The notes under the pieces are model-generated. The model saw only the letters and a list, made by a program, of their open reading frames with translations, made no database searches and was not told the DNA's origin. Shown here one piece after another: positions 1-49,186 of a stretch of DNA of 49,186 nt (its first letter is position 1; each line of letters opens with the position of its first letter). Source of the DNA: a virus; the IMG/VR virus record IMGVR_UViG_3300025133_000005, positions 1 to 49,186 of that record. One strand, given 5' to 3'. The position numbers were made by a program, and so were the translations under genes.

Positions 1-48
1 TTGTTGGTGAAATAGTATTGTTTAAAAATAAATGGAATAGGGTTGTAG
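1..48. repeat. Terminal direct repeat, left copy
   Basis: These 48 bases are identical to the last 48 of the window (49139-49186). Joining them gives a 49,138-base circle and restores a gene across the join, so this is most likely assembly overlap of a circular or circularly permuted genome. The true packaged ends cannot be read from this. Confidence 0.95.
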
Positions 49-116
49 TTAAAAACCTGGAAAATGGAGAAGTTGAAGAGATCTCAATAATGAACATTAA
101 GAAAAAGGAGGTGTAA
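1..116 (+). CDS. Small SH3/KOW-like hypothetical protein, C-terminal part (wraps the join)
   Basis: This is the 3' part of a 64-residue gene that starts with GTG at 49060 and is broken only by the linear representation. Joining 49060-49138 to 1-116 gives 195 nt, an exact in-frame ORF. The protein is short, basic and rich in beta-prone segments (EKVKVSYV, VGEIVLFKNKWNRVVVKNL), like a small KOW/SH3-type fold, but I do not recognise a family. Its stop (114-116) lies between the AGGAGG and the GTG start of the next gene, so the two are probably translated together. Confidence 0.85.
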   Translation, partial: VGEIVLFKNKWNRVVVKNLENGEVEEISIMNIKKKEV

Positions 117-117
117 G

Positions 118-333
118 GTGAGTAAGTCTGACAAAAGCAACGACAACGATGGCGTAATAGCTGCCTTAATTGCTGTTATAATTATTTTTACCGTAGCAAG
201 TTTTATTATCGGAAAAAACCTTGGCAGGTTGGATCAAATACTTAATGAAAATAAAGGAATTTGTCAGCAATATTGTAAAGATTATAAGGAATACAAAAAA
301 TGTATTAAGGAGTTGCAAGGTGATACACTTTGA
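118..333 (+). CDS. Small single-pass membrane protein
   Basis: 71 residues from a GTG start with AGGAGG upstream. A charged N-terminus (about 11 residues) precedes one hydrophobic segment (about residues 13-33), followed by a soluble tail with three cysteines and many lysines. The topology resembles small phage membrane proteins of i-spanin or holin-accessory type, but there is no family match. It overlaps the next small gene by 14 nt. Confidence 0.7.
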   Translation: MSKSDKSNDNDGVIAALIAVIIIFTVASFIIGKNLGRLDQILNENKGICQQYCKDYKEYKKCIKELQGDTL

Positions 334-460
334 TGATCCATACTATCAAGAGATGTTTGATGAAAAAGCAGGTAAGTATCTGGAGTTGTACGATAACCCA
401 GATGAAGCAGATAGAAGAGCGTATAATGAGGTGGTTAAATTTAAGGAGGAGGAGTTGTGA
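320..460 (+). CDS. Hypothetical acidic small protein
   Basis: 46 residues. GTG at 320 was chosen because AAGGAG lies 7 nt upstream, whereas earlier in-frame ATGs run inside the preceding gene without a ribosome site. The protein is acidic and helical (PYYQEMFDEKAGKYLELY), of unknown function. It ends 4 nt inside the following HNH gene start region. Confidence 0.55.
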   Translation: MIHFDDPYYQEMFDEKAGKYLELYDNPDEADRRAYNEVVKFKEEEL

Positions 461-816
461 AAAAGAAGAAAAAGAAACGCTACAATTTAAATGCAATCTT
501 AAAGAATGCCATCCGTAGAACATGGGAGTACAGCCAAATGAGAAAGGATGCCATAGATTTGTGCAAAATTTACGCTCCAAGATACAAGAATAATGGAGAA
601 CGGCACAAGGTAGATGCAATGATTGGTTACAAGTGCCAGAAATGCTGCGAGGTGGTCGAAAAGATAGAGGTGCATCACTTAGTTCCGGTAGCTCCAGAAA
701 AGGGCGTGAAGTGGAGTTGGGATAGCTATATAGAGAAAATGTTTAACGGTAAACAAGTTGGACTTTGCAAGGAGTGTCACTTGAGTTACCATCCAGAAAG
801 GAGGAAGAAGAAGTGA
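457..816 (+). CDS. HNH-type zinc-binding nuclease-like protein
   Basis: 119 residues from GTG 457 with an excellent AAGGAGGAGG site. A very basic N-terminus (MKKKKKKR) precedes an HNH-like core: CQKC (about residues 61-64), then VEKIEVHHLVPV with paired histidines, then GLCKECHLSYHPE near the C-terminus. The two Cys pairs fit a structural zinc, and the HH plus terminal H fit the beta-beta-alpha-metal nuclease core. Phage HNH proteins of this kind often assist packaging or act as homing-type nucleases. Here it is far from terminase, so the role is open. Confidence 0.75.
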   Translation: MKKKKKKRYNLNAILKNAIRRTWEYSQMRKDAIDLCKIYAPRYKNNGERHKVDAMIGYKCQKCCEVVEKIEVHHLVPVAPEKGVKWSWDSYIEKMFNGKQVGLCKECHLSYHPERRKKK

Positions 817-1352
817 ATGGAAGTAGAGGTTTTATAGGTGGTGGATCTTTCTGCTTCGCACCAAACGAGGATGATCTTGAGAAAGAAGCGTGGGAAGGTG
901 AGCAGGATGATTCTATTATGAGCCAACAGCCTGTAAAGGCTAGTGACGATAAAGAAGAGGATTATCACGCTCACAAATTTGACCAAGGAAAGACTGACTA
1001 TAGCTTGATACCTTATGAAGTGCTGGTTGATCTTTACAGTTCTGATAGTGAAAGTTTATGGTCTAGTGCTTTCAGAAGGCTGTGTGAAGAAATAAGTATG
1101 GAGTCGCTAACTGCAATAGCTGGAGTAAGGATGGTTCTTGAATATGGGCTTGAGAAGTACGGTCAGCGTGACTCATGGAAGAATGTTCCTGATGGACGTA
1201 ATAGGTATTTAAGCGCAATGTTTAGGCATCTGATTGACGATAAAGGAGAGCCTTACCCTGACGATCATGTCGATGAGGAGAGTGGTCTGCTGAGTGTTAA
1301 TCATGCTTTATGCAATCTATGCTTTCTGATATGGTTTGATATTAATGAATGA
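813..1352 (+). CDS. dATP/dGTP diphosphohydrolase-domain protein (DUF5664-like)
   Basis: 179 residues from GTG 813, overlapping the previous stop as GTGA, with GGAGG about 9 nt upstream. After an acidic, low-complexity first 60 residues comes a conserved block: KFDQGKTDYSLIPYEVL, EYGLEKYGQRDSWKNV, RYLSAMFRHL, then D/E-rich PDDHVDEESG and NHALCNLCFLIWF. This matches my recollection of the dATP/dGTP diphosphohydrolase N-terminal domain (DUF5664), an all-helical MazG-like fold that uses D/E residues to bind Mg2+ and cleave dNTPs. It is the last plus-strand gene and converges with the late operon, leaving only 12 nt between stops. Confidence 0.75.
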   Translation: MNGSRGFIGGGSFCFAPNEDDLEKEAWEGEQDDSIMSQQPVKASDDKEEDYHAHKFDQGKTDYSLIPYEVLVDLYSSDSESLWSSAFRRLCEEISMESLTAIAGVRMVLEYGLEKYGQRDSWKNVPDGRNRYLSAMFRHLIDDKGEPYPDDHVDEESGLLSVNHALCNLCFLIWFDINE

Positions 1353-1364
1353 TTTAGTTTGATC

Positions 1365-2390
1365 TTAGAATCCCGTGATGTTTGTTCCACGTGAATTGAC
1401 TATTCTAGTTAAGTCTGTTTTCCAATTAGCCTCGGCAGCACCGTATCTCATGCTATATATTCCATATTTAAGAATGTAATCACCAGCAGCATTATTCGTA
1501 ATTGTTCCTGCGGGACCACCCTCAACAACCAGTACGATAGACTTGCTTGATGACACAACCTCTGTGTCTGCAAATATTGAATGGTAATACCCAGTAGGGA
1601 GTACAGAACCACTATATGTGAAAGTTACTGTCACCTCTGCTGTGTCTGGCTCTGCTATATCTATAAAAAGATCAGTCTCGTTTCTAATGTTAACTGAAAC
1701 GCTGGTTGTGGCAGATGGAATTGAGATATATCTAGCAGATCTTGGTTTAAGCCTCTGCGTAAGCAGCCAGTTAGTTCCATTTGATACAAACTCCAAGCTT
1801 TCTTTATTGGTTGTCATTACCATTTCGCTTACATATGCCTGAAATTCATCTTGGAAACTTCCTGCTGCTGTCTCAAGCTTTACATACTGCATTGATTCTG
1901 TTGCTGTTTCTGATGTGTAATCCTGAACTTCTTCAAAGATAAACTTAACCTTCTCATTATCATGGCTTGCTGGGTCTGGAAGAGTTACTGTCAGTGCATT
2001 CGCTACAGTCGAAGCAGTTGATGGCTCGACCTTAAAGATGTCACTCATGTTTGATATGGTTGTGTCTGATATGATCTTTGCAACTGATGTTGTCTTTGTT
2101 GGTGTCCCAACTTCCCATTTGGATGTTGTGCTGTTGTATATTGGCAGATCACCATTGGCAACACCTGAAGTGTCTGTGTCTGTCAGCGCACTGTATGTTG
2201 TTGTGGGTGAATTAACATTGACTGTTACCTTTAAAACTCCTCCAACATTTTCAGCAACAAATGATATGTCATCACTTCCTGCGTTTAGCTTGTTGATAAG
2301 GTAATCTGGATTTTCATCTGATGAATTGACTGCAACCTTATACTCGTTTAATGCTGTTCCTTCTGCTGTTATATTTGAAAATTTACTCAT
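1365..2390 (-). CDS. Putative tail fibre/appendage protein, last gene of late operon
   Basis: 341 residues, rich in Thr, Ser, Val, Asn and Gly and poor in Cys, typical of beta-structured virion appendages. A tail-fibre style phrase near residues 85-95 (GDLPIYNSTTSKWEVGTPT) resembles the 'W...G' segments of phage fibre and spike proteins. No enzymatic motif is visible. It lies directly after the 1487-residue internal protein gene (2-nt gap), with the ribosome site inside that gene's end. A receptor-binding or minor tail role is inference from composition and place. Confidence 0.55.
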   Translation of the reverse strand: MSKFSNITAEGTALNEYKVAVNSSDENPDYLINKLNAGSDDISFVAENVGGVLKVTVNVNSPTTTYSALTDTDTSGVANGDLPIYNSTTSKWEVGTPTKTTSVAKIISDTTISNMSDIFKVEPSTASTVANALTVTLPDPASHDNEKVKFIFEEVQDYTSETATESMQYVKLETAAGSFQDEFQAYVSEMVMTTNKESLEFVSNGTNWLLTQRLKPRSARYISIPSATTSVSVNIRNETDLFIDIAEPDTAEVTVTFTYSGSVLPTGYYHSIFADTEVVSSSKSIVLVVEGGPAGTITNNAAGDYILKYGIYSMRYGAAEANWKTDLTRIVNSRGTNITGF

Positions 2391-2392
2391 AC

Positions 2393-5300
2393 CTAGTCCT
2401 CCTCTAACAATTTAATATCTTCAGTTAATAGATCCCAAGAAGCTTTAACACCGTTTATAAACTCGTCCTTACTTCCAAACATCTTGACCATGTCATCAAA
2501 CATTACGTTCGTTCCATTGTAGGCATCTATAATATGATCTGTTGATGGAACTTTCAAACCATAAGATCTTGAACTCTCCTTCATATCTAAGTCATACCCT
2601 AACTCATCAGATACTTTCAATACAGCATTTGTGCCTGTGCCTTTAAATAACTGGTACGTAGATTTCATTAGAGATGTTGGATCCATAGCTCTGTCTATTA
2701 ATGAATCATAGCTCATAACCTGAGACCCATACGTAGACCCATACCCATATTTATCAAACATTTCAACGACTTCATTATCTTCACCTATATAATTCTTCAT
2801 AGCTTTATGCATGCCATACGCTAAAAGTGTTGATGAAAACACCATCAATAATGGAACGAAGTTTTTCTTCCTTGATTTTTCGACTATACCTACAAGGTTG
2901 TGCCTGTTCTTTACGGACCAGTTAGTAAACCTAGTTATAATCCTTGCTGATCTTCCGTATGGTTTAATTTCGTTCTGATATCTAGGAGCATCATTAATTC
3001 CATAACCAAAACATAATCTCTCAACCCATGCAGCAGCGTACAGATCTTTAAACTCTGTGAAGTCACCTGTCTTAAGAGATGCATCAAACGACTCTTCAAG
3101 ACCAAGTCTTCTGCCCTCACCCATGATATCGAAGTGTAGGTCTTCTGTTATTTTGTTATATTTCTTTTGGGCATGCTTTGCATTTTTAGGTTGCCACATA
3201 TTGCGCTTGAGTACTTCATCAAAATATCGTGTACTTCTCAATGCAACAGTAACCCTAGCTGTAAGATCCGAAGCTCCAAGTGGATAAAGTTGGATTTGAT
3301 TTAAGTGTTCCAAGGAGTCCTTCAAGATATATGTGCCAGCAACAGCCTTCTCACCAAAGCTATCCATTTTTTTCATATCTCTTATTTGCAAACCTATACC
3401 TTGCTTCACTCCGAAGTTTGACATGGCAGTATATTCTAGGTGTGTGTCGGTCAAATTCTTATCAAACACTCTAGCAAGCATAGCTTTCTCAGGGTTGCTT
3501 ACATCTTTTCCTAGACCAGATATGTATTTCTCCTGATAGCCTTTCCCTTTAATTACTAAACTAGGAAACCTGCCTAGTGCAGCAGCGGCATCTTTAGATG
3601 CTTTAATTGGATTTAACCCATATAAATATGGAAGCCCATTATTCACTCCCTGTACGGAGTTTCTTGCTAGAAAAACTGGAGCCAAAGAGCCTATGGCAAG
3701 CATTGATGCATTATCCACAGGCACACCAAAAGCATTGTCAATAGCTTGGAATACTGGATTGATGTAGTTTACTGATTGCTGCATTTTACGGTTGCCTCTA
3801 GCCAGTAAGTAAACAGCTTTCTGCATTTTGTCCATATTCATTAGCTTGCGGAACTTCACATCAGATAGCTTGTAAGGTTCTCTGCCGTTCTTCATTCCGA
3901 AAGTGTCGTTCCATAGAGTATCAACTGCTTTATTTTGACCTCTCAATGCCATTGTTTTCATGGTCTTAGCAAAGTGTACACTCAGCTCTTCACCCGGAGT
4001 AAGCCTATGCTCAACCGACTTCTCACCTAAAGCCATCGAATCAATCGTTCTTCCGAATCTGCTGTTAACAAAGTCTTGGTCGTCTAAATCAATCCCTTCT
4101 TTTGCTTTCAGTGCAGCCTTTCCAGCATCGCTCCATTGTCTTGGGTGATACCAATTCCCTTCATCAGCATCAGATATTTCATCAAAGTTTTTCTTCTTTT
4201 TGAGTATATCTATTCTTCCATCTGGTGTTGCGTGATCCATTTCAAATATCAGATCTTCATTTTGCTTTGAAAAGTTACCCATCTTTCTAGCGTATGCTAT
4301 ATCTTTTAAAGATAGATCCATTTGAACTGAAACTTTACGCTGAAATTCAGGTGTCAGCTCTCCCTTTAATTGAGCATTATACATTTCATCTGCGTATGCT
4401 CTGGCTTTCACCATGTCGACACCGTTGTCGTGAACATGTTGAGATATTTGTTTTTCATCCAGCACGAAACTGTTTCTAGCTCTTGACTCAATAACATTCC
4501 CTGCTCTAAACTCTTTCTGTAACCCTATAGCTTGAACCTTCGTATACTCGTTTGTTGCTAATTTAATTATTAGATCAGTATCTTCAGAAAGATTCCTAGC
4601 TAGCACTGCCTCCTTTGTAACCTCAGCAGCTTTATCAAATGCCTTGCCTACTGTCTTTATAGGATGGGTGACGGCTTCAGTAACAAGTCTTTTGATCTTC
4701 AAATCAACTCGCTCAGAAGCATCAGAGTACATTTTAGATTCAGCAGATTTATACGACTGCAATGCATCCATATATTTCTGCCCTATATTACCAAGCTCTT
4801 TCTCTGTGACTGAATGAATCACTTCCTTTGGATCATCTATACCCCTCAACTCTCTAACAAGCTCAGGCGCAGTTTTCGTGTCCTCAAAGCCCATGTTCTT
4901 TTCAAACCTATTCACATGGTCAACCAGTGAGTCGAGATACTTCATGTTATGAACTTCTTCCACAGCATTATCTAGCTTTACCGAGAAGTCTTTTGCACTC
5001 TTGCTGTCAAGAAAAGTTTTAGTAATAGCATGCTTGAGAGAATCATCACCTAGGTTAAGCTGTTTCATTTCAGCATCGATAGCCCAAGATTTAGAGGCAT
5101 CAACAGGTGTTTCATTGTATATCTTTTCGCCCCATGCAGTTAGAGGGCTTTTCATTTTCTTATTATAAGCAGATTTAATCCCCTTGTCATCGAGATCAGG
5201 TTTGTCATTTTTTATTTTCTGATACCAATATCCTGACAGACCATCCTTAAGTTTAGCTGTAACCTCAACCAAGTCTTTAGCCCTACTTCTCCTAGCTTCT

Positions 5301-6856
5301 GTTTTGACAGCCTCAACTACATTTTGATTCTTAACCTTCTTTACTTGGTGGGTTCTCCATTGCTTCCTAGCCATGTCAGGATCGCCAGTTATTTTCGCAA
5401 TTTCCAGAGCTGCATTGAACAACTCCTCCCCTGTTTTTCTCAGCCTTTTCTCATTGATCTCTGTTCTAGTTACTATATTTACAGAAGGATCATCTATTGG
5501 CTTCATTATATCTCTTGTGTTCTCAACGAATTTCTCAACAAGGTTCTCTCTCATTCCAGCACCTTCCTGTTTTAGCAAGTGCCAGTTGTTCGCAGCCCTG
5601 AAAAATGTGGAAAATAAGCCAGCTGTAACTACTGACTCCCATTTTGCACCACCAGTTCCCCTTTCCCCAGCAGCAAGAAGTGCTTTGTCTAGCATTATAC
5701 TTTCAGTAGCAGCAATAGTCGAACCCTCAATAAACCCTTTAGCACCTTCTTTCGCTATTTGTGCTTTAGCACCTGTTAGTTTTGCAGCTGATTTACTTAG
5801 TATGTTTTCAGCCACACGAGACTTGTTGAGCCATTTATATATAAGTCCTGCACCTCTCTCAAGTGCCTCAGGAACCACCATTCCAGCCGTAAAACTAATT
5901 CCAGCTGTAAGTATTCCATTGAGCTCTGCTTGAGCTTCTTTCCCTGTTGTACGCTCCATGCTTTCAAGTTCATTGAAAACGGTAACCCCTGATGTTGTAG
6001 CTTGAACACCTTCGAAAGTGCTAAGTGCACCTAGTCTCAAAACGTTTTTGGTTGCCTTTGCGCCTATGGTGTCTGCCATAAATTTAGTCACCTTAACCCC
6101 AGCTGAATGAGGTAGCAATGCACCGCCACCTTTAACTAACCCTCTAGTTAAAATATAATCTCTCAGCATCGATGTTCCAAAGTATACTGTGTTGTGTATT
6201 TTACTCGCAGCAGGATCTTCCTGTATAAGCTGTTCTAAAGTTGGATCTGCTGTAAACATCAAGGCTTTCGTAACACCGCTTGCAAGAGAATATGCTAATT
6301 TCCTGTCAGACTGTATCAAGTCTTTTTGATCCTCTATCATTTTAGCTCGATCTGTTCGTTGCATCATTATGTCACTTGCCAATTGCTCCGTAGTTGGATC
6401 TTTAGCGAGCTCCTCTCCGTGCTCTTCCATGTATGTGTAGGAAGGTTTATCATGGAATGGCATCTGCCCAGCCTGATACTTATCTGAATGAGCTAGCAAT
6501 TGTGTGATTCCTGCTGCCATCCACTCCCATGTGGTAGGCTCTCTATCAACAATCTCTACATCCTCATCAGGGTGAACAGGTATATCTTCTTCTTTAATGG
6601 GCGGGTCTATCTCTGATGCACCCTCAACATCTTCGTCAACAATATCTTCGTCAGTATCAGGCGATAGCTCCGGTGCCTCAATAGCTGGCTCAGACTCGAC
6701 ATCTGGTTCAACCTCAGTCTCTGTGTCAACCGACTCAGGCTTTTTCACCGCACCATCCACCTCTACCAGCTCAACATCATCACCTTCTGGAATCCCCATA
6801 ACCAATTCCTCGTCTGGATGAGGAGTTCCAAAGACTCTTATCTTCTTTTTACCCAT
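2393..6856 (-). CDS. Giant internal virion (DNA ejection) protein, T7 gp16-like role
   Basis: 1487 residues. The first about 110 are extremely acidic and proline-rich (runs of E/D/V), followed by long amphipathic helices rich in K/E/A. Hydrophobic or amphipathic stretches include one near residue 1330 (MVFSSTLLAYGMHKAM). Its size, helix content and position after two other coiled-coil/glycine-rich genes match the large ejection proteins of podoviruses that are expelled into the cell to form the DNA channel. I see no convincing transglycosylase motif. ATG 6856 is preceded by GAGGAGGGACAATAG. A protease-like role for part of it cannot be excluded. Confidence 0.7.
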   Translation of the reverse strand: MGKKKIRVFGTPHPDEELVMGIPEGDDVELVEVDGAVKKPESVDTETEVEPDVESEPAIEAPELSPDTDEDIVDEDVEGASEIDPPIKEEDIPVHPDEDVEIVDREPTTWEWMAAGITQLLAHSDKYQAGQMPFHDKPSYTYMEEHGEELAKDPTTEQLASDIMMQRTDRAKMIEDQKDLIQSDRKLAYSLASGVTKALMFTADPTLEQLIQEDPAASKIHNTVYFGTSMLRDYILTRGLVKGGGALLPHSAGVKVTKFMADTIGAKATKNVLRLGALSTFEGVQATTSGVTVFNELESMERTTGKEAQAELNGILTAGISFTAGMVVPEALERGAGLIYKWLNKSRVAENILSKSAAKLTGAKAQIAKEGAKGFIEGSTIAATESIMLDKALLAAGERGTGGAKWESVVTAGLFSTFFRAANNWHLLKQEGAGMRENLVEKFVENTRDIMKPIDDPSVNIVTRTEINEKRLRKTGEELFNAALEIAKITGDPDMARKQWRTHQVKKVKNQNVVEAVKTEARRSRAKDLVEVTAKLKDGLSGYWYQKIKNDKPDLDDKGIKSAYNKKMKSPLTAWGEKIYNETPVDASKSWAIDAEMKQLNLGDDSLKHAITKTFLDSKSAKDFSVKLDNAVEEVHNMKYLDSLVDHVNRFEKNMGFEDTKTAPELVRELRGIDDPKEVIHSVTEKELGNIGQKYMDALQSYKSAESKMYSDASERVDLKIKRLVTEAVTHPIKTVGKAFDKAAEVTKEAVLARNLSEDTDLIIKLATNEYTKVQAIGLQKEFRAGNVIESRARNSFVLDEKQISQHVHDNGVDMVKARAYADEMYNAQLKGELTPEFQRKVSVQMDLSLKDIAYARKMGNFSKQNEDLIFEMDHATPDGRIDILKKKKNFDEISDADEGNWYHPRQWSDAGKAALKAKEGIDLDDQDFVNSRFGRTIDSMALGEKSVEHRLTPGEELSVHFAKTMKTMALRGQNKAVDTLWNDTFGMKNGREPYKLSDVKFRKLMNMDKMQKAVYLLARGNRKMQQSVNYINPVFQAIDNAFGVPVDNASMLAIGSLAPVFLARNSVQGVNNGLPYLYGLNPIKASKDAAAALGRFPSLVIKGKGYQEKYISGLGKDVSNPEKAMLARVFDKNLTDTHLEYTAMSNFGVKQGIGLQIRDMKKMDSFGEKAVAGTYILKDSLEHLNQIQLYPLGASDLTARVTVALRSTRYFDEVLKRNMWQPKNAKHAQKKYNKITEDLHFDIMGEGRRLGLEESFDASLKTGDFTEFKDLYAAAWVERLCFGYGINDAPRYQNEIKPYGRSARIITRFTNWSVKNRHNLVGIVEKSRKKNFVPLLMVFSSTLLAYGMHKAMKNYIGEDNEVVEMFDKYGYGSTYGSQVMSYDSLIDRAMDPTSLMKSTYQLFKGTGTNAVLKVSDELGYDLDMKESSRSYGLKVPSTDHIIDAYNGTNVMFDDMVKMFGSKDEFINGVKASWDLLTEDIKLLEED

Positions 6857-8650
6857 CTATTGTCCCTCCTCTGCTTTTTCTTTTTTGAGTGCTTTAACTC
6901 CCTTAACAAAATCCCTAGCCTGCCTGATTGATTTAGGCTTACCACCGCCACCAGCGATTATTCTGCTTGTTAAATCGCTTATTTTTGCAAGCTCTTTCTC
7001 TTCGAGCTTGTCAGCACTCTTAATTGCTCTATAAAGAATGCTAGTTAGGTGTGACGATTTCTGCATTGTTTTCCATTGAGCACTCTTTAGCTCGGCTCTA
7101 TTTCTTGCAGTCCTAAAATGGAATCCAGGTATCTCATTGTATTTATAGCCTTTTGCGGAAGCCTTTAAGCCTAGGCTAGCCAAGTTTTGTAGGTGAGCCT
7201 GTACTGGTACGGTGTTAGTTGTTTCCATGAATGTGAGTAGCTGATGCAATGATGATATTGTGTGTTCTAGCTCTGCCCTTTTCCCCCCATTGCTGCGGAG
7301 TTCACTCAGCGTATATATGGTATCGAGATCTTTGAGACCATCTGTGTACCCCCTGAGAGATTGTATAGACTGTTTCCAGTGGTTTTTCCCTAGTTTTGTT
7401 GATGTTATATCGTTCACCTCTGACACTATACTGGGTGCGTTTGCTATATTTATAAGATCTTCAGTTACACGAAGTCCTAGACCTCGCCTTTTTAAGTTAG
7501 CTAAATGAAGTTTCATTTGCTTAAGCGAAGCCATGAGGTTAGCTTTTTGCGCTGTTATATCGTTCTTGTCAGCAGAGATCATTCTACCTTGAAAGGAATC
7601 TAGCCCAGCCTTTTCATTCTCAATAGCATCTATTGCTACTGCGTATTGCTTATCAGAAACCTCTCCTTGAAATTTCAACCTATCGAGCTTTGCCTTGCCC
7701 TCATCGAGAGCCGCCTTGCGATTATCAACTGCTATCTTCTCAATGTTGAATGAGTGTTTTACAAATTCCGTAATCTCATTTCTGCCAGAAGCATCAACCG
7801 CTTTGAGGTAAGCTGTCATATATGCTTGAGTGTCTTCTCTGTTTTTAGATAATGACATGTTGTATGCTTTCATTAAGCCAGCATTATGCTTCTGTCTGGA
7901 CTCAATGCTTGAAATCATTTCGTTAACACCCTTCTCGGTTGCTACAGCAGAAGCTCTATACCCAGCTTGTCTGCCAGATACAGCACCCATAATCCCAGTC
8001 ATGCTTTGCAATGCTGATGTTATAATTGCTTGCTTCATGTCTATGCCATCGTCCTTCAATGTTGGAGCTTCGGGTGTGATGCCTTCTAGTCTCTCAAGAC
8101 CAGCTGCATAAGCATCATCAAGCCTTTTGTTTGCAGCTTTCTGTCTAGCATCGAAGCTAACCATTGGATCAATTCTAGGGTCAGTCAACTGTTTCAGCTT
8201 ATATTGAGCTTGAATATCCCTCTCCAAAAACTCCGCAGTTGTTTCCTTTAGCTCTACATCAGTCTTCATCTTCTCCATTGCTTTCTTCTTTTCCATTAGC
8301 TCACGCTCTTCTTCATCCATAGGGATGTCACGAGCCTCTGTCTTCAATTCCTTAGATTCCTTTTCACGCTCTAATACCTTTTCACGCATTTCTTTACTTA
8401 AAGCTCTAAGCTCCTCGTCTGATGGTTTATACTTGCTGTAAACCTTGTTAAGCTCCTTTTCAAACTTAGAGCCTACACCAAGATCTAAGTAGTCATACTC
8501 ATCACTATCATCAGTCTCAGCCTCAACGTCAACCTGCCTGAAAGGTCCCATCGAACCACCAGATGTCAACACTTCACTAGGTGTTTGATCTTCAGCAACG
8601 ACTAAATTGTTACTCTTCTTTTTTGTATTAGTCTTTTCTGTTTTCGCCAT
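6857..8650 (-). CDS. Internal virion protein, coiled-coil (T7 gp15-like position)
   Basis: 597 residues from ATG 8650, in a TGATG overlap with the previous stop and with GAGGGGAT upstream. A GTG three bases earlier is less likely. It is highly charged and helical, with long K/E-rich coiled-coil blocks in residues 60-180 and again across 270-480, and has no cysteine-rich or enzymatic motif. Its position between a glycine-zipper protein and a giant protein parallels the gp14-gp15-gp16 order of T7-like phages, so I infer an ejection-complex component. Confidence 0.6.
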   Translation of the reverse strand: MAKTEKTNTKKKSNNLVVAEDQTPSEVLTSGGSMGPFRQVDVEAETDDSDEYDYLDLGVGSKFEKELNKVYSKYKPSDEELRALSKEMREKVLEREKESKELKTEARDIPMDEEERELMEKKKAMEKMKTDVELKETTAEFLERDIQAQYKLKQLTDPRIDPMVSFDARQKAANKRLDDAYAAGLERLEGITPEAPTLKDDGIDMKQAIITSALQSMTGIMGAVSGRQAGYRASAVATEKGVNEMISSIESRQKHNAGLMKAYNMSLSKNREDTQAYMTAYLKAVDASGRNEITEFVKHSFNIEKIAVDNRKAALDEGKAKLDRLKFQGEVSDKQYAVAIDAIENEKAGLDSFQGRMISADKNDITAQKANLMASLKQMKLHLANLKRRGLGLRVTEDLINIANAPSIVSEVNDITSTKLGKNHWKQSIQSLRGYTDGLKDLDTIYTLSELRSNGGKRAELEHTISSLHQLLTFMETTNTVPVQAHLQNLASLGLKASAKGYKYNEIPGFHFRTARNRAELKSAQWKTMQKSSHLTSILYRAIKSADKLEEKELAKISDLTSRIIAGGGGKPKSIRQARDFVKGVKALKKEKAEEGQ

Positions 8651-9558
8651 CACACTATCCCCTCAATATCCAATCCACTAGCATTGTAAAAGTCACTCAT
8701 CTCTCTCAACTCTTTATCGTATAATTTTTCAACACTTGCCAATGAGTCAACTGCATTAATAGCTTCTGTATCTTCTGGAGAGAAAGCACTGCCCTTATCA
8801 AAGACACCGCCACCTACATTTGGAATCGCAGCAACAACACCAGAGCTGCTAGCCACATCCTTATCTGCCTCGCTTGCCACTCTATCAGCATTTGACTCTT
8901 CATCTATAACACCAACCAATTTAGTTACAGATGTCGCTGTTTGACCAACTGATTTTATGAAGTTCTCTTCAGCAGCAGCCTGTAGCTTCTTGTCCCTATC
9001 TTCCTTTGCAACTTCCATTTGTCTGATTATCTGAGCTTGCCTTTGAGCTTCAGCAGTTGCCTGTCTTGCTTGGGCTAGATTGCGTGTTGTGGCTTCAATA
9101 TCGGCTGTAGTGATAGCTTCTGAAACCTTCCTTTGTCTTTGCCTTACTTTCTCAGTAATGTTCTTAGCGAGGACGTCACGCTCAAGTGGTGATAGCTTGG
9201 ACATTTCAAGTGCAGTTGCAAATTGAAGTAATTCCCTACCCTGAAAAGATCCAGCTTCACTCATTCGTGCTGCTTGCTGCTGAGATAAACCCCTTTGCTC
9301 TGAAGCTCGCTGTGCTTGCTCAAGTGACATTGCAGCTATTGATCTTTGTTCTCCAGATGGACCTAAAGTTTGATCCTGCTCTCCAAAAAACAAACCAATG
9401 CCTTGAGCTGCTAATGATCCTAATGCACCGCCTGCGGATGCACCTGCAACAGCACCGGGAGCATTACCATATATGCCACCAATGGCACCACCGATAACGC
9501 TACCGCCTGTCTGTAGACTTAGACCAACATTCCGTTGCTCATCTTGTGATAAAGCCAT
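8650..9558 (-). CDS. Internal virion protein with glycine-zipper N-terminus (T7 gp14-like position)
   Basis: 302 residues. Residues about 15-60 form a Gly/Ala-rich hydrophobic segment (GGSVIGGAIGGIYGNAPGAV, then GASAGGALGSLAAQGIGLFF) typical of membrane-inserting glycine zippers. A long Q/A/R/E-rich coiled coil (residues 80-200) follows. Podovirus ejection proteins that form the outer-membrane pore have this arrangement. It is the first of three consecutive ejection-type genes. ATG 9558 has GGAGAG 7 nt upstream. Confidence 0.65.
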   Translation of the reverse strand: MALSQDEQRNVGLSLQTGGSVIGGAIGGIYGNAPGAVAGASAGGALGSLAAQGIGLFFGEQDQTLGPSGEQRSIAAMSLEQAQRASEQRGLSQQQAARMSEAGSFQGRELLQFATALEMSKLSPLERDVLAKNITEKVRQRQRKVSEAITTADIEATTRNLAQARQATAEAQRQAQIIRQMEVAKEDRDKKLQAAAEENFIKSVGQTATSVTKLVGVIDEESNADRVASEADKDVASSSGVVAAIPNVGGGVFDKGSAFSPEDTEAINAVDSLASVEKLYDKELREMSDFYNASGLDIEGIV

Positions 9559-9569
9559 TTAACTCTCCA

Positions 9570-9821
9570 TTATGATAAGTTTAAATCTTTTATATCCTGA
9601 GCCAATTCACACAATAGAGTGTCGGCTTCATCTGAAATTATCATTTGATCGGTATATCTATTAAGTATTTCGTTTGAATTTATACCACTTAGATTCATGA
9701 ACTGACCTGTTGTTAGAATGTCTATTTGATCTGGAACCATTTGATTTGCTTTGGTATATAGATCTAAAAAGAATTCATTAAGCATATCAGCAGTTATTGT
9801 ATCTCCTTTTCGTAATCTCAT
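9570..9821 (-). CDS. Small hypothetical virion-region protein
   Basis: 83 acidic residues from ATG 9821 with GGAGGTATTTATA upstream. Helical with a DEADTLLCELAQDIKDL C-terminus; family not recognised. It sits between a tail-region protein and the ejection-protein genes, so it may be an assembly factor, but this is context only. Confidence 0.6.
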   Translation of the reverse strand: MRLRKGDTITADMLNEFFLDLYTKANQMVPDQIDILTTGQFMNLSGINSNEILNRYTDQMIISDEADTLLCELAQDIKDLNLS

Positions 9822-10354
9822 TATAAATACCTCCAGTAAAAAATAGTTCCTTTCATGGTTCTGTATTTCCCTTTAGCAGCTTGGTCGTATGATATGCCGT
9901 CTATGTATCTGTTGATGTGTATGTTTTGTCCTGAAATTGACTTACTCAACCCTTCGTCAGTCTCATCACCATCGTTGGAGCGAAAGGCACCCCAGTTATC
10001 ATCAAGCCTCACAAATGATCTGAAAGCTGTGTAGCCATCAGGCACCCTAAATGATGTCAACTGCTCTTCAAGTTTAACAGATATATCCTCCTGATACAAA
10101 TCCACTCGCATTGATCTCAAATACCTTATGATCTGCTCAACCTCTCTTACCTGATAGGAATTTACGGTGGACTGAGAATCATATGGAATGTTTTCTTTGT
10201 CATACTTCTCAGTTCTTTTCAGAACATCAATAAACTCATCTGTTAAATACATGAAGTTGTCTGCTGAAATTCCACTCTCTATTTTATCTGCAAGTTCATT
10301 TATTTGATTGTACAATGTTTTATTAAACCCCTGTTGGGTGCTTAACTTCATCAT
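9821..10354 (-). CDS. Hypothetical tail-region protein
   Basis: 177 residues, starting at ATGATG that contains the previous gene's TGA. The N-terminal half is helical and acidic; the C-terminal half is beta-like, with aromatic residues ending in GTIFYWRYL. No family is recognised. Located in the block of small genes after tail-tube B and before the ejection proteins; probably a minor virion component. Confidence 0.55.
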   Translation of the reverse strand: MMKLSTQQGFNKTLYNQINELADKIESGISADNFMYLTDEFIDVLKRTEKYDKENIPYDSQSTVNSYQVREVEQIIRYLRSMRVDLYQEDISVKLEEQLTSFRVPDGYTAFRSFVRLDDNWGAFRSNDGDETDEGLSKSISGQNIHINRYIDGISYDQAAKGKYRTMKGTIFYWRYL

Positions 10355-11052
10355 GATAACACCTCACATAGAATCTCAACGTCTATAAACACACTTAAAT
10401 ACTTACCTTCAACCCAAGGGTTTGCTTTTAAGTCAAAGAAGTTTCTTATATTAAACTCTATATATTCTGGTGTGTTTACAGGATCGTCAACAACAATCTC
10501 CACACGAGCATAATCAGTACCTGATGTCTTGTCTTCAAGATTATGCTTAACTCTCACATATGGGGTAAACACATACCTTCCTGACGCATCCAATATCGGA
10601 ACAACATTTGGACTTTTAGGAATCACAATAGTTCTCAATGAAGGCGATGATATAGCTCGCTCAGCATTTTCCTGAACATCCTTGGGATTAAATCTCGGAC
10701 TGTAGAACCCCCAAGAGCTATTGGTAACTTTCTCAACACCCCCAATCCAAGACATGGTTATGCTTCCTTTTAAAACTGTGTAATCCCTATTTGCATCAAG
10801 AGCAGTGTAAAGACTCTCTATTGTCTCCAAACTATCGGTGTCCTTTGCAGCTATGTATTTATCAGCGACTATTGGCTTCACTGAGGATGGATAGTCTGAG
10901 ATGTTTTCAGCAGGATACTTCAGCTGGCTTGTCCCTGATTTCATAAGATTATCACCATCCACATAGCCCTGCATCAATCCCAACAGCCTAGTCATAGCTG
11001 TGTTTATATCGGTATTTGTAACCGTCATTGTCTCCTTGTTCACTTTAGGCAT
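10351..11052 (-). CDS. Hypothetical tail-region protein
   Basis: 233 residues. ATG 11052 was preferred over ATG 11064 because GGAGAG stands 6-7 nt before it. The sequence alternates beta-type segments (TVLKGSITMSWIGGVEKV, YVFTPYVRVKHNLED) and ends in a hydrophobic strand (LSVFIDVEILCEVL). It resembles neither an enzyme nor a fibre. Place and composition suggest a virion tail or adaptor protein. Confidence 0.55.
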   Translation of the reverse strand: MPKVNKETMTVTNTDINTAMTRLLGLMQGYVDGDNLMKSGTSQLKYPAENISDYPSSVKPIVADKYIAAKDTDSLETIESLYTALDANRDYTVLKGSITMSWIGGVEKVTNSSWGFYSPRFNPKDVQENAERAISSPSLRTIVIPKSPNVVPILDASGRYVFTPYVRVKHNLEDKTSGTDYARVEIVVDDPVNTPEYIEFNIRNFFDLKANPWVEGKYLSVFIDVEILCEVLS

Positions 11053-11623
11053 CAAACTCTCCATTAAAAATTAAACCTGTTGGTAATATTGTTATGTAGA
11101 ATATTGATATGTCGTCTTCCAATTCTAATTTAGCTTTAACTCTAAACTTAACTGAATAGGCATTCCTACTTGCTGTTGCAATTTCACTAACAACAATTGG
11201 CTTGGAGCTTCTGTATCTGATCTCATCATTTAAAAATGCAGATGTCTCAGATTTTGACCCTTGCCCAACAGTTCTCAGATTGCCTTGGAAGGTATAGTTT
11301 CCGTCTGACGAATAGGTAACATCCAGTTTAGCCAAAGATACTGCTGATGAGATAAATGCCCTTATATTCTTATCCTTAACTTCATCAGTGTTGAATATGA
11401 TGTTTATTGTGTCAAGGTAAGATTCATAAGCGGACCCTCCCTCGTACAAAGGCACACTTATTGAGCTTTTCCCGTATGTTCCACCACCAGCCGTAAATGT
11501 CTGCGTGTCTGGATCGTAGGTATATGTTCCGCTACCGTCACTATATGTGTCGATATCAACTTTCCTTGTATCACAGAAATCCTGATAACCATAGCTCTCA
11601 AGGAGTAAATCATACCTAGCCAT
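11045..11623 (-). CDS. Hypothetical tail-region protein, beta-rich
   Basis: 192 residues rich in Tyr, Ser, Thr and Gly (DSDGSG/TYTYDPDTQTFTAGGG-type stretches). AGGAGGTGCATA is not its own site but that of its upstream neighbour; this start overlaps that neighbour's stop. Starts MARYDLLLESYGYQDF. Likely a virion protein lying immediately downstream of tail-tube B; function unknown. Confidence 0.55.
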   Translation of the reverse strand: MARYDLLLESYGYQDFCDTRKVDIDTYSDGSGTYTYDPDTQTFTAGGGTYGKSSISVPLYEGGSAYESYLDTINIIFNTDEVKDKNIRAFISSAVSLAKLDVTYSSDGNYTFQGNLRTVGQGSKSETSAFLNDEIRYRSSKPIVVSEIATASRNAYSVKFRVKAKLELEDDISIFYITILPTGLIFNGEFDA

Positions 11624-14310
11624 TATGCACCTCCTCCGCCTGTTGTTGGTGAAATATAGAATGAATTAAATCTATCTGGATCATCATATATAAATGTGAC
11701 AAGTTTTCCATTATAGTGGCTTAACTTCCTTATCTTCTTTCCATACTCAACATGTTTATCCCAGATAGATAGTTTATCATTAAACCTATATACATTCTCA
11801 CCATCACTTACATATAACATGTCATCAAATACTGTCATTTCTGGATCGTCACCAAACTCTATATTTGTGATTGCTTCAGAGACAACATCATATTGGACTA
11901 AAGGCACATTGTTTTCTGAGAATACCAAACGTCCACGAACAACCATTCCTTTATCATCTACAAAATAAACCTTATCACCAGACCCTACAAGCTTCTTTGC
12001 TCTCCTAGTCGCTGATTGGAATTGCTGACCTTTACCATTCACTCTAACGATTCCTTTCTCTGTGAACAAAAGAACACCGTCATATAGACCAGTCATGTGT
12101 TCTATGGTAGATCCAACTGTAATCGGATTTGTAAGAACTAAGCCATCTTCTCCAATCCACAATTTATTCTCCTGAACAACAAAGACCTTTCCTGCATTAA
12201 ACACAATGCTCTTCGCAGCAGTAATTAATTCCTGAAAAGAAGGTATGTCATATGGAAAGCTAGTTATGGATTTGTTTTTAGTCCAAGTTACAGGGCTGTT
12301 TATTTTAACTACTGGACTTGTTAAGTGTGCGCCACCATCAAATTGCACATCCATGCCATTAGGTGCGTAGTTTTGATTGCCGTAAACAGTTGATGCCACA
12401 ATGGCTCCATAGGTGAAGTTGTAGCAGTATGTTGCAGCTTGACCGAATCCCTTTTGAGCTATGGATATGATCTCATCATTCGACCAAACTACTAATCTTC
12501 TCTTTTTAAGTTGTTCTTCTGTAACCAAAGTTAATGATTCTGAATCAACAGGTATCATTATTGAGTTCTCAGCCTGAGATATAGCCAATGTGAATGTATC
12601 CAAACCATTAATATCTAACTCGTTTGATAGACTTGTCTTTGAATAGCTCCAATGATTGCCACACTTATTAGTAGCTTTAATTAAAGTATCAGATGTGACA
12701 CCCGTTATCTTTATGCCAGAAGCAGGGAGATCATAACTAGTGTTTGAGCTAGGACTGACAGCCACATCCACAGAACACGTGTAGACCCTTCCAAAGAACC
12801 TGTGTTGCAATGTGACGTTTGCTGCACCTGAATCACTTGGGTCCCAAGTGCTGGCATCTCTAGTAACATTAACTATATGTGTAACCTTTTCATATGACTC
12901 AGATATATAGGAGTCTGGAACATCTAGCTTGTATATTTGCCAAGCGTATGCGTTTGCTGATAGCACATTGTAGTTTGACGCTGTATAAGTCCTGTTGGGT
13001 TTTGGAGTTGCAAACGGGTTTCTCACAAGGGAATCTCCTGAAGCCACTAAGTCGCCTCCAAAATACTCTGTATAGAAATCATCCCTAGATCCAGTATATG
13101 CATCGTAGGTATTTGCAGATATGGTTGACTCTATAGGTGCTGATAGACTTGCTATAGCATGCTTGCCGTCAGATAGATTACTAACCTTTAAAATACCTTC
13201 AGTTACACCCAAGCATGTGGTATCTGAAGATGTTAATTTAGGGATGATAATATAAACACCTTCTGGAAGACTTTGCACAATTTTACCATTAGCAACAGTT
13301 GGTTGAGCATGACTTGTTTCCATTAGGTCAGTGTTCCAGTCAGCACCGCCTCCCGCCTCATCCTCAACATCTCCCCAAGACACAAACATGAAAGCATCGA
13401 CCTGCTCTACAGTATCTGGAGTGAAGCTTGAAACCAGTTCATATTTACCCGTATCTTGATCTTTCACTATATATTTTGTTCCTGTTTCTGACTCACCGTC
13501 CCTATCATACCCGTTGACGACTGCTGTCGATAGTGGCAATGAAGAGAAAACTCTTTTCGCATATTCGGGATATGAAACTGTATCAGAGAATTTAGAAATA
13601 ACACCTGAGTCATTCATAAATGCAAATCTAAAGTCTCCTTTTATTGGAGTTATCCTATGGTCTGAAACCTCTCCAGCATAGGCACCCCTGCATTCATAGT
13701 TTGTTGCATCGATTATATTTACGAAACAATTTATATCCCTCGTAAGTCTTGATCTTTCGACTCTGTTTTTTACATCGTAATCTGTTGTCATGGTATATGG
13801 TCTGTTAGTTTCAGAGAATCGAACAATACCATCTCTTACAATTCTATAAGCTTCACCAGTATTACTAACAACTATGTAGTATCTGCCTGTATCTAATAGC
13901 CAGAATTTATCACCTGTTTTAAATTGCATGTGATATGTAGCCTCACTTGCACCTGTGGTGAATATGGGTTCAAATCCATCCTTGCAAAGCTTTATATTTA
14001 TCTCTGGATATGCCTCTGAAACAACATAACACTCACGCTTCGCATTTATGCAGAGCAATAGGTTGACACCACTTATGTTTATTTCTTCCAACAGGAGCCA
14101 TTTATCAGCCTCTGTATTATCATTCATAACAATAGAGCCTTTCCTTTTGACAACAGCTCCATTGTCTATTTCCATATTGTTGAGATCCGAAACATATCCA
14201 TTGATAGCATCTCTATCAACATCAATCATTCCTTTCTCAAATGTAACCTTTGGTCTGGATATAAGTCTTGATAGCTTATTGCTCTCACTGCTTCTACCAC
14301 GTCTAGCCAT
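11623..14310 (-). CDS. Tail tubular protein B-like / nozzle protein
   Basis: 895 residues from ATG 14310 with GAAGGAGATAGAT upstream. The N-terminal lead (about residues 20-60: VTFEKGMIDVDRDAINGYVS, then NNMEIDNGAVVKRKGS) is the 'fixed-start, leading to R-x-G' style of podovirus nozzle proteins such as tail tubular protein B. The remainder is beta-rich with propeller-like repeats (LWIGEDGLVL, VYFVDDKGMVVRGRLVF, LYVSDGENVYRFND). Position directly after the tail-tube A-like gene is the usual order. The nozzle assignment is by family resemblance and synteny. Confidence 0.75.
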   Translation of the reverse strand: MARRGRSSESNKLSRLISRPKVTFEKGMIDVDRDAINGYVSDLNNMEIDNGAVVKRKGSIVMNDNTEADKWLLLEEINISGVNLLLCINAKRECYVVSEAYPEINIKLCKDGFEPIFTTGASEATYHMQFKTGDKFWLLDTGRYYIVVSNTGEAYRIVRDGIVRFSETNRPYTMTTDYDVKNRVERSRLTRDINCFVNIIDATNYECRGAYAGEVSDHRITPIKGDFRFAFMNDSGVISKFSDTVSYPEYAKRVFSSLPLSTAVVNGYDRDGESETGTKYIVKDQDTGKYELVSSFTPDTVEQVDAFMFVSWGDVEDEAGGGADWNTDLMETSHAQPTVANGKIVQSLPEGVYIIIPKLTSSDTTCLGVTEGILKVSNLSDGKHAIASLSAPIESTISANTYDAYTGSRDDFYTEYFGGDLVASGDSLVRNPFATPKPNRTYTASNYNVLSANAYAWQIYKLDVPDSYISESYEKVTHIVNVTRDASTWDPSDSGAANVTLQHRFFGRVYTCSVDVAVSPSSNTSYDLPASGIKITGVTSDTLIKATNKCGNHWSYSKTSLSNELDINGLDTFTLAISQAENSIMIPVDSESLTLVTEEQLKKRRLVVWSNDEIISIAQKGFGQAATYCYNFTYGAIVASTVYGNQNYAPNGMDVQFDGGAHLTSPVVKINSPVTWTKNKSITSFPYDIPSFQELITAAKSIVFNAGKVFVVQENKLWIGEDGLVLTNPITVGSTIEHMTGLYDGVLLFTEKGIVRVNGKGQQFQSATRRAKKLVGSGDKVYFVDDKGMVVRGRLVFSENNVPLVQYDVVSEAITNIEFGDDPEMTVFDDMLYVSDGENVYRFNDKLSIWDKHVEYGKKIRKLSHYNGKLVTFIYDDPDRFNSFYISPTTGGGGA

Positions 14311-14312
14311 AT

Positions 14313-14948
14313 CTATCTCCTTCTTCCGAAACTTCTACCCCTAAACCTTCTCAAACCCTTTGTTTTAACAGTTGTGTTAGCCATAGCCCATTGCGCTCTT
14401 TGCCTTTCAAGGTTACGTAAATCGATGTCACTGAATGCTTCACCAACATTACCGTATGCCCTCTCCTTAACTTCAAGCTCAAGAAGCTCCATGAAGTCAT
14501 CAAATCTAACATCAATTAAATCAGATGGCTCAACAATAGTGCTAGGCTTCTCAACAACAATAAGTTTCAGGATGTCGCCTTTAGACCATCCATCTTCGTT
14601 TATAATAACTCTGTCCGATACAGCACGTATTTTCGAATTAATAAAAGAACTATCTCGAATAATCTCCCACCTATTATCTGAATAAGCTTTACCTGAGACT
14701 ATTGCATATATATCTGTAGGAGCAGTCCATTTTGATGAATCTGCTGTGAATATGTAATCATACTCTTTTTGAAACTTAGCTTGGTTAACTCTCATAAGGT
14801 CGAGCTTAACTTGATTTGTAACTCTTATAGCTGCACTGGTAGGTAGTATCCTGTAGTCATCAGCATTCTCGCTATAGTCACCATCTTCAATTTCTTGTTT
14901 TAGAACCCAATCTAAGTCGTTGAAAAACTCATTGAAAGTATCAGACAT
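14313..14948 (-). CDS. Tail tubular protein A-like / head-tail adaptor
   Basis: 211 residues from ATG 14948 with GGAGGCTTAA upstream. Helical N-terminus, central beta domain (ADSSKWTAPTDIYAIVSGKA) and an acidic helix block (DFMELLELEVKERAYGNVGE), ending in a very basic RRFRGRSFGRRR tail. Length and order, upstream of the nozzle-like gene, match podovirus tail-tube A/gatekeeper adaptors. The Arg-rich C-terminus may touch DNA or portal. Confidence 0.7.
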   Translation of the reverse strand: MSDTFNEFFNDLDWVLKQEIEDGDYSENADDYRILPTSAAIRVTNQVKLDLMRVNQAKFQKEYDYIFTADSSKWTAPTDIYAIVSGKAYSDNRWEIIRDSSFINSKIRAVSDRVIINEDGWSKGDILKLIVVEKPSTIVEPSDLIDVRFDDFMELLELEVKERAYGNVGEAFSDIDLRNLERQRAQWAMANTTVKTKGLRRFRGRSFGRRR

Positions 14949-14960
14949 TTAAGCCTCCAA

Positions 14961-14987
14961 AAGAAAAGGGAGAGCCGAAACCCTCCC
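14961..14987 (-). terminator. Intrinsic terminator between capsid and tail genes
   Basis: On the minus strand GGGAGGG pairs with CTCTCCC (one G-U) around the loop TTTCGG, and TTTTCTTTT follows. It lies in the 49-nt gap after the small head-protein gene and before the tail-tube A-like gene. It probably lets capsid genes be expressed more than tail genes, with part of the transcripts reading through. Confidence 0.85.
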
Positions 14988-14997
14988 GAAAATAAAC

Positions 14998-15405
14998 TTA
15001 AGCGAAAGTAACTAACTTGGAAAAGATCTGTCCGTTAGTTCCAACGATGTTGAACCATATTGACTCTGTTGCTGTATCAACAACATCCATGTTGAGAGTT
15101 CCGTCTTGAATAACAACTCCACTCATTTTTGTTGCAACAATCGGTCCCCAGTAGATTCCACTTCCACCAGAAGTAATAGAAAGCTCAGTTGTTACTGCAT
15201 CAACAGTATACTGATTTACTCCAGCACTATCGGCTGAAATGAAAACGCTAGCGAAAACATCATCAGTAAGTGTAACACCATTGAAGTCTTTGCATACAGC
15301 AGTAAGAGCGATAGTATCTGATCCCTCTGCACCTAGTGAAAATTCAACGCTAGAAATTACTTTTCCAAGCCCTACGAGAGCTTCATTTCTTGTATCATAA
15401 CTCAT
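14998..15405 (-). CDS. Small beta-rich head protein (decoration candidate)
   Basis: 135 residues, nearly all beta-type, rich in Val, Thr, Ser and Gly, with an Ig-like rhythm (SSVEFSLGAEGSDTIALTAV ... ESIWFNIVGTNGQIFSKLVTF). It is placed right after the major capsid gene and ends at the strong terminator, as expected for an abundant capsid-decorating or head-stabilising protein. AGGAGAAATGAC precedes ATG 15405. The decoration role is inference. Confidence 0.65.
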   Translation of the reverse strand: MSYDTRNEALVGLGKVISSVEFSLGAEGSDTIALTAVCKDFNGVTLTDDVFASVFISADSAGVNQYTVDAVTTELSITSGGSGIYWGPIVATKMSGVVIQDGTLNMDVVDTATESIWFNIVGTNGQIFSKLVTFA

Positions 15406-15436
15406 GTCATTTCTCCTTTATTATAAATTAATACTC

Positions 15437-16789
15437 TTAACTAGCACCCAAAGCAATATAACCACATGCTCTTGGCTCAGTAACCATAAGTGTCTGTGTA
15501 ACATCCCATTCAGCAACATCTTTAGAGTTGTTGTTTGCAGTTGTATCAACAGGAATCAATTTAAGTGACTGAACACCCTTATTGATTTTACCATCAGCAA
15601 CATGAGTAATCATCTTAACACATGTAGGATCGAGAACCATTCCCCAATCTGAACCTGTAGCTGTAAGTGTTCCATCTGTGATAGTTTTGTTGAGACCAAT
15701 AGCACCGTCATCTGGAACTAACCACAATTTTCCCCATGCTGTATCAAGGAATTTCATGTCAACATAATAGTTGTCATTGCCCGGAAGCTGGAATCTACCT
15801 GCATAAATACCTGACTCTTGCTTACCCATCTGTACAAACTTATTGATAAACTGAGGACTACCGAACAACATTTTTTCATAATTGCTTCCGTATTTAACGA
15901 AATCAACCATGTATTCATCCATCATGTTTGATGTGATACCTGTTGCTTGAGAGAGTTTTCTAACTCCTTTAAGTCCAGTTAGAGTAGTTCCACCAGCACT
16001 TACGCATGGTGTGTTGTCTGCTCTAAGGAATTTGTCGAATCCACCCATAACGCCAAGTCCAGCGAAGTTAGCTTCTGCAACTTTACTGTCATTTGATTTG
16101 TAAAGGAATTCATTCATTCCTCTCATGATTTTACGTCTTTTCATTGCAGCTTGTTTAGCTAGAGAAACGTCAGCATGGAGTAAATCTGAGTGAGTGTGTG
16201 TTCCAATCTGAACAGCTTCACGTGATCTCATCATTGCATTATCAAGGAATGTTGGTGCAATTTCAACACCAGCTCCAACTTCACCATCGTAATCAGCGCA
16301 GTTGATAAGAACTGTTACTGTTGCACCTGTTGTGAAAGTTCTGTAATTCTCAGTATAAATTCCTTTTGAGTTTGTAAGCTGAACTCTTTTTGATTCACTA
16401 CCAGTTGAATCTCTGTATCTGATGATAGCTTCTGCAACACCATAAGTTGCTCCAAGGTCTTCATAAACATGAAGAAGCTGATTGTCTGGAATATAACTTT
16501 CATCAATAGTAACCTGAACTTTACTTCCATCTGCATCTGGAAGAATAAATCCAGCACTTAGAGTAACTGTTCTTGACTCTTCATCACCAATAGCCCATTG
16601 TGGCTTTTTGCTGGCTGAAGTTGTGTTGTGACCGCCCATCCAAGAAGTGAGTTTCCAAGCAGAAGCAAGAACTTGTTTGTCTCCCCATGCCTGATCTAAA
16701 ACCATTCTCTGAATGAGTAAATCATCATCCATTTGCTTGTAATTCATGCTGCCCGCATTAGGGCTGTTTACTGATACAATACTTACCAT
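15437..16789 (-). CDS. Major capsid protein
   Basis: 450 residues preceded by GGAGATTAATT. N-arm, then a domain with the characteristic spine-helix stretch (REAVQIGTHTHSDLLHADVS, then KQAAMKRRKIMRGMNEFLYK) and a beta-rich C-terminus ending in TLMVTEPRACGYIALGAS. This resembles HK97-fold capsids of the SU10/DUF5309 type in my judgement. It follows the scaffold gene by 12 nt and precedes the small head protein, the standard order. Highest expression is expected because it lies between the internal late promoter (17.3 kb) and the terminator (14.97 kb). Confidence 0.85.
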   Translation of the reverse strand: MVSIVSVNSPNAGSMNYKQMDDDLLIQRMVLDQAWGDKQVLASAWKLTSWMGGHNTTSASKKPQWAIGDEESRTVTLSAGFILPDADGSKVQVTIDESYIPDNQLLHVYEDLGATYGVAEAIIRYRDSTGSESKRVQLTNSKGIYTENYRTFTTGATVTVLINCADYDGEVGAGVEIAPTFLDNAMMRSREAVQIGTHTHSDLLHADVSLAKQAAMKRRKIMRGMNEFLYKSNDSKVAEANFAGLGVMGGFDKFLRADNTPCVSAGGTTLTGLKGVRKLSQATGITSNMMDEYMVDFVKYGSNYEKMLFGSPQFINKFVQMGKQESGIYAGRFQLPGNDNYYVDMKFLDTAWGKLWLVPDDGAIGLNKTITDGTLTATGSDWGMVLDPTCVKMITHVADGKINKGVQSLKLIPVDTTANNNSKDVAEWDVTQTLMVTEPRACGYIALGAS

Positions 16790-16801
16790 AATTAATCTCC
16801 G

Positions 16802-17248
16802 TTAAATTTTTAGTGATTCCGCACATAGTCTTCCTGATTTAGATAAGTTTTTAAACTTACCAACATCCATCGATCTGAGGTTACCTATAGGTTGTTCATA
16901 TGCATCTTGAATACCTACTGGTGCGCCCTGTGTAGATGGTCCGCTACCTGCACTTTCTGGCTGTTGTTCCGGTTTCACTTCTGGTTCAGATTTTGCTTTT
17001 TCAGCATTTTGAATTTGATTTGCTGTCATCTGCATAGCCATCTTTGTTGCTGTGTCATTGTCGATTACTGAAGGGTCTTTATCCAAGACATCCTTCAATC
17101 CATTATCATAGAGGTATTTGAAGTTTTCGTTTTCCAGATTCTCTTTCAGTCTTTGCTTTCTCTGAGACACTCTCTGATCTTCTTCCCTCTTTTTTCTAGC
17201 CCATTCAATTGTTTCTTGATCTAACCCGAAATCATTTGTTTCTGTCAT
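16802..17248 (-). CDS. Scaffolding protein candidate
   Basis: 148 residues, highly charged and Gln-rich. The N-terminal helix (EWARKKREEDQRVSQRKQRL), a flexible acidic Pro/Gln linker (about residues 85-115) and a short basic C-terminus fit phage scaffolds. It lies between portal-side genes and the capsid gene, and is the first gene after the palindrome-bearing promoter at 17.3 kb. ATG 17248 has GAGGAGGATAGAACG upstream. Confidence 0.75.
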   Translation of the reverse strand: MTETNDFGLDQETIEWARKKREEDQRVSQRKQRLKENLENENFKYLYDNGLKDVLDKDPSVIDNDTATKMAMQMTANQIQNAEKAKSEPEVKPEQQPESAGSGPSTQGAPVGIQDAYEQPIGNLRSMDVGKFKNLSKSGRLCAESLKI

Positions 17249-17279
17249 CGTTCTATCCTCCTCAATTTATATCACACCT

Positions 17280-17335
17280 AGTGCAAAATTTTGCACTACT
17301 AATTAAATGTTAACTTTACTTTACATGTTTTTCAA
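17280..17335 (-). promoter_or_regulatory. Late promoter with 18-bp operator palindrome (scaffold/capsid)
   Basis: Minus strand: -35 TTGAAA (17330-17335), 17-nt spacer, -10 TAACAT (17307-17312), then after 9 nt the perfect palindrome AGTGCAAAATTTTGCACT (17280-17297). The same layout, base for base in spacing, occurs at 27.6 kb. It lies at the end of the 90-residue gene and 31 nt before the scaffold start. No U-tract follows, so the palindrome is not a terminator. Confidence 0.7.
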
Positions 17336-17588
17336 GTTTTTTAATCAACTCGTCTATTTCTGTTAAGAAAATCGATGGCTTATTATAAAGCTTGCTGTCC
17401 TCTCCAATGACCGCATCGATGATACGTTTGCATAACCCCATCTGAACTCCGATGTAATTACGTATCTTGTCGTCCTCGGTTTTTCCAGACAAATAATCCA
17501 TCCATGATTTCTTGCTAATATCAATAGCTAGATTGTTTGCATGTGAATATGCAGCTATCGCATCCTTTAATACTTCATATTTGTTCAT
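17316..17588 (-). CDS. Hypothetical helical protein between portal and scaffold
   Basis: 90 residues, overlapping the portal stop as ATGA. Helical, with a basic C-terminus (IDELIKKLEKHVK); no family recognised. It may be a head-assembly accessory. Its last bases carry the -35 box of the internal late promoter. Confidence 0.6.
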   Translation of the reverse strand: MNKYEVLKDAIAAYSHANNLAIDISKKSWMDYLSGKTEDDKIRNYIGVQMGLCKRIIDAVIGEDSKLYNKPSIFLTEIDELIKKLEKHVK

Positions 17589-19285
17589 TGTACTTCACTC
17601 CCTACTGGCTGTCCTGCCATTGCTTGCTTATTCATTTCTACTTTAGCATTCATCTCGTCTTGAATTTGCTCTGGTGTCTTCAGCCATTCTGAAGGAGTTC
17701 CAACACCAAGAGTTTCAATAAGTGATTGCTCAAGCTCGAAGTTCTTGTAGATAGTTGGATTCTGTACAGCTCTTTGAAATAGCACCTGAAGTTTCCCAAG
17801 CTTAGTCATTCTATCAGCTGGAAGATAGCTACCTGATACAACCCTAAGACTCTTCATGTCAAGGATCATGTCCTGAGTTATCCCTTCAGGAAAGTTAAAG
17901 TCCTCAAAGTATATACCCATGATTCTCTGCATATCAGCTGTGGTTGGATTTATATGTCCAGCCTCAAGCCTCATAATGAAATCACTAGAACTCTTTGTGC
18001 TTGCTTCACCTATTAAACCTGCAACATCATTAGTTCTAATCTGCTTTTCTTGTATTCCAAAGTCAGCAGGATTGATCCCCATAACATAGAAGATAGCTTT
18101 TTGTGCTTCTTGGAACTGAAACATTGCACCCTGAGTAACCTCATTGAACTGAAGTTTAGTAACCATTCTGTTTACATCAAAACCTTTCCCAGCACCAGCA
18201 ACGCCAGCTGCAAGAAGGTCAATTCCAACTATCTCATTGGGATTCATGTCATTTAAGCTCATATGATCCAGTCCACAGTTTTTAGGTACAATCACTGGAG
18301 CATTGTTATTTCTAGCTGTATTGTCGCATATCTGATTGATAGCAGCACTCATCATTTCAACTGATGGCTGTATATCCTTATATATAGGTACACCAAAAAC
18401 ATTGTCAGGATCGAAGTTGGTTTGGCAGATATTGATTGGAATTCTACCATAAATGCCATTCTCGTTTCTTTCCTTCCTAGCAACAAACTCATGATTGACA
18501 ATAGTGTATCTCCATCCATCAACCATGTAGTATTCAGTTACAGGTAAAAGCCCTTGAGCATCAAACCCACTATCATCCTTTGCTTGCTGTTTCCATTGAT
18601 CATTCATATTGCCATTGCTATTTCCAGCAGGCTTATCATAGCCATATTCCTTTTTTAGATACTCTGGAGAGAAAGTACCTATAGTAACAATAATCCACTG
18701 TGCTGTTTCCATCGGATCAGAAGGATTCGCATTATAGTCAGGGATAACGGTTAATGGATCATAAACAATTATATCCATTGTTCTACCTTGAGGTATTGTT
18801 TTGGGCTCACCACTAGGCATTATGATCTTCTCAACTAACTCTTTCGTTGTTGTTTGTGAAAATATAGTTCCTTCGATTGCATGGAAGTAAGCTTGGTTCT
18901 GTTTCAGCCTTATATTCTCTTTTGCATAAACCTTTCTGAACTCCTTTTCCATATGCTTCTTAGCAATTGATCCTTTCTCATCATTACTCTCTACTTCATA
19001 CCTAGGCATGTTGGATGTAAGATCCTCAATCATTTTCTTACTAATAGCTTTATGTATCGGGTAGAGATATCTGCTGGTGTTTGCTGGGATATCATAATCA
19101 TCATCATCTGTCGAGCCATAATCAAATATACTACTAGATGACACATCTTCCATTTCCTCTGGCATAAACTGCTTATAGGATTCCCTTGATGCACGAATCT
19201 CTTTATACTTCACCTTGAAGCGTCTTGCACCTTCTTCCCTGCGTTCATTGTACTCTCTCAATAAATCAACATACTGACCTGCCAT
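17585..19285 (-). CDS. Portal protein
   Basis: 566 residues from ATG 19285 with AGGAGGCGATA. An acidic N-terminal patch (DYGSTDDDDYD, about residues 56-66) is followed by portal-type stem and wing sequence: KMIEDLTSNMPRYEVES, VYDPLTVIPDYNANPSDPME, and the long-helix region AAINQICDNTARNNNAPVIV with ADFGIQEKQIRTNDVAG. Length, content and position next to the large terminase identify a podovirus portal. It forms the dodecameric head vertex through which DNA passes. Confidence 0.85.
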   Translation of the reverse strand: MAGQYVDLLREYNERREEGARRFKVKYKEIRASRESYKQFMPEEMEDVSSSSIFDYGSTDDDDYDIPANTSRYLYPIHKAISKKMIEDLTSNMPRYEVESNDEKGSIAKKHMEKEFRKVYAKENIRLKQNQAYFHAIEGTIFSQTTTKELVEKIIMPSGEPKTIPQGRTMDIIVYDPLTVIPDYNANPSDPMETAQWIIVTIGTFSPEYLKKEYGYDKPAGNSNGNMNDQWKQQAKDDSGFDAQGLLPVTEYYMVDGWRYTIVNHEFVARKERNENGIYGRIPINICQTNFDPDNVFGVPIYKDIQPSVEMMSAAINQICDNTARNNNAPVIVPKNCGLDHMSLNDMNPNEIVGIDLLAAGVAGAGKGFDVNRMVTKLQFNEVTQGAMFQFQEAQKAIFYVMGINPADFGIQEKQIRTNDVAGLIGEASTKSSSDFIMRLEAGHINPTTADMQRIMGIYFEDFNFPEGITQDMILDMKSLRVVSGSYLPADRMTKLGKLQVLFQRAVQNPTIYKNFELEQSLIETLGVGTPSEWLKTPEQIQDEMNAKVEMNKQAMAGQPVGSEVQ

Positions 19286-19294
19286 TATCGCCTC

Positions 19295-21163
19295 CTAATA
19301 GTTTGCTATCTTAGACATAGGTTTTCTTTTCTTTTTCTTTCTCATATCATAAAGATTATTTCTGTTCTTATTGCTAAACATACTGTGTGCTATTTCCCAG
19401 TCTATATTCATAGGTAAACACAACTGGATTAAAACATCAAGAATATCATATCCGCTACTTCTTCTCATAATTTGATCTATAACTTCTTTTAGTCTCCAAT
19501 GAACCTTAACCTGACCATTGACAAACTTCTCCTGAAGCACAAATGTAGCTCTTTCCTTTTTGCCCTTGGTAGACATCAAACTTCCTTTCTCATGGTAACT
19601 ACATTGGAGTTCCCTCTTCACATGCTTTTTCAATCTAAAGAAATAGTCCTGAATTGTAGCTTTCTGAGTTCCCTGAGAGTCACAAACAGTCCAATCAACA
19701 TCCTCATTCTTTATGTTGGACGCATATACATTGAACATTTGATTTAAAGCCTGATCCTCCTCCTTGCCGCTACTTAGATCCCAGCCCATCTTTTGCCATG
19801 CATCATATATGTAAAGCACCTTGTCGCCTTTATAATCGCTTGCAATGACACCAGTAATCAATGTTGCTTTTGAACAATCTGAATTCTCAACCTTACCTTT
19901 ACTTGAATATGATGGATCTAAACTACTAACAATACATCCAGCCTGTTTTAATCTCTCTTTATCGAACATTACAGGAACAATCTCAAGTGGTGCATCCTGC
20001 TCATTAACCCACCGGAATGTAAAGGACTTTTCATCATCAACCAGATTTAAATCCTCATCGAACAGTCTAGGTTGCATCAACATCTGAGGTTCATAATCCT
20101 GCCTCATCTGAACCTTTTGTTCTTCAAGGTATTCATCTTGATGGTGACGTGATAGTCTTTGGTCATTATCCTTTGAATCAGTCCATTGAGCTGGCATCTG
20201 AAACCAAGTAACCTTTGATCCAAGATTCTTCAATATGTTATATAGAGATCCTTCCCACCATTCAGTACCTGTAATGAATATCTTGAAAGGCTGACCTAGC
20301 TGTCTGAGACCCCACAAGCTTCTATAGTACTGATACAGCTTCTCAGTTGCTTCAGGTGATCTACTTGTTTCATCAGTTACCAAATCATCTGCGAAGATTC
20401 CATCAACGTGATAACCAGTACGATCGATCTGCGGTGAAGCCACAGTGAATGTAGCCTCTGGTCTATAATTCTTGTAACTTCCATTTTCATCTATCTCATT
20501 AAAAACAATGTTAATCTTTTCCGTTGTTACCTGTCCTCCAGCCTTTGTAAAGCCTTTCAAGTCAGGGTGGAACATCTCAGGGAATATCAACACTAAATAT
20601 GGATTCAACATTGTAGTCTTGATGGATGCAAGGTTCTTCTGAGCCTTAAACTTATCGCTGTGAGCCACAAGCCATTTACCATCAGTCTTCTTCACAAATT
20701 CCTGAACTGCTCTTAGAGCTGAGAATGTGAACGTTTTACCAACGCCACGAGGCATTTCTATACCTTCAACACTTGCATTCTTATCATAGCAAAAGAAGGC
20801 ACCCTGTCCTTGTGCATCACGATACTTATGAGGAAGATGTTTTCCACCTGTCTTCAAGTACTCCCATGCAACCTTATGGCATTCTTCCATCCATGATTCT
20901 TCGCCCTCAGCATCAAAACACCACTTGCTCAACCATATGATATCCTCCTTGAGAATCTTCGCTATCTCAGTACGATAAACAAACTCCTCAACAAAGATCA
21001 TCATGTGTTCTTTCTTGGTGTTCTTATAGATCTTCTTAACTTCTTTATATTTCTGATTCTTAAGTACAGTTAATTCAGGTCTTGATGGTAATGCTTCGCC
21101 AATACCTGTTATCTTTATTCTGTTTTTTAGTCCAGCTAGACTTTCTTGAATATCAACTGCCAT
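19295..21163 (-). CDS. terL: Terminase large subunit
   Basis: 622 residues. ATPase: Walker A-like EMPRGVGKTFT (about residues 136-146) and Walker B GIFADDLV (255-262) with the adjacent coupling motif FITGT (296-300). C-terminal RNase H-like nuclease: VSSLDPSYSSKG (first Asp about 416) and CDSQGTQ (about 494-500). The N-terminal block and the DDLVTDETSRSPEAT motif resemble T7 gp19-type terminases. It packages DNA into the prohead through the portal encoded next. The start overlaps the preceding small gene's stop (TAATG). The packaging mode (headful or terminal repeats) is not readable here. Confidence 0.9.
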   Translation of the reverse strand: MAVDIQESLAGLKNRIKITGIGEALPSRPELTVLKNQKYKEVKKIYKNTKKEHMMIFVEEFVYRTEIAKILKEDIIWLSKWCFDAEGEESWMEECHKVAWEYLKTGGKHLPHKYRDAQGQGAFFCYDKNASVEGIEMPRGVGKTFTFSALRAVQEFVKKTDGKWLVAHSDKFKAQKNLASIKTTMLNPYLVLIFPEMFHPDLKGFTKAGGQVTTEKINIVFNEIDENGSYKNYRPEATFTVASPQIDRTGYHVDGIFADDLVTDETSRSPEATEKLYQYYRSLWGLRQLGQPFKIFITGTEWWEGSLYNILKNLGSKVTWFQMPAQWTDSKDNDQRLSRHHQDEYLEEQKVQMRQDYEPQMLMQPRLFDEDLNLVDDEKSFTFRWVNEQDAPLEIVPVMFDKERLKQAGCIVSSLDPSYSSKGKVENSDCSKATLITGVIASDYKGDKVLYIYDAWQKMGWDLSSGKEEDQALNQMFNVYASNIKNEDVDWTVCDSQGTQKATIQDYFFRLKKHVKRELQCSYHEKGSLMSTKGKKERATFVLQEKFVNGQVKVHWRLKEVIDQIMRRSSGYDILDVLIQLCLPMNIDWEIAHSMFSNKNRNNLYDMRKKKKRKPMSKIANY

Positions 21164-21408
21164 TACAACCTACCTATCTTATCTTCTTTCAGGACCTTAT
21201 CTGCCAATTTATACCCTTCCCTTGCTGCACTAACAGCCTTTGCGATTTCATCATCGTCTTCAATAGTTTGTTCTGCCATGACAGCAAGGGATTCAAGGTA
21301 TTTCTCCGCATCAATATCTTCTTTTATGCACATACTCATCGCTGATATCACACCCATATCTGCATATTTAATTAAACTATTCCTACATCGCTCCTTCACT
21401 CCAGCCAT
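21163..21408 (-). CDS. Candidate small terminase subunit
   Basis: 81 residues with AGGAGGTCATT before ATG 21408. All-helical and acidic in the middle (EQTIEDDDEIAKAVSAAREG), with a basic N-terminal segment (MAGVKERCRNSLIKY). It is immediately upstream of and overlapping terL, the usual place of terS, and short like T7 gp18-type partners. No clear helix-turn-helix is visible, so the assignment rests mainly on position. Confidence 0.5.
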   Translation of the reverse strand: MAGVKERCRNSLIKYADMGVISAMSMCIKEDIDAEKYLESLAVMAEQTIEDDDEIAKAVSAAREGYKLADKVLKEDKIGRL

Positions 21409-21417
21409 AATGACCTC

Positions 21418-21852
21418 CTAAAATTCAGGTCCGCATACCATTGCGAACATATCACTGTTAGGTTTAGGGTTCTCAAGCTTGTACATCGTTATATTGTCTG
21501 CACCATAAGTTGTAGTGAGAGGCGTTGCACTATATCCATTGTAATAGAATGCAGGAACACTTGTGTAGTTCAATCCCGCTGGATATAGTGCTGAATTCTC
21601 AGTACTGTAACCTTCAGTTATAAAATCATAATCATATTTAGTGTTGTCACTATATGTGGTTGCAGTGAATCGAGTATTCGGAGCCTCAATAAATGCCTGT
21701 TTAGCTTTGATTGTAGTGGATGATAACATGAAAGCGTGCTCTTTACCTTCATCCTCAATCATATCTTCGTCATAGGCGTTTCTCTGCGTTGTATAGCCCA
21801 TATAGAAATCACTTAAATGTTCACCGCTTAATTCTAGCTTTACCTTTAACAT
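21418..21852 (-). CDS. Hypothetical protein, fibre region
   Basis: 144 residues. Aromatic-rich middle (YSDNTKYDYDFITEGYSTEN, ALYPAGLNYTSVPAFYYNGY) suggests a beta-structured virion protein or fibre tip. It lies directly between the large fibre gene and the terminase genes. Function not recognised. Confidence 0.5.
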   Translation of the reverse strand: MLKVKLELSGEHLSDFYMGYTTQRNAYDEDMIEDEGKEHAFMLSSTTIKAKQAFIEAPNTRFTATTYSDNTKYDYDFITEGYSTENSALYPAGLNYTSVPAFYYNGYSATPLTTTYGADNITMYKLENPKPNSDMFAMVCGPEF

Positions 21853-21853
21853 A

Positions 21854-24307
21854 TCACACCTCCTGCAAGCAGATCACTTCAAACTCTGTATCCACTTTAT
21901 TAAGGTTAACAAGTATCTTATCTCCGAAAACTATTGGAATATATGCAAGCAAATGAGGTGAGTCCATTGAGTGCATGAAGAATGGATATGCTGTAGTAGC
22001 TGAAAGATCAAGTGCTGAATCAAGTTTCACATAGTCTGTATCAGATGTTATTATGCCTCTGTTGCCATAATTAGTATCTGGTGTTATATATGGAGATGTA
22101 TCTCTATCGAAGAAATCAAAGTCACTAATGACAGAATCAACCTTGTACCACAACCTAGATCCAACAGATATTGTCTCATCAGCGATATCAAGATATGATG
22201 TACCTTGATTAGCCAGTGCATCAGTCGAAACATCAGCAACCCTCAATCTCCAGTATTCATCCTCAACATTGTGCTTACTATATATAAGTACAGCAGATGT
22301 GCCACTTGGAGGCTCGATGATCTTAGTTGTTGTAACTGGTGAATCATTCACAGCCAGCCTATCAGTCTCGGTATTTATCAATTTCCTTCTATCCAACTCG
22401 ATAACTTTCTTCTCAAGCCTTCCAACCTCAGAACCATTATCAGTTAGGACAATATTCATATATGTAGCCACAACTACCTCCGCTCTTAAATAAACAGTAA
22501 TATCGTTATTGTTAAAACATAAAAGAAGATTCCCCCTCAATGTTCCAAGATCATCAGAAAGAACTACCACATCTAATTCTATAGAATCCACAGCAGGTAT
22601 TGTTGCCTCAATCATTGAAGCATATGTACTGCCTCCGGATTCTTTAATTAGAAATCCATTTGGCATTGATATTGTCACATCAACATCAGTTGGGTTTCCA
22701 TTGCTCAATGTGAGCGTTTTACTAGTAGACTGAACACTTTGTTCTACCCTTCCAAAATCAAGCACCTCTGGAGAAGCAATTGAAGTTGTTAGACCCAATC
22801 CTGATAATCCAACATCAAGAGTAGGTGTCCCATAATCTATCTCTGAATCACCTGTTTTTGCACCAACACTTGTAGGGCTAAATCTGTAATCTAAACCAAA
22901 AGAACTTCCTGACTTAACACTAGTGTGAAGACTTTGACTCCATGTGCTACCTGAAGTTAATTTGATCTCGAACTCAGATGGAGCATCTACATCAACACCT
23001 AATGTGCCATCACTATTGTTATCAATTGTAACACTTGTTTCTACTGAATTACTACCAACAAATGTAGTTGGCAATGAAAATTCAGGCTTTATATCAACGG
23101 CTAAATCCACATCAACAGCACCCTCATATGTGAGAGTTGGTGGCAATGTGATGTCAGTCGCATCTTTATCATGCCTGTAGTGCCTAGTGATATAGCTGTT
23201 AGCCGATATTGAAACACTTGACTCAGCAGCAGCAGGAAGATATGTCGACCCACCATCTGTTGAGTACTCAACCCCTCCAACCTTGTTTACATCGAATGTA
23301 ACAGGTGACGATGTTGTATTTTGAATGTTGATATAATCAGTTGAATCCAAAACTAACAAGTCTAAATCCTCAACTGGATCAATCTCAACTGGATTAATCT
23401 CAACTGGATTAGTTCCAACAATTGAGAATGTCGTATCATTGCTTGTTGTTGAAATATACTTCTTGTCGTGGCGGAAGGTTAGGGTTTTAGCTCCTTTCTG
23501 CACGGGTACACCGTCAACTGTATTATAGAATTCAGTTCCAGACCATGCCAACTCAAAAACAAGACCTGTATCACTATCTTTACTGGCTACTGTTTGTACA
23601 TTGTCCCAAATCTTCAGTTCCGATATGTGTATATTATTATATTTAGACAGTGACTGCAATGCTCCTATTTGAATACCTAATGCGCTGTCAACAGAGAAGT
23701 CTCCATTTACACCACTACCGTCTAATCCTTCTAAATCAGTTTCATATCTCCCAAAACCAGTAGTATTACATCTAACCAATGCGTCATGGTAGTTGCCGTC
23801 ATTATAAAAATTAGAAAGTTCAAAATCTCTGATAGTAGTGCTAGTCCTATATTGCATCCATACTTTGCCAGTTGATTGCAAATATATACCCATAGCAGGA
23901 GATCCCGCACCCCTAGAATCTGGAATCTCAATAATTGGTGTATTAGAAGCGGGAGTAGATACAACTTTGAATCTAACATATACCGTGCATATTGGTGTTC
24001 CCGTGCCTCCTATTTCATCCCAGTTATTTTGCTCAAGCACAGATGATGTGCCATTAAGTATAGCGTGATCGGCATCCCATGTGGTATCTGTATTTGCAAC
24101 TGTAGTTAACACCTCTGCATCCAAATCAAAAGGCGCAATCCCAGTACTCCAAGGACCGTCTGCTCCATTTTCAGAAACCTCAACACCTGCTATTGCGTTA
24201 TCAAGGGTTATTCCTGTTTCGTTTGTAGTGCCTGAATTCGCTACAACAACATCCGCTGTTTGCTCATTTGTTAAATCTATACTTGCTGGTAATGCTGTAA
24301 TTGTCAT
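21854..24307 (-). CDS. Large fibre/receptor-binding protein with LamG-like and Ig-like domains
   Basis: 817 residues. Residues about 85-260 look like a LamG/concanavalin A-type jelly roll (YVRFKVVSTPASNTPIIEIP, NNIHISELKIWDNVQTVASK). Then comes a short tandem repeat (NPVEI) and two or three Ig-like 'VDFG' modules in which cognate phrases recur (PTTFVGSNSVETSVTIDNNS, PEVLDFGRVEQSVQSTSKTL). No enzyme motif. It probably binds a host surface polymer. The start overlaps the stop of the small basic gene upstream. The adjacent small genes and the frameshifted LamG protein form one adsorption cassette. Confidence 0.65.
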   Translation of the reverse strand: MTITALPASIDLTNEQTADVVVANSGTTNETGITLDNAIAGVEVSENGADGPWSTGIAPFDLDAEVLTTVANTDTTWDADHAILNGTSSVLEQNNWDEIGGTGTPICTVYVRFKVVSTPASNTPIIEIPDSRGAGSPAMGIYLQSTGKVWMQYRTSTTIRDFELSNFYNDGNYHDALVRCNTTGFGRYETDLEGLDGSGVNGDFSVDSALGIQIGALQSLSKYNNIHISELKIWDNVQTVASKDSDTGLVFELAWSGTEFYNTVDGVPVQKGAKTLTFRHDKKYISTTSNDTTFSIVGTNPVEINPVEIDPVEDLDLLVLDSTDYINIQNTTSSPVTFDVNKVGGVEYSTDGGSTYLPAAAESSVSISANSYITRHYRHDKDATDITLPPTLTYEGAVDVDLAVDIKPEFSLPTTFVGSNSVETSVTIDNNSDGTLGVDVDAPSEFEIKLTSGSTWSQSLHTSVKSGSSFGLDYRFSPTSVGAKTGDSEIDYGTPTLDVGLSGLGLTTSIASPEVLDFGRVEQSVQSTSKTLTLSNGNPTDVDVTISMPNGFLIKESGGSTYASMIEATIPAVDSIELDVVVLSDDLGTLRGNLLLCFNNNDITVYLRAEVVVATYMNIVLTDNGSEVGRLEKKVIELDRRKLINTETDRLAVNDSPVTTTKIIEPPSGTSAVLIYSKHNVEDEYWRLRVADVSTDALANQGTSYLDIADETISVGSRLWYKVDSVISDFDFFDRDTSPYITPDTNYGNRGIITSDTDYVKLDSALDLSATTAYPFFMHSMDSPHLLAYIPIVFGDKILVNLNKVDTEFEVICLQEV
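23369..23413. repeat. Three tandem 15-bp repeats inside the fibre gene
   Basis: Plus-strand units CTCAACTGGATCAAT, CTCAACTGGATTAAT and CTCAACTGGATTAGT follow one another. On the coding strand they encode TNPVE-INPVE-IDPVE, a hinge between the LamG-like domain and the Ig-like part of the fibre. In-frame slippage of 15 bp could vary the hinge length. Confidence 0.9.
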
Positions 24308-24444
24308 GCTGACCTCTTTCCATTTTTGGATTTAACAACCATTCCACCAATCGCTTTATTTGTCTTCTTGCTAGGATATTTAGGCTTCTTTTTAGGCTTT
24401 ACTATAACCGTTGGTTTTGATGTAGACTTTTTCTTCTTAGCCAT
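24304..24444 (-). CDS. Very small lysine-rich protein
   Basis: 46 residues, about a third lysine, with Pro-Lys motifs (VKPKKKPKYPSKK) and a GGMVV patch. Perfect AAGGAGGTGGTA site before ATG 24444. It overlaps the start of the large fibre gene by 4 nt and is translationally coupled to it. It may be a basic DNA-binding or assembly peptide; no family recognised. Confidence 0.65.
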   Translation of the reverse strand: MAKKKKSTSKPTVIVKPKKKPKYPSKKTNKAIGGMVVKSKNGKRSA

Positions 24445-24456
24445 TACCACCTCCTT

Positions 24457-24789
24457 TTAGTTGTTTCTAGTAGAGCGGTTTTGCTCCCTAGTCATAACCA
24501 TAATATATTTCTCAATTGTTTCCTTCATGTGCTTGATATCGCCTTCATTCTTAATGCCTCTATCTCTGATAGCATTCCCTTGAACACCAACATCTTTCAT
24601 TGATGCCACAAAATCATCTTTCAGTTGCAACATGCCTTGATTGTAAATACATAGCTTAGTATCTATCGTACCTATATCATCACCCAATCCACGCATCTTC
24701 CATGCCATCCACCAGATAGGAGTGATAACAGTTACTATTATTATCACAGCCGTCCTGAGTTTCATTGTTAAACTTTCCACACCCACCAT
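24457..24789 (-). CDS. Single-pass membrane protein with coiled-coil (spanin/holin-accessory candidate)
   Basis: 110 residues from ATG 24789 with GGAGC 7 nt upstream. One transmembrane segment (about 11-30, AVIIIVTVITPIWWMAW), then a charged helical ectodomain (KDDFVASMKDVGVQGNAIRD, IKHMKETIEKYIMVM). An N-in, C-out topology with a coiled coil fits an inner-membrane spanin or a pinholin partner in a Gram-negative host. No outer-membrane spanin or endolysin was found beside it, so lysis function is a guess. Confidence 0.5.
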   Translation of the reverse strand: MVGVESLTMKLRTAVIIIVTVITPIWWMAWKMRGLGDDIGTIDTKLCIYNQGMLQLKDDFVASMKDVGVQGNAIRDRGIKNEGDIKHMKETIEKYIMVMTREQNRSTRNN

Positions 24790-24818
24790 CGTTCAAGCTC
24801 CTTTCGTTAAAGTTCCTA

Positions 24819-25229
24819 CTACTTTTCCTTCTTCTCTTTCCCATCTATCTCAATCTCCTCTATAGAGATTTCAGACTTCAATCTTAGATTATCAATTCCA
24901 AATTCACTCACATAGGCATCAAATTCTTTTGACGTTTTCACTCGATCCTTCCCTGATCTATCCTTGTTATCTTTCGTTCCAAATTTCACGTGTCTTCTAT
25001 TTGAAGAATCAATCACGATATCACTGTATTCTTCAAATGTTATATCGTCTTTAGCATTCTTAGACACCCTAAATCCTTTCTCTTTCTTAACCTTCTTTTT
25101 AAGTTTAGCAATTGTTGTTCGGAAAAACAACTCTCCATCATCAACCAACATCATGGAAATCTTCTTCCCATCTTTATACATTGCAATTAACTCATCTGAG
25201 GTGTGACCCTCAACTAATACTCTAGCCAT
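24819..25229 (-). CDS. Hypothetical charged protein
   Basis: 136 residues with AGGAGGTAAGG before ATG 25229. Very Lys/Asp/Glu-rich and helical (TIAKLKKKVKKEKGFRVSKN ... IEEIEIDGKEKKEK). No known family. It lies in the fibre cassette; it could be a chaperone or trimerisation factor for the fibres. Confidence 0.5.
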   Translation of the reverse strand: MARVLVEGHTSDELIAMYKDGKKISMMLVDDGELFFRTTIAKLKKKVKKEKGFRVSKNAKDDITFEEYSDIVIDSSNRRHVKFGTKDNKDRSGKDRVKTSKEFDAYVSEFGIDNLRLKSEISIEEIEIDGKEKKEK

Positions 25230-25297
25230 CCTTACCTCCTATTTTACATACTCATCTTTAGATCCTAATGTATCTCTCTGGAAATGCACATCGAATT

Positions 25298-25378
25298 CTA
25301 ACCCAGAGGAGTAGCCCCTCCAGTTGCAACACCGTCAACATTGTTGCTCCTTAAAAGTGCATTCTTCAAAGTAACCAT
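25298..25378 (-). CDS. Short peptide, paralogous start to the next gene, possibly frameshifted
   Basis: 26 codons with a perfect AGGAGGTCAAT site. Its first residues (MVTLKNALLRSNNV) parallel the start of the gene just upstream (MGTLKAALTNSANV), so it looks like a partial duplicate. After its TAG an out-of-frame coding-like stretch (GLEFDVHFQRDTLGSKDEYV) runs to a stop inside the ribosome site of the next gene. The intact gene may thus run 25239-25378 through a frameshift or an indel. Confidence 0.4.
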   Translation of the reverse strand: MVTLKNALLRSNNVDGVATGGATPLG

Positions 25379-25387
25379 ATTGACCTC

Positions 25388-25924
25388 CTAGTCGAAAAAC
25401 TCTGATATCGTTGTTGTGTAGTGGTAGATTTTAAGTGTTGTAATCTTATCTGATTCTACAACTAGCTGTATCTCGTCATCCTCTTCCAGCTCCACAGCTA
25501 CAGTTCCAGAAATGTTATATGGTTGATTACTGTTTTTCGCTCTTGTACCCATTCTCCCTTTATCTGATACATCTATAATCGCACCATTTTTTAAGACGCT
25601 ACAATGTATATTAGTTCCACTTGCGCTACTGCTAACAGTAGCATGCCAATCAATTTCAAAGTATTGTGTTTTGCTATGTGTGTATTTAATACCTGGAGTG
25701 CTAACAGTTGCAGCACCAAATCCCTCAATAGGGTCGTTTGAGAATGTTCCCGGAACAGGAAAATAATCATTCTCATCCCCAGACTCTATGTCAATTTCAG
25801 GCTCAGAGCCTTCGACTGCAACAAGTGCTGCGAAAACCCCGACTTTTTTTGCAGTAAAATCGCCAGTTCCGTTTATGTCTCCCACATTCGCACTGTTAGT
25901 CAGTGCTGCTTTTAAAGTACCCAT
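25388..25924 (-). CDS. C1q/TNF-like small virion protein candidate
   Basis: 178 residues. ATG 25924 was chosen over ATG 25939 because GGGAGGAATAAGT precedes it. After a Thr/Gly/Asp N-terminus, the second half has a compact beta layout (GIKYTHSKTQYFEIDWHATV, HCSVLKNGAIIDVSDKGRMG, VAVELEEDDEIQLVVESDK) like the C1q-type jelly rolls found at the tips of phage fibres. This is fold-level resemblance only. It overlaps the upstream frameshifted fibre gene. Confidence 0.5.
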   Translation of the reverse strand: MGTLKAALTNSANVGDINGTGDFTAKKVGVFAALVAVEGSEPEIDIESGDENDYFPVPGTFSNDPIEGFGAATVSTPGIKYTHSKTQYFEIDWHATVSSSASGTNIHCSVLKNGAIIDVSDKGRMGTRAKNSNQPYNISGTVAVELEEDDEIQLVVESDKITTLKIYHYTTTISEFFD

Positions 25925-25926
25925 AC

Positions 25927-27042
25927 TTATTCCTCCCATACTGGATAATCAGCAGGAGCATCATCCTCACACACATAGTCATTATTGTCATCAACAATTA
26001 AATTATCGCCATTGTTAACGAATCTGTGTATTCTAATGCTAGTTAAACCTGTTTGCTTATCCTTATATAATAGTACGTTTTTATATTTGTTAGCTTCACT
26101 TACATCGATGAACAGATATTCACCCTGCTCTGCAACCATATCATCGTAGCCCATTGGGATTCCATAAGCAGTTGAAGCACTATGCAATATGTGGTCTACA
26201 TCAGCAGTCTGAACCTCAGAACTAACATTCCATGCCTCATCACCTGTATCGTATGTTGTAGCACCAATGATGAATTTAGTTTCTGCACCATTGTGCCAAT
26301 ATCCGGCTGGATGTGATGATTGTTTTGTGTAGCTTGCGATTGAAGAAACGATAGGAGACCCATCGACATAAGGCACTAGAACTTCAATCAGCCCTGTTGC
26401 ATCGTCTGTGTATTTGTCGAATCCATAAATTATGTTGTAGTGGTAATAATCTTGCGTCCCCCATGTTATATTTGATGGTGTGCCGTGGTTGTCATTGCCT
26501 GAAATGTCGTAAGTTGATTTTTGAAAAGGATAGTTTAATTTTTGAACAGATCCAACCTTTAGAATAAAATTACACATCAACCCATTTGTATATCGTGATG
26601 AATAATTAGCTATAGAATGATCCACTGGCGTTGCAAAATTAGCAAACGTGACACCTGTTATATCCTCAATAAAAACATCATCAATTGTTATTGATATTGT
26701 AGTTCCACTAAAAACGATATTATATGAGTGCCACAATAAATCAACCACATATGAGGATGTGTGAACAGCTGTTGTGAAAAACGTCAACTTGTTTGTCGTG
26801 TTGTCAATCCAAATCTGCAAACGTTCACTGCCACCCGCTTTTACCCTATTGTAAAGCGCATGGAATGTTCCGCCAGAAGCTCCATTACGCTTAAAATCAA
26901 AACTTATACTGCCGTCATTATAGATGACAGCCTCACCCAAAGGAACATCCACCCTTGATGATGTCCCATTAAATTCAGCACAAGCACTCTCAACAAGCCT
27001 CGCATTCTCAATTGTTGTTATTTTTCTGTCTCGTGATTCCAA
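25927..27042 (-). CDS. LamG-like fibre domain, probably expressed by -1 frameshift
   Basis: 371 codons when counted from the first possible start (TTG 27042), which has no ribosome site. The frame stays open for 31 more codons up to an A7 run at 27135-27141 in the preceding gene, where a -1 slip on A_AAA_AAA would fuse the two (141 + 402 = 543 residues). The protein has a LamG-type fold: NGTSSRVDVPLGEAVIYNDG, SISFDFKRNG, LWHSYNIVFSGTTISITIDD. The C-terminal part is rich in Asp/Tyr. It probably displays a carbohydrate-binding head on some copies of the upstream protein. A sequencing indel is the alternative. Confidence 0.6.
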   Translation of the reverse strand: MESRDRKITTIENARLVESACAEFNGTSSRVDVPLGEAVIYNDGSISFDFKRNGASGGTFHALYNRVKAGGSERLQIWIDNTTNKLTFFTTAVHTSSYVVDLLWHSYNIVFSGTTISITIDDVFIEDITGVTFANFATPVDHSIANYSSRYTNGLMCNFILKVGSVQKLNYPFQKSTYDISGNDNHGTPSNITWGTQDYYHYNIIYGFDKYTDDATGLIEVLVPYVDGSPIVSSIASYTKQSSHPAGYWHNGAETKFIIGATTYDTGDEAWNVSSEVQTADVDHILHSASTAYGIPMGYDDMVAEQGEYLFIDVSEANKYKNVLLYKDKQTGLTSIRIHRFVNNGDNLIVDDNNDYVCEDDAPADYPVWEE

Positions 27043-27119
27043 CTCATCACTATCGTAACCAAGTTTTGAGTTGAACGTCCAACTTAAAAGATTCGCAAAA
27101 TTAGGCGGTCGTGTCTCTC

Positions 27120-27557
27120 CTAACTCTGCCCCGATTTTTTTAAGTAGATGCTTACAGTTGAAACAGCACTTGATGTCCAGTTAATTGAATATCCATCTGC
27201 AAATATCATATCATCAGAAGTAATAGCCTGTGTAGCTATTTTTCCAGCAGCAGCAGTAATTGTTCCAGACACAGTTGTTGTAAATGCAACACCCTCTTTA
27301 TATAAGGTAAGAGTATATCCGATATCAACTGAATTTGTAGCACCTGAATTTACAACTATCAATGTTGCGCTTTCAACACCAGCGAATGCCTGTTGCTTTG
27401 TTTCACTCAGTTGAAGATTTGTGACAGTTTCATCTGTGTCTGCTGTAACATCCTCTTTATATGCGATTTTATCCTCTAATAAAGCACCTGTAACAGTGAC
27501 TAACTGACTGTGAGTTTCACCCTCAGCTCTCATTGCTGTAACATCATATCCTACCAT
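27120..27557 (-). CDS. First late gene: small beta-rich fibre/tail protein, frameshift donor
   Basis: 145 residues from ATG 27557 (GGAGA 6 nt upstream; a GTG at 27563 lacks spacing). Beta-rich and Thr/Ala/Val-rich (TETVTNLQLSETKQ, TTTVSGTITAAAGKIATQAI). It is the first gene of the late operon, 31 nt after the palindrome promoter. Near its end (YLKKSGQS stop) an A7 slippery run allows a -1 shift into the LamG-like frame, so a short and a fused product are expected. Confidence 0.65.
   Translation of the reverse strand: MVGYDVTAMRAEGETHSQLVTVTGALLEDKIAYKEDVTADTDETVTNLQLSETKQQAFAGVESATLIVVNSGATNSVDIGYTLTLYKEGVAFTTTVSGTITAAAGKIATQAITSDDMIFADGYSINWTSSAVSTVSIYLKKSGQS
27135..27141 (-). other. A_AAA_AAA slippery heptamer, -1 frameshift site
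   Basis: Minus strand codons TTA AAA AAA TCG, four codons before the stop of the upstream gene. A -1 slip gives AAA AAA ATC GGG and continues without a stop for 402 codons. I see no strong downstream pseudoknot by eye, so efficiency is unknown. Confidence 0.6.
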
Positions 27558-27587
27558 ATTCACTCTCCATAGTAAGATTAATAAAAT

Positions 27588-27643
27588 AGTGCAAAAAATT
27601 GCACTCGCTACTAAATGATAAGATATGTTACAAGTAATATCAA
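27588..27643 (-). promoter_or_regulatory. Late promoter with 18-bp operator palindrome (first late gene)
   Basis: Minus strand: -35 TTGATA (27638-27643), 17-nt spacer, -10 TATCAT (27615-27620), 9 nt, then AGTGCAATTTTTTGCACT (27588-27605), whose arms AGTGCAA/TTGCACT equal those of the site at 17.3 kb. Both have 39 nt from CTTGA to the palindrome and 24-31 nt from palindrome to the next ribosome site or start. A phage activator or repressor, or an RNA-processing hairpin at the 5' end, would explain it. Confidence 0.7.
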
Positions 27644-27793
27644 GTTTTAAATGCCAATAACCCTTCGATGCAACTTCGTAATAAAATATATTATGTAAAC
27701 CAAATCAAGATTCGGGAATGAATGATTACAGACACTTATAAAATAATTTAAAATTCTCTTGGAAAAGGCGTGTTCTGTGCTACAGTAAGTAGA

Positions 27794-27835
27794 TTTTTTT
27801 CTTTTTTTTTCTCTTTTTGTTTTTCTGTTTTTTTT
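27794..27835. other. Polypyrimidine tract in the 27.56-27.87 kb intergenic region
   Basis: Plus strand: 42 nt that are all T or C except two G (27819, 27827). The gap 27564-27872 between the late operon start and the 65-residue gene otherwise holds the late promoter and AT-rich DNA. I see no convincing stem before the tract, so it is not a clear terminator for plus-strand transcripts. Confidence 0.6.
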
Positions 27836-27872
27836 AAAAACATTTGAAAGACTATGCTTAATTATACTTACT

Positions 27873-28070
27873 TTAACCTTTTGCTTGATTATCGTTTGAA
27901 TTACGATATTGAAATATGACTTCTTCTGCTACTCTTGCTTTAGGTCTATATACTTCATTTTCAATCTCTTGTGCAATTTCATGGAGCATTGTTTTTTCTG
28001 AGTTCTGTAATTCCTGAAACCTACTTGCTAGATTGCTGACCAACCATGCGTGATCCATTGATAAATTCAT
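27873..28070 (-). CDS. Small hypothetical helical protein
   Basis: 65 residues with AAAGGAG 7 nt before ATG 28070. Amphipathic helix throughout (WLVSNLASRFQELQNSEKTM, then LHEIAQEIENEVYRPK). Last gene of the minus-strand unit transcribed from 31.1 kb. It is preceded by a GC-rich structured leader. Function unknown; a small regulator is possible. Confidence 0.55.
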   Translation of the reverse strand: MNLSMDHAWLVSNLASRFQELQNSEKTMLHEIAQEIENEVYRPKARVAEEVIFQYRNSNDNQAKG

Positions 28071-28089
28071 TGATAAACTCCTTTGATGA

Positions 28090-28153
28090 TTCGTTCTGAG
28101 GGGAGCGGGTGACAGGCTCCCCCCTGCTAAGCTTGTGAGCTTGAAAGAACGAA
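28090..28153 (-). ncRNA. Structured leader candidate, three-way junction
   Basis: Outer arms TTCGTTCT (28090-28097) and AGAACGAA (28146-28153) enclose a GC-rich hairpin GGGGAGC/GCTCCCC (28100-28106 with 28116-28122) and a second hairpin AAGCT/AGCTT (28129-28142). It lies between the Com-like gene and the 65-residue gene, 20 nt before the latter's start. No U-run follows, so it is not a terminator. It could be an aptamer, an RNA-protein site or a stability element. Confidence 0.5.
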
Positions 28154-28199
28154 ATTAATACTAACAATTAAACCGTATGTTTACAAGTTTAATAACACC

Positions 28200-28367
28200 T
28201 TACTTGTATGTTGACCCTTTCTTATTATAAGTAGTGTGTGTCAATGCAGGTTCCTTCACCATTAACTCTCTGCATTTAGGACACTTTTGCTCTAACCTTT
28301 CGTTTATTCCTAATGGATGATCCACAATCCTATATCCACAGGAATGGCATCTGATATCATGTAACAT
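28200..28367 (-). CDS. com: Com-like zinc-finger regulator
   Basis: 55 residues. IRCHSCGYRIVDHPLG followed by LEQKCPKCRELM gives the C-x2-C...C-x2-C zinc finger of the Com family. In phage Mu, Com binds the mom mRNA and activates translation of the DNA-modification gene. The ATG directly follows the TGA of the PAPS-reductase-like gene, with GGAGGGAATTGA as ribosome site. Length and motif spacing fit Com well; the C-terminus is basic and Thr/Lys-rich. Confidence 0.75.
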   Translation of the reverse strand: MLHDIRCHSCGYRIVDHPLGINERLEQKCPKCRELMVKEPALTHTTYNKKGSTYK

Positions 28368-29267
28368 TCAATTCCCTCCATCTAATCCATTGTTGATGAA
28401 ATTCATAACCATACCTAAACCCAGCTTTTCCATGCAGTATTTGTAAATGTTAGGGTGTGTCTCTTTTAATGTTTCAAACCTATTTACTTTCTCATTTACC
28501 ATGCCGTACATGCAAAATACGCAGCCAGTACGCTCATATCCTTTATTATATATATCTGAATAACTGACGTTGTTTTGCTCAATGTAACTCCATATATCAC
28601 TGTCATTCCAAAACATCAACGGTCTGGACTGTGGCTTAGCGAGCTCGAATGCGTTGCATCCATTGCTGTAGTACGACCTCTCCCTCTGCTTTGAGTCTGA
28701 TGCCATGACACCAATAAATGGTTTCAACTGGCTCTCCTTTTCAAATCTAATTATAGGCTGTTTCTTCATCACATCACAACATTTGTCTGATATTTTAAAC
28801 GGAGCATCAATTAAAAACTTATACTTATTCGATAGTTTTCCAGTGTTGGTTTTCTTGCCGTTCCAAATAGAGCCGTTGAGTCTCGTCTCCCTTGTTTTAA
28901 TGTTCCTATTTGTGGGGTTTTTCAGATCAGACAGATACCTTGATTGATTTTTTGATATCACTGGGTAGCCGTATGTGTCTATAACCTGCTTGAAGTTTTT
29001 CTTCGGCTTCAACCAAATGACATTCTTGATTGACCTTACAAAATCTCTAACTTCTGGGAACTCAAGTCCAGTATCAACAAACACAGCAGGAACTTCAGGA
29101 TACTGTCTTCTTACCAAATCCAACAATACCGTTGAGTCTTTACCGCCAGAGAAAGATACGTATACCTTCCCATAGTATCTGTCGTACCACTCTGCAATCC
29201 TTGCTTCAGAAAAAAGCACCTTAGTTTCAAGATCCATACTCTGTTTCATCTGCAGTGAACTACACAT
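28368..29267 (-). CDS. PAPS reductase / DndC-like ATP-pyrophosphatase family protein
   Basis: 299 residues. PP-loop motif SFSGGKDS (residues 38-45), the family aspartate region FVDTGLEFPEV (63-73), a paired cysteine DKCC (161-164) and a second pair CVFC (249-252), 84 residues apart. This is the CC...CxxC pattern of iron-sulphur PAPS/APS reductases and DndC. Such proteins activate substrates by adenylation for sulphur transfer or reduction. In phages they are linked to nucleic acid or metabolite modification. Its neighbour is a Com-like regulator, which hints at DNA or RNA modification. Substrate unknown. Confidence 0.8.
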   Translation of the reverse strand: MCSSLQMKQSMDLETKVLFSEARIAEWYDRYYGKVYVSFSGGKDSTVLLDLVRRQYPEVPAVFVDTGLEFPEVRDFVRSIKNVIWLKPKKNFKQVIDTYGYPVISKNQSRYLSDLKNPTNRNIKTRETRLNGSIWNGKKTNTGKLSNKYKFLIDAPFKISDKCCDVMKKQPIIRFEKESQLKPFIGVMASDSKQRERSYYSNGCNAFELAKPQSRPLMFWNDSDIWSYIEQNNVSYSDIYNKGYERTGCVFCMYGMVNEKVNRFETLKETHPNIYKYCMEKLGLGMVMNFINNGLDGGN

Positions 29268-29481
29268 TCAATTCCCTCCATCTAACTAACTCATCCTCTT
29301 CGAAAAAATCATTCTCAAAATAAGGATCATTGTACTCACCATTCATCATATTCACCTGAACTGAAGCATATACCCAGTGACCCTCGTATTCATTCCACAT
29401 GCAAACAACAGTGAATGGATAATGCTTAAATTCACCTAGGAACTCTCCATCTCTACGAACTTGCATCTTTTCTTTGCACAT
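29260..29481 (-). CDS. Small acidic hypothetical protein
   Basis: 73 residues from ATG 29481 with GAGG 9 nt upstream. Beta-like first half (RRDGEFLGEFKHYPFTVVCM) and an acidic second half (DPYFENDFFEEDELVRW). Unknown family. Its end shares the 22-bp ribosome-site cassette reused before the Com-like gene. Confidence 0.5.
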   Translation of the reverse strand: MCKEKMQVRRDGEFLGEFKHYPFTVVCMWNEYEGHWVYASVQVNMMNGEYNDPYFENDFFEEDELVRWRELNV

Positions 29482-29893
29482 ATATCTCTACCTCTCTATT
29501 AACATCATGGAGTGTGTATGTCACATCTCTAACAGCCCAACTACTTTTACCACCGATGTGTACTCCTTTATAATAAATCCAAGCCAGTGAATAGTAAAAC
29601 CACCTACTCCACTTGGCTTCCTTTTTAATTACCTGCTTCATTTCTCTATAGAATATAAGATCAGCAAAATCCTTTAGCTCAATTGGTCCTCCAAGGAAAT
29701 AAGCAAGATCATGCTTCTTACACATATCCTCAAATATAAGCTCAGGAATGATATCAGCAAGCCATTTGCACCTCTCAGAGCCACATTTAGACCTACCTAT
29801 AACGTTCTTTGCATCATATGACATATAGTTCCATATCAAGTTTAAATGCGCCCAATACGTCTTAAACTCGTTACTGTCCTTTCTTTTCCACAA
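29453..29893 (-). CDS. DUF1353/phospholipase A2-like protein
   Basis: About 146 residues. TTG 29893 with AAGGGTGG upstream seems the better start; GTG 29902 is the alternative. The layout C-G-x-x-x-C-K-W...P-x-x-F-x-D-M-C-K-K-H-D-x-x-Y, then FADLIFYREM, then an aromatic end (RWFYYSLAWIYYKGVHIGGK) matches a phage family with the CxxHDxxY catalytic-type motif of phospholipase A2 and the HD..Y/AD..F/aromatic tail of DUF1353. The His-Asp pair would bind Ca2+ and activate water in a PLA2. A lysis or membrane role is possible; no endolysin is recognisable in the genome. Confidence 0.6.
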   Translation of the reverse strand: MWKRKDSNEFKTYWAHLNLIWNYMSYDAKNVIGRSKCGSERCKWLADIIPELIFEDMCKKHDLAYFLGGPIELKDFADLIFYREMKQVIKKEAKWSRWFYYSLAWIYYKGVHIGGKSSWAVRDVTYTLHDVNREVEIYVQRKDASS

Positions 29894-30092
29894 AATAACC
29901 ACCCTTTTTAGTTAATATGTTAGTAAAATAATCTGTATCTAAAAGAACACGCTCCCATACGCAATTAAACCACCCATATGTGCCTGATTTGTTCATACCC
30001 ATATCTAAAGCAGCATTGAGAGCTTTCTGTATACTACCAGTTCTTCTGTATACAGCACCAACAATTGCACGTCTCACGATCTCACTTGCCAT
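29871..30092 (-). CDS. Small hypothetical protein
   Basis: 73 residues from ATG 30092; the longer upstream extension would run through the previous gene. Basic and helical N-terminus (ASEIVRRAIVGAVYRRTGSI), aromatic middle (GTYGWFNCVWERV). Start overlaps the previous stop closely (TGATATG). Unknown function. Confidence 0.55.
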   Translation of the reverse strand: MASEIVRRAIVGAVYRRTGSIQKALNAALDMGMNKSGTYGWFNCVWERVLLDTDYFTNILTKKGGYFVEKKGQ

Positions 30093-30093
30093 A

Positions 30094-30282
30094 TCAGTTT
30101 TCCAATCCGTTGTTAATCTGATATAAAAGATGCGAATGACCCTCAACTCCATCCATTAAAAGAGAAGTATCAATAGTTCTGGTCTTGATATACGATAATG
30201 CATTCTCAACAGTTTCATTACTCATATGGGCGAGAACTCCTTCTAATACTGCAACAGCTTGCTCTAAGTTTTCAATCTTCAT
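30094..30282 (-). CDS. Small hypothetical helical protein
   Basis: 62 residues, ATGA overlap with the preceding gene, which supports coupling. Helical (EQAVAVLEGVLAHMSNETVE). No family recognised. Confidence 0.5.
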   Translation of the reverse strand: MKIENLEQAVAVLEGVLAHMSNETVENALSYIKTRTIDTSLLMDGVEGHSHLLYQINNGLEN

Positions 30283-30608
30283 TTGGACTCTCCATATGTG
30301 TCATCAAACGCTTTTAGTGCTTCACTTTCTCTGTCGCACAGCTCTTTATTTTGTTGATTGCATCGTTTTATATTGTCAACTCTGTCAGAATCAAAGCTTT
30401 CACATATCATTGATCGCAGATCAGCAATAGACTTGGATATGCGATCTTGACTCACACCATCACCAAAAAGCCTAACATCTGCAAATCTATAGAAAATCAT
30501 ATCGTTTGCCACAAATACACTATCAATAACTCCTTCTTCAGCCTCAACAGAGCTAAATTCCATAAAATAAACTCTATCACCAATAAAATACTTTTGCTTA
30601 TTTGTCAT
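30279..30608 (-). CDS. Hypothetical protein with SH3-like N-terminus
   Basis: 109 residues with GGAGAATAAGA before ATG 30608. The N-terminal part (YFIGDRVYFMEFSSVEAEEG) looks like a small SH3/KOW barrel, the C-terminal half is acidic and helical. It resembles in layout the gene that spans the genome join. Function unknown. Confidence 0.5.
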   Translation of the reverse strand: MTNKQKYFIGDRVYFMEFSSVEAEEGVIDSVFVANDMIFYRFADVRLFGDGVSQDRISKSIADLRSMICESFDSDRVDNIKRCNQQNKELCDRESEALKAFDDTYGESK

Positions 30609-30828
30609 TCTTATTCTCCTTCACCTCGATTGTATCAACACAATAAATAGAAGCATGCATTTCACCATTCACATTGATTGGCTCGCAGAAATGCCCATAT
30701 AGATCCATACAGAATCCTTCCTCCCTATCACCAGCCCATGCAGTACACCTTACTGTAGAGCATGCACGAGGTCTATCCTTGTGACAAAAAGTTTTAGCCC
30801 ATTCATTAGTTTCTGTTCTTAGTTTCAT
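30598..30828 (-). CDS. Cysteine-rich hypothetical protein
   Basis: 76 residues with AGGAGGCGATCA before ATG 30828. Six cysteines spread through the protein (FCHKDRPRACSTVRC ... FCMDLYGHFCEP) suggest a zinc-binding fold. Unknown family. Confidence 0.5.
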   Translation of the reverse strand: MKLRTETNEWAKTFCHKDRPRACSTVRCTAWAGDREEGFCMDLYGHFCEPINVNGEMHASIYCVDTIEVKENKNDK

Positions 30829-31040
30829 TGATCGCCTCCTTTATGTTTAGAATCAAAACGACATTGCCAGTTCTGTATGTTGTAATAAGGGGTAGATCCA
30901 ATAACGAACATGTTGAAATACATAGATTTATGAAAATCCTCTACAGCTTTTAACTGTTCATCGCTCTTCTTGCATCCGATAGCTTTAATATTCAAAGGCT
31001 CATAGATAAAGCTTTCATCACCACACTTAATGTTAATCAT
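30825..31040 (-). CDS. First gene of the 31-28 kb minus-strand unit
   Basis: 71 residues; ATG 31040 is the best spaced of three in-frame starts after AAGAGG. No family recognised; contains the segment SMYFNMFVIGSTPYYNIQNW. It lies directly behind a consensus minus-strand promoter at 31076-31104. Confidence 0.5.
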   Translation of the reverse strand: MINIKCGDESFIYEPLNIKAIGCKKSDEQLKAVEDFHKSMYFNMFVIGSTPYYNIQNWQCRFDSKHKGGDQ

Positions 31041-31075
31041 CATCACCTCTTATAATTAACCACAAACTCACGTTT

Positions 31076-31104
31076 ATTGTACGATATGTTTGCTATGTTG
31101 TCAA
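31076..31104 (-). promoter_or_regulatory. Sigma70-type promoter for the minus-strand unit
   Basis: Minus strand TTGACA (31099-31104), 17-nt spacer, TACAAT (31076-31081). It is back-to-back with the plus-strand promoter whose -35 starts at 31137. Confidence 0.8.
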
Positions 31105-31136
31105 TTTACTAATTGTTCAATTATTCGACCATGCCG

Positions 31137-31165
31137 TTGACATCAACGATATGGTGTGGTATATT
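31137..31165 (+). promoter_or_regulatory. Extended -10 promoter feeding an attenuator
   Basis: TTGACA (31137-31142), 17-nt spacer ending in TGG, TATATT (31160-31165). The expected start is near 31172, only about 13 nt before an intrinsic terminator. Confidence 0.75.
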
Positions 31166-31184
31166 CAATCACTTCATGTAAAGA

Positions 31185-31217
31185 ACCTCTTGCAATTGTG
31201 TGAGAGGTCTTTTTTTT
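31185..31217 (+). terminator. Attenuator / intrinsic terminator close to the transcript start
   Basis: ACCTCTTGCA pairs with TGTGAGAGGT (10 bp with two G-U) around the loop ATTG, followed by C and T8. Transcripts from the promoter just upstream would be about 45 nt unless termination is suppressed. Confidence 0.85.
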
Positions 31218-31220
31218 CTC

Positions 31221-31256
31221 ATAACAATCATATTGTTGATAACAATCATATTGTTG
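31221..31256. promoter_or_regulatory. Tandem palindromic operator pair
   Basis: ATAACAATCATATTGTTG occurs twice head to tail. Each copy contains the perfect inverted repeat AACAAT-CAT-ATTGTT. The second overlaps the -35 box of the next promoter, and a third, looser symmetry (TTGTTG-ACGC-CAACAA, 31251-31266) follows. This is a typical repressor array; no repressor gene was identified. Confidence 0.75.
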
Positions 31257-31282
31257 ACGCCAACAAAACGATCTGATATAAT
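31254..31282 (+). promoter_or_regulatory. Operator-controlled early promoter
   Basis: TTGACG (31254-31259), 17-nt spacer, perfect TATAAT (31277-31282). The -10 and start region ATATAATAAGCGTAGCTTGT is identical to that of a minus-strand promoter at 34.6 kb. It drives the small genes from 31310. Confidence 0.8.
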
Positions 31283-31309
31283 AAGCGTAGCTTGTGTGTG
31301 AGGTGAGTG

Positions 31310-31540
31310 ATGAAAGTAACGAAAGAAGAATATCTAAAAAATAAAAAAACCAAACACAATACCTATGCTGGTGCAGTTTGTCCTAAGTGTGCCAAAGGAA
31401 TGAACCATGAGGCACGATCAGAGGAGTTAAATGAAATCCGAGATAGCCAAAAAAAACGCTGGGGCAGGATATTGTGTGATGAATGTTTAACCCAAAAAGG
31501 AGTATCTGATGAAAGCAAAGACAACAGAGAAAGCCGATGA
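31310..31540 (+). CDS. Small zinc-binding hypothetical protein
   Basis: 76 residues from ATG 31310 (GAGG 6 nt upstream; the GTG three bases earlier is less well spaced). Two CxxC pairs (VCPKCAKG about residue 24 and LCDECLTQ about residue 56) fit a zinc ribbon. First gene of the early unit; a small regulator or host-takeover factor is possible. Confidence 0.6.
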   Translation: MKVTKEEYLKNKKTKHNTYAGAVCPKCAKGMNHEARSEELNEIRDSQKKRWGRILCDECLTQKGVSDESKDNRESR

Positions 31541-31766
31541 ATTACTTGAGACATTCGATGGTCAACCGACTGGATGGATTCAATGGAAAGGAACTGACGT
31601 GTGCATGGATGTCCGCTGCAAATGCGGGAAACTATCCCATCTTGATGCTGAATTTGCATATCATGTTGAGTGCCCTCATTGCGGAGCCGTATACCTGTGC
31701 AATCCAAACATTCAGCTAATAGAGGTTGAGGAACGTCCTGACCACTGTGTTCAAAGGAGTATCTGA
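31509..31766 (+). CDS. Small zinc-ribbon phage protein
   Basis: 85 residues. The pattern TGWIQWKGTDVCMDVRCKCG ... AEFAYHVECPHCGAVY is a zinc ribbon seen in many phages without an assigned function. GGAGTATCTG precedes its start. It overlaps the preceding gene by 32 nt. Confidence 0.65.
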   Translation: MKAKTTEKADELLETFDGQPTGWIQWKGTDVCMDVRCKCGKLSHLDAEFAYHVECPHCGAVYLCNPNIQLIEVEERPDHCVQRSI

Positions 31767-31882
31767 TGATAATCAATAACGACAATGAATACCAAGAAGC
31801 ATTAGCCAAGCTTGAAGAGCTTATGGATGGATTGATGAAGTATGAGGAGGAGAATTATCCAATAGGAGGTAATGATGGTTAA
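31766..31882 (+). CDS. 38-residue peptide resembling the N-terminus of HigA-type antitoxins
   Basis: Starts at ATGA overlapping the previous stop; AAAGGAG lies upstream. NDNEYQEALAKLEELMDG is close to the N-terminal helix of HigA-like antitoxins (which read E-Y-x-x-A-L-x-x-L-E-x-L-M-D), but the DNA-binding part is missing. Either a truncated remnant or a peptide mimic. Confidence 0.5.
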   Translation: MIINNDNEYQEALAKLEELMDGLMKYEEENYPIGGNDG

Positions 31883-32066
31883 ATTAAAAGACAATCCTGA
31901 ACCTGTTAAACTAGAAATGTATAGTTTTACTGATAACGACATTGAGGATCACAACAGACACAACATGCTTGTAAATAAAGCGCATAACGAAGAAGTTACG
32001 TTGCTATATAGGGCTTTAAATGACGATCTAAGGGAGTATCAATATAAACATGGAGTATGGAGGTAA
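31875..32066 (+). CDS. Small hypothetical protein
   Basis: 63 residues. ATG 31875 rather than 31872 because AGGAGG is 5 nt away. Charged and helical (DIEDHNRHNMLVNKAHNEEV). No family recognised. Confidence 0.5.
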   Translation: MVKLKDNPEPVKLEMYSFTDNDIEDHNRHNMLVNKAHNEEVTLLYRALNDDLREYQYKHGVWR

Positions 32067-32068
32067 TG

Positions 32069-32236
32069 ATGAAGTTTAATATCGATAGAAAGGCACTGGT
32101 TAAAACACTAAAACACCCATTAGTAGCGTGTCCAATTGGACTAACACTATGCTTTATCGGGGCATATATGACAGGTGGTGAGGAAGCTGTGGATGAGCTC
32201 ATGGAAATATTTACACTTATAATGATTTTCGGGTGA
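32069..32236 (+). CDS. Small membrane protein
   Basis: 55 residues after GGAGGTAATG. A basic N-terminus, one clear membrane segment (about residues 18-34, LVACPIGLTLCFIGAYM) and a second hydrophobic stretch at the C-terminus (IFTLIMIFG). Function unknown; too short to place in a family. Confidence 0.55.
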   Translation: MKFNIDRKALVKTLKHPLVACPIGLTLCFIGAYMTGGEEAVDELMEIFTLIMIFG

Positions 32237-32239
32237 GTA

Positions 32240-32317
32240 ATGATGAAATTAACTGAATTAGCTATATTAGTCGAAGATGCAATATCAATAGCAATCATAG
32301 GAGGCAATGATGGCTAA
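32240..32317 (+). CDS. Very short hydrophobic peptide
   Basis: 25 codons between two small genes, overlapping the next start. Hydrophobic (LTELAILVEDAISIAIIGG). The weak ribosome site leaves open that it is only a spacer carrying the next gene's AGGAGG. Confidence 0.3.
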   Translation: MMKLTELAILVEDAISIAIIGGNDG

Positions 32318-32546
32318 ATTCGAATACAGAATAGCTGAGAGAGACGGGTATTTCTACCCTCATGTTAGGGAAAAGTGGCTGTGTTTCTGGCTGGAATGGG
32401 AGCGTATATACCTTTACAGAGGAGGGGTTGAAACAACAGATGCCTTATATAGATGTGATTCCAGCAAGGAGGACTGCTTAGTGCTTATAGATCTCCATAA
32501 AGAAAAAGACAAGCCAATCAATGTTGTATTTCACGAAATCCATTGA
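32310..32546 (+). CDS. Small hypothetical protein
   Basis: 78 residues; ATG 32310 is 5 nt after AGGAGG. Aromatic N-terminal half (YFYPHVREKWLCFWLEWERI). Its stop codon lies inside the -35 box (TTGACA) of the next promoter. Confidence 0.55.
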   Translation: MAKFEYRIAERDGYFYPHVREKWLCFWLEWERIYLYRGGVETTDALYRCDSSKEDCLVLIDLHKEKDKPINVVFHEIH

Positions 32547-32571
32547 CAATATCTAATAAATAGAATATACT
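32543..32571 (+). promoter_or_regulatory. Early promoter upstream of a structured leader
   Basis: TTGACA (32543-32548), 17-nt spacer, TATACT (32566-32571). The 13 bases AAATCCATTGACA around the -35 are identical to the promoter at 44.8 kb, which also feeds a nested stem-loop leader. Confidence 0.85.
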
Positions 32572-32583
32572 AGTCCCATCTTT

Positions 32584-32653
32584 AGTTGTTCTCCCCTGCA
32601 GGGATAGCAGTTAACGATATTTATTATTATTAATTGCTATAGGGAGAACAACT
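32584..32653 (+). promoter_or_regulatory. Nested stem-loop leader hiding a ribosome site (L1)
   Basis: Outer stem AGTTGTTCTCCC (32584-32595) with GGGAGAACAACT (32642-32653), 12 perfect pairs, includes the GGGAGA ribosome site of the gene at 32657. Inner hairpin TAGCAGTTAA (32605-32614) with TTAATTGCTA (32630-32639), one G-U. A CCCTGCAGGG palindrome lies between. The leader starts about 6 nt after the expected transcript start. Confidence 0.75.
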
Positions 32654-32656
32654 ATC

Positions 32657-32869
32657 ATGAGAACTACTTTAAATCTTTGGATTTCAGACCACATAACAAA
32701 TCTTTGCTTAGTAAACTATCTTGAAACAAAGGATGAGAGATGGTGGACTTTACACAAGATCAGAGTTGATGAAATAATAGATGGTAGAAGTATTGTTGAA
32801 ACCAATAACAAGGATGATGTAAACACTGAACTAGATAGACTTTTCATTAATTATGAAAATCGTATATGA
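32657..32869 (+). CDS. Small hypothetical protein under leader L1
   Basis: 70 residues. Its only good ribosome site (AGGGAGA) is inside the 12-bp outer stem of the leader. Mixed helical sequence (NLWISDHITNLCLVNYLETK, then TELDRLFINYENRI). No family recognised. Overlaps the HNH gene by 17 nt. Confidence 0.6.
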   Translation: MRTTLNLWISDHITNLCLVNYLETKDERWWTLHKIRVDEIIDGRSIVETNNKDDVNTELDRLFINYENRI

Positions 32870-33296
32870 AGACAACTATGAGGTTCACAGCTCAGGTATA
32901 GTCTATTCAATAAAAAGACTAGTGACAGCAAAAAACGGCTCAACAAGGAAGGCAGGTGGGCGCATCCTCAAGCACACAATCGATAAATACAAATATCCAA
33001 TGGTAAAGATCAATAAAAAGAAAATAGCCCTCCACAAGCTTATAGCATCCCTGTTTGTACCAAACCCAAAGAGCCACAAGCACGTCATCCATAAAGACAA
33101 CAACAAGCTAAACAACAATTACACCAATTTACTATGGGTAAATAAGGATATTTACTATAAAAACCGTCGGGAACCAATCGACCTAATCTATCAATTCATG
33201 GAAATCAACGATAATCGGAAAATTAATTCCCAGTTAATACAACCATTTACAAAAAACATTAAAAAAAAATTAGGAAATATTAAAAGGTCGACATAA
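32853..33296 (+). CDS. HNH homing-type endonuclease
   Basis: 147 residues. VHSSGIVYSIKRLV and GGRILKHTIDKYKYPMVKIN are the NUMOD/AP2-like DNA-contact segments. HKLIASLFVPNPKSHKHVIH plus KDNNKLNNNYTNLLWV is the HNH_3 core (His, Asn-rich turn, N...LWV). Very basic overall. Such nucleases are selfish elements or nick near their own site. It sits beside the iteron-like intergenic region, possibly its target. Confidence 0.8.
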   Translation: MKIVYEDNYEVHSSGIVYSIKRLVTAKNGSTRKAGGRILKHTIDKYKYPMVKINKKKIALHKLIASLFVPNPKSHKHVIHKDNNKLNNNYTNLLWVNKDIYYKNRREPIDLIYQFMEINDNRKINSQLIQPFTKNIKKKLGNIKRST

Positions 33297-33397
33297 AGAA
33301 GTATTATACCATACAATGAAATACATTGAACCAAATAACCGGTTAGTTCACTACCAACTATCTACTTAATACCACAACATCTGGTGCACAAAAGTGA

Positions 33398-33560
33398 GTA
33401 CAGAAATTCAGAAAAAATTTGTGAGCGTACACTACCTGTAGAAATTACCAAAAAATTTGTGAGTGGTACATATATATACCCCCAAGCCGACCCCTTTGGA
33501 CCATTTTGGGTTTTACTCACACGTCCGGATATCGTACACCCCATGTCCGGTAATCATACA
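33398..33560. repeat. Iteron-like repeats in a convergent intergenic region (origin candidate)
   Basis: The gap 33297-33715 has no gene. It holds two 34-bp units sharing GAAATT-N4-AAAAAATTTGTGAG and ending in TACA (33398-33431 and 33437-33470). A second pair, ACGTCCGGATATCGTACA (33521-33538) and ATGTCCGGTAATCATACA (33543-33560), follows. AT-rich stretches lie between and GGGTAA/TTACCC arms at 33661-33676. Neighbouring genes converge, so promoters are not expected here. Confidence 0.55.
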
Positions 33561-33715
33561 TTATTCTATCTAGTTTGTGTCTTATTGTAACAATGTAAGG
33601 TTTTGTGTGCATAAGGTGGGCTCAAAATTGAGCGTGGTGTAACAAACTGCGTGTGGGTAAGGGTTAAGCATTACCCAAAACACCCCAAAACACACCAAAT
33701 CAAGCTAGAAACTAT

Positions 33716-34138
33716 TCAAGCTCTTAACCTCACAACCTCTTTTTCTTTACTGTTTTTCATCTCCTTAACAGTGTCATCTAGTGAAGCAAATTCTCTAATT
33801 GAGTCTGCAAATTCCTTCCACGTTTTAAGCCTGTCTATCTCCTGCCTAAATGAGCCATCGGTATCCATTTGTTCTATGTTGATTAAATTATGCATATACT
33901 TCTGAAACATAGTGCTTGCAAGGTTTTGAGAAACATCAGGCATTAGTTCTTTTATATGTTGTTGTGCCTTGTTGTATACGTTCCTTGCTTGTTTATCTGA
34001 ATAAGAAAACTCTAATCTTAACTGCCTTAGTATATTCTTTTTGGTTACATTATTGATTTGCATAGACAACACATATTGCAATCGTTTTTGCATCTCAAAT
34101 TTATTTATTCTCTTATATCCTACTATTTCCCTTTCCAT
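33716..34138 (-). CDS. Hypothetical helical DNA-binding-type protein
   Basis: 140 residues; ATG 34138 has AAAAGGTG 8 nt upstream. Basic and all-helical; TKKNILRQLRLEFSYSDKQA followed by RNVYNKAQQHI could be a helix-turn-helix. It might be a regulator or a small-terminase-like protein. One of only two minus-strand genes inside the early region, opposite the origin candidate. Confidence 0.5.
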   Translation of the reverse strand: MEREIVGYKRINKFEMQKRLQYVLSMQINNVTKKNILRQLRLEFSYSDKQARNVYNKAQQHIKELMPDVSQNLASTMFQKYMHNLINIEQMDTDGSFRQEIDRLKTWKEFADSIREFASLDDTVKEMKNSKEKEVVRLRA

Positions 34139-34162
34139 TTCAATCACCTTTTATAAATAGTT

Positions 34163-34209
34163 GGTAAGTTACTTAAATGATAATAGTTATCATCTATCTT
34201 ACCATTATA
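34163..34209 (-). promoter_or_regulatory. Extended -10 element and hairpin upstream of the 140-residue gene
   Basis: Minus strand TGTGTATAAT (-10 at 34204-34209) lacks a good -35. The perfect hairpin ATGATAA-tag-TTATCAT (34177-34193), flanked by GGTAAG/CTTACC, follows. The gap 34139-34365 holds nothing else that I can assign. Confidence 0.45.
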
Positions 34210-34365
34210 CACAAATAGTGCTTATTTCTATAGAAAAGTGCTAATTTAGTTTCCGGTGGTATTGTTTTTCGATAACATTTAATAAGACTTTTAGTAATTG
34301 GTGCTTTATATATAGTTACTTGGATATAGTTATTTAGTTACTTTAAAATGTAAATAACTCTTTCT

Positions 34366-34578
34366 TCATTTCAGTAGTGCCTTTATAAATAATATTGCGT
34401 TTCTATCTTCCTTTTGTTGTTCCATGTGTTCAACTACTTCTACTATTCTATTTAATGACTCTTTGAACTTTATTTGTGAATGTAGGTCAATCAATCCGTT
34501 CATTTCCAAGGATTCTTTTAAATTGTTTATTTCATTGGATAGGGTTTTGATTCGCTCCATGTGTTCTTCTTTCATCAT
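34366..34578 (-). CDS. Small coiled-coil protein
   Basis: 70 residues; ATG 34578 with GAGGTGG upstream. Leu/Glu/Asn-rich heptads (RIKTLSNEINNLKESLEMNG, RIVEVVEHMEQQ) indicate a coiled coil. Directly behind a promoter that shares its start region with the operator-controlled promoter at 31.26 kb. A small regulator is possible. Confidence 0.55.
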   Translation of the reverse strand: MMKEEHMERIKTLSNEINNLKESLEMNGLIDLHSQIKFKESLNRIVEVVEHMEQQKEDRNAILFIKALLK

Positions 34579-34611
34579 TTCACCACCTCTTTTGGTTAAC
34601 AAGCTACGCTT

Positions 34612-34640
34612 ATTATATAAGGTATAGAGATTCCTGTCAT
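34612..34640 (-). promoter_or_regulatory. Promoter for the coiled-coil gene
   Basis: Minus strand ATGACA (34635-34640), 17-nt spacer, TATAAT (34612-34617), then AAGCGTAGCTTGT. From ATATAATAAG to CTTGT the 20 bases match the plus-strand promoter at 31.28 kb. Confidence 0.75.
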
Positions 34641-34774
34641 TCTTTTTTTATAGAAAAACCACTTTATTATTATTTAATTCAATTAATCATACCATTTATG
34701 CATATTTGGTAGTAAGTTTTCTTCCAGTGTTATCAGGTAGTTATAAAATAAATGAAAGAAATACACATTTTGTC

Positions 34775-34803
34775 TTGACATATTTGTCATGAAATGCTAT
34801 TCT
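34775..34803 (+). promoter_or_regulatory. Early promoter with operator-like inverted repeat
   Basis: TTGACA (34775-34780), 17-nt spacer, TATTCT (34798-34803). The inverted repeat TGACA-tatt-TGTCA (34776-34789) covers the -35, suggesting repressor control. A roughly 250-nt leader follows with hairpins, for example AAGAATT/AATTCTT (34858-34882). No gene is visible in 34641-35059 apart from these signals. Confidence 0.7.
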
Positions 34804-34958
34804 TTACTTGTAGCCGACGAGATCTTTTACAATCGAGAGCAGGAACAGCAGTGCACAAAGAATTAATTAAATGTAAATTCTTAATGATTCGTTAACTATG
34901 TAGATAATAGTTGTAAGTGTAAGGCGACACAGGAAATAAGATCAAATGAATTTAAATA

Positions 34959-35015
34959 ACTACCTTCTATAGATTAAACATCATAACGATTTGCATTTAA
35001 TTTATCGGAGGTAGT
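34959..35015 (+). promoter_or_regulatory. Nested stem-loop leader (L2) hiding GGAGG
   Basis: Outer stem ACTACCTTC (34959-34967) with GGAGGTAGT (35007-35015), nine pairs with one G-U, holds the GGAGG site of a 6-codon ORF (GTG 35020 to TAA 35040). The loop TTAAACATCATAACGATTTG (from 34974) is nearly the same in L3. A second site AAGGGG then serves the gene at 35060. Confidence 0.65.
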
Positions 35016-35059
35016 CAGTGTGAATTTATTTTACTATTAATTATTTAAGGGGTAACAAA

Positions 35060-35164
35060 ATGGAAACATTACTTGATAGATTAGCAATACCATTAGGAAT
35101 TATAATGATGGTTGTTGTGCTGACTCCAGTTGCAATAATTGCAGTTGGTTTTTTAACGAAATGA
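35060..35164 (+). CDS. 34-residue membrane peptide
   Basis: METLLDRLAIPLG followed by a continuous membrane segment (about residues 11-31) and a short TK end. AAGGGGTAACAAA upstream. It sits between the two duplicated leaders L2 and L3. Small early membrane peptides of this kind can act on the host envelope; no family can be assigned. Confidence 0.6.
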   Translation: METLLDRLAIPLGIIMMVVVLTPVAIIAVGFLTK

Positions 35165-35173
35165 ATTAAGATA

Positions 35174-35228
35174 CTATCTATCCTTTATTAAACATCATTA
35201 CGATATGCATTTTTTAAAGGGTAGGTAG
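35174..35228 (+). promoter_or_regulatory. Nested stem-loop leader (L3), duplicate of L2
   Basis: Outer stem CTATCTATCCTTTA (35174-35187) with TAAAGGGTAGGTAG (35215-35228), 14 pairs with two G-U, includes the AAAGGG site. Loop TTAAACATCATTACGATATG (from 35188) differs from L2 at two positions. A 14-codon ORF (35231-35275, rich in Leu/Tyr) follows and overlaps the next start. Confidence 0.7.
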
Positions 35229-35267
35229 AAATGTTGATTTATTTATTATTATTTAAAGGGGATTATT

Positions 35268-35510
35268 ATGAATAATTTACAAGCAATGGTTTACAACCAA
35301 AAACAACAACTTCAAAAAACAAACATGGAAATTGAAAAAGTAACAACAAGTATTAAACGTCAAATGCACATTTATGATAAATGTGATGCGGAGTTAAGCG
35401 ACAAATTAGAATGGTTGTTAGAATTTAAATCTGGAATTGAAAAAGCATTAAGGCAAACTGAAGCTGATTTAAAAGTTGCTGTTATAGTAATTCAGGCACT
35501 TTGCATATAA
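35268..35510 (+). CDS. Small coiled-coil hypothetical protein
   Basis: 80 residues with AAAGGGGATTATT upstream. Gln/Lys/Glu-rich helix (QAMVYNQKQQLQKTNMEIEK) and a helical C-terminus. Its start overlaps the short ORF of L3, so its translation may be coupled. Function unknown. Confidence 0.6.
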   Translation: MNNLQAMVYNQKQQLQKTNMEIEKVTTSIKRQMHIYDKCDAELSDKLEWLLEFKSGIEKALRQTEADLKVAVIVIQALCI

Positions 35511-35567
35511 GTGGAAAAATGAATAACACAGTTGATATTTATAACGATTAATAAAGAGGTGGCTAAA

Positions 35568-35987
35568 ATGAAGAAAATAGAAAAACTAACAAACAACATT
35601 CAAAAGCTTGAAAAGAACTTCCCAAATTATTATGAAATTGATTTATTCATCAGAGATGCAAAAGCATACATTCAAGCCATTAAACAGGGGCGAATGATAT
35701 GCAACGTGGCAAGCGTTTCAAAATCAGGCATGACAAGAAAGATGGTTTTCAATTCTTGTGAGAAGGGCGACAAACATAGACCTTTCTTTTATAGACAATA
35801 TAGTTCTTTCTTCCAAGCGTTGGGAACTTTCAATGTTAACAGAGATCATCAAATCGTTGTTGGTGGCTGTGGTATGGATATGATCTTCCATGTGAACTAT
35901 ACAACTATTCACCAACTACATAAACTCGGATTTATCAGCAGAAAAGAATGCGACAAATTAGCTCAGCAGACACCAACTTGGATTTAA
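35568..35987 (+). CDS. Hypothetical phage protein with conserved GGCGMDMIF motif
   Basis: 139 residues; ATG 35568 with AAGAGGTGG, rather than the upstream ATG 35532. Conserved-looking core SVSKSGMTRKMVF ... VGGCGMDMIFHVNYTTIHQL, then a C-terminal LAQQTPTWI. I have seen this layout in phage proteins of unknown function but cannot name the family. Upstream is another TAACGAT-containing AU hairpin. Confidence 0.6.
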   Translation: MKKIEKLTNNIQKLEKNFPNYYEIDLFIRDAKAYIQAIKQGRMICNVASVSKSGMTRKMVFNSCEKGDKHRPFFYRQYSSFFQALGTFNVNRDHQIVVGGCGMDMIFHVNYTTIHQLHKLGFISRKECDKLAQQTPTWI

Positions 35988-36067
35988 TGGAGAAAATAAT
36001 GCTACTAACCATATCACTTTTCACTTTGCTTTTCGGTTTTATCTACCTTGACCTTTTCAGGTCGTAA
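35987..36067 (+). CDS. Tiny membrane peptide
   Basis: 26 codons in TAATG overlap with the previous stop; an internal ATG at 35999 with GGAG 7 nt upstream may be the true start (22 residues). Almost all hydrophobic (LLTISLFTLLFGFIYLDLF). Confidence 0.45.
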   Translation: MEKIMLLTISLFTLLFGFIYLDLFRS

Positions 36068-36097
36068 ACATCCTACCTATTCGGGAAACTCAAAAAC

Positions 36098-36125
36098 GGG
36101 TCACTTATAAAGAGTGGCTCTTCTT
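36098..36125 (+). terminator. Weak intrinsic terminator
   Basis: GGGTCACT (36098-36105) pairs with AGTGGCTC (36113-36120), eight pairs with two G-U, loop TATAAAG, then TTCTTT. It could end part of the transcripts from 34.8 kb. Confidence 0.5.
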
Positions 36126-36165
36126 TGATAGTTCTGAATTATAAATTATTAAACGGGGCAAAATT

Positions 36166-36360
36166 ATGAGAATAGAACAACACAAAAACTCCACTTATGT
36201 TTTAACCGATGGCACTAAAACAATGGAAGAAGTTGAGAGCTTCCTAGAAAACAACACGGATAACTATGAAAACCTAGCCTTTATCGAAAAAGATGAAGCT
36301 GTGGCGAGGTTATATGAAGCAACTGAATGTTTTATTTTTCACAACGAGGTGACAACATGA
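36166..36360 (+). CDS. Small acidic hypothetical protein
   Basis: 64 residues from ATG 36166 with a modest ACGGGG site. The sequence NSTYVLTDGTKTMEEVESFL and a Glu/Asp-rich centre give no family. ATGA overlap with the next gene. Confidence 0.5.
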   Translation: MRIEQHKNSTYVLTDGTKTMEEVESFLENNTDNYENLAFIEKDEAVARLYEATECFIFHNEVTT

Positions 36361-36551
36361 AAGTAATAACATACTATGTTGAATTTAACCACAAAGAATA
36401 CATGTGTTCACAAGGCGTTGAAATAACGTGCTTAGACTCTGACAAAGAAGAACTAATAAGAAGTGCAGAGGTTGACTATATAAATCATCTCATAACGTAT
36501 AGCTTGCCTCTATCTTACACCAAAGAGATAAATCTACAATGTGAGCGTTAA
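36357..36551 (+). CDS. Small hypothetical protein
   Basis: 64 residues; ATG 36357 follows AACGAGGTGACAAC, a ribosome cassette repeated at 36741. Beta-like start (VITYYVEFNHKEYMCSQGVE) and an acidic middle. Unknown. Confidence 0.5.
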   Translation: MKVITYYVEFNHKEYMCSQGVEITCLDSDKEELIRSAEVDYINHLITYSLPLSYTKEINLQCER

Positions 36552-36561
36552 GGGGGTTTAT

Positions 36562-36750
36562 ATGAGTAAATATTTATGTAGTTGTGGAAAGGCAATAGAT
36601 GACACAGAAATCAGGATAGTTGCAATGAACACAATGCTAGTAACTGATAAAAACAATCAGGTTATATATATTGTGCATGGCAATACATATATATATAACG
36701 CTAACAACATTATAAACGCTTTAACAGGTATGAAAACCATAACGAGGTGA
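36562..36750 (+). CDS. Small hypothetical protein with CxC motif
   Basis: 62 residues; ATG 36562 with AAGGGGG, not the GTG at 36541. YLCSCGKAIDD at the N-terminus could be half of a zinc site; the rest is beta-like (NNQVIYIVHGNTYIYNANN). Unknown. Confidence 0.5.
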   Translation: MSKYLCSCGKAIDDTEIRIVAMNTMLVTDKNNQVIYIVHGNTYIYNANNIINALTGMKTITR

Positions 36751-36754
36751 CAAC

Positions 36755-36967
36755 ATGAATTTATTTATATATAACGAACACACCTGCAGAGCTGGCGAAC
36801 AATTCCAGTATGACGAAATGATTTACACACCTGACGATTTTAAAAACAGCGATGATTTGACGGAATACACAGAAGAGGATATTCCTATCATGAAGGAAGT
36901 TTTGAAGCGTAGTAACAATTTATATGATATCAGGACTGCAAAAACAGTATTAGAATTCTTTAAATAG
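36755..36967 (+). CDS. Small acidic hypothetical protein
   Basis: 70 residues after the second copy of the AACGAGGTGACAACATGAA cassette. Very acidic middle (DDLTEYTEEDIPIMKEVLKR). Could be a DNA-mimic or an inhibitor type, but nothing specific supports this. Confidence 0.5.
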   Translation: MNLFIYNEHTCRAGEQFQYDEMIYTPDDFKNSDDLTEYTEEDIPIMKEVLKRSNNLYDIRTAKTVLEFFK

Positions 36968-37284
36968 CTTGCAAGCAAAAAAGAACTGGCAATTTTATTA
37001 ATTATTAAAGGAGAGTCCATGCAAAGAAACTGACACCACGTTTTCTTATACCCTCCCATGCACAAAAACTTGGGATAAAGGGTAATCGTTCTACATATTA
37101 GAATTGAAACATTATTTATTAACTACCAGATAAATACTGTTTCTTTAAAAAGCTTGCCTATAGACTGAACAAAAACAGTCCTCCCAAATAAGGCATCGTT
37201 CTTTATTCATAATGATTGGTTGTGGGGCGGATCTTTATTAATAATTAAATTAATTAAAGAACATGATAACCGCCCCACTTTTTT
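36968..37284 (+). terminator. Non-coding stem-loop region ending in an intrinsic terminator
   Basis: No gene lies in 36968-37344. A strong ribosome site (AAAGGAGAGTCC) precedes a 4-codon ORF (37019). Hairpins follow: TACCCT/AAGGGTA, then GACTG-aacaaaaa-CAGTC. Last comes GTGGGGCGG (37222-37230) with CCGCCCCAC (37270-37278) followed by T7, with an AU hairpin inside its loop. The last is a convincing terminator despite the long loop. Confidence 0.65.
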
Positions 37285-37344
37285 AGAATTCTTAAACAAT
37301 TAAGACTTGTAAAAAGGTTTAACAATTAAAAAAAGGTGGTGAAA

Positions 37345-37764
37345 ATGATTATAACAACTAAAGAACGTGGATATAAAGGTCACTTTTGCGGGGCAAACAA
37401 CTGCCTATTTGGACGAAACACACTTATTAAATGTGAATCAATAAGCGTTGTAGTATCAACCGTGGGAGTGTGGATTATTGATGGAGTAATAGCCAAAATA
37501 GGGCTAAATAGATACTATGAGACAATGATATTTGAATCATCATATGACAAATACGATGATGCAAACGTATCACACAACATATATATTGATGGTAAAACCT
37601 GTATAAATTCACCCTCAAAAGACATAGGGGCGGATGCAATGCATGACAATGCTGTGAAAGAAGTTACCAAACTAATTGAAAATAATAACTTATGGGTGGA
37701 GCGATACAACTCGGAGACAGGGTGCATAGAGGAATTTAATCCAACAACTAAAGATAAGAGGTGA
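37345..37764 (+). CDS. Hypothetical protein
   Basis: 139 residues; ATG 37345 after AAAGGTGGTGAAA. Beta-rich first half (SVVVSTVGVWIIDGVIAKIG) with several cysteines, helical second half (DNAVKEVTKLIENNNLWVER). Unknown family. First gene after the terminator at 37.28 kb; no clear promoter seen before it. Confidence 0.55.
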   Translation: MIITTKERGYKGHFCGANNCLFGRNTLIKCESISVVVSTVGVWIIDGVIAKIGLNRYYETMIFESSYDKYDDANVSHNIYIDGKTCINSPSKDIGADAMHDNAVKEVTKLIENNNLWVERYNSETGCIEEFNPTTKDKR

Positions 37765-37769
37765 TAAAA

Positions 37770-38054
37770 ATGTTTAGAATTGAGAAAAAAGACACAAACG
37801 GTCAATTTATTTACGAGCTAACTTTCAACACATGGAAAGAGCTAACAATGGAGCTTGGCAGAAGAAACAGGGAGGCAAACTCTGTATTTTACGGAGTTCC
37901 TGCTGTAATTTACAAAGGCGAAAATGATATAGGTGACACTAGCACGTTCGACCAAGTAGAAAAACCTATAACTCAGATCACTTTAACAGAATTTATAAAT
38001 GCAGAAATGGATTCTTTAGATAAATTTGTTAGTGATGGAGGTTTAAATGTTTAA
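37770..38054 (+). CDS. Small hypothetical protein
   Basis: 94 residues; ATG 37770 after AAGAGGTGATAAAA. Helix-strand mixture (FIYELTFNTWKELTMELGRR), unknown family. Overlaps the next small gene by 8 nt. Confidence 0.5.
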   Translation: MFRIEKKDTNGQFIYELTFNTWKELTMELGRRNREANSVFYGVPAVIYKGENDIGDTSTFDQVEKPITQITLTEFINAEMDSLDKFVSDGGLNV

Positions 38055-38163
38055 CTTACAATTCTCATTAAATCGAAGAGAAAAACTACTCCTTATCATA
38101 ATGTTAATACCAGTAAATATACTGGAGTGGTGCTATAAACTTAAAAGGAGGGTGTTTAAATGA
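38047..38163 (+). CDS. Small basic membrane peptide
   Basis: 38 residues. Basic ends flank a hydrophobic centre (LLLIIMLIPVNILEW). It carries the AAAAGGAGGGTG site of the next gene in its last codons and ends ATGA with it. Confidence 0.5.
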   Translation: MFNLQFSLNRREKLLLIIMLIPVNILEWCYKLKRRVFK

Positions 38164-38327
38164 AAAGCTACAACGTGCTTAAGCAAATAATCATAGCTGA
38201 GGGCTTCAGATTCAGCTCTAGTGGCACGCATTACGAATATTGGATAAAAGGTGGTAGGGCGATAAAAGTATTGCGCCTACATGGAAAAGCGAAAGTGCTT
38301 GGTAATAAATGGAAATATAATTTTTAA
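38160..38327 (+). CDS. Small basic protein, HicA-like in outline
   Basis: 55 residues with AGGAGGG upstream. The order helix (NVLKQIIIAEGF), strand with G-T-H-Y (SSSGTHYEYWIKGG) and strand (AIKVLRLHGKAKV) recalls the dsRBD-like fold of HicA toxins, but no HicB partner is present. A weak resemblance. Confidence 0.45.
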   Translation: MKSYNVLKQIIIAEGFRFSSSGTHYEYWIKGGRAIKVLRLHGKAKVLGNKWKYNF

Positions 38328-38339
38328 TGGAGAATGACA

Positions 38340-38888
38340 ATGAGAATGACAAAAAAGATCGCGAATGAAGTATCAATTAGAATTGCAGAGGCTAAATTTG
38401 ATGAAAAACTGCAAAAGCTACGAAAACAGATAGTTATTTTAGCCAAACAGGAAGTAAGTAAAGGAAAGTTAATGCGTGATGATATTCCCGAACACTTAAA
38501 GGGATATGTTAAAACGTACCAAAGTATTGTATTTAAAGGCAATGTTAGAAACTGGTTTAAAAAAATAGACATATCTGATTTGGGTCTACTGTTACCATCA
38601 GATAAATGGGATGACAGATTGTATATTGACCTTATTAGCTCACAAAAAGACCCGCTAATTAAGTTATGCGACACATTTACAAACACATATATATCGTTTG
38701 AAGCTCTAAAGGAAAATGTCTATTGTGAATTACGGGGATTCACCACTATAGCAAAGTTGCTCAAACACAATCCAGAAATAGCTCCGTTTATGCCAGTAGA
38801 AACAAGATCTAGCAAAAACTTACCAGATAAGCACAAAATAAGTGAAGGACTTTTAAACGTCATAAAAGAGGTGACAAATGAGAATTAA
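38340..38888 (+). CDS. Hypothetical protein, Nmad5-like candidate
   Basis: 182 residues; ATG 38340 with GGAG 7 nt upstream. Helical N-terminus, LPSDKWDD in the middle and an end pattern GFTTIAKLLKHNPEIAPFMP that recalls small phage proteins labelled nucleotide-modification-associated (Nmad5). I rate this only as possible. It overlaps the next gene by 11 nt. Confidence 0.45.
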   Translation: MRMTKKIANEVSIRIAEAKFDEKLQKLRKQIVILAKQEVSKGKLMRDDIPEHLKGYVKTYQSIVFKGNVRNWFKKIDISDLGLLLPSDKWDDRLYIDLISSQKDPLIKLCDTFTNTYISFEALKENVYCELRGFTTIAKLLKHNPEIAPFMPVETRSSKNLPDKHKISEGLLNVIKEVTNEN

Positions 38889-39219
38889 TGAAGCAAAAGC
38901 AGGTTCAATATTCATGGATAAATTACAGGAAAGCGGACTACATAAAAGTAAGCCGTTTCAAATTGATAACAGGAACTACAAAAACACGTACCATGATGGA
39001 GAGTTTGAGCTTTTTTGTGTGGATATGCTGAACAAGTGCGAATCATACGATAAACTTGAAAAGCTGTTTGAAACTACGATTGACAATATACGCACCGATA
39101 CAGCTCTATTAAGTGATGACCTGCAATCTGAAATAGAGAAAGCGAAAATGACAACTAAAATAACAACTCTAATATCATTTATTATCGTAGTCGCCTTATC
39201 GATGGCTATTATACTATAA
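38878..39219 (+). CDS. Tail-anchored membrane protein
   Basis: 113 residues. Soluble helical body with one C-terminal membrane segment (about residues 95-113, TTLISFIIVVALSMAIIL). GAGGTGACAA precedes ATG 38878. Unknown role; the topology points to cytoplasmic action at the inner membrane. Confidence 0.6.
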   Translation: MRINEAKAGSIFMDKLQESGLHKSKPFQIDNRNYKNTYHDGEFELFCVDMLNKCESYDKLEKLFETTIDNIRTDTALLSDDLQSEIEKAKMTTKITTLISFIIVVALSMAIIL

Positions 39220-39232
39220 AAGGAGGGTGAAA

Positions 39233-39469
39233 ATGACACGTTTATGCATAAATTGCGGTAAGATCATAACAAAAGGTTGCTGGTGTGAGGTATGCCATTT
39301 TGCCGTGCTTGCAGTCATTATGGTGCAACAGCAAATGCTAGAAGCGGGTGAGGTGAAAATCAATCATCCAATGGAAAAAATGGAAAGTGACCAACAAACA
39401 ACCATCTATACAGTTGCTCACGATACGCATGAAATAACAACAAAGAAGATAACAAGGGGTACAAAATGA
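39233..39469 (+). CDS. Small zinc-binding protein
   Basis: 78 residues; ATG 39233 after AAGGAGGGTGAAA. RLCINCGKIITKGCWCEVCH is a compact four-Cys zinc site; the C-terminal half is Thr/Gln-rich. ATGA overlap with the ERF gene suggests a shared role or co-translation with recombination. Confidence 0.55.
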   Translation: MTRLCINCGKIITKGCWCEVCHFAVLAVIMVQQQMLEAGEVKINHPMEKMESDQQTTIYTVAHDTHEITTKKITRGTK

Positions 39470-40065
39470 GTAAAGAACTATGTCAATTAGCTAGTAAGCT
39501 ACTACAAATAACATCGGAAATAGGCAATGTGGAAAGCGATGGACACAATAAACACCAAAACTTTAAATTCGTTAGCCATCAACAAATGACTGCAATTTTA
39601 AGAAAAAAACTTATAGAACATAACTTAATTATATTACCTACTGTAAAATCATACGAAGAAAAATCTTTTCCAACAAAAAGCGGAACTCAAAATGTTAGAA
39701 CAATTGTTACTATGAATTTTCAAATAATCGACATAGAAACAGGGTTTTCAATCAATCAACAATTTACTGGTGCCGATCAGGACACAAGCGGGAAAAGCAT
39801 GGGGCAAGCTATAACTGAATGCGTGAAAAGGTTTCAATTTAAGCAGTTTTTTGTCAACGATAAAAATGAGATTGATCCAGACAGCAAAGGTGAGGACGTG
39901 ACAACTGAAGAGCAGGCAAAAACTCAAATAGGTAAAGAAATACGGTGTTTATATCCAGAAGCATCCGAAGAGAAACAGGCTTCTTTTACGGATTATTTAA
40001 ACGGAAGAAAATTACATGATCTTTCACTTGATGAATTATTCAAAGCAAAAGGAGTGTTGAAATGA
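39466..40065 (+). CDS. erf: ERF-family single-strand annealing protein
   Basis: 199 residues. SKLLQITSEIGNVESDGHNK followed by FVSHQQMTAILRKKLIEHNL, TIVTMNFQIIDIETG and GADQDTSGKSMGQAITECVK RFQFKQFF matches the N-terminal ERF domain. The C-terminal third is charged. ERF proteins anneal complementary strands and help circularise or recombine phage DNA. Neighbours include an SSB-like gene, fitting a replication-recombination module. Confidence 0.85.
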   Translation: MSKELCQLASKLLQITSEIGNVESDGHNKHQNFKFVSHQQMTAILRKKLIEHNLIILPTVKSYEEKSFPTKSGTQNVRTIVTMNFQIIDIETGFSINQQFTGADQDTSGKSMGQAITECVKRFQFKQFFVNDKNEIDPDSKGEDVTTEEQAKTQIGKEIRCLYPEASEEKQASFTDYLNGRKLHDLSLDELFKAKGVLK

Positions 40066-40331
40066 AACTAGATGACATAATAAAAGCAGCAAAAGAAGCT
40101 GACTTTAAAACACTAAAAGAAATGGGGTTTTTCAGCTTTGATATAAGCCTGAGAGACAACTCCATAAAAGTAATGGGTAGAGCAAAAGATACTGGTGAAG
40201 CTAGAGATATCTTTTTATCTGGATTTTGTGCAACCGATGATTGGGAAGGTGAAGAAAACACCTACACAACATTCATTAAAGATGACGTAAAAGTAACGAT
40301 TTCAAAGGAGAAGAACGATGGAAATAGATAA
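40062..40331 (+). CDS. Small hypothetical protein
   Basis: 89 residues, ATGA overlap with erf. Helix then strands (KEMGFFSFDISLRDNSIKVM, DVKVTISKEK). Tight coupling suggests it works with the ERF protein; no family recognised. Confidence 0.55.
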   Translation: MKLDDIIKAAKEADFKTLKEMGFFSFDISLRDNSIKVMGRAKDTGEARDIFLSGFCATDDWEGEENTYTTFIKDDVKVTISKEKNDGNR

Positions 40332-40557
40332 ATATAAAATGGGTGGTGCTGACTATTACCCCAGTAAGATGCGAAAATTCTCAACGATGTTTACTAAAAA
40401 GCAGTTCCCATTGATCTATCAAAAGCTTATCAGAGATAGAGGCTGGAAGATCACAGAGGTAGCAAAGATGCTGATTGAGCTTGGATATGACGCTTGGGTG
40501 AAGGAAATGCATATTCAAGAGGCACTTGAAAGGGAAGCTGAAAAGGAGAATTCCTAA
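40318..40557 (+). CDS. Small protein with possible helix-turn-helix
   Basis: 79 residues with AAAGGAGAAGAACG. RGWKITEVAKMLIELGYDAW and KEMHIQEALERE may form a helix-turn-helix DNA-binding domain. Unknown family. Confidence 0.5.
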   Translation: MEIDKYKMGGADYYPSKMRKFSTMFTKKQFPLIYQKLIRDRGWKITEVAKMLIELGYDAWVKEMHIQEALEREAEKENS

Positions 40558-40777
40558 CAATAAGTTAAATGAACTAAAGGAAATAGAAGAACAATGCAGA
40601 TTATTACTCCTGAGAGGACACGTAGAGGCTGAAAATGTTTTATCAATGGTGTTGCTTAAGATAGAGCTTTTGCGCCCTAGGATGGGTAATTATGCAGGTA
40701 AGGTAAATTGGTTGGATATTGCGAGATATCGAAATGAAAAACTAAAGGAGAAAAAGGATGATAATACTAAAAAATAA
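40526..40777 (+). CDS. Small basic hypothetical protein
   Basis: 83 residues if TTG 40526 is used; no better start is available in frame. Helical and charged (NELKEIEEQCRLLLLRGHVE). The 32-nt overlap with its neighbour and weak start make the N-terminus uncertain. Confidence 0.45.
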   Translation: MKGKLKRRIPNNKLNELKEIEEQCRLLLLRGHVEAENVLSMVLLKIELLRPRMGNYAGKVNWLDIARYRNEKLKEKKDDNTKK

Positions 40778-41048
40778 TTATCGAATAGATGTTTCAGGAA
40801 GTGGATATAAACTCTTCAAACATCTTGGATTCAAAGAAAATAAAGATGGTAAGCAAGAAGAGCTCCAGCAAACAGTTGGCTATACTGGAAAGGTAGAGCA
40901 AGCCTTAACTCTTTATTTGGATGCAATCCTTAAAGATAGAATGACTGATGAAGCAATGAGTGTAAAAGAACTTAAAGCTTTTATATTGAATACTAAGTAC
41001 GAGATACTTAACGGTTACTCAACGGAATTTAAAGGAGAAAAAGAATGA
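40758..41048 (+). CDS. Hypothetical protein
   Basis: 96 residues with AAAGGAGAAAAAGG. Contains DVSGSGYKLFKHLGF and a helical second half. The ribosome cassette AAAGGAGAAAAAG is reused for the next gene. No family recognised. Confidence 0.5.
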   Translation: MIILKNNYRIDVSGSGYKLFKHLGFKENKDGKQEELQQTVGYTGKVEQALTLYLDAILKDRMTDEAMSVKELKAFILNTKYEILNGYSTEFKGEKE

Positions 41049-41449
41049 GAATTAATCTTGAAAAAAAGTACGTAGACAGAGCAAAGGAGTTAATCGCAGG
41101 ACTAAGAAAGCACAATGTTAGAGAGCAGGAATTGATCGAACAATTCATACCGAAAACACAAAAGCTGGTTGTGTGGCTAACTAATAACAGCATGGACACA
41201 TTAAGGGATTATCTCTATACTGAATTTGGTAGAGACATTCTTGTGTACTTTCAGAAAAACCACAACGGTGAAATTGGTGCATTGTACAAGGAATTGCCAG
41301 AGCTACCAGTAGCTTGTAAGGACTGCGGAGAATATCCAATTATCGATGAATCAACACAATGCCTTACTTCAGACTGTGCTTTTCAAGGGAAAATCTTTGA
41401 AGATGTAGCAGAATGGAATGCTAGAATGACTAAATTTAAAGGAGAATAA
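41045..41449 (+). CDS. Protein with C-terminal Lar-like zinc ribbon
   Basis: 134 residues. Helical first 85 residues, then ACKDCGEYPIIDESTQCLTS with DCAFQG and a terminal AEWNARM, the layout of Lar/DUF551-type restriction-alleviation zinc ribbons (CxxCG...C...C...eWN). Lar proteins modulate host type I restriction; whether this one does is unknown. Confidence 0.55.
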   Translation: MRINLEKKYVDRAKELIAGLRKHNVREQELIEQFIPKTQKLVVWLTNNSMDTLRDYLYTEFGRDILVYFQKNHNGEIGALYKELPELPVACKDCGEYPIIDESTQCLTSDCAFQGKIFEDVAEWNARMTKFKGE

Positions 41450-41451
41450 TT

Positions 41452-41796
41452 ATGAGTATGTTTGAAATATTTTTAATACTAAAACTGGATGATATTGTCA
41501 TTTTTTATAAGATATTCATAGCTGTTCTACTTTTGCCTCTGGGTGCTTTATGGGGAATGCGCTACGCTGATGACATTAAATCATTGGAAAAACCAGCTAT
41601 TAAACTAACTGTTGCTTGGATTGTTTTTGTAATCATGCTAGTGCTTACGCCAAACACAAAAACAGCACTCACCATGATAGCTGGAGAGAGTATAACCAAT
41701 AACAAGGAAATTATAAAAACGGTTGATAAAAGCGTAGAGCTACTTCCGAAGGTAATTGAAGCCATAGATAAATACTTAGACAAAAAAGGAGAATAA
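41452..41796 (+). CDS. Two-pass membrane protein
   Basis: 114 residues. Membrane segments at about 17-36 and 51-66, then a charged helical tail (NKEIIKTVDKSVELLPKVIE). Could be a holin-like or early membrane factor; it lies among replication genes, not lysis genes. GGAGAATAATT precedes ATG 41452. Confidence 0.6.
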   Translation: MSMFEIFLILKLDDIVIFYKIFIAVLLLPLGALWGMRYADDIKSLEKPAIKLTVAWIVFVIMLVLTPNTKTALTMIAGESITNNKEIIKTVDKSVELLPKVIEAIDKYLDKKGE

Positions 41797-41798
41797 CC

Positions 41799-42173
41799 AT
41801 GAATGCAAAAAACACAGAAACAGGAAAACTAAAGAAAATGCCAGCACCAATCCTTAAAAGGGATGGAACACCACTTAAAAATAAACATGAATTCTGGATA
41901 ATTAAAAACGAAAACACAGATTATCCTGATGTTATTCCTTTCCAGATTGTTACTGAGAAAGGGCTTGAATACTTTCCAAAGGATTTAAAACTTGGTGACG
42001 CTGTTGTAGTTGAATTCACGCTCTCAGGTCGATTATGGGAAGGTAGATGTTTTGGTTCCAATATCGCATGGAGGGTGTCAGCAGACAACAACGATGCAAT
42101 GAATAAAGGACTTGAAGCAGCTTATAATGAGGCTAAAGGTGATAAAGATGTTGAAGATCTTCCTTGGGAGTAG
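41799..42173 (+). CDS. DUF3127-like single-stranded-DNA-binding candidate
   Basis: 124 residues. Strand order with PDVIPFQIVTEKGLEYF, LKLGDAVVVEFTLSGRLWEG and NIAWRVSAD resembles the OB-fold of DUF3127/SSB-like proteins. The acidic end EDLPWE mimics the SSB tail that recruits partner proteins. It lies in the module with erf and before the initiator and helicase, so it probably coats ssDNA during replication. Confidence 0.65.
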   Translation: MNAKNTETGKLKKMPAPILKRDGTPLKNKHEFWIIKNENTDYPDVIPFQIVTEKGLEYFPKDLKLGDAVVVEFTLSGRLWEGRCFGSNIAWRVSADNNDAMNKGLEAAYNEAKGDKDVEDLPWE

Positions 42174-42360
42174 TAACCTTCTAATCTTAGCTTTCACAAT
42201 AACGATTAATTGCAGTAAGGGGGTTGATGAAGATCAGCTCCTTTTACTTGCTTCAAAGATTCCAGTTAACACATCATTTAGGATATATCTTTGCAATCGT
42301 TATTATGTGTTGAAAAGAGGGAACACTTTTGTTGACTATATAAAGGAGAAGAAGTTATGA
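42148..42360 (+). CDS. Small secreted or membrane-anchored protein candidate
   Basis: 70 residues; ATG 42148 with AAAGGTG rather than the upstream ATG 42112 inside the previous gene. Hydrophobic N-terminal stretch (IFLGSSNLLILAFTITINCS) may be a signal sequence, with Cys 24 (INCSKG) as a weak lipobox. The rest is basic. Unknown. Confidence 0.45.
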   Translation: MLKIFLGSSNLLILAFTITINCSKGVDEDQLLLLASKIPVNTSFRIYLCNRYYVLKRGNTFVDYIKEKKL

Positions 42361-42575
42361 GCAGGATTCCTATAGATTTAACAGATAGAGAGCTGAACAT
42401 AGTATATCAAGGTCTTTTCTTGCTTTTTAATGAAAGAAATGCCTACTGGAGCAAAGGGAGAATCAGGGTTTTAAACAATCTGTTGAAGAAACTAAATGAG
42501 TCAGCCAGAGAAAGAAAGGATTGTGAAAGTATAATGAGATCTTTTTACGAATTTGAAGAGGAGGATGAGTTATGA
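42357..42575 (+). CDS. Small hypothetical helical protein
   Basis: 72 residues, ATGA overlap and GGAGAAGAAGTT. Helical throughout (LTDRELNIVYQGLFLLFNER). No family recognised. Confidence 0.5.
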   Translation: MSRIPIDLTDRELNIVYQGLFLLFNERNAYWSKGRIRVLNNLLKKLNESARERKDCESIMRSFYEFEEEDEL

Positions 42576-42796
42576 AATATACATGGAGCGACCCAGAAAG
42601 ATTATGCAGAAGTCGAATGGATGACAACTTTGAAAGACTTGCAGATCTTGCAAATAAATTAAAAGCATTGGATGACCATACGATTACTAAGCTATATGAA
42701 CATGTTGATGAAATGCAGCAGGAAATCGAACAGCTTAGAGATGAATTAGTCCAGTTGTTAAAACACAAGGCAGTTGATGTCGGAGGGGGAATATGA
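42572..42796 (+). CDS. Small coiled-coil protein
   Basis: 74 residues, ATGA overlap with the previous gene. ADLANKLKALDDHTITKLYE and EMQQEIEQLRDELVQLLKHK form a clear coiled coil. Probably oligomeric; role unknown. Confidence 0.55.
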   Translation: MKYTWSDPERLCRSRMDDNFERLADLANKLKALDDHTITKLYEHVDEMQQEIEQLRDELVQLLKHKAVDVGGGI

Positions 42797-42987
42797 GTAA
42801 AGTAGCCAGAGCAACGATACTTGGTTTTCATTGTTCGGATATTTCAGGTGAAAGTTGTAGTTGGGGTATACCTACAGATTTGGGAACATGTCAGTTTGCA
42901 GTGGGGGGAGCATGTATCAACATAGAGACACAGAAAGAAGTAATGAGGAAAAAGATAGAATCATTCAGGAAAAAGAAGAACTACTAA
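42793..42987 (+). CDS. Small Cys-containing hypothetical protein
   Basis: 64 residues after GGAGGGGGAAT. Compact, Gly/Cys-rich first half (SDISGESCSWGIPTDLGTCQ), basic end. It overlaps the next gene by 76 nt, more than usual here, yet both have excellent ribosome sites. Confidence 0.5.
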   Translation: MSKVARATILGFHCSDISGESCSWGIPTDLGTCQFAVGGACINIETQKEVMRKKIESFRKKKNY

Positions 42988-43151
42988 AGTTGATAGAAAA
43001 AGCTAGGGATGCCTTGCAAGTTGTTCCAAAAGACAATCCACTATATTCATGGTGGCAGGGAAGGCTTGCAAGGACTACAAAGGTTTACACAGGTGCCTAT
43101 GGGGAGGTGCCGAGGGTAGAAAAGGATATTAAACAAGGAGGATTATTTTGA
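42912..43151 (+). CDS. Small helical protein
   Basis: 79 residues; ATG 42912 follows GGGGGGAGC, so the upstream ATG 42861 is not needed. Charged coiled coil (NEEKDRIIQEKEELLKLIEK) then an aromatic segment (PLYSWWQGRLARTTKVY). Unknown. Confidence 0.5.
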   Translation: MYQHRDTERSNEEKDRIIQEKEELLKLIEKARDALQVVPKDNPLYSWWQGRLARTTKVYTGAYGEVPRVEKDIKQGGLF

Positions 43152-43744
43152 AGGACAAATACATAAAAATATGTGAAAAAATAGTCAAACAAGGCAACTG
43201 CGATAATATTAAGTGCAATACCTGCCCATTTTACTATGGTAAATATTTTTGCTTTACATGTAGTATGAAAATATCACTTGCAAAAGAATACTTAAAACAA
43301 CATGGAGGACACACAATGAACGAAAAAGATAAACTCAGTAAAGTAATCGAAGACTTAGAAAAAAGCTTGTCAGAGGCGAAATCGGAGCTTGAGAGCATGA
43401 ATAATAAATACACTATGAGGCTACAGGTCAGCTGCAAAAACCTATACATAATGGTCGGAGATGGACCGATAGGGTTCATAAATAGTGCAGGGAAATGTGC
43501 CATATTAAATAATGTGCCTTACATTTCACGTTACGAACTATGGAGAGAGAACGGCATGAAGGTTGATGATTCAGTTGTTAAGTGGAGAGATGGGGGATAT
43601 TGGCTTGAAAACTTCTGTTTAATGAGAATAACCCCAACTGACGACCATGACATATACAACTTTAAACATTGTTTTGCACACGACGGTTGCGAAGACGAAA
43701 ACATAGTGCGCCACAAACACAACAAACGACCAATATTATTTTAG
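43148..43744 (+). CDS. Hypothetical protein with N-terminal Cys cluster
   Basis: 198 residues from TTG 43148 with AGGAGGATTAT. Residues 8-40 carry a CDNIKCNTCPFYYG...CFTCS zinc-type cluster, followed by a coiled coil (DKLSKVIEDLEKSLSEAKSE) and a beta-type C-terminal half ending in KHNKRPILF. An ATG after AACATGGAGGACACACA (43316) could give a shorter second product lacking the Cys cluster. Confidence 0.55.
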   Translation: MKDKYIKICEKIVKQGNCDNIKCNTCPFYYGKYFCFTCSMKISLAKEYLKQHGGHTMNEKDKLSKVIEDLEKSLSEAKSELESMNNKYTMRLQVSCKNLYIMVGDGPIGFINSAGKCAILNNVPYISRYELWRENGMKVDDSVVKWRDGGYWLENFCLMRITPTDDHDIYNFKHCFAHDGCEDENIVRHKHNKRPILF

Positions 43745-43753
43745 GAGTTGAAA

Positions 43754-44008
43754 ATGGAAAAGATGGTGAAAACTAAAAAGGAAATTGAAGCTCATCTAAA
43801 GAGCAGAAAGTACTATAGAGTTTCATGTGGTGATTATTACAACGAAGCAGGGGTATACTTCACTAATTACATGTTTCGCATGTGTGGGCAAAGATACAGT
43901 GCCACAAAGGTGTTAGATCCAGATAGTCATATGTATGATTATGAATTGCATACAAAGCATGGAAGCTATCTATTTAAAAATATCTGGCTAGATGGAGGTA
44001 GTAAATGA
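43754..44008 (+). CDS. Small hypothetical protein
   Basis: 84 residues; ATG 43754 after TTAGGAGTTGAAA. Tyr/Cys-rich (YYRVSCGDYYNEAGVYFTNY). The C-terminal half of the preceding protein shows a similar 'W..GG.WL.N' type of ending (here YLFKNIWLDGG), possibly distant relatives. Confidence 0.5.
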   Translation: MEKMVKTKKEIEAHLKSRKYYRVSCGDYYNEAGVYFTNYMFRMCGQRYSATKVLDPDSHMYDYELHTKHGSYLFKNIWLDGGSK

Positions 44009-44160
44009 CTCCATACGTGGCACTACAACACCTGAAACTACATGATAGGATTAAGGCTTTGAAAAAGAAGATCGATGAAACAAAGGATGAGGATTACAAG
44101 TTAAAGCTTGAACAGGAACTGTTTGAGGCTGATAGGGAATTAGAGGATTTGGATAGTTAG
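44005..44160 (+). CDS. Small coiled-coil protein
   Basis: 51 residues in ATGA overlap, GGAGGTAGTAA upstream. Lys/Glu/Asp-rich helix (IKALKKKIDETKDEDYKLKL) ending in DRELEDLDS. Stop directly precedes the next AGGAGG. Confidence 0.55.
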   Translation: MTPYVALQHLKLHDRIKALKKKIDETKDEDYKLKLEQELFEADRELEDLDS

Positions 44161-44169
44161 GAGGAGAAA

Positions 44170-44565
44170 ATGATTGACTGGGAAAAGGTTGCAGAGGATA
44201 GAGCACCGTGTTATTTTTGGCTTTTTAAGAATTATGATGACAAAATAGCTGGTAATTTACGTTGTTTTTATGGTAAAAATTTAATCCATCCCTTTGAGGC
44301 TTTAGATGGTTTTAAGTATCACAATTGCGAATTAATCCTTGATTCAGACAAGGAGAAGTACACTATTAAAGAGACTGAATATAGAGCTTGCGAGAATTGG
44401 GAAGAGTTTAAGTTTTTCTTTGGGAAGATGGCTAAAATGAAAAATTTGGATAATTATGAAACTATAAGCAATGTTTATTTCCCTGAAAGCTCAAAATATT
44501 GGTTTGAACACTGGGAACTAATAGAACCTATTAACGGATCAAAAATAATCGGGGTGCGGGTATGA
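44170..44565 (+). CDS. Hypothetical protein
   Basis: 131 residues with TAGGAGGAGAAA. Trp/Phe/Tyr-rich (DRAPCYFWLFKNYDDKIAGN, FPESSKYWFEHWELIEPING). Unknown family. A minimal 7-codon ORF overlaps its end and carries the next ribosome site. Confidence 0.5.
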   Translation: MIDWEKVAEDRAPCYFWLFKNYDDKIAGNLRCFYGKNLIHPFEALDGFKYHNCELILDSDKEKYTIKETEYRACENWEEFKFFFGKMAKMKNLDNYETISNVYFPESSKYWFEHWELIEPINGSKIIGVRV

Positions 44566-44588
44566 AGAAACTAATAGGGAGGTGTTAA

Positions 44589-44786
44589 ATGATGTTTTTA
44601 AACGCACTTGCAGTGTACACATTATCTGCTTGCTCGCTTCTAACACTTGTAAGTATCGCCATCATTAATCGTGACTATGATTACAAAGATCTAGGCGATC
44701 AACTTGAGCTTTTTGGCTCGATGTCAGGCAAGCCATTGTTTGTTGCTGGAGTATGTATGCTCTGGCTTATATTCGGTGGTGTGTAA
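44589..44786 (+). CDS. Two-pass small membrane protein
   Basis: 65 residues after GGGAGGTGTTAA. Membrane segments at about 5-26 and 48-65 with a short acidic loop. Last gene before the promoter at 44.8 kb. A holin-like topology, but not near any lysis enzyme. Confidence 0.55.
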   Translation: MMFLNALAVYTLSACSLLTLVSIAIINRDYDYKDLGDQLELFGSMSGKPLFVAGVCMLWLIFGGV

Positions 44787-44793
44787 AAAATCC

Positions 44794-44822
44794 ATTGACA
44801 GGACTGATTAGTTCTGGTATCG
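44794..44822 (+). promoter_or_regulatory. Promoter of the replication genes
   Basis: TTGACA (44794-44799), 17-nt spacer ending in TGG (extended -10), TATCGT (44817-44822). The AAATCCATTGACA stretch is shared with the promoter at 32.54 kb. Confidence 0.75.
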
Positions 44823-44833
44823 TATGGGTAACG

Positions 44834-44902
44834 AATGCTGTCTTTCTCTTGCGCAAGACTAAGACAGTAATTAATTTATTGTCTTAGAAGAGGAGGACAG
44901 CA
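44834..44902 (+). promoter_or_regulatory. Nested stem-loop leader hiding ribosome site and start codon (L4)
   Basis: Outer stem ATGCTGTCTTTCTC (44834-44847) with GAGGAGGACAGCAT (44889-44902), 14 pairs with two G-U, covers both GAGGAGG and the first two bases of the ATG at 44901. Inner hairpin CTAAGACAGTAA (44858-44869) with TTATTGTCTTAG (44875-44886), one G-U. The layout matches L1. Confidence 0.75.
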
Positions 44903-44954
44903 TGTTCAATCAACTACAAAAATCACATGACATTCAGGAGTTAAACAATGACTA
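44901..44954 (+). CDS. 17-residue leader peptide
   Basis: MFNQLQKSHDIQELNND, preceded by the sequestered GAGGAGG and overlapping the start of the DUF1376 gene. Its last codons contain CAGGAG, the ribosome site of that gene. Translation of this peptide may therefore be needed to open or couple the replication gene. Confidence 0.5.
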
Positions 44955-45640
44955 AAACAAACAAGGAAAAACTAATTCATTTTCCTTTTTACTGCAATCA
45001 GTATCTTGGAATAATGTCAGAATTAACAGCAAAAGAACGTGGTTTTTGGATCACATTACTTGCAACTTACATTGCTTCCGATGGTGTTTTTCCACCTGAA
45101 AAAAGGCTGTATAAAAGGTGTGATGTTTGTGATAAAAATGATGAACAAATAATTAACGAACTTTTACCGGAAATTGAAGAGATTGGTGATGTTATTTTAA
45201 AGACACAAAAGAAGAAATCTAAGAAGCTTAGTGAAAACGGAAGGTTAGGTGGTCTAGCAAAAGCTAAGCAAAAGCTAAGCAAATGCTTACCAAATGGGGT
45301 AGCAAAAAGCTGCCATACAGAAACAGAAACAGATACATATACAGAGATAGATAAAGATACAGAAAAAGAGAAAGAAAAAAAGAATATATACTCTGATGAA
45401 TTTGAATCTTTCTGGAAAGCATATCTGAGACCATCGAAAGGTGTTAAGAAAGATGCTTATGTTTTTTACAGAAAGTTAAGTGATGAAGATAAAATCAATG
45501 CTCTTAATGGAATAAAACCATACTCAAAAACAATGAGTGAGCTGAAATACATGAAGCAAGCTGAGAGATATCTCAGGGATAGAGTGTGGGAAGGGCTAGA
45601 TGCACCATCTCAGGAACAAACAGATGTATACAACTTTTAA
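44948..45640 (+). CDS. DUF1376-type replication initiator
   Basis: 230 residues. IHFPFYCNQYLGIMSELTAK followed by ERGFWITLLATYIASDGVFP is the winged-helix start of DUF1376 proteins; a low-complexity linker (TETETDTYTEIDKDTEKEKE) leads to a C-terminal domain (FWKAYLRPSKGVKKDAYVFY). Such proteins bind the phage origin and are followed by loader and helicase genes, as here. Controlled by the promoter and leader just upstream. Confidence 0.8.
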   Translation: MTKTNKEKLIHFPFYCNQYLGIMSELTAKERGFWITLLATYIASDGVFPPEKRLYKRCDVCDKNDEQIINELLPEIEEIGDVILKTQKKKSKKLSENGRLGGLAKAKQKLSKCLPNGVAKSCHTETETDTYTEIDKDTEKEKEKKNIYSDEFESFWKAYLRPSKGVKKDAYVFYRKLSDEDKINALNGIKPYSKTMSELKYMKQAERYLRDRVWEGLDAPSQEQTDVYNF

Positions 45641-45651
45641 TGGAGGGAGAA

Positions 45652-46107
45652 TTGAAACACTCAAAAGATTTTTACAAAAAAATATTCACAAAGCTTTATA
45701 TCCGCTACGGCTATCATCCATTTCCAAAAGAGTTCATTGATAATGGAATTGACTTGGTTCTTGATGAGTGGGATGAATCGATTGGGATGTTTAAAGAACA
45801 CCACATCTTAAAAGGACTTAATAAGTGCATCAAGTATCACGAGGATAGAATGCCTCGCCTGCCAAAGATTGTTGCATATATCAAAGCTGAAATAAAAGAC
45901 AGCATAGATCCAGATGATATGGAAAAAATAGCTTCGTCTATATGTGATAAAGTTGTAGCTGAAATAAAGTCAGGGTCTATAACAACCAAGAGAGAAGCTA
46001 AAGGCTTTCTAATTTCTTTATCAGAAAGAGAAATGATACACCCAAGCATGGCATCCATTCTGATACAACGAACTACAGATTTCCAAAGTCTAAAGGGGGA
46101 AGCATGA
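45652..46107 (+). CDS. Helicase-loader candidate (lambda P-like)
   Basis: 151 residues from TTG 45652, which has GGAGGGAGAA; an ATG at 45640 lacks a site. Residues EWDESIGMFKEHHILKGLNK and PRLPKIVAYIKAEI follow the W...I..GL...PxxP-type pattern of P-like loader proteins. It lies between initiator and DnaB-type helicase, overlapping the latter by 4 nt. Family assignment by pattern and order. Confidence 0.55.
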   Translation: MKHSKDFYKKIFTKLYIRYGYHPFPKEFIDNGIDLVLDEWDESIGMFKEHHILKGLNKCIKYHEDRMPRLPKIVAYIKAEIKDSIDPDDMEKIASSICDKVVAEIKSGSITTKREAKGFLISLSEREMIHPSMASILIQRTTDFQSLKGEA

Positions 46108-47237
46108 AACATGATTCAACCATTGTGGAAACATTTCTATTTGATCACATAAAAAAAGTAGTTCCCGAAGAAGTAGCAATGCAATACTCATCTCTCATTG
46201 CAATGGACTCGAACCATGACAAGGAAAAAGCCCTTGAGGCTTCCGTAAATGCCCTGCATGATCGTTTTACTGAATTCCAATACAAAGATATAGATGCCTT
46301 TATTTTTAACGCTCAGTTAGAGTTAGACAGAATCAAGGATGAACACCTTGAATTGTTTGGTGAGCAAGATGAACACTACTTGGAATTCATTAACAAGAAG
46401 TATCATTCTGAAAAGGATCTTGTGTATGAAGGTGGAATTAAAGGTTACAGGTTAGACCACTACTGGCAACTACAGAACAAGATAGATGGCATTAGAGCTG
46501 GACTGCACATCATTGCTGCTGATCCTAATGTTGGTAAAACTTCACTTATGGTTTCAATGGCATGGGATCTGCTTGAGAGTAACAAAGATGTTCACGTTGT
46601 GTTTTACACAGTTGATGATGAGAAAGGTAAGATAACTAACAATATGTTAGCATGCATATCCAATGTATCTCAGAATAAAGTTGATAGAAAAAGGTCGGAC
46701 GAAGACAGGGTTAAAGTTGATGATGCATATAATGACATTATTGGGTGGTCTGTAAATAGAAGGTTTTCAGTTATTGACTCATCTGTTTTTGAAAATGCTA
46801 ATCAATTAAATCAACACATGATGAGGACTAGAAAAGAATTTAAAGATAAAGATTTAGTTATAATGGTTGATGGTTGCACAAACCTTCACATGGAAGGACA
46901 AGGTGAGGAGCGGTACAATAAGTTAGCTATGCTTTTTAAAAGAGCTTGGAAACCTACTGCAACTGGATTGCAAGCGATACCTATTATCATTAGCAATGAA
47001 CTTAGAAAACGTAATGATAAATCCAGACCTAAGAAATCTGATATCAAAGGATCTTCTAAGTGGGAGTATGTTGCTGACTCAGTTATCTGCCTATCAGCAG
47101 AGGATGAGGATGCACTTAATAGTAGAACTAATATGACTGTGATAGCTGATTTAGATAAAAATAAGTTTGGTAGTGGAAAGGGCATTACTAGCCTTCTTTT
47201 CGATCCAGATTGTAGTAAATTTATACACAAAACATAA
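46104..47237 (+). CDS. DnaB-type replicative helicase
   Basis: 377 residues. Walker A ADPNVGKTSL (about 139-148) and Walker B LVIMVD (251-256). NELRKRNDKSRPKKSDIKGS and WEYVADSVICLS follow, corresponding to the sensor/arginine-finger end of RecA-like DnaB C-domains. The N-terminal domain is divergent and acidic. It unwinds DNA at the fork. It lacks a primase domain, so host DnaG and polymerase are probably used. Confidence 0.8.
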   Translation: MKHDSTIVETFLFDHIKKVVPEEVAMQYSSLIAMDSNHDKEKALEASVNALHDRFTEFQYKDIDAFIFNAQLELDRIKDEHLELFGEQDEHYLEFINKKYHSEKDLVYEGGIKGYRLDHYWQLQNKIDGIRAGLHIIAADPNVGKTSLMVSMAWDLLESNKDVHVVFYTVDDEKGKITNNMLACISNVSQNKVDRKRSDEDRVKVDDAYNDIIGWSVNRRFSVIDSSVFENANQLNQHMMRTRKEFKDKDLVIMVDGCTNLHMEGQGEERYNKLAMLFKRAWKPTATGLQAIPIIISNELRKRNDKSRPKKSDIKGSSKWEYVADSVICLSAEDEDALNSRTNMTVIADLDKNKFGSGKGITSLLFDPDCSKFIHKT

Positions 47238-47246
47238 GGAGTAATT

Positions 47247-47495
47247 ATGAGTAAACAGAATGAAGACTTACAGGTTCTTAGTTTGAGAATTGAAGATGGA
47301 ATGAGATTTAACACTATTAACTGTATAGAGTTGAGCATACTGAACTACGAGAGAAAGTATTATTGGATGGTAGAGAAGGCAGACACCAACTTCGGAAACA
47401 TAAATGAGTGGACAGAAATAACAGAGGGTTTATATAAAGCATTACTGAAGGATTACGGCTGGAAAAACTTTGAAAAACTACTGTCACATGAATAG
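47247..47495 (+). CDS. Small hypothetical protein
   Basis: 82 residues after AAGGAGTAATT. Beta-then-helix layout (INCIELSILNYERKYYWMVE, ITEGLYKALLKDYGWKNFEK). Follows the helicase; unknown. Confidence 0.5.
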   Translation: MSKQNEDLQVLSLRIEDGMRFNTINCIELSILNYERKYYWMVEKADTNFGNINEWTEITEGLYKALLKDYGWKNFEKLLSHE

Positions 47496-47817
47496 TGAAC
47501 AATTTGAAACCATTGTAGCTAAAGCAGATCAATATATGATGATGATGGATAAGCACCAGCAAGAAGAGAAGTGGAATGCCTATGCTATGATAGAGAAGCT
47601 TCGTGCTAAATTAGCAGGTGAGATCAACAAGACTATAAAAGAGGATGCCTACCTAGCTAGAAAGCTTGAGATTATGGAAGCTGTAGGGTTCAGGTGGAGG
47701 CATAGGTTAAACAAAGGATTGGGTGATGATATGGTTGATATTATCAGGGAGAACCGAGGTGATCCTGACGCTATAGGTAGAAAGGCTGGTGAGTATTTAT
47801 TAGAGATGGAGGGATAA
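47488..47817 (+). CDS. Helical hypothetical protein
   Basis: 109 residues; ATG 47488 overlaps the previous stop. Met/Lys-rich helix (KADQYMMMMDKHQQEEKWNA) and a second charged helical part (NKGLGDDMVDIIRENRGDPD). No family recognised. Confidence 0.5.
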   Translation: MNSEQFETIVAKADQYMMMMDKHQQEEKWNAYAMIEKLRAKLAGEINKTIKEDAYLARKLEIMEAVGFRWRHRLNKGLGDDMVDIIRENRGDPDAIGRKAGEYLLEMEG

Positions 47818-47976
47818 ATGAATATGTTAAATATTGATTCTGTAATATATGATTGCGTAGATATTTTGATTAAACTAGAAAGTCCTTTTACATACCCCTA
47901 TGATAGAAGGACTAATTTGCAATTAAGGATTGCACTTCACGAAAATTTCAAACTATTATTTAATACGGAGGGATAA
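47818..47976 (+). CDS. Small hypothetical protein
   Basis: 52 residues after GGAGGGATAA. Contains VIYDCVDILIKLESPFTYPY and a basic helix (RRTNLQLRIALHENFKLLF). The GGAGGGATAAATG start signal is repeated exactly for the next gene. Confidence 0.5.
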   Translation: MNMLNIDSVIYDCVDILIKLESPFTYPYDRRTNLQLRIALHENFKLLFNTEG

Positions 47977-48402
47977 ATGAAGGAGTTAACGGTTAGGGAT
48001 TTTAGGGTAGGAGAGAGTGTGCAGTGTAACTGTTCAACGGTTTGCATTTCCCAGATTACGGAAACATCAATTCAAGTTTACTATGAGGGTTTTATGGATG
48101 TTAAGCGTAGGTATTATGAATGGATTGATATTGCAGAAAACTCAATACTTAAAGTCCTAAGACGTATAGAGGATATGACTGAGGATGAATGTGTCAGTGA
48201 AGACATGATTAGAGCGATTGGTGATGAACTAATAAGTTTAGCTGTAAGTACTAATGATGGACAGAAAATACGGGGCGAACAGGTTAAGCAAATAGCTTCA
48301 ATTGTAGACTACCGTGACAGAATAGGCATAGACCAAAGAGGCTACATTGACGCAGGGCTTGCGGTTGATCTTAACGAGTTAAATGCAAAGGAGGTGGAGT
48401 GA
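47977..48402 (+). CDS. Hypothetical protein with repeated C-terminal DAGLAVD
   Basis: 141 residues after GGAGGGATAA. Beta-rich N-terminal 60 residues (VRDFRVGESVQCNCSTVCIS), helical rest. Residues near the C-terminus (DAGLAVD) are encoded by a 23-bp repeat also ending the next gene. An N-terminal 'F-x-V-G-E-x-V' is shared with the join-spanning protein, suggesting related SH3-like domains. Confidence 0.55.
   Translation: MKELTVRDFRVGESVQCNCSTVCISQITETSIQVYYEGFMDVKRRYYEWIDIAENSILKVLRRIEDMTEDECVSEDMIRAIGDELISLAVSTNDGQKIRGEQVKQIASIVDYRDRIGIDQRGYIDAGLAVDLNELNAKEVE
48347..48369. repeat. 23-bp direct repeat, first copy
   Basis: TTGACGCAGGGCTTGCGGTT plus GAT, identical to 49021-49043 and in the same reading frame of two adjacent genes (DAGLAVD). 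An 11-bp part (ACGCAGGGCTT) recurs at 49070-49080. Confidence 0.9.
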
Positions 48403-49067
48403 TGATGTATTTAAATAGTCGAAGACAGAACGAATTAATAGCAGCTTATTTTACAAATAAAGTCAGATTTAAATATAGCTTTAAAGAGTTAATAGACAGA
48501 AACCCTACAATACACATAGAAAATATCCTTGAATTCCTAGCATTTGTAGACTTGAAAAGGGAAGGAAGTGATTTCTATTTTTCTGGAGCTACTAATTTTG
48601 GTTTAAAAATGATACTTAAGTTGTTTCCAAATTTCAAGTACGAAGATGTGGTTGGCTTATTAGAGGACTGCACGGGTGGTAATGGCGGTATCGGTAACAC
48701 TAAACTCACCGCCCTATTTAACCTAATGATGGTTAATGAGGATGTTAATGATATCTATTCATCTTTCGGGATATATTCATTAATTAATAATAGATGTGAC
48801 CGTTTGGGCGTTGACTTTTCTAGCCCTAATGATGTGTTGAAAAATCACAATATAATTTCTGCTTTTGTGTGGGGTTTAATAAAGAATCATATAGTAAAAT
48901 GCAATAACAATAACGTTAGCTTTGACTGTTTTATTACCGCTTCTGGTGGTTTTCTGCACAATAAAAAAATATTTTTTAGTATGGTTCAGCAACAAAGTAG
49001 CAACCAACTGTTTACTAAATTTGACGCAGGGCTTGCGGTTGATGCAAAGGATGTGCAAGGTGAGTAA
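48402..49067 (+). CDS. Hypothetical protein with repeated C-terminal DAGLAVD
   Basis: 221 residues; ATG 48402 in TGATG overlap with GGAGG 7 nt upstream (48405 possible). Helical N-terminus, Gly-rich middle (EDCTGGNGGIGNTKLTALFN), then hydrophobic and aromatic segments. It ends with FDAGLAVDAKDVQGE. Family not recognised. Confidence 0.55.
   Translation: MMYLNSRRQNELIAAYFTNKVRFKYSFKELIDRNPTIHIENILEFLAFVDLKREGSDFYFSGATNFGLKMILKLFPNFKYEDVVGLLEDCTGGNGGIGNTKLTALFNLMMVNEDVNDIYSSFGIYSLINNRCDRLGVDFSSPNDVLKNHNIISAFVWGLIKNHIVKCNNNNVSFDCFITASGGFLHNKKIFFSMVQQQSSNQLFTKFDAGLAVDAKDVQGE
49021..49043. repeat. 23-bp direct repeat, second copy
   Basis: Identical to 48347-48369; both encode DAGLAVD close to the ends of their genes. 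Confidence 0.9.
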
Positions 49068-49186
49068 AACGCAGGGCTTCGAGGTAGGCGAAAAAGTAAA
49101 AGTTTCCTACGTCCACAACATACGTGATATAAAAAAGTTTGTTGGTGAAATAGTATTGTTTAAAAATAAATGGAATAGGGTTGTAG
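49060..49186 (+). CDS. Small SH3/KOW-like hypothetical protein, N-terminal part (wraps the join)
   Basis: Starts at GTG 49060, eight nucleotides inside the end of the previous gene, and continues at position 1 up to 116 on the circle (64 residues). Starts MSKTQGFEVGEKVKVSYVHN. The start context GTGCAAGGTGAGTAA is nearly identical to that of the next gene (GTGTAAGGTGAGTAA at 111-125). Confidence 0.85.
   Translation, partial: MSKTQGFEVGEKVKVSYVHNIRDIKKFVGEIVLFKNKWNRVV
49139..49186. repeat. Terminal direct repeat, right copy
   Basis: Identical to bases 1-48; marks the circular closure of the contig. Confidence 0.95.

Follow-up and report, generated by a model that had tools for sequence, protein, structure and literature searches.

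Phages are already known to hold genes off by means of hairpins at the ribosome site. In the e, soc, 49 and I-TevI transcripts of phage T4 the Shine-Dalgarno (SD) sequence and/or the AUG is sequestered in a helix; for e and I-TevI this silence applies only to long early transcripts, and late promoters situated inside the stem drop the 5' arm and bypass the lock (PMC3014915). A hairpin that hides the ribosome site of mobE, an HNH homing endonuclease gene of phage Aeh1, has also been described (Gibb and Edgell 2009, as cited in PMC3014915).

The DNA analysed here (a viral stretch of 49,186 nucleotides, the whole of which is referred to as the window) carries four leader hairpins in rightward operons, which their gene content suggests to be of early type (Table 1). 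These hairpins are probably cis-acting translational locks (a probability of roughly 0.55), and are best read as ribosome-site hairpins of the kind already known from T4 (e, soc, 49, I-TevI) and from Aeh1 mobE. As in the T4 examples, a helix formed within the phage mRNA takes up the SD and/or AUG, and each of the four leaders pairs its ribosome site in a stable local helix. Unlike T4 e and I-TevI, the stems are nested and the promoters lie 5' of the arm: every promoter detected is upstream of the 5' arms, no late promoter inside a stem is evident, and a scan confined to sigma-70-type sites, as distinct from phage-specific promoters, saw none within the two leaders at 32.6 and 44.8 kb (L32 and L44). 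L32 further resembles Aeh1 mobE in combining, within one unit, an HNH endonuclease and a hairpin over a ribosome site; it differs in that the hidden site is that of a 70-aa ORF overlapping the HNH start.

Table 1. Positions of leaders, promoters, palindromes and ORFs in the window
Feature	Position	Strand	Details
Promoter of L32	32536..32571	+	AAATCCATTGACA block; -35 TTGACA 32543-32548; -10 TATACT 32566-32571; 17-nt spacer
Leader L32	32583..32654	+	Outer stem 32583-32595/32642-32654 (13 bp, contiguous); inner AU-rich hairpin 32604-32614/32630-32640 (11 bp); SD GGGAG 32642-32646 in 3' arm
Palindrome, L32	32594..32603	+	CCCTGCAGGG; perfect, 10 nt, at junction of outer and inner stems
70-aa ORF	32657..32869	+	Start hidden by L32; overlaps start of HNH endonuclease gene
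HNH endonuclease	32853..33296	+	NUMOD4 + HNH_3; homing-endonuclease-like
Promoter of leaders A and B	34775..34803	+	TTGACA-17-TATTCT, 5' of both leaders; -35 overlaps palindrome TGACATATTTGTCA
Leader A	34959..35015	+	Stem 34959-34967/35007-35015 and 34969-34978/34996-35005; loop CATCATAACGATTTGCA; SD GGAGG in 3' arm
Leader ORF behind A	35020..35040	+	6 codons, GTG start; followed by 34-aa membrane-type peptide ORF at 35060
Leader B	35174..35228	+	Paralogue of A; stem 35174-35187/35215-35228; loop CATCATTACGATATGCA; SD in 3' arm
Leader ORF behind B	35231..35275	+	14 codons; overlaps start of 80-aa ORF 35268-35510
Promoter of L44	44788..44823	+	AAATCCATTGACA block; -35 TTGACA 44795-44800; 17-nt spacer; extended -10 TATCGT 44818-44823
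Leader L44	44835..44903	+	Outer stem 44835-44850/44888-44903 (16 bp, 2 GU); inner AU-rich hairpin 44859-44870/44876-44887 (12 bp); SD GAGGAGG 44890-44896 in 3' arm
Alternative earlier hairpin, L44	44836..44869	+	44836-44844/44861-44869 and 44847-44850/44855-44858; exclusive with both final stems
Palindrome, L44	44848..44857	+	CTTGCGCAAG; perfect, 10 nt, at junction of outer and inner stems
Leader ORF behind L44	44902..44955	+	17 codons, MFNQLQKSHDIQELNND; SD hidden by L44
DUF1376 / primosomal replication protein	44948..45640	+	Own SD AGGAG open (3.4 kcal/mol)

An earlier note on this DNA had proposed that L32 and L44 each follow a promoter with a shared sequence block, that a long outer stem begins within about 6 nt of the expected start, and that this stem holds the SD (and part of the AUG in L44) while enclosing an AU-rich hairpin. 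Each of these points is borne out. The 13-nt block AAATCCATTGACA occurs exactly twice in the window, at 32536 and 44788 (0.01 copies being expected by chance), and if +1 is taken to be A32578 and A44830, roughly 7 nt beyond the respective -10 boxes, both outer stems begin approximately 5 nt past the predicted start. Folding places the SD of both leaders in the outer stem, which in L44 also pairs the first two bases (A and U) of the start codon at 44902, and leaves the AUG at 32657 just beyond the stem of L32; the outer stems themselves proved longer than the 12 and 14 pairs originally counted, at 13 pairs in L32 and 16 (including two G-U) in L44. The two leaders display folding z-scores of -6.4 (L32) and -7.0 (L44), with 0 of 200 shuffles equally stable, and take first and second place on the plus strand when the window is scanned for nested stems. 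In addition to the promoter block, the distance from +1 and the nested layout, they share a junction palindrome, placed in the same register to within 1 nt, in a window where such palindromes occur once per 1046 nt. Two other candidates were rejected: an element at 37222-37278 is terminator-like (a stem followed by TTTTTT), and one at 28079-28155 on the minus strand has the junction structure, but its SD is free.

The predicted cost of opening the ribosome sites distinguishes the first ORF behind each leader from the genes that follow, with values of 15.6-22.6 kcal/mol for the four hidden sites versus 3.2-6.7 kcal/mol for the following genes. Of 148 SD-bearing start sites (mean 7.4, sd 4.0), the four independent ones most expensive to open include the AUGs at 44902, 35231 and 32657, at 24, 22 and 15 kcal/mol; the list omits the site of leader A owing to the shortness of its ORF. 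In the proposed lock, the 5' arm of a long helix would be made before the 3' arm, which carries the purine-rich SD of the first ORF, and translation of this ORF would be slight or absent for as long as the helix is neither opened nor cut. L32 would then act on the 70-aa protein overlapping the HNH endonuclease, and L44, A and B would each act on a short leader ORF that is followed by a gene whose own SD is open. L44 had previously been said to control the DUF1376 replication operon through its 17-codon leader peptide: the stem does hide the SD of that leader ORF, at about 21.5 kcal/mol, but control of the operon finds no support in the fold, which leaves the SD of the gene open. Coupling between the leader ORF and DUF1376 is only possible, since the ATGNNTAA overlap that joins them is common in this genome, and for the same reason that overlap was dropped as a telling sign.

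Because the genes following L44, A and B have open SDs, a lock on their leader ORFs need not affect those main genes, and the stems may instead, or also, act mainly to silence the leader ORF and to protect the 5' end. An unlikely alternative is that the stems mainly block attack on the 5' end (by RppH or RNase J) and make early mRNA long-lived, the hidden SD being secondary. The open SD of the gene behind L44 agrees with it, as does the position of the L32 and L44 stems, which resemble Bacillus subtilis aprE in having a stem-loop near the 5' end, according to the description in PMC7509114; the aprE leader mRNA is stabilised by such a 5' stem-loop (Hambraeus 2002, as cited there). Leaders A and B, however, lie approximately 150-360 nt from the promoter at 34775 and not at any predicted mRNA start, every one of the four stems includes an SD followed by a properly spaced start codon (which stabilisation does not require), and the ribosome sites that stabilise aprE and SP82 phage mRNA must, in that same description, bind ribosomes, whereas here all four leaders are predicted to have a paired SD in their ground state, which would prevent such binding.

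Leaders A and B, two SD-hiding stems additional to those in the earlier note, with folding z-scores of -3.7 and -4.6, are diverged paralogues, and their comparison constitutes the sole covariation test, because no relative of the phage was found. Their loops are identical at 15 of 17 positions and their stems keep pairing in register, with 91.7% of cells paired, versus 28-60% when the partner is slid, and with four pairs changed on both sides. Resting as it does on two sequences, the test finds 17 of 20 pairs kept, against 10.4 under random substitution (P 0.0008), and a covariation value that 28 of 500 shuffles reach; when the positions of substitution are fixed and only the new bases shuffled, pair retention is not significant (P 0.31). 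This two-sided, pair-preserving divergence, together with G-U pairs that favour the plus-strand RNA of L44 over its complementary strand (-36.8 versus -26.0 kcal/mol), supports the suggestion made earlier that selection has acted on RNA structure. Conservation of a loop while its stem diverges is also what is expected of a recognised loop, and a doubtful reading would accordingly make these leaders translational operators, at which a phage RNA-binding protein recognises CATCATNACGATNTGCA in A and B, or the junction palindromes of L32 and L44, and either opens the stems or makes them more stable. Against this, a protein that binds there is not known, and L32 and L44 have no loop sequence in common with A and B. 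The shared loop yielded three matches in viral contigs, none able to form a comparable stem, and zero in genomes.

If the hairpins are locks, they might be released by an event in trans, such as cleavage of stacked helices of about 20-28 bp by host RNase III, or the action of an RNA-binding protein, for which the loop sequence common to A and B would speak. Stacked double-stranded RNA of roughly 20 bp or more, as an RNase III site demands, is found in L32 (13+11 bp) and L44 (16+12 bp); leader A offers about 19 bp with one mismatch, and leader B, with a 14-bp outer helix and short additional pairs, is the weakest case. Temperature, which had been listed as a possible trigger, is now disfavoured. 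An RNA thermometer, in which rising temperature melts the stem and frees the SD, would suit an SD paired in a helix around an AU-rich hairpin, but in silico the unpaired fraction of the SD never exceeds 0.02 at temperatures up to 70 C in any of the four leaders, making this reading extremely improbable.

The course of folding during transcription offers a further possibility for L44, though an unlikely one. In fresh transcripts the outer 5' arm would first take the 5' strand of the inner hairpin as its partner, so that part of the SD lies in a loop and the AUG is open, and slow refolding to the 16-bp stem would then close translation. The maturation-gene leader of MS2 provides the precedent, and the resemblance extends to hok mRNA, in that an early hairpin yields to a later SD-hiding helix (as these systems are outlined in PMC6733600); here the effect is a prediction, and significant for L44 only. 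In nascent-chain folding an intermediate hairpin appears in both L32 and L44. That of L44 surpasses in strength those formed when the inner strands are permuted (P approximately 0.001) and lowers the cost of opening the SD from about 21.8 to 6.3 kcal/mol, and in a simple kinetic model a large part of L44 stays in the intermediate form at every transcription speed tried. Against this, the intermediate of L32 is not significant (P 0.16-0.19) and that leader closes at once in the same model, and energy parameter sets disagree on the L44 barrier (5.7 to 13.9 kcal/mol), so that the predicted lifetime of its transient SD-open structure is uncertain by orders of magnitude. A broader version is less probable still: the nested leaders would form a bistable family, each with its outer 5' arm held at first in an exclusive hairpin around the self-complementary junction, and every early transcript would have one window of translation before locking itself. 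A DNA phage would then apply a folding timer like that of MS2 to more than one operon.

Searches for relatives returned little. Comparisons with phage records by megablast, blastn and tblastn recovered only remote helicase matches (approximately 27%) and one remote terminase match; the DUF1376, helicase, terminase and capsid-candidate proteins identified no related locus in viral contigs, nor did the terminase in genomes. A PAPS-reductase query led to 21 loci, none sharing another gene with the phage except for a weak HNH match in one, and none with a comparable leader; a homologous leader was found in no other phage. The promoter block with its -10 box had at least 120 matches in viral contigs, and an SD-hiding nested stem of the L32/L44 kind is absent from all of the 25 strongest-folding leaders behind the block in other contigs, so the block does not identify leaders of this type. 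The window likewise holds no match to a known riboswitch or leader family at the gathering score of Rfam 15.

In phage HK022, the putL and putR RNAs are cis antiterminators that act on RNA polymerase. The structured 5' leaders of the early transcripts could be imagined to do the same, rather than to act on translation, given that two operons each open with a structured leader just past the promoter. This we judge very unlikely: it leaves the placement of the SD and start codon in all four stems unexplained, leaders A and B are internal, and no match to Rfam or to the literature was obtained.

Should the hairpins indeed work in cells as translational locks, the same simple RNA device would stand at four places in the early region of this phage, including before the replication operon and the HNH endonuclease. 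L44 offers a concrete example on which the setting of translation by co-transcriptional folding could be tested for a double-stranded DNA phage, and the paralogous leaders allow pairing to be tested within one orphan genome.

The window begins and ends with the same direct repeat of 48 bases and, because of that repeat, the 49,186-base IMG/VR virus record is probably a complete phage genome; a search of phage records for nucleotide relatives of the window returned none. Its terminase and structural genes are oriented leftward, while its replication genes (encoding a DUF1376/primosomal protein, a DnaB helicase and ERF) run rightward. Two rightward leaders, L32 and L44, had been described in an earlier note as nested stem-loops that conceal a Shine-Dalgarno (SD) sequence, and the positions given there for both promoters and both stems were confirmed when checked against the sequence. 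The outer stem comprises 13 base pairs in L32 and 16 base pairs, including two G-U pairs, in L44, and in both leaders it encloses an AU-rich inner hairpin of 11-12 base pairs. The two helices are linked by 8 nucleotides on the 5' side and by 0-1 nucleotide on the 3' side, and in each leader a perfect 10-nucleotide palindrome is made up of the 8-nucleotide link and the adjoining tip of the 5' arm.

Coordinates of the leaders and of other promoter, hairpin and repeat elements
Feature	Position	Strand	What follows
Leader L32	32583-32654	+	70-aa ORF (32657); HNH endonuclease gene (32853-33296)
Leader A	34959-35015	+	6-codon ORF (35020); 34-codon ORF, membrane-type peptide (35060-35164)
Leader B	35174-35228	+	14-codon ORF (35231); 80-aa ORF (35268-35510)
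Leader L44	44835-44903	+	17-codon ORF (44902); DUF1376/primosomal protein gene (44948-45640)
Three-way-junction leader	28079-28155	-	small leftward ORF (28070-27873)
Promoter with terminator-like hairpin	31137-31216
Tandem repeats	31221-31256		promoter (31254)
Terminator-like stem	37222-37278

The computed fold energies are -33 kcal/mol (z -6.4) for L32 and -37 kcal/mol (z -7.0) for L44, which rank fourth and second, respectively, in a folding scan of 90-nucleotide stretches across the whole window, where these leaders are also the top two nested stems on the + strand. A survey of about 1.1 Mb of DNA from other viruses put the frequency of SD-carrying stems of similar energy at about one per 49 kb, and most of these are GC-rich or long-looped; the two best stems of the window each lie directly behind a promoter bearing an identical 13-nucleotide block. 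In six viral contigs (L059, L071, L123, L034, L047 and L078) the same promoter block precedes a strong hairpin centred on GACGTTTGGCTC..GAGCTAAGCGTC, which is a separate repeated leader and does not hide an SD.

The folding scan also identified two further stems, leaders A and B, with an SD-like sequence in the 3' arm. Their alignment spans 124 columns, and 15 of 17 loop bases are identical. Among 18 counted stem pairs, four are changed on both sides with pairing kept and two are altered from C-G to U-G, while three cells are unpaired. Pairing reaches 92% in register, versus 28-60% when the partner is slid by 1-3 columns, and 17 of 20 pairs are kept, versus a mean of 10.4 under random substitution at the same load (P 0.0008); the pair-retention test in which the changed positions were held fixed was not significant (P 0.31). 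This comparison, of two sequences only, supports selection on the helix.

The computed cost of opening the hidden sites is 15.6 kcal/mol for the 70-aa ORF behind L32, 21.5 for the leader ORF of L44, 22.6 for A and 21.7 for B, and that of the following genes is 6.7 (HNH), 3.4 (DUF1376), 4.7 (34-aa ORF) and 3.2 kcal/mol (80-aa ORF). Because the cost is high at the former and low at the latter, the predicted target of silencing by the stems would be the leader ORF or first ORF. For the same reason, the proposal that one of the stems controls the replication operon was not borne out: the DUF1376 site is cheap to open, and it is the leader ORF site that is costly. Translational coupling from the leader ORF to the next gene is possible, but the overlap ATGNNTAA is no particular sign of it, being common in this genome.

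As to how such stems might be opened, the temperature trigger suggested earlier is disfavoured, since their computed stability is too high for an RNA thermometer. The stacked helices of 24-28 base pairs in L32 and L44 would be a fitting substrate for RNase III. A real rival is that these stems protect the 5' end of the transcript, because both begin about 5 nucleotides from the predicted transcription start; the mRNA stability of aprE and SP82 is covered elsewhere (PMC7509114). Folding of the growing chain indicated that in both leaders the 5' arm pairs first with the 5' strand of the inner hairpin, an early pairing that is stronger than chance in L44 (P 0.001) and not above chance in L32 (P 0.16-0.19). 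In a simple kinetic model, repeated at varied transcription speeds with one energy parameter set throughout, a large part of L44 stays in the early hairpin and L32 closes immediately; the refolding barrier of L44 ranges from 5.7 to 13.9 kcal/mol, depending on the parameter set. Metastable leaders of MS2 and hok have been described (PMC6733600).

Several other elements were observed in the window. Two tandem copies of ATAACAATCATATTGTTG lie directly 5' of a promoter (TTGACG-17-TATAAT); they are operator-like and are perhaps repressor sites. About 20 nucleotides downstream of a strong promoter (TTGACA-17-TATATT) there is a hairpin that resembles a terminator and carries eight T; this arrangement may give a very short RNA or serve as an attenuator. 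Between early operons lies a terminator-like, GC-rich stem of 9 base pairs that encloses an AU hairpin and precedes a TTTTTT run. The SD of the three-way-junction leader is not hidden.

A review (PMC3014915) covers the phage T4 genes e, soc, 49 and I-TevI, whose ribosome sites are hidden by helices, and lists for phage Aeh1 the mobE hairpin, which L32 resembles in being placed ahead of an HNH endonuclease gene. The leaders L32, L44, A and B are best filed with this already known kind of ribosome-site hairpin.
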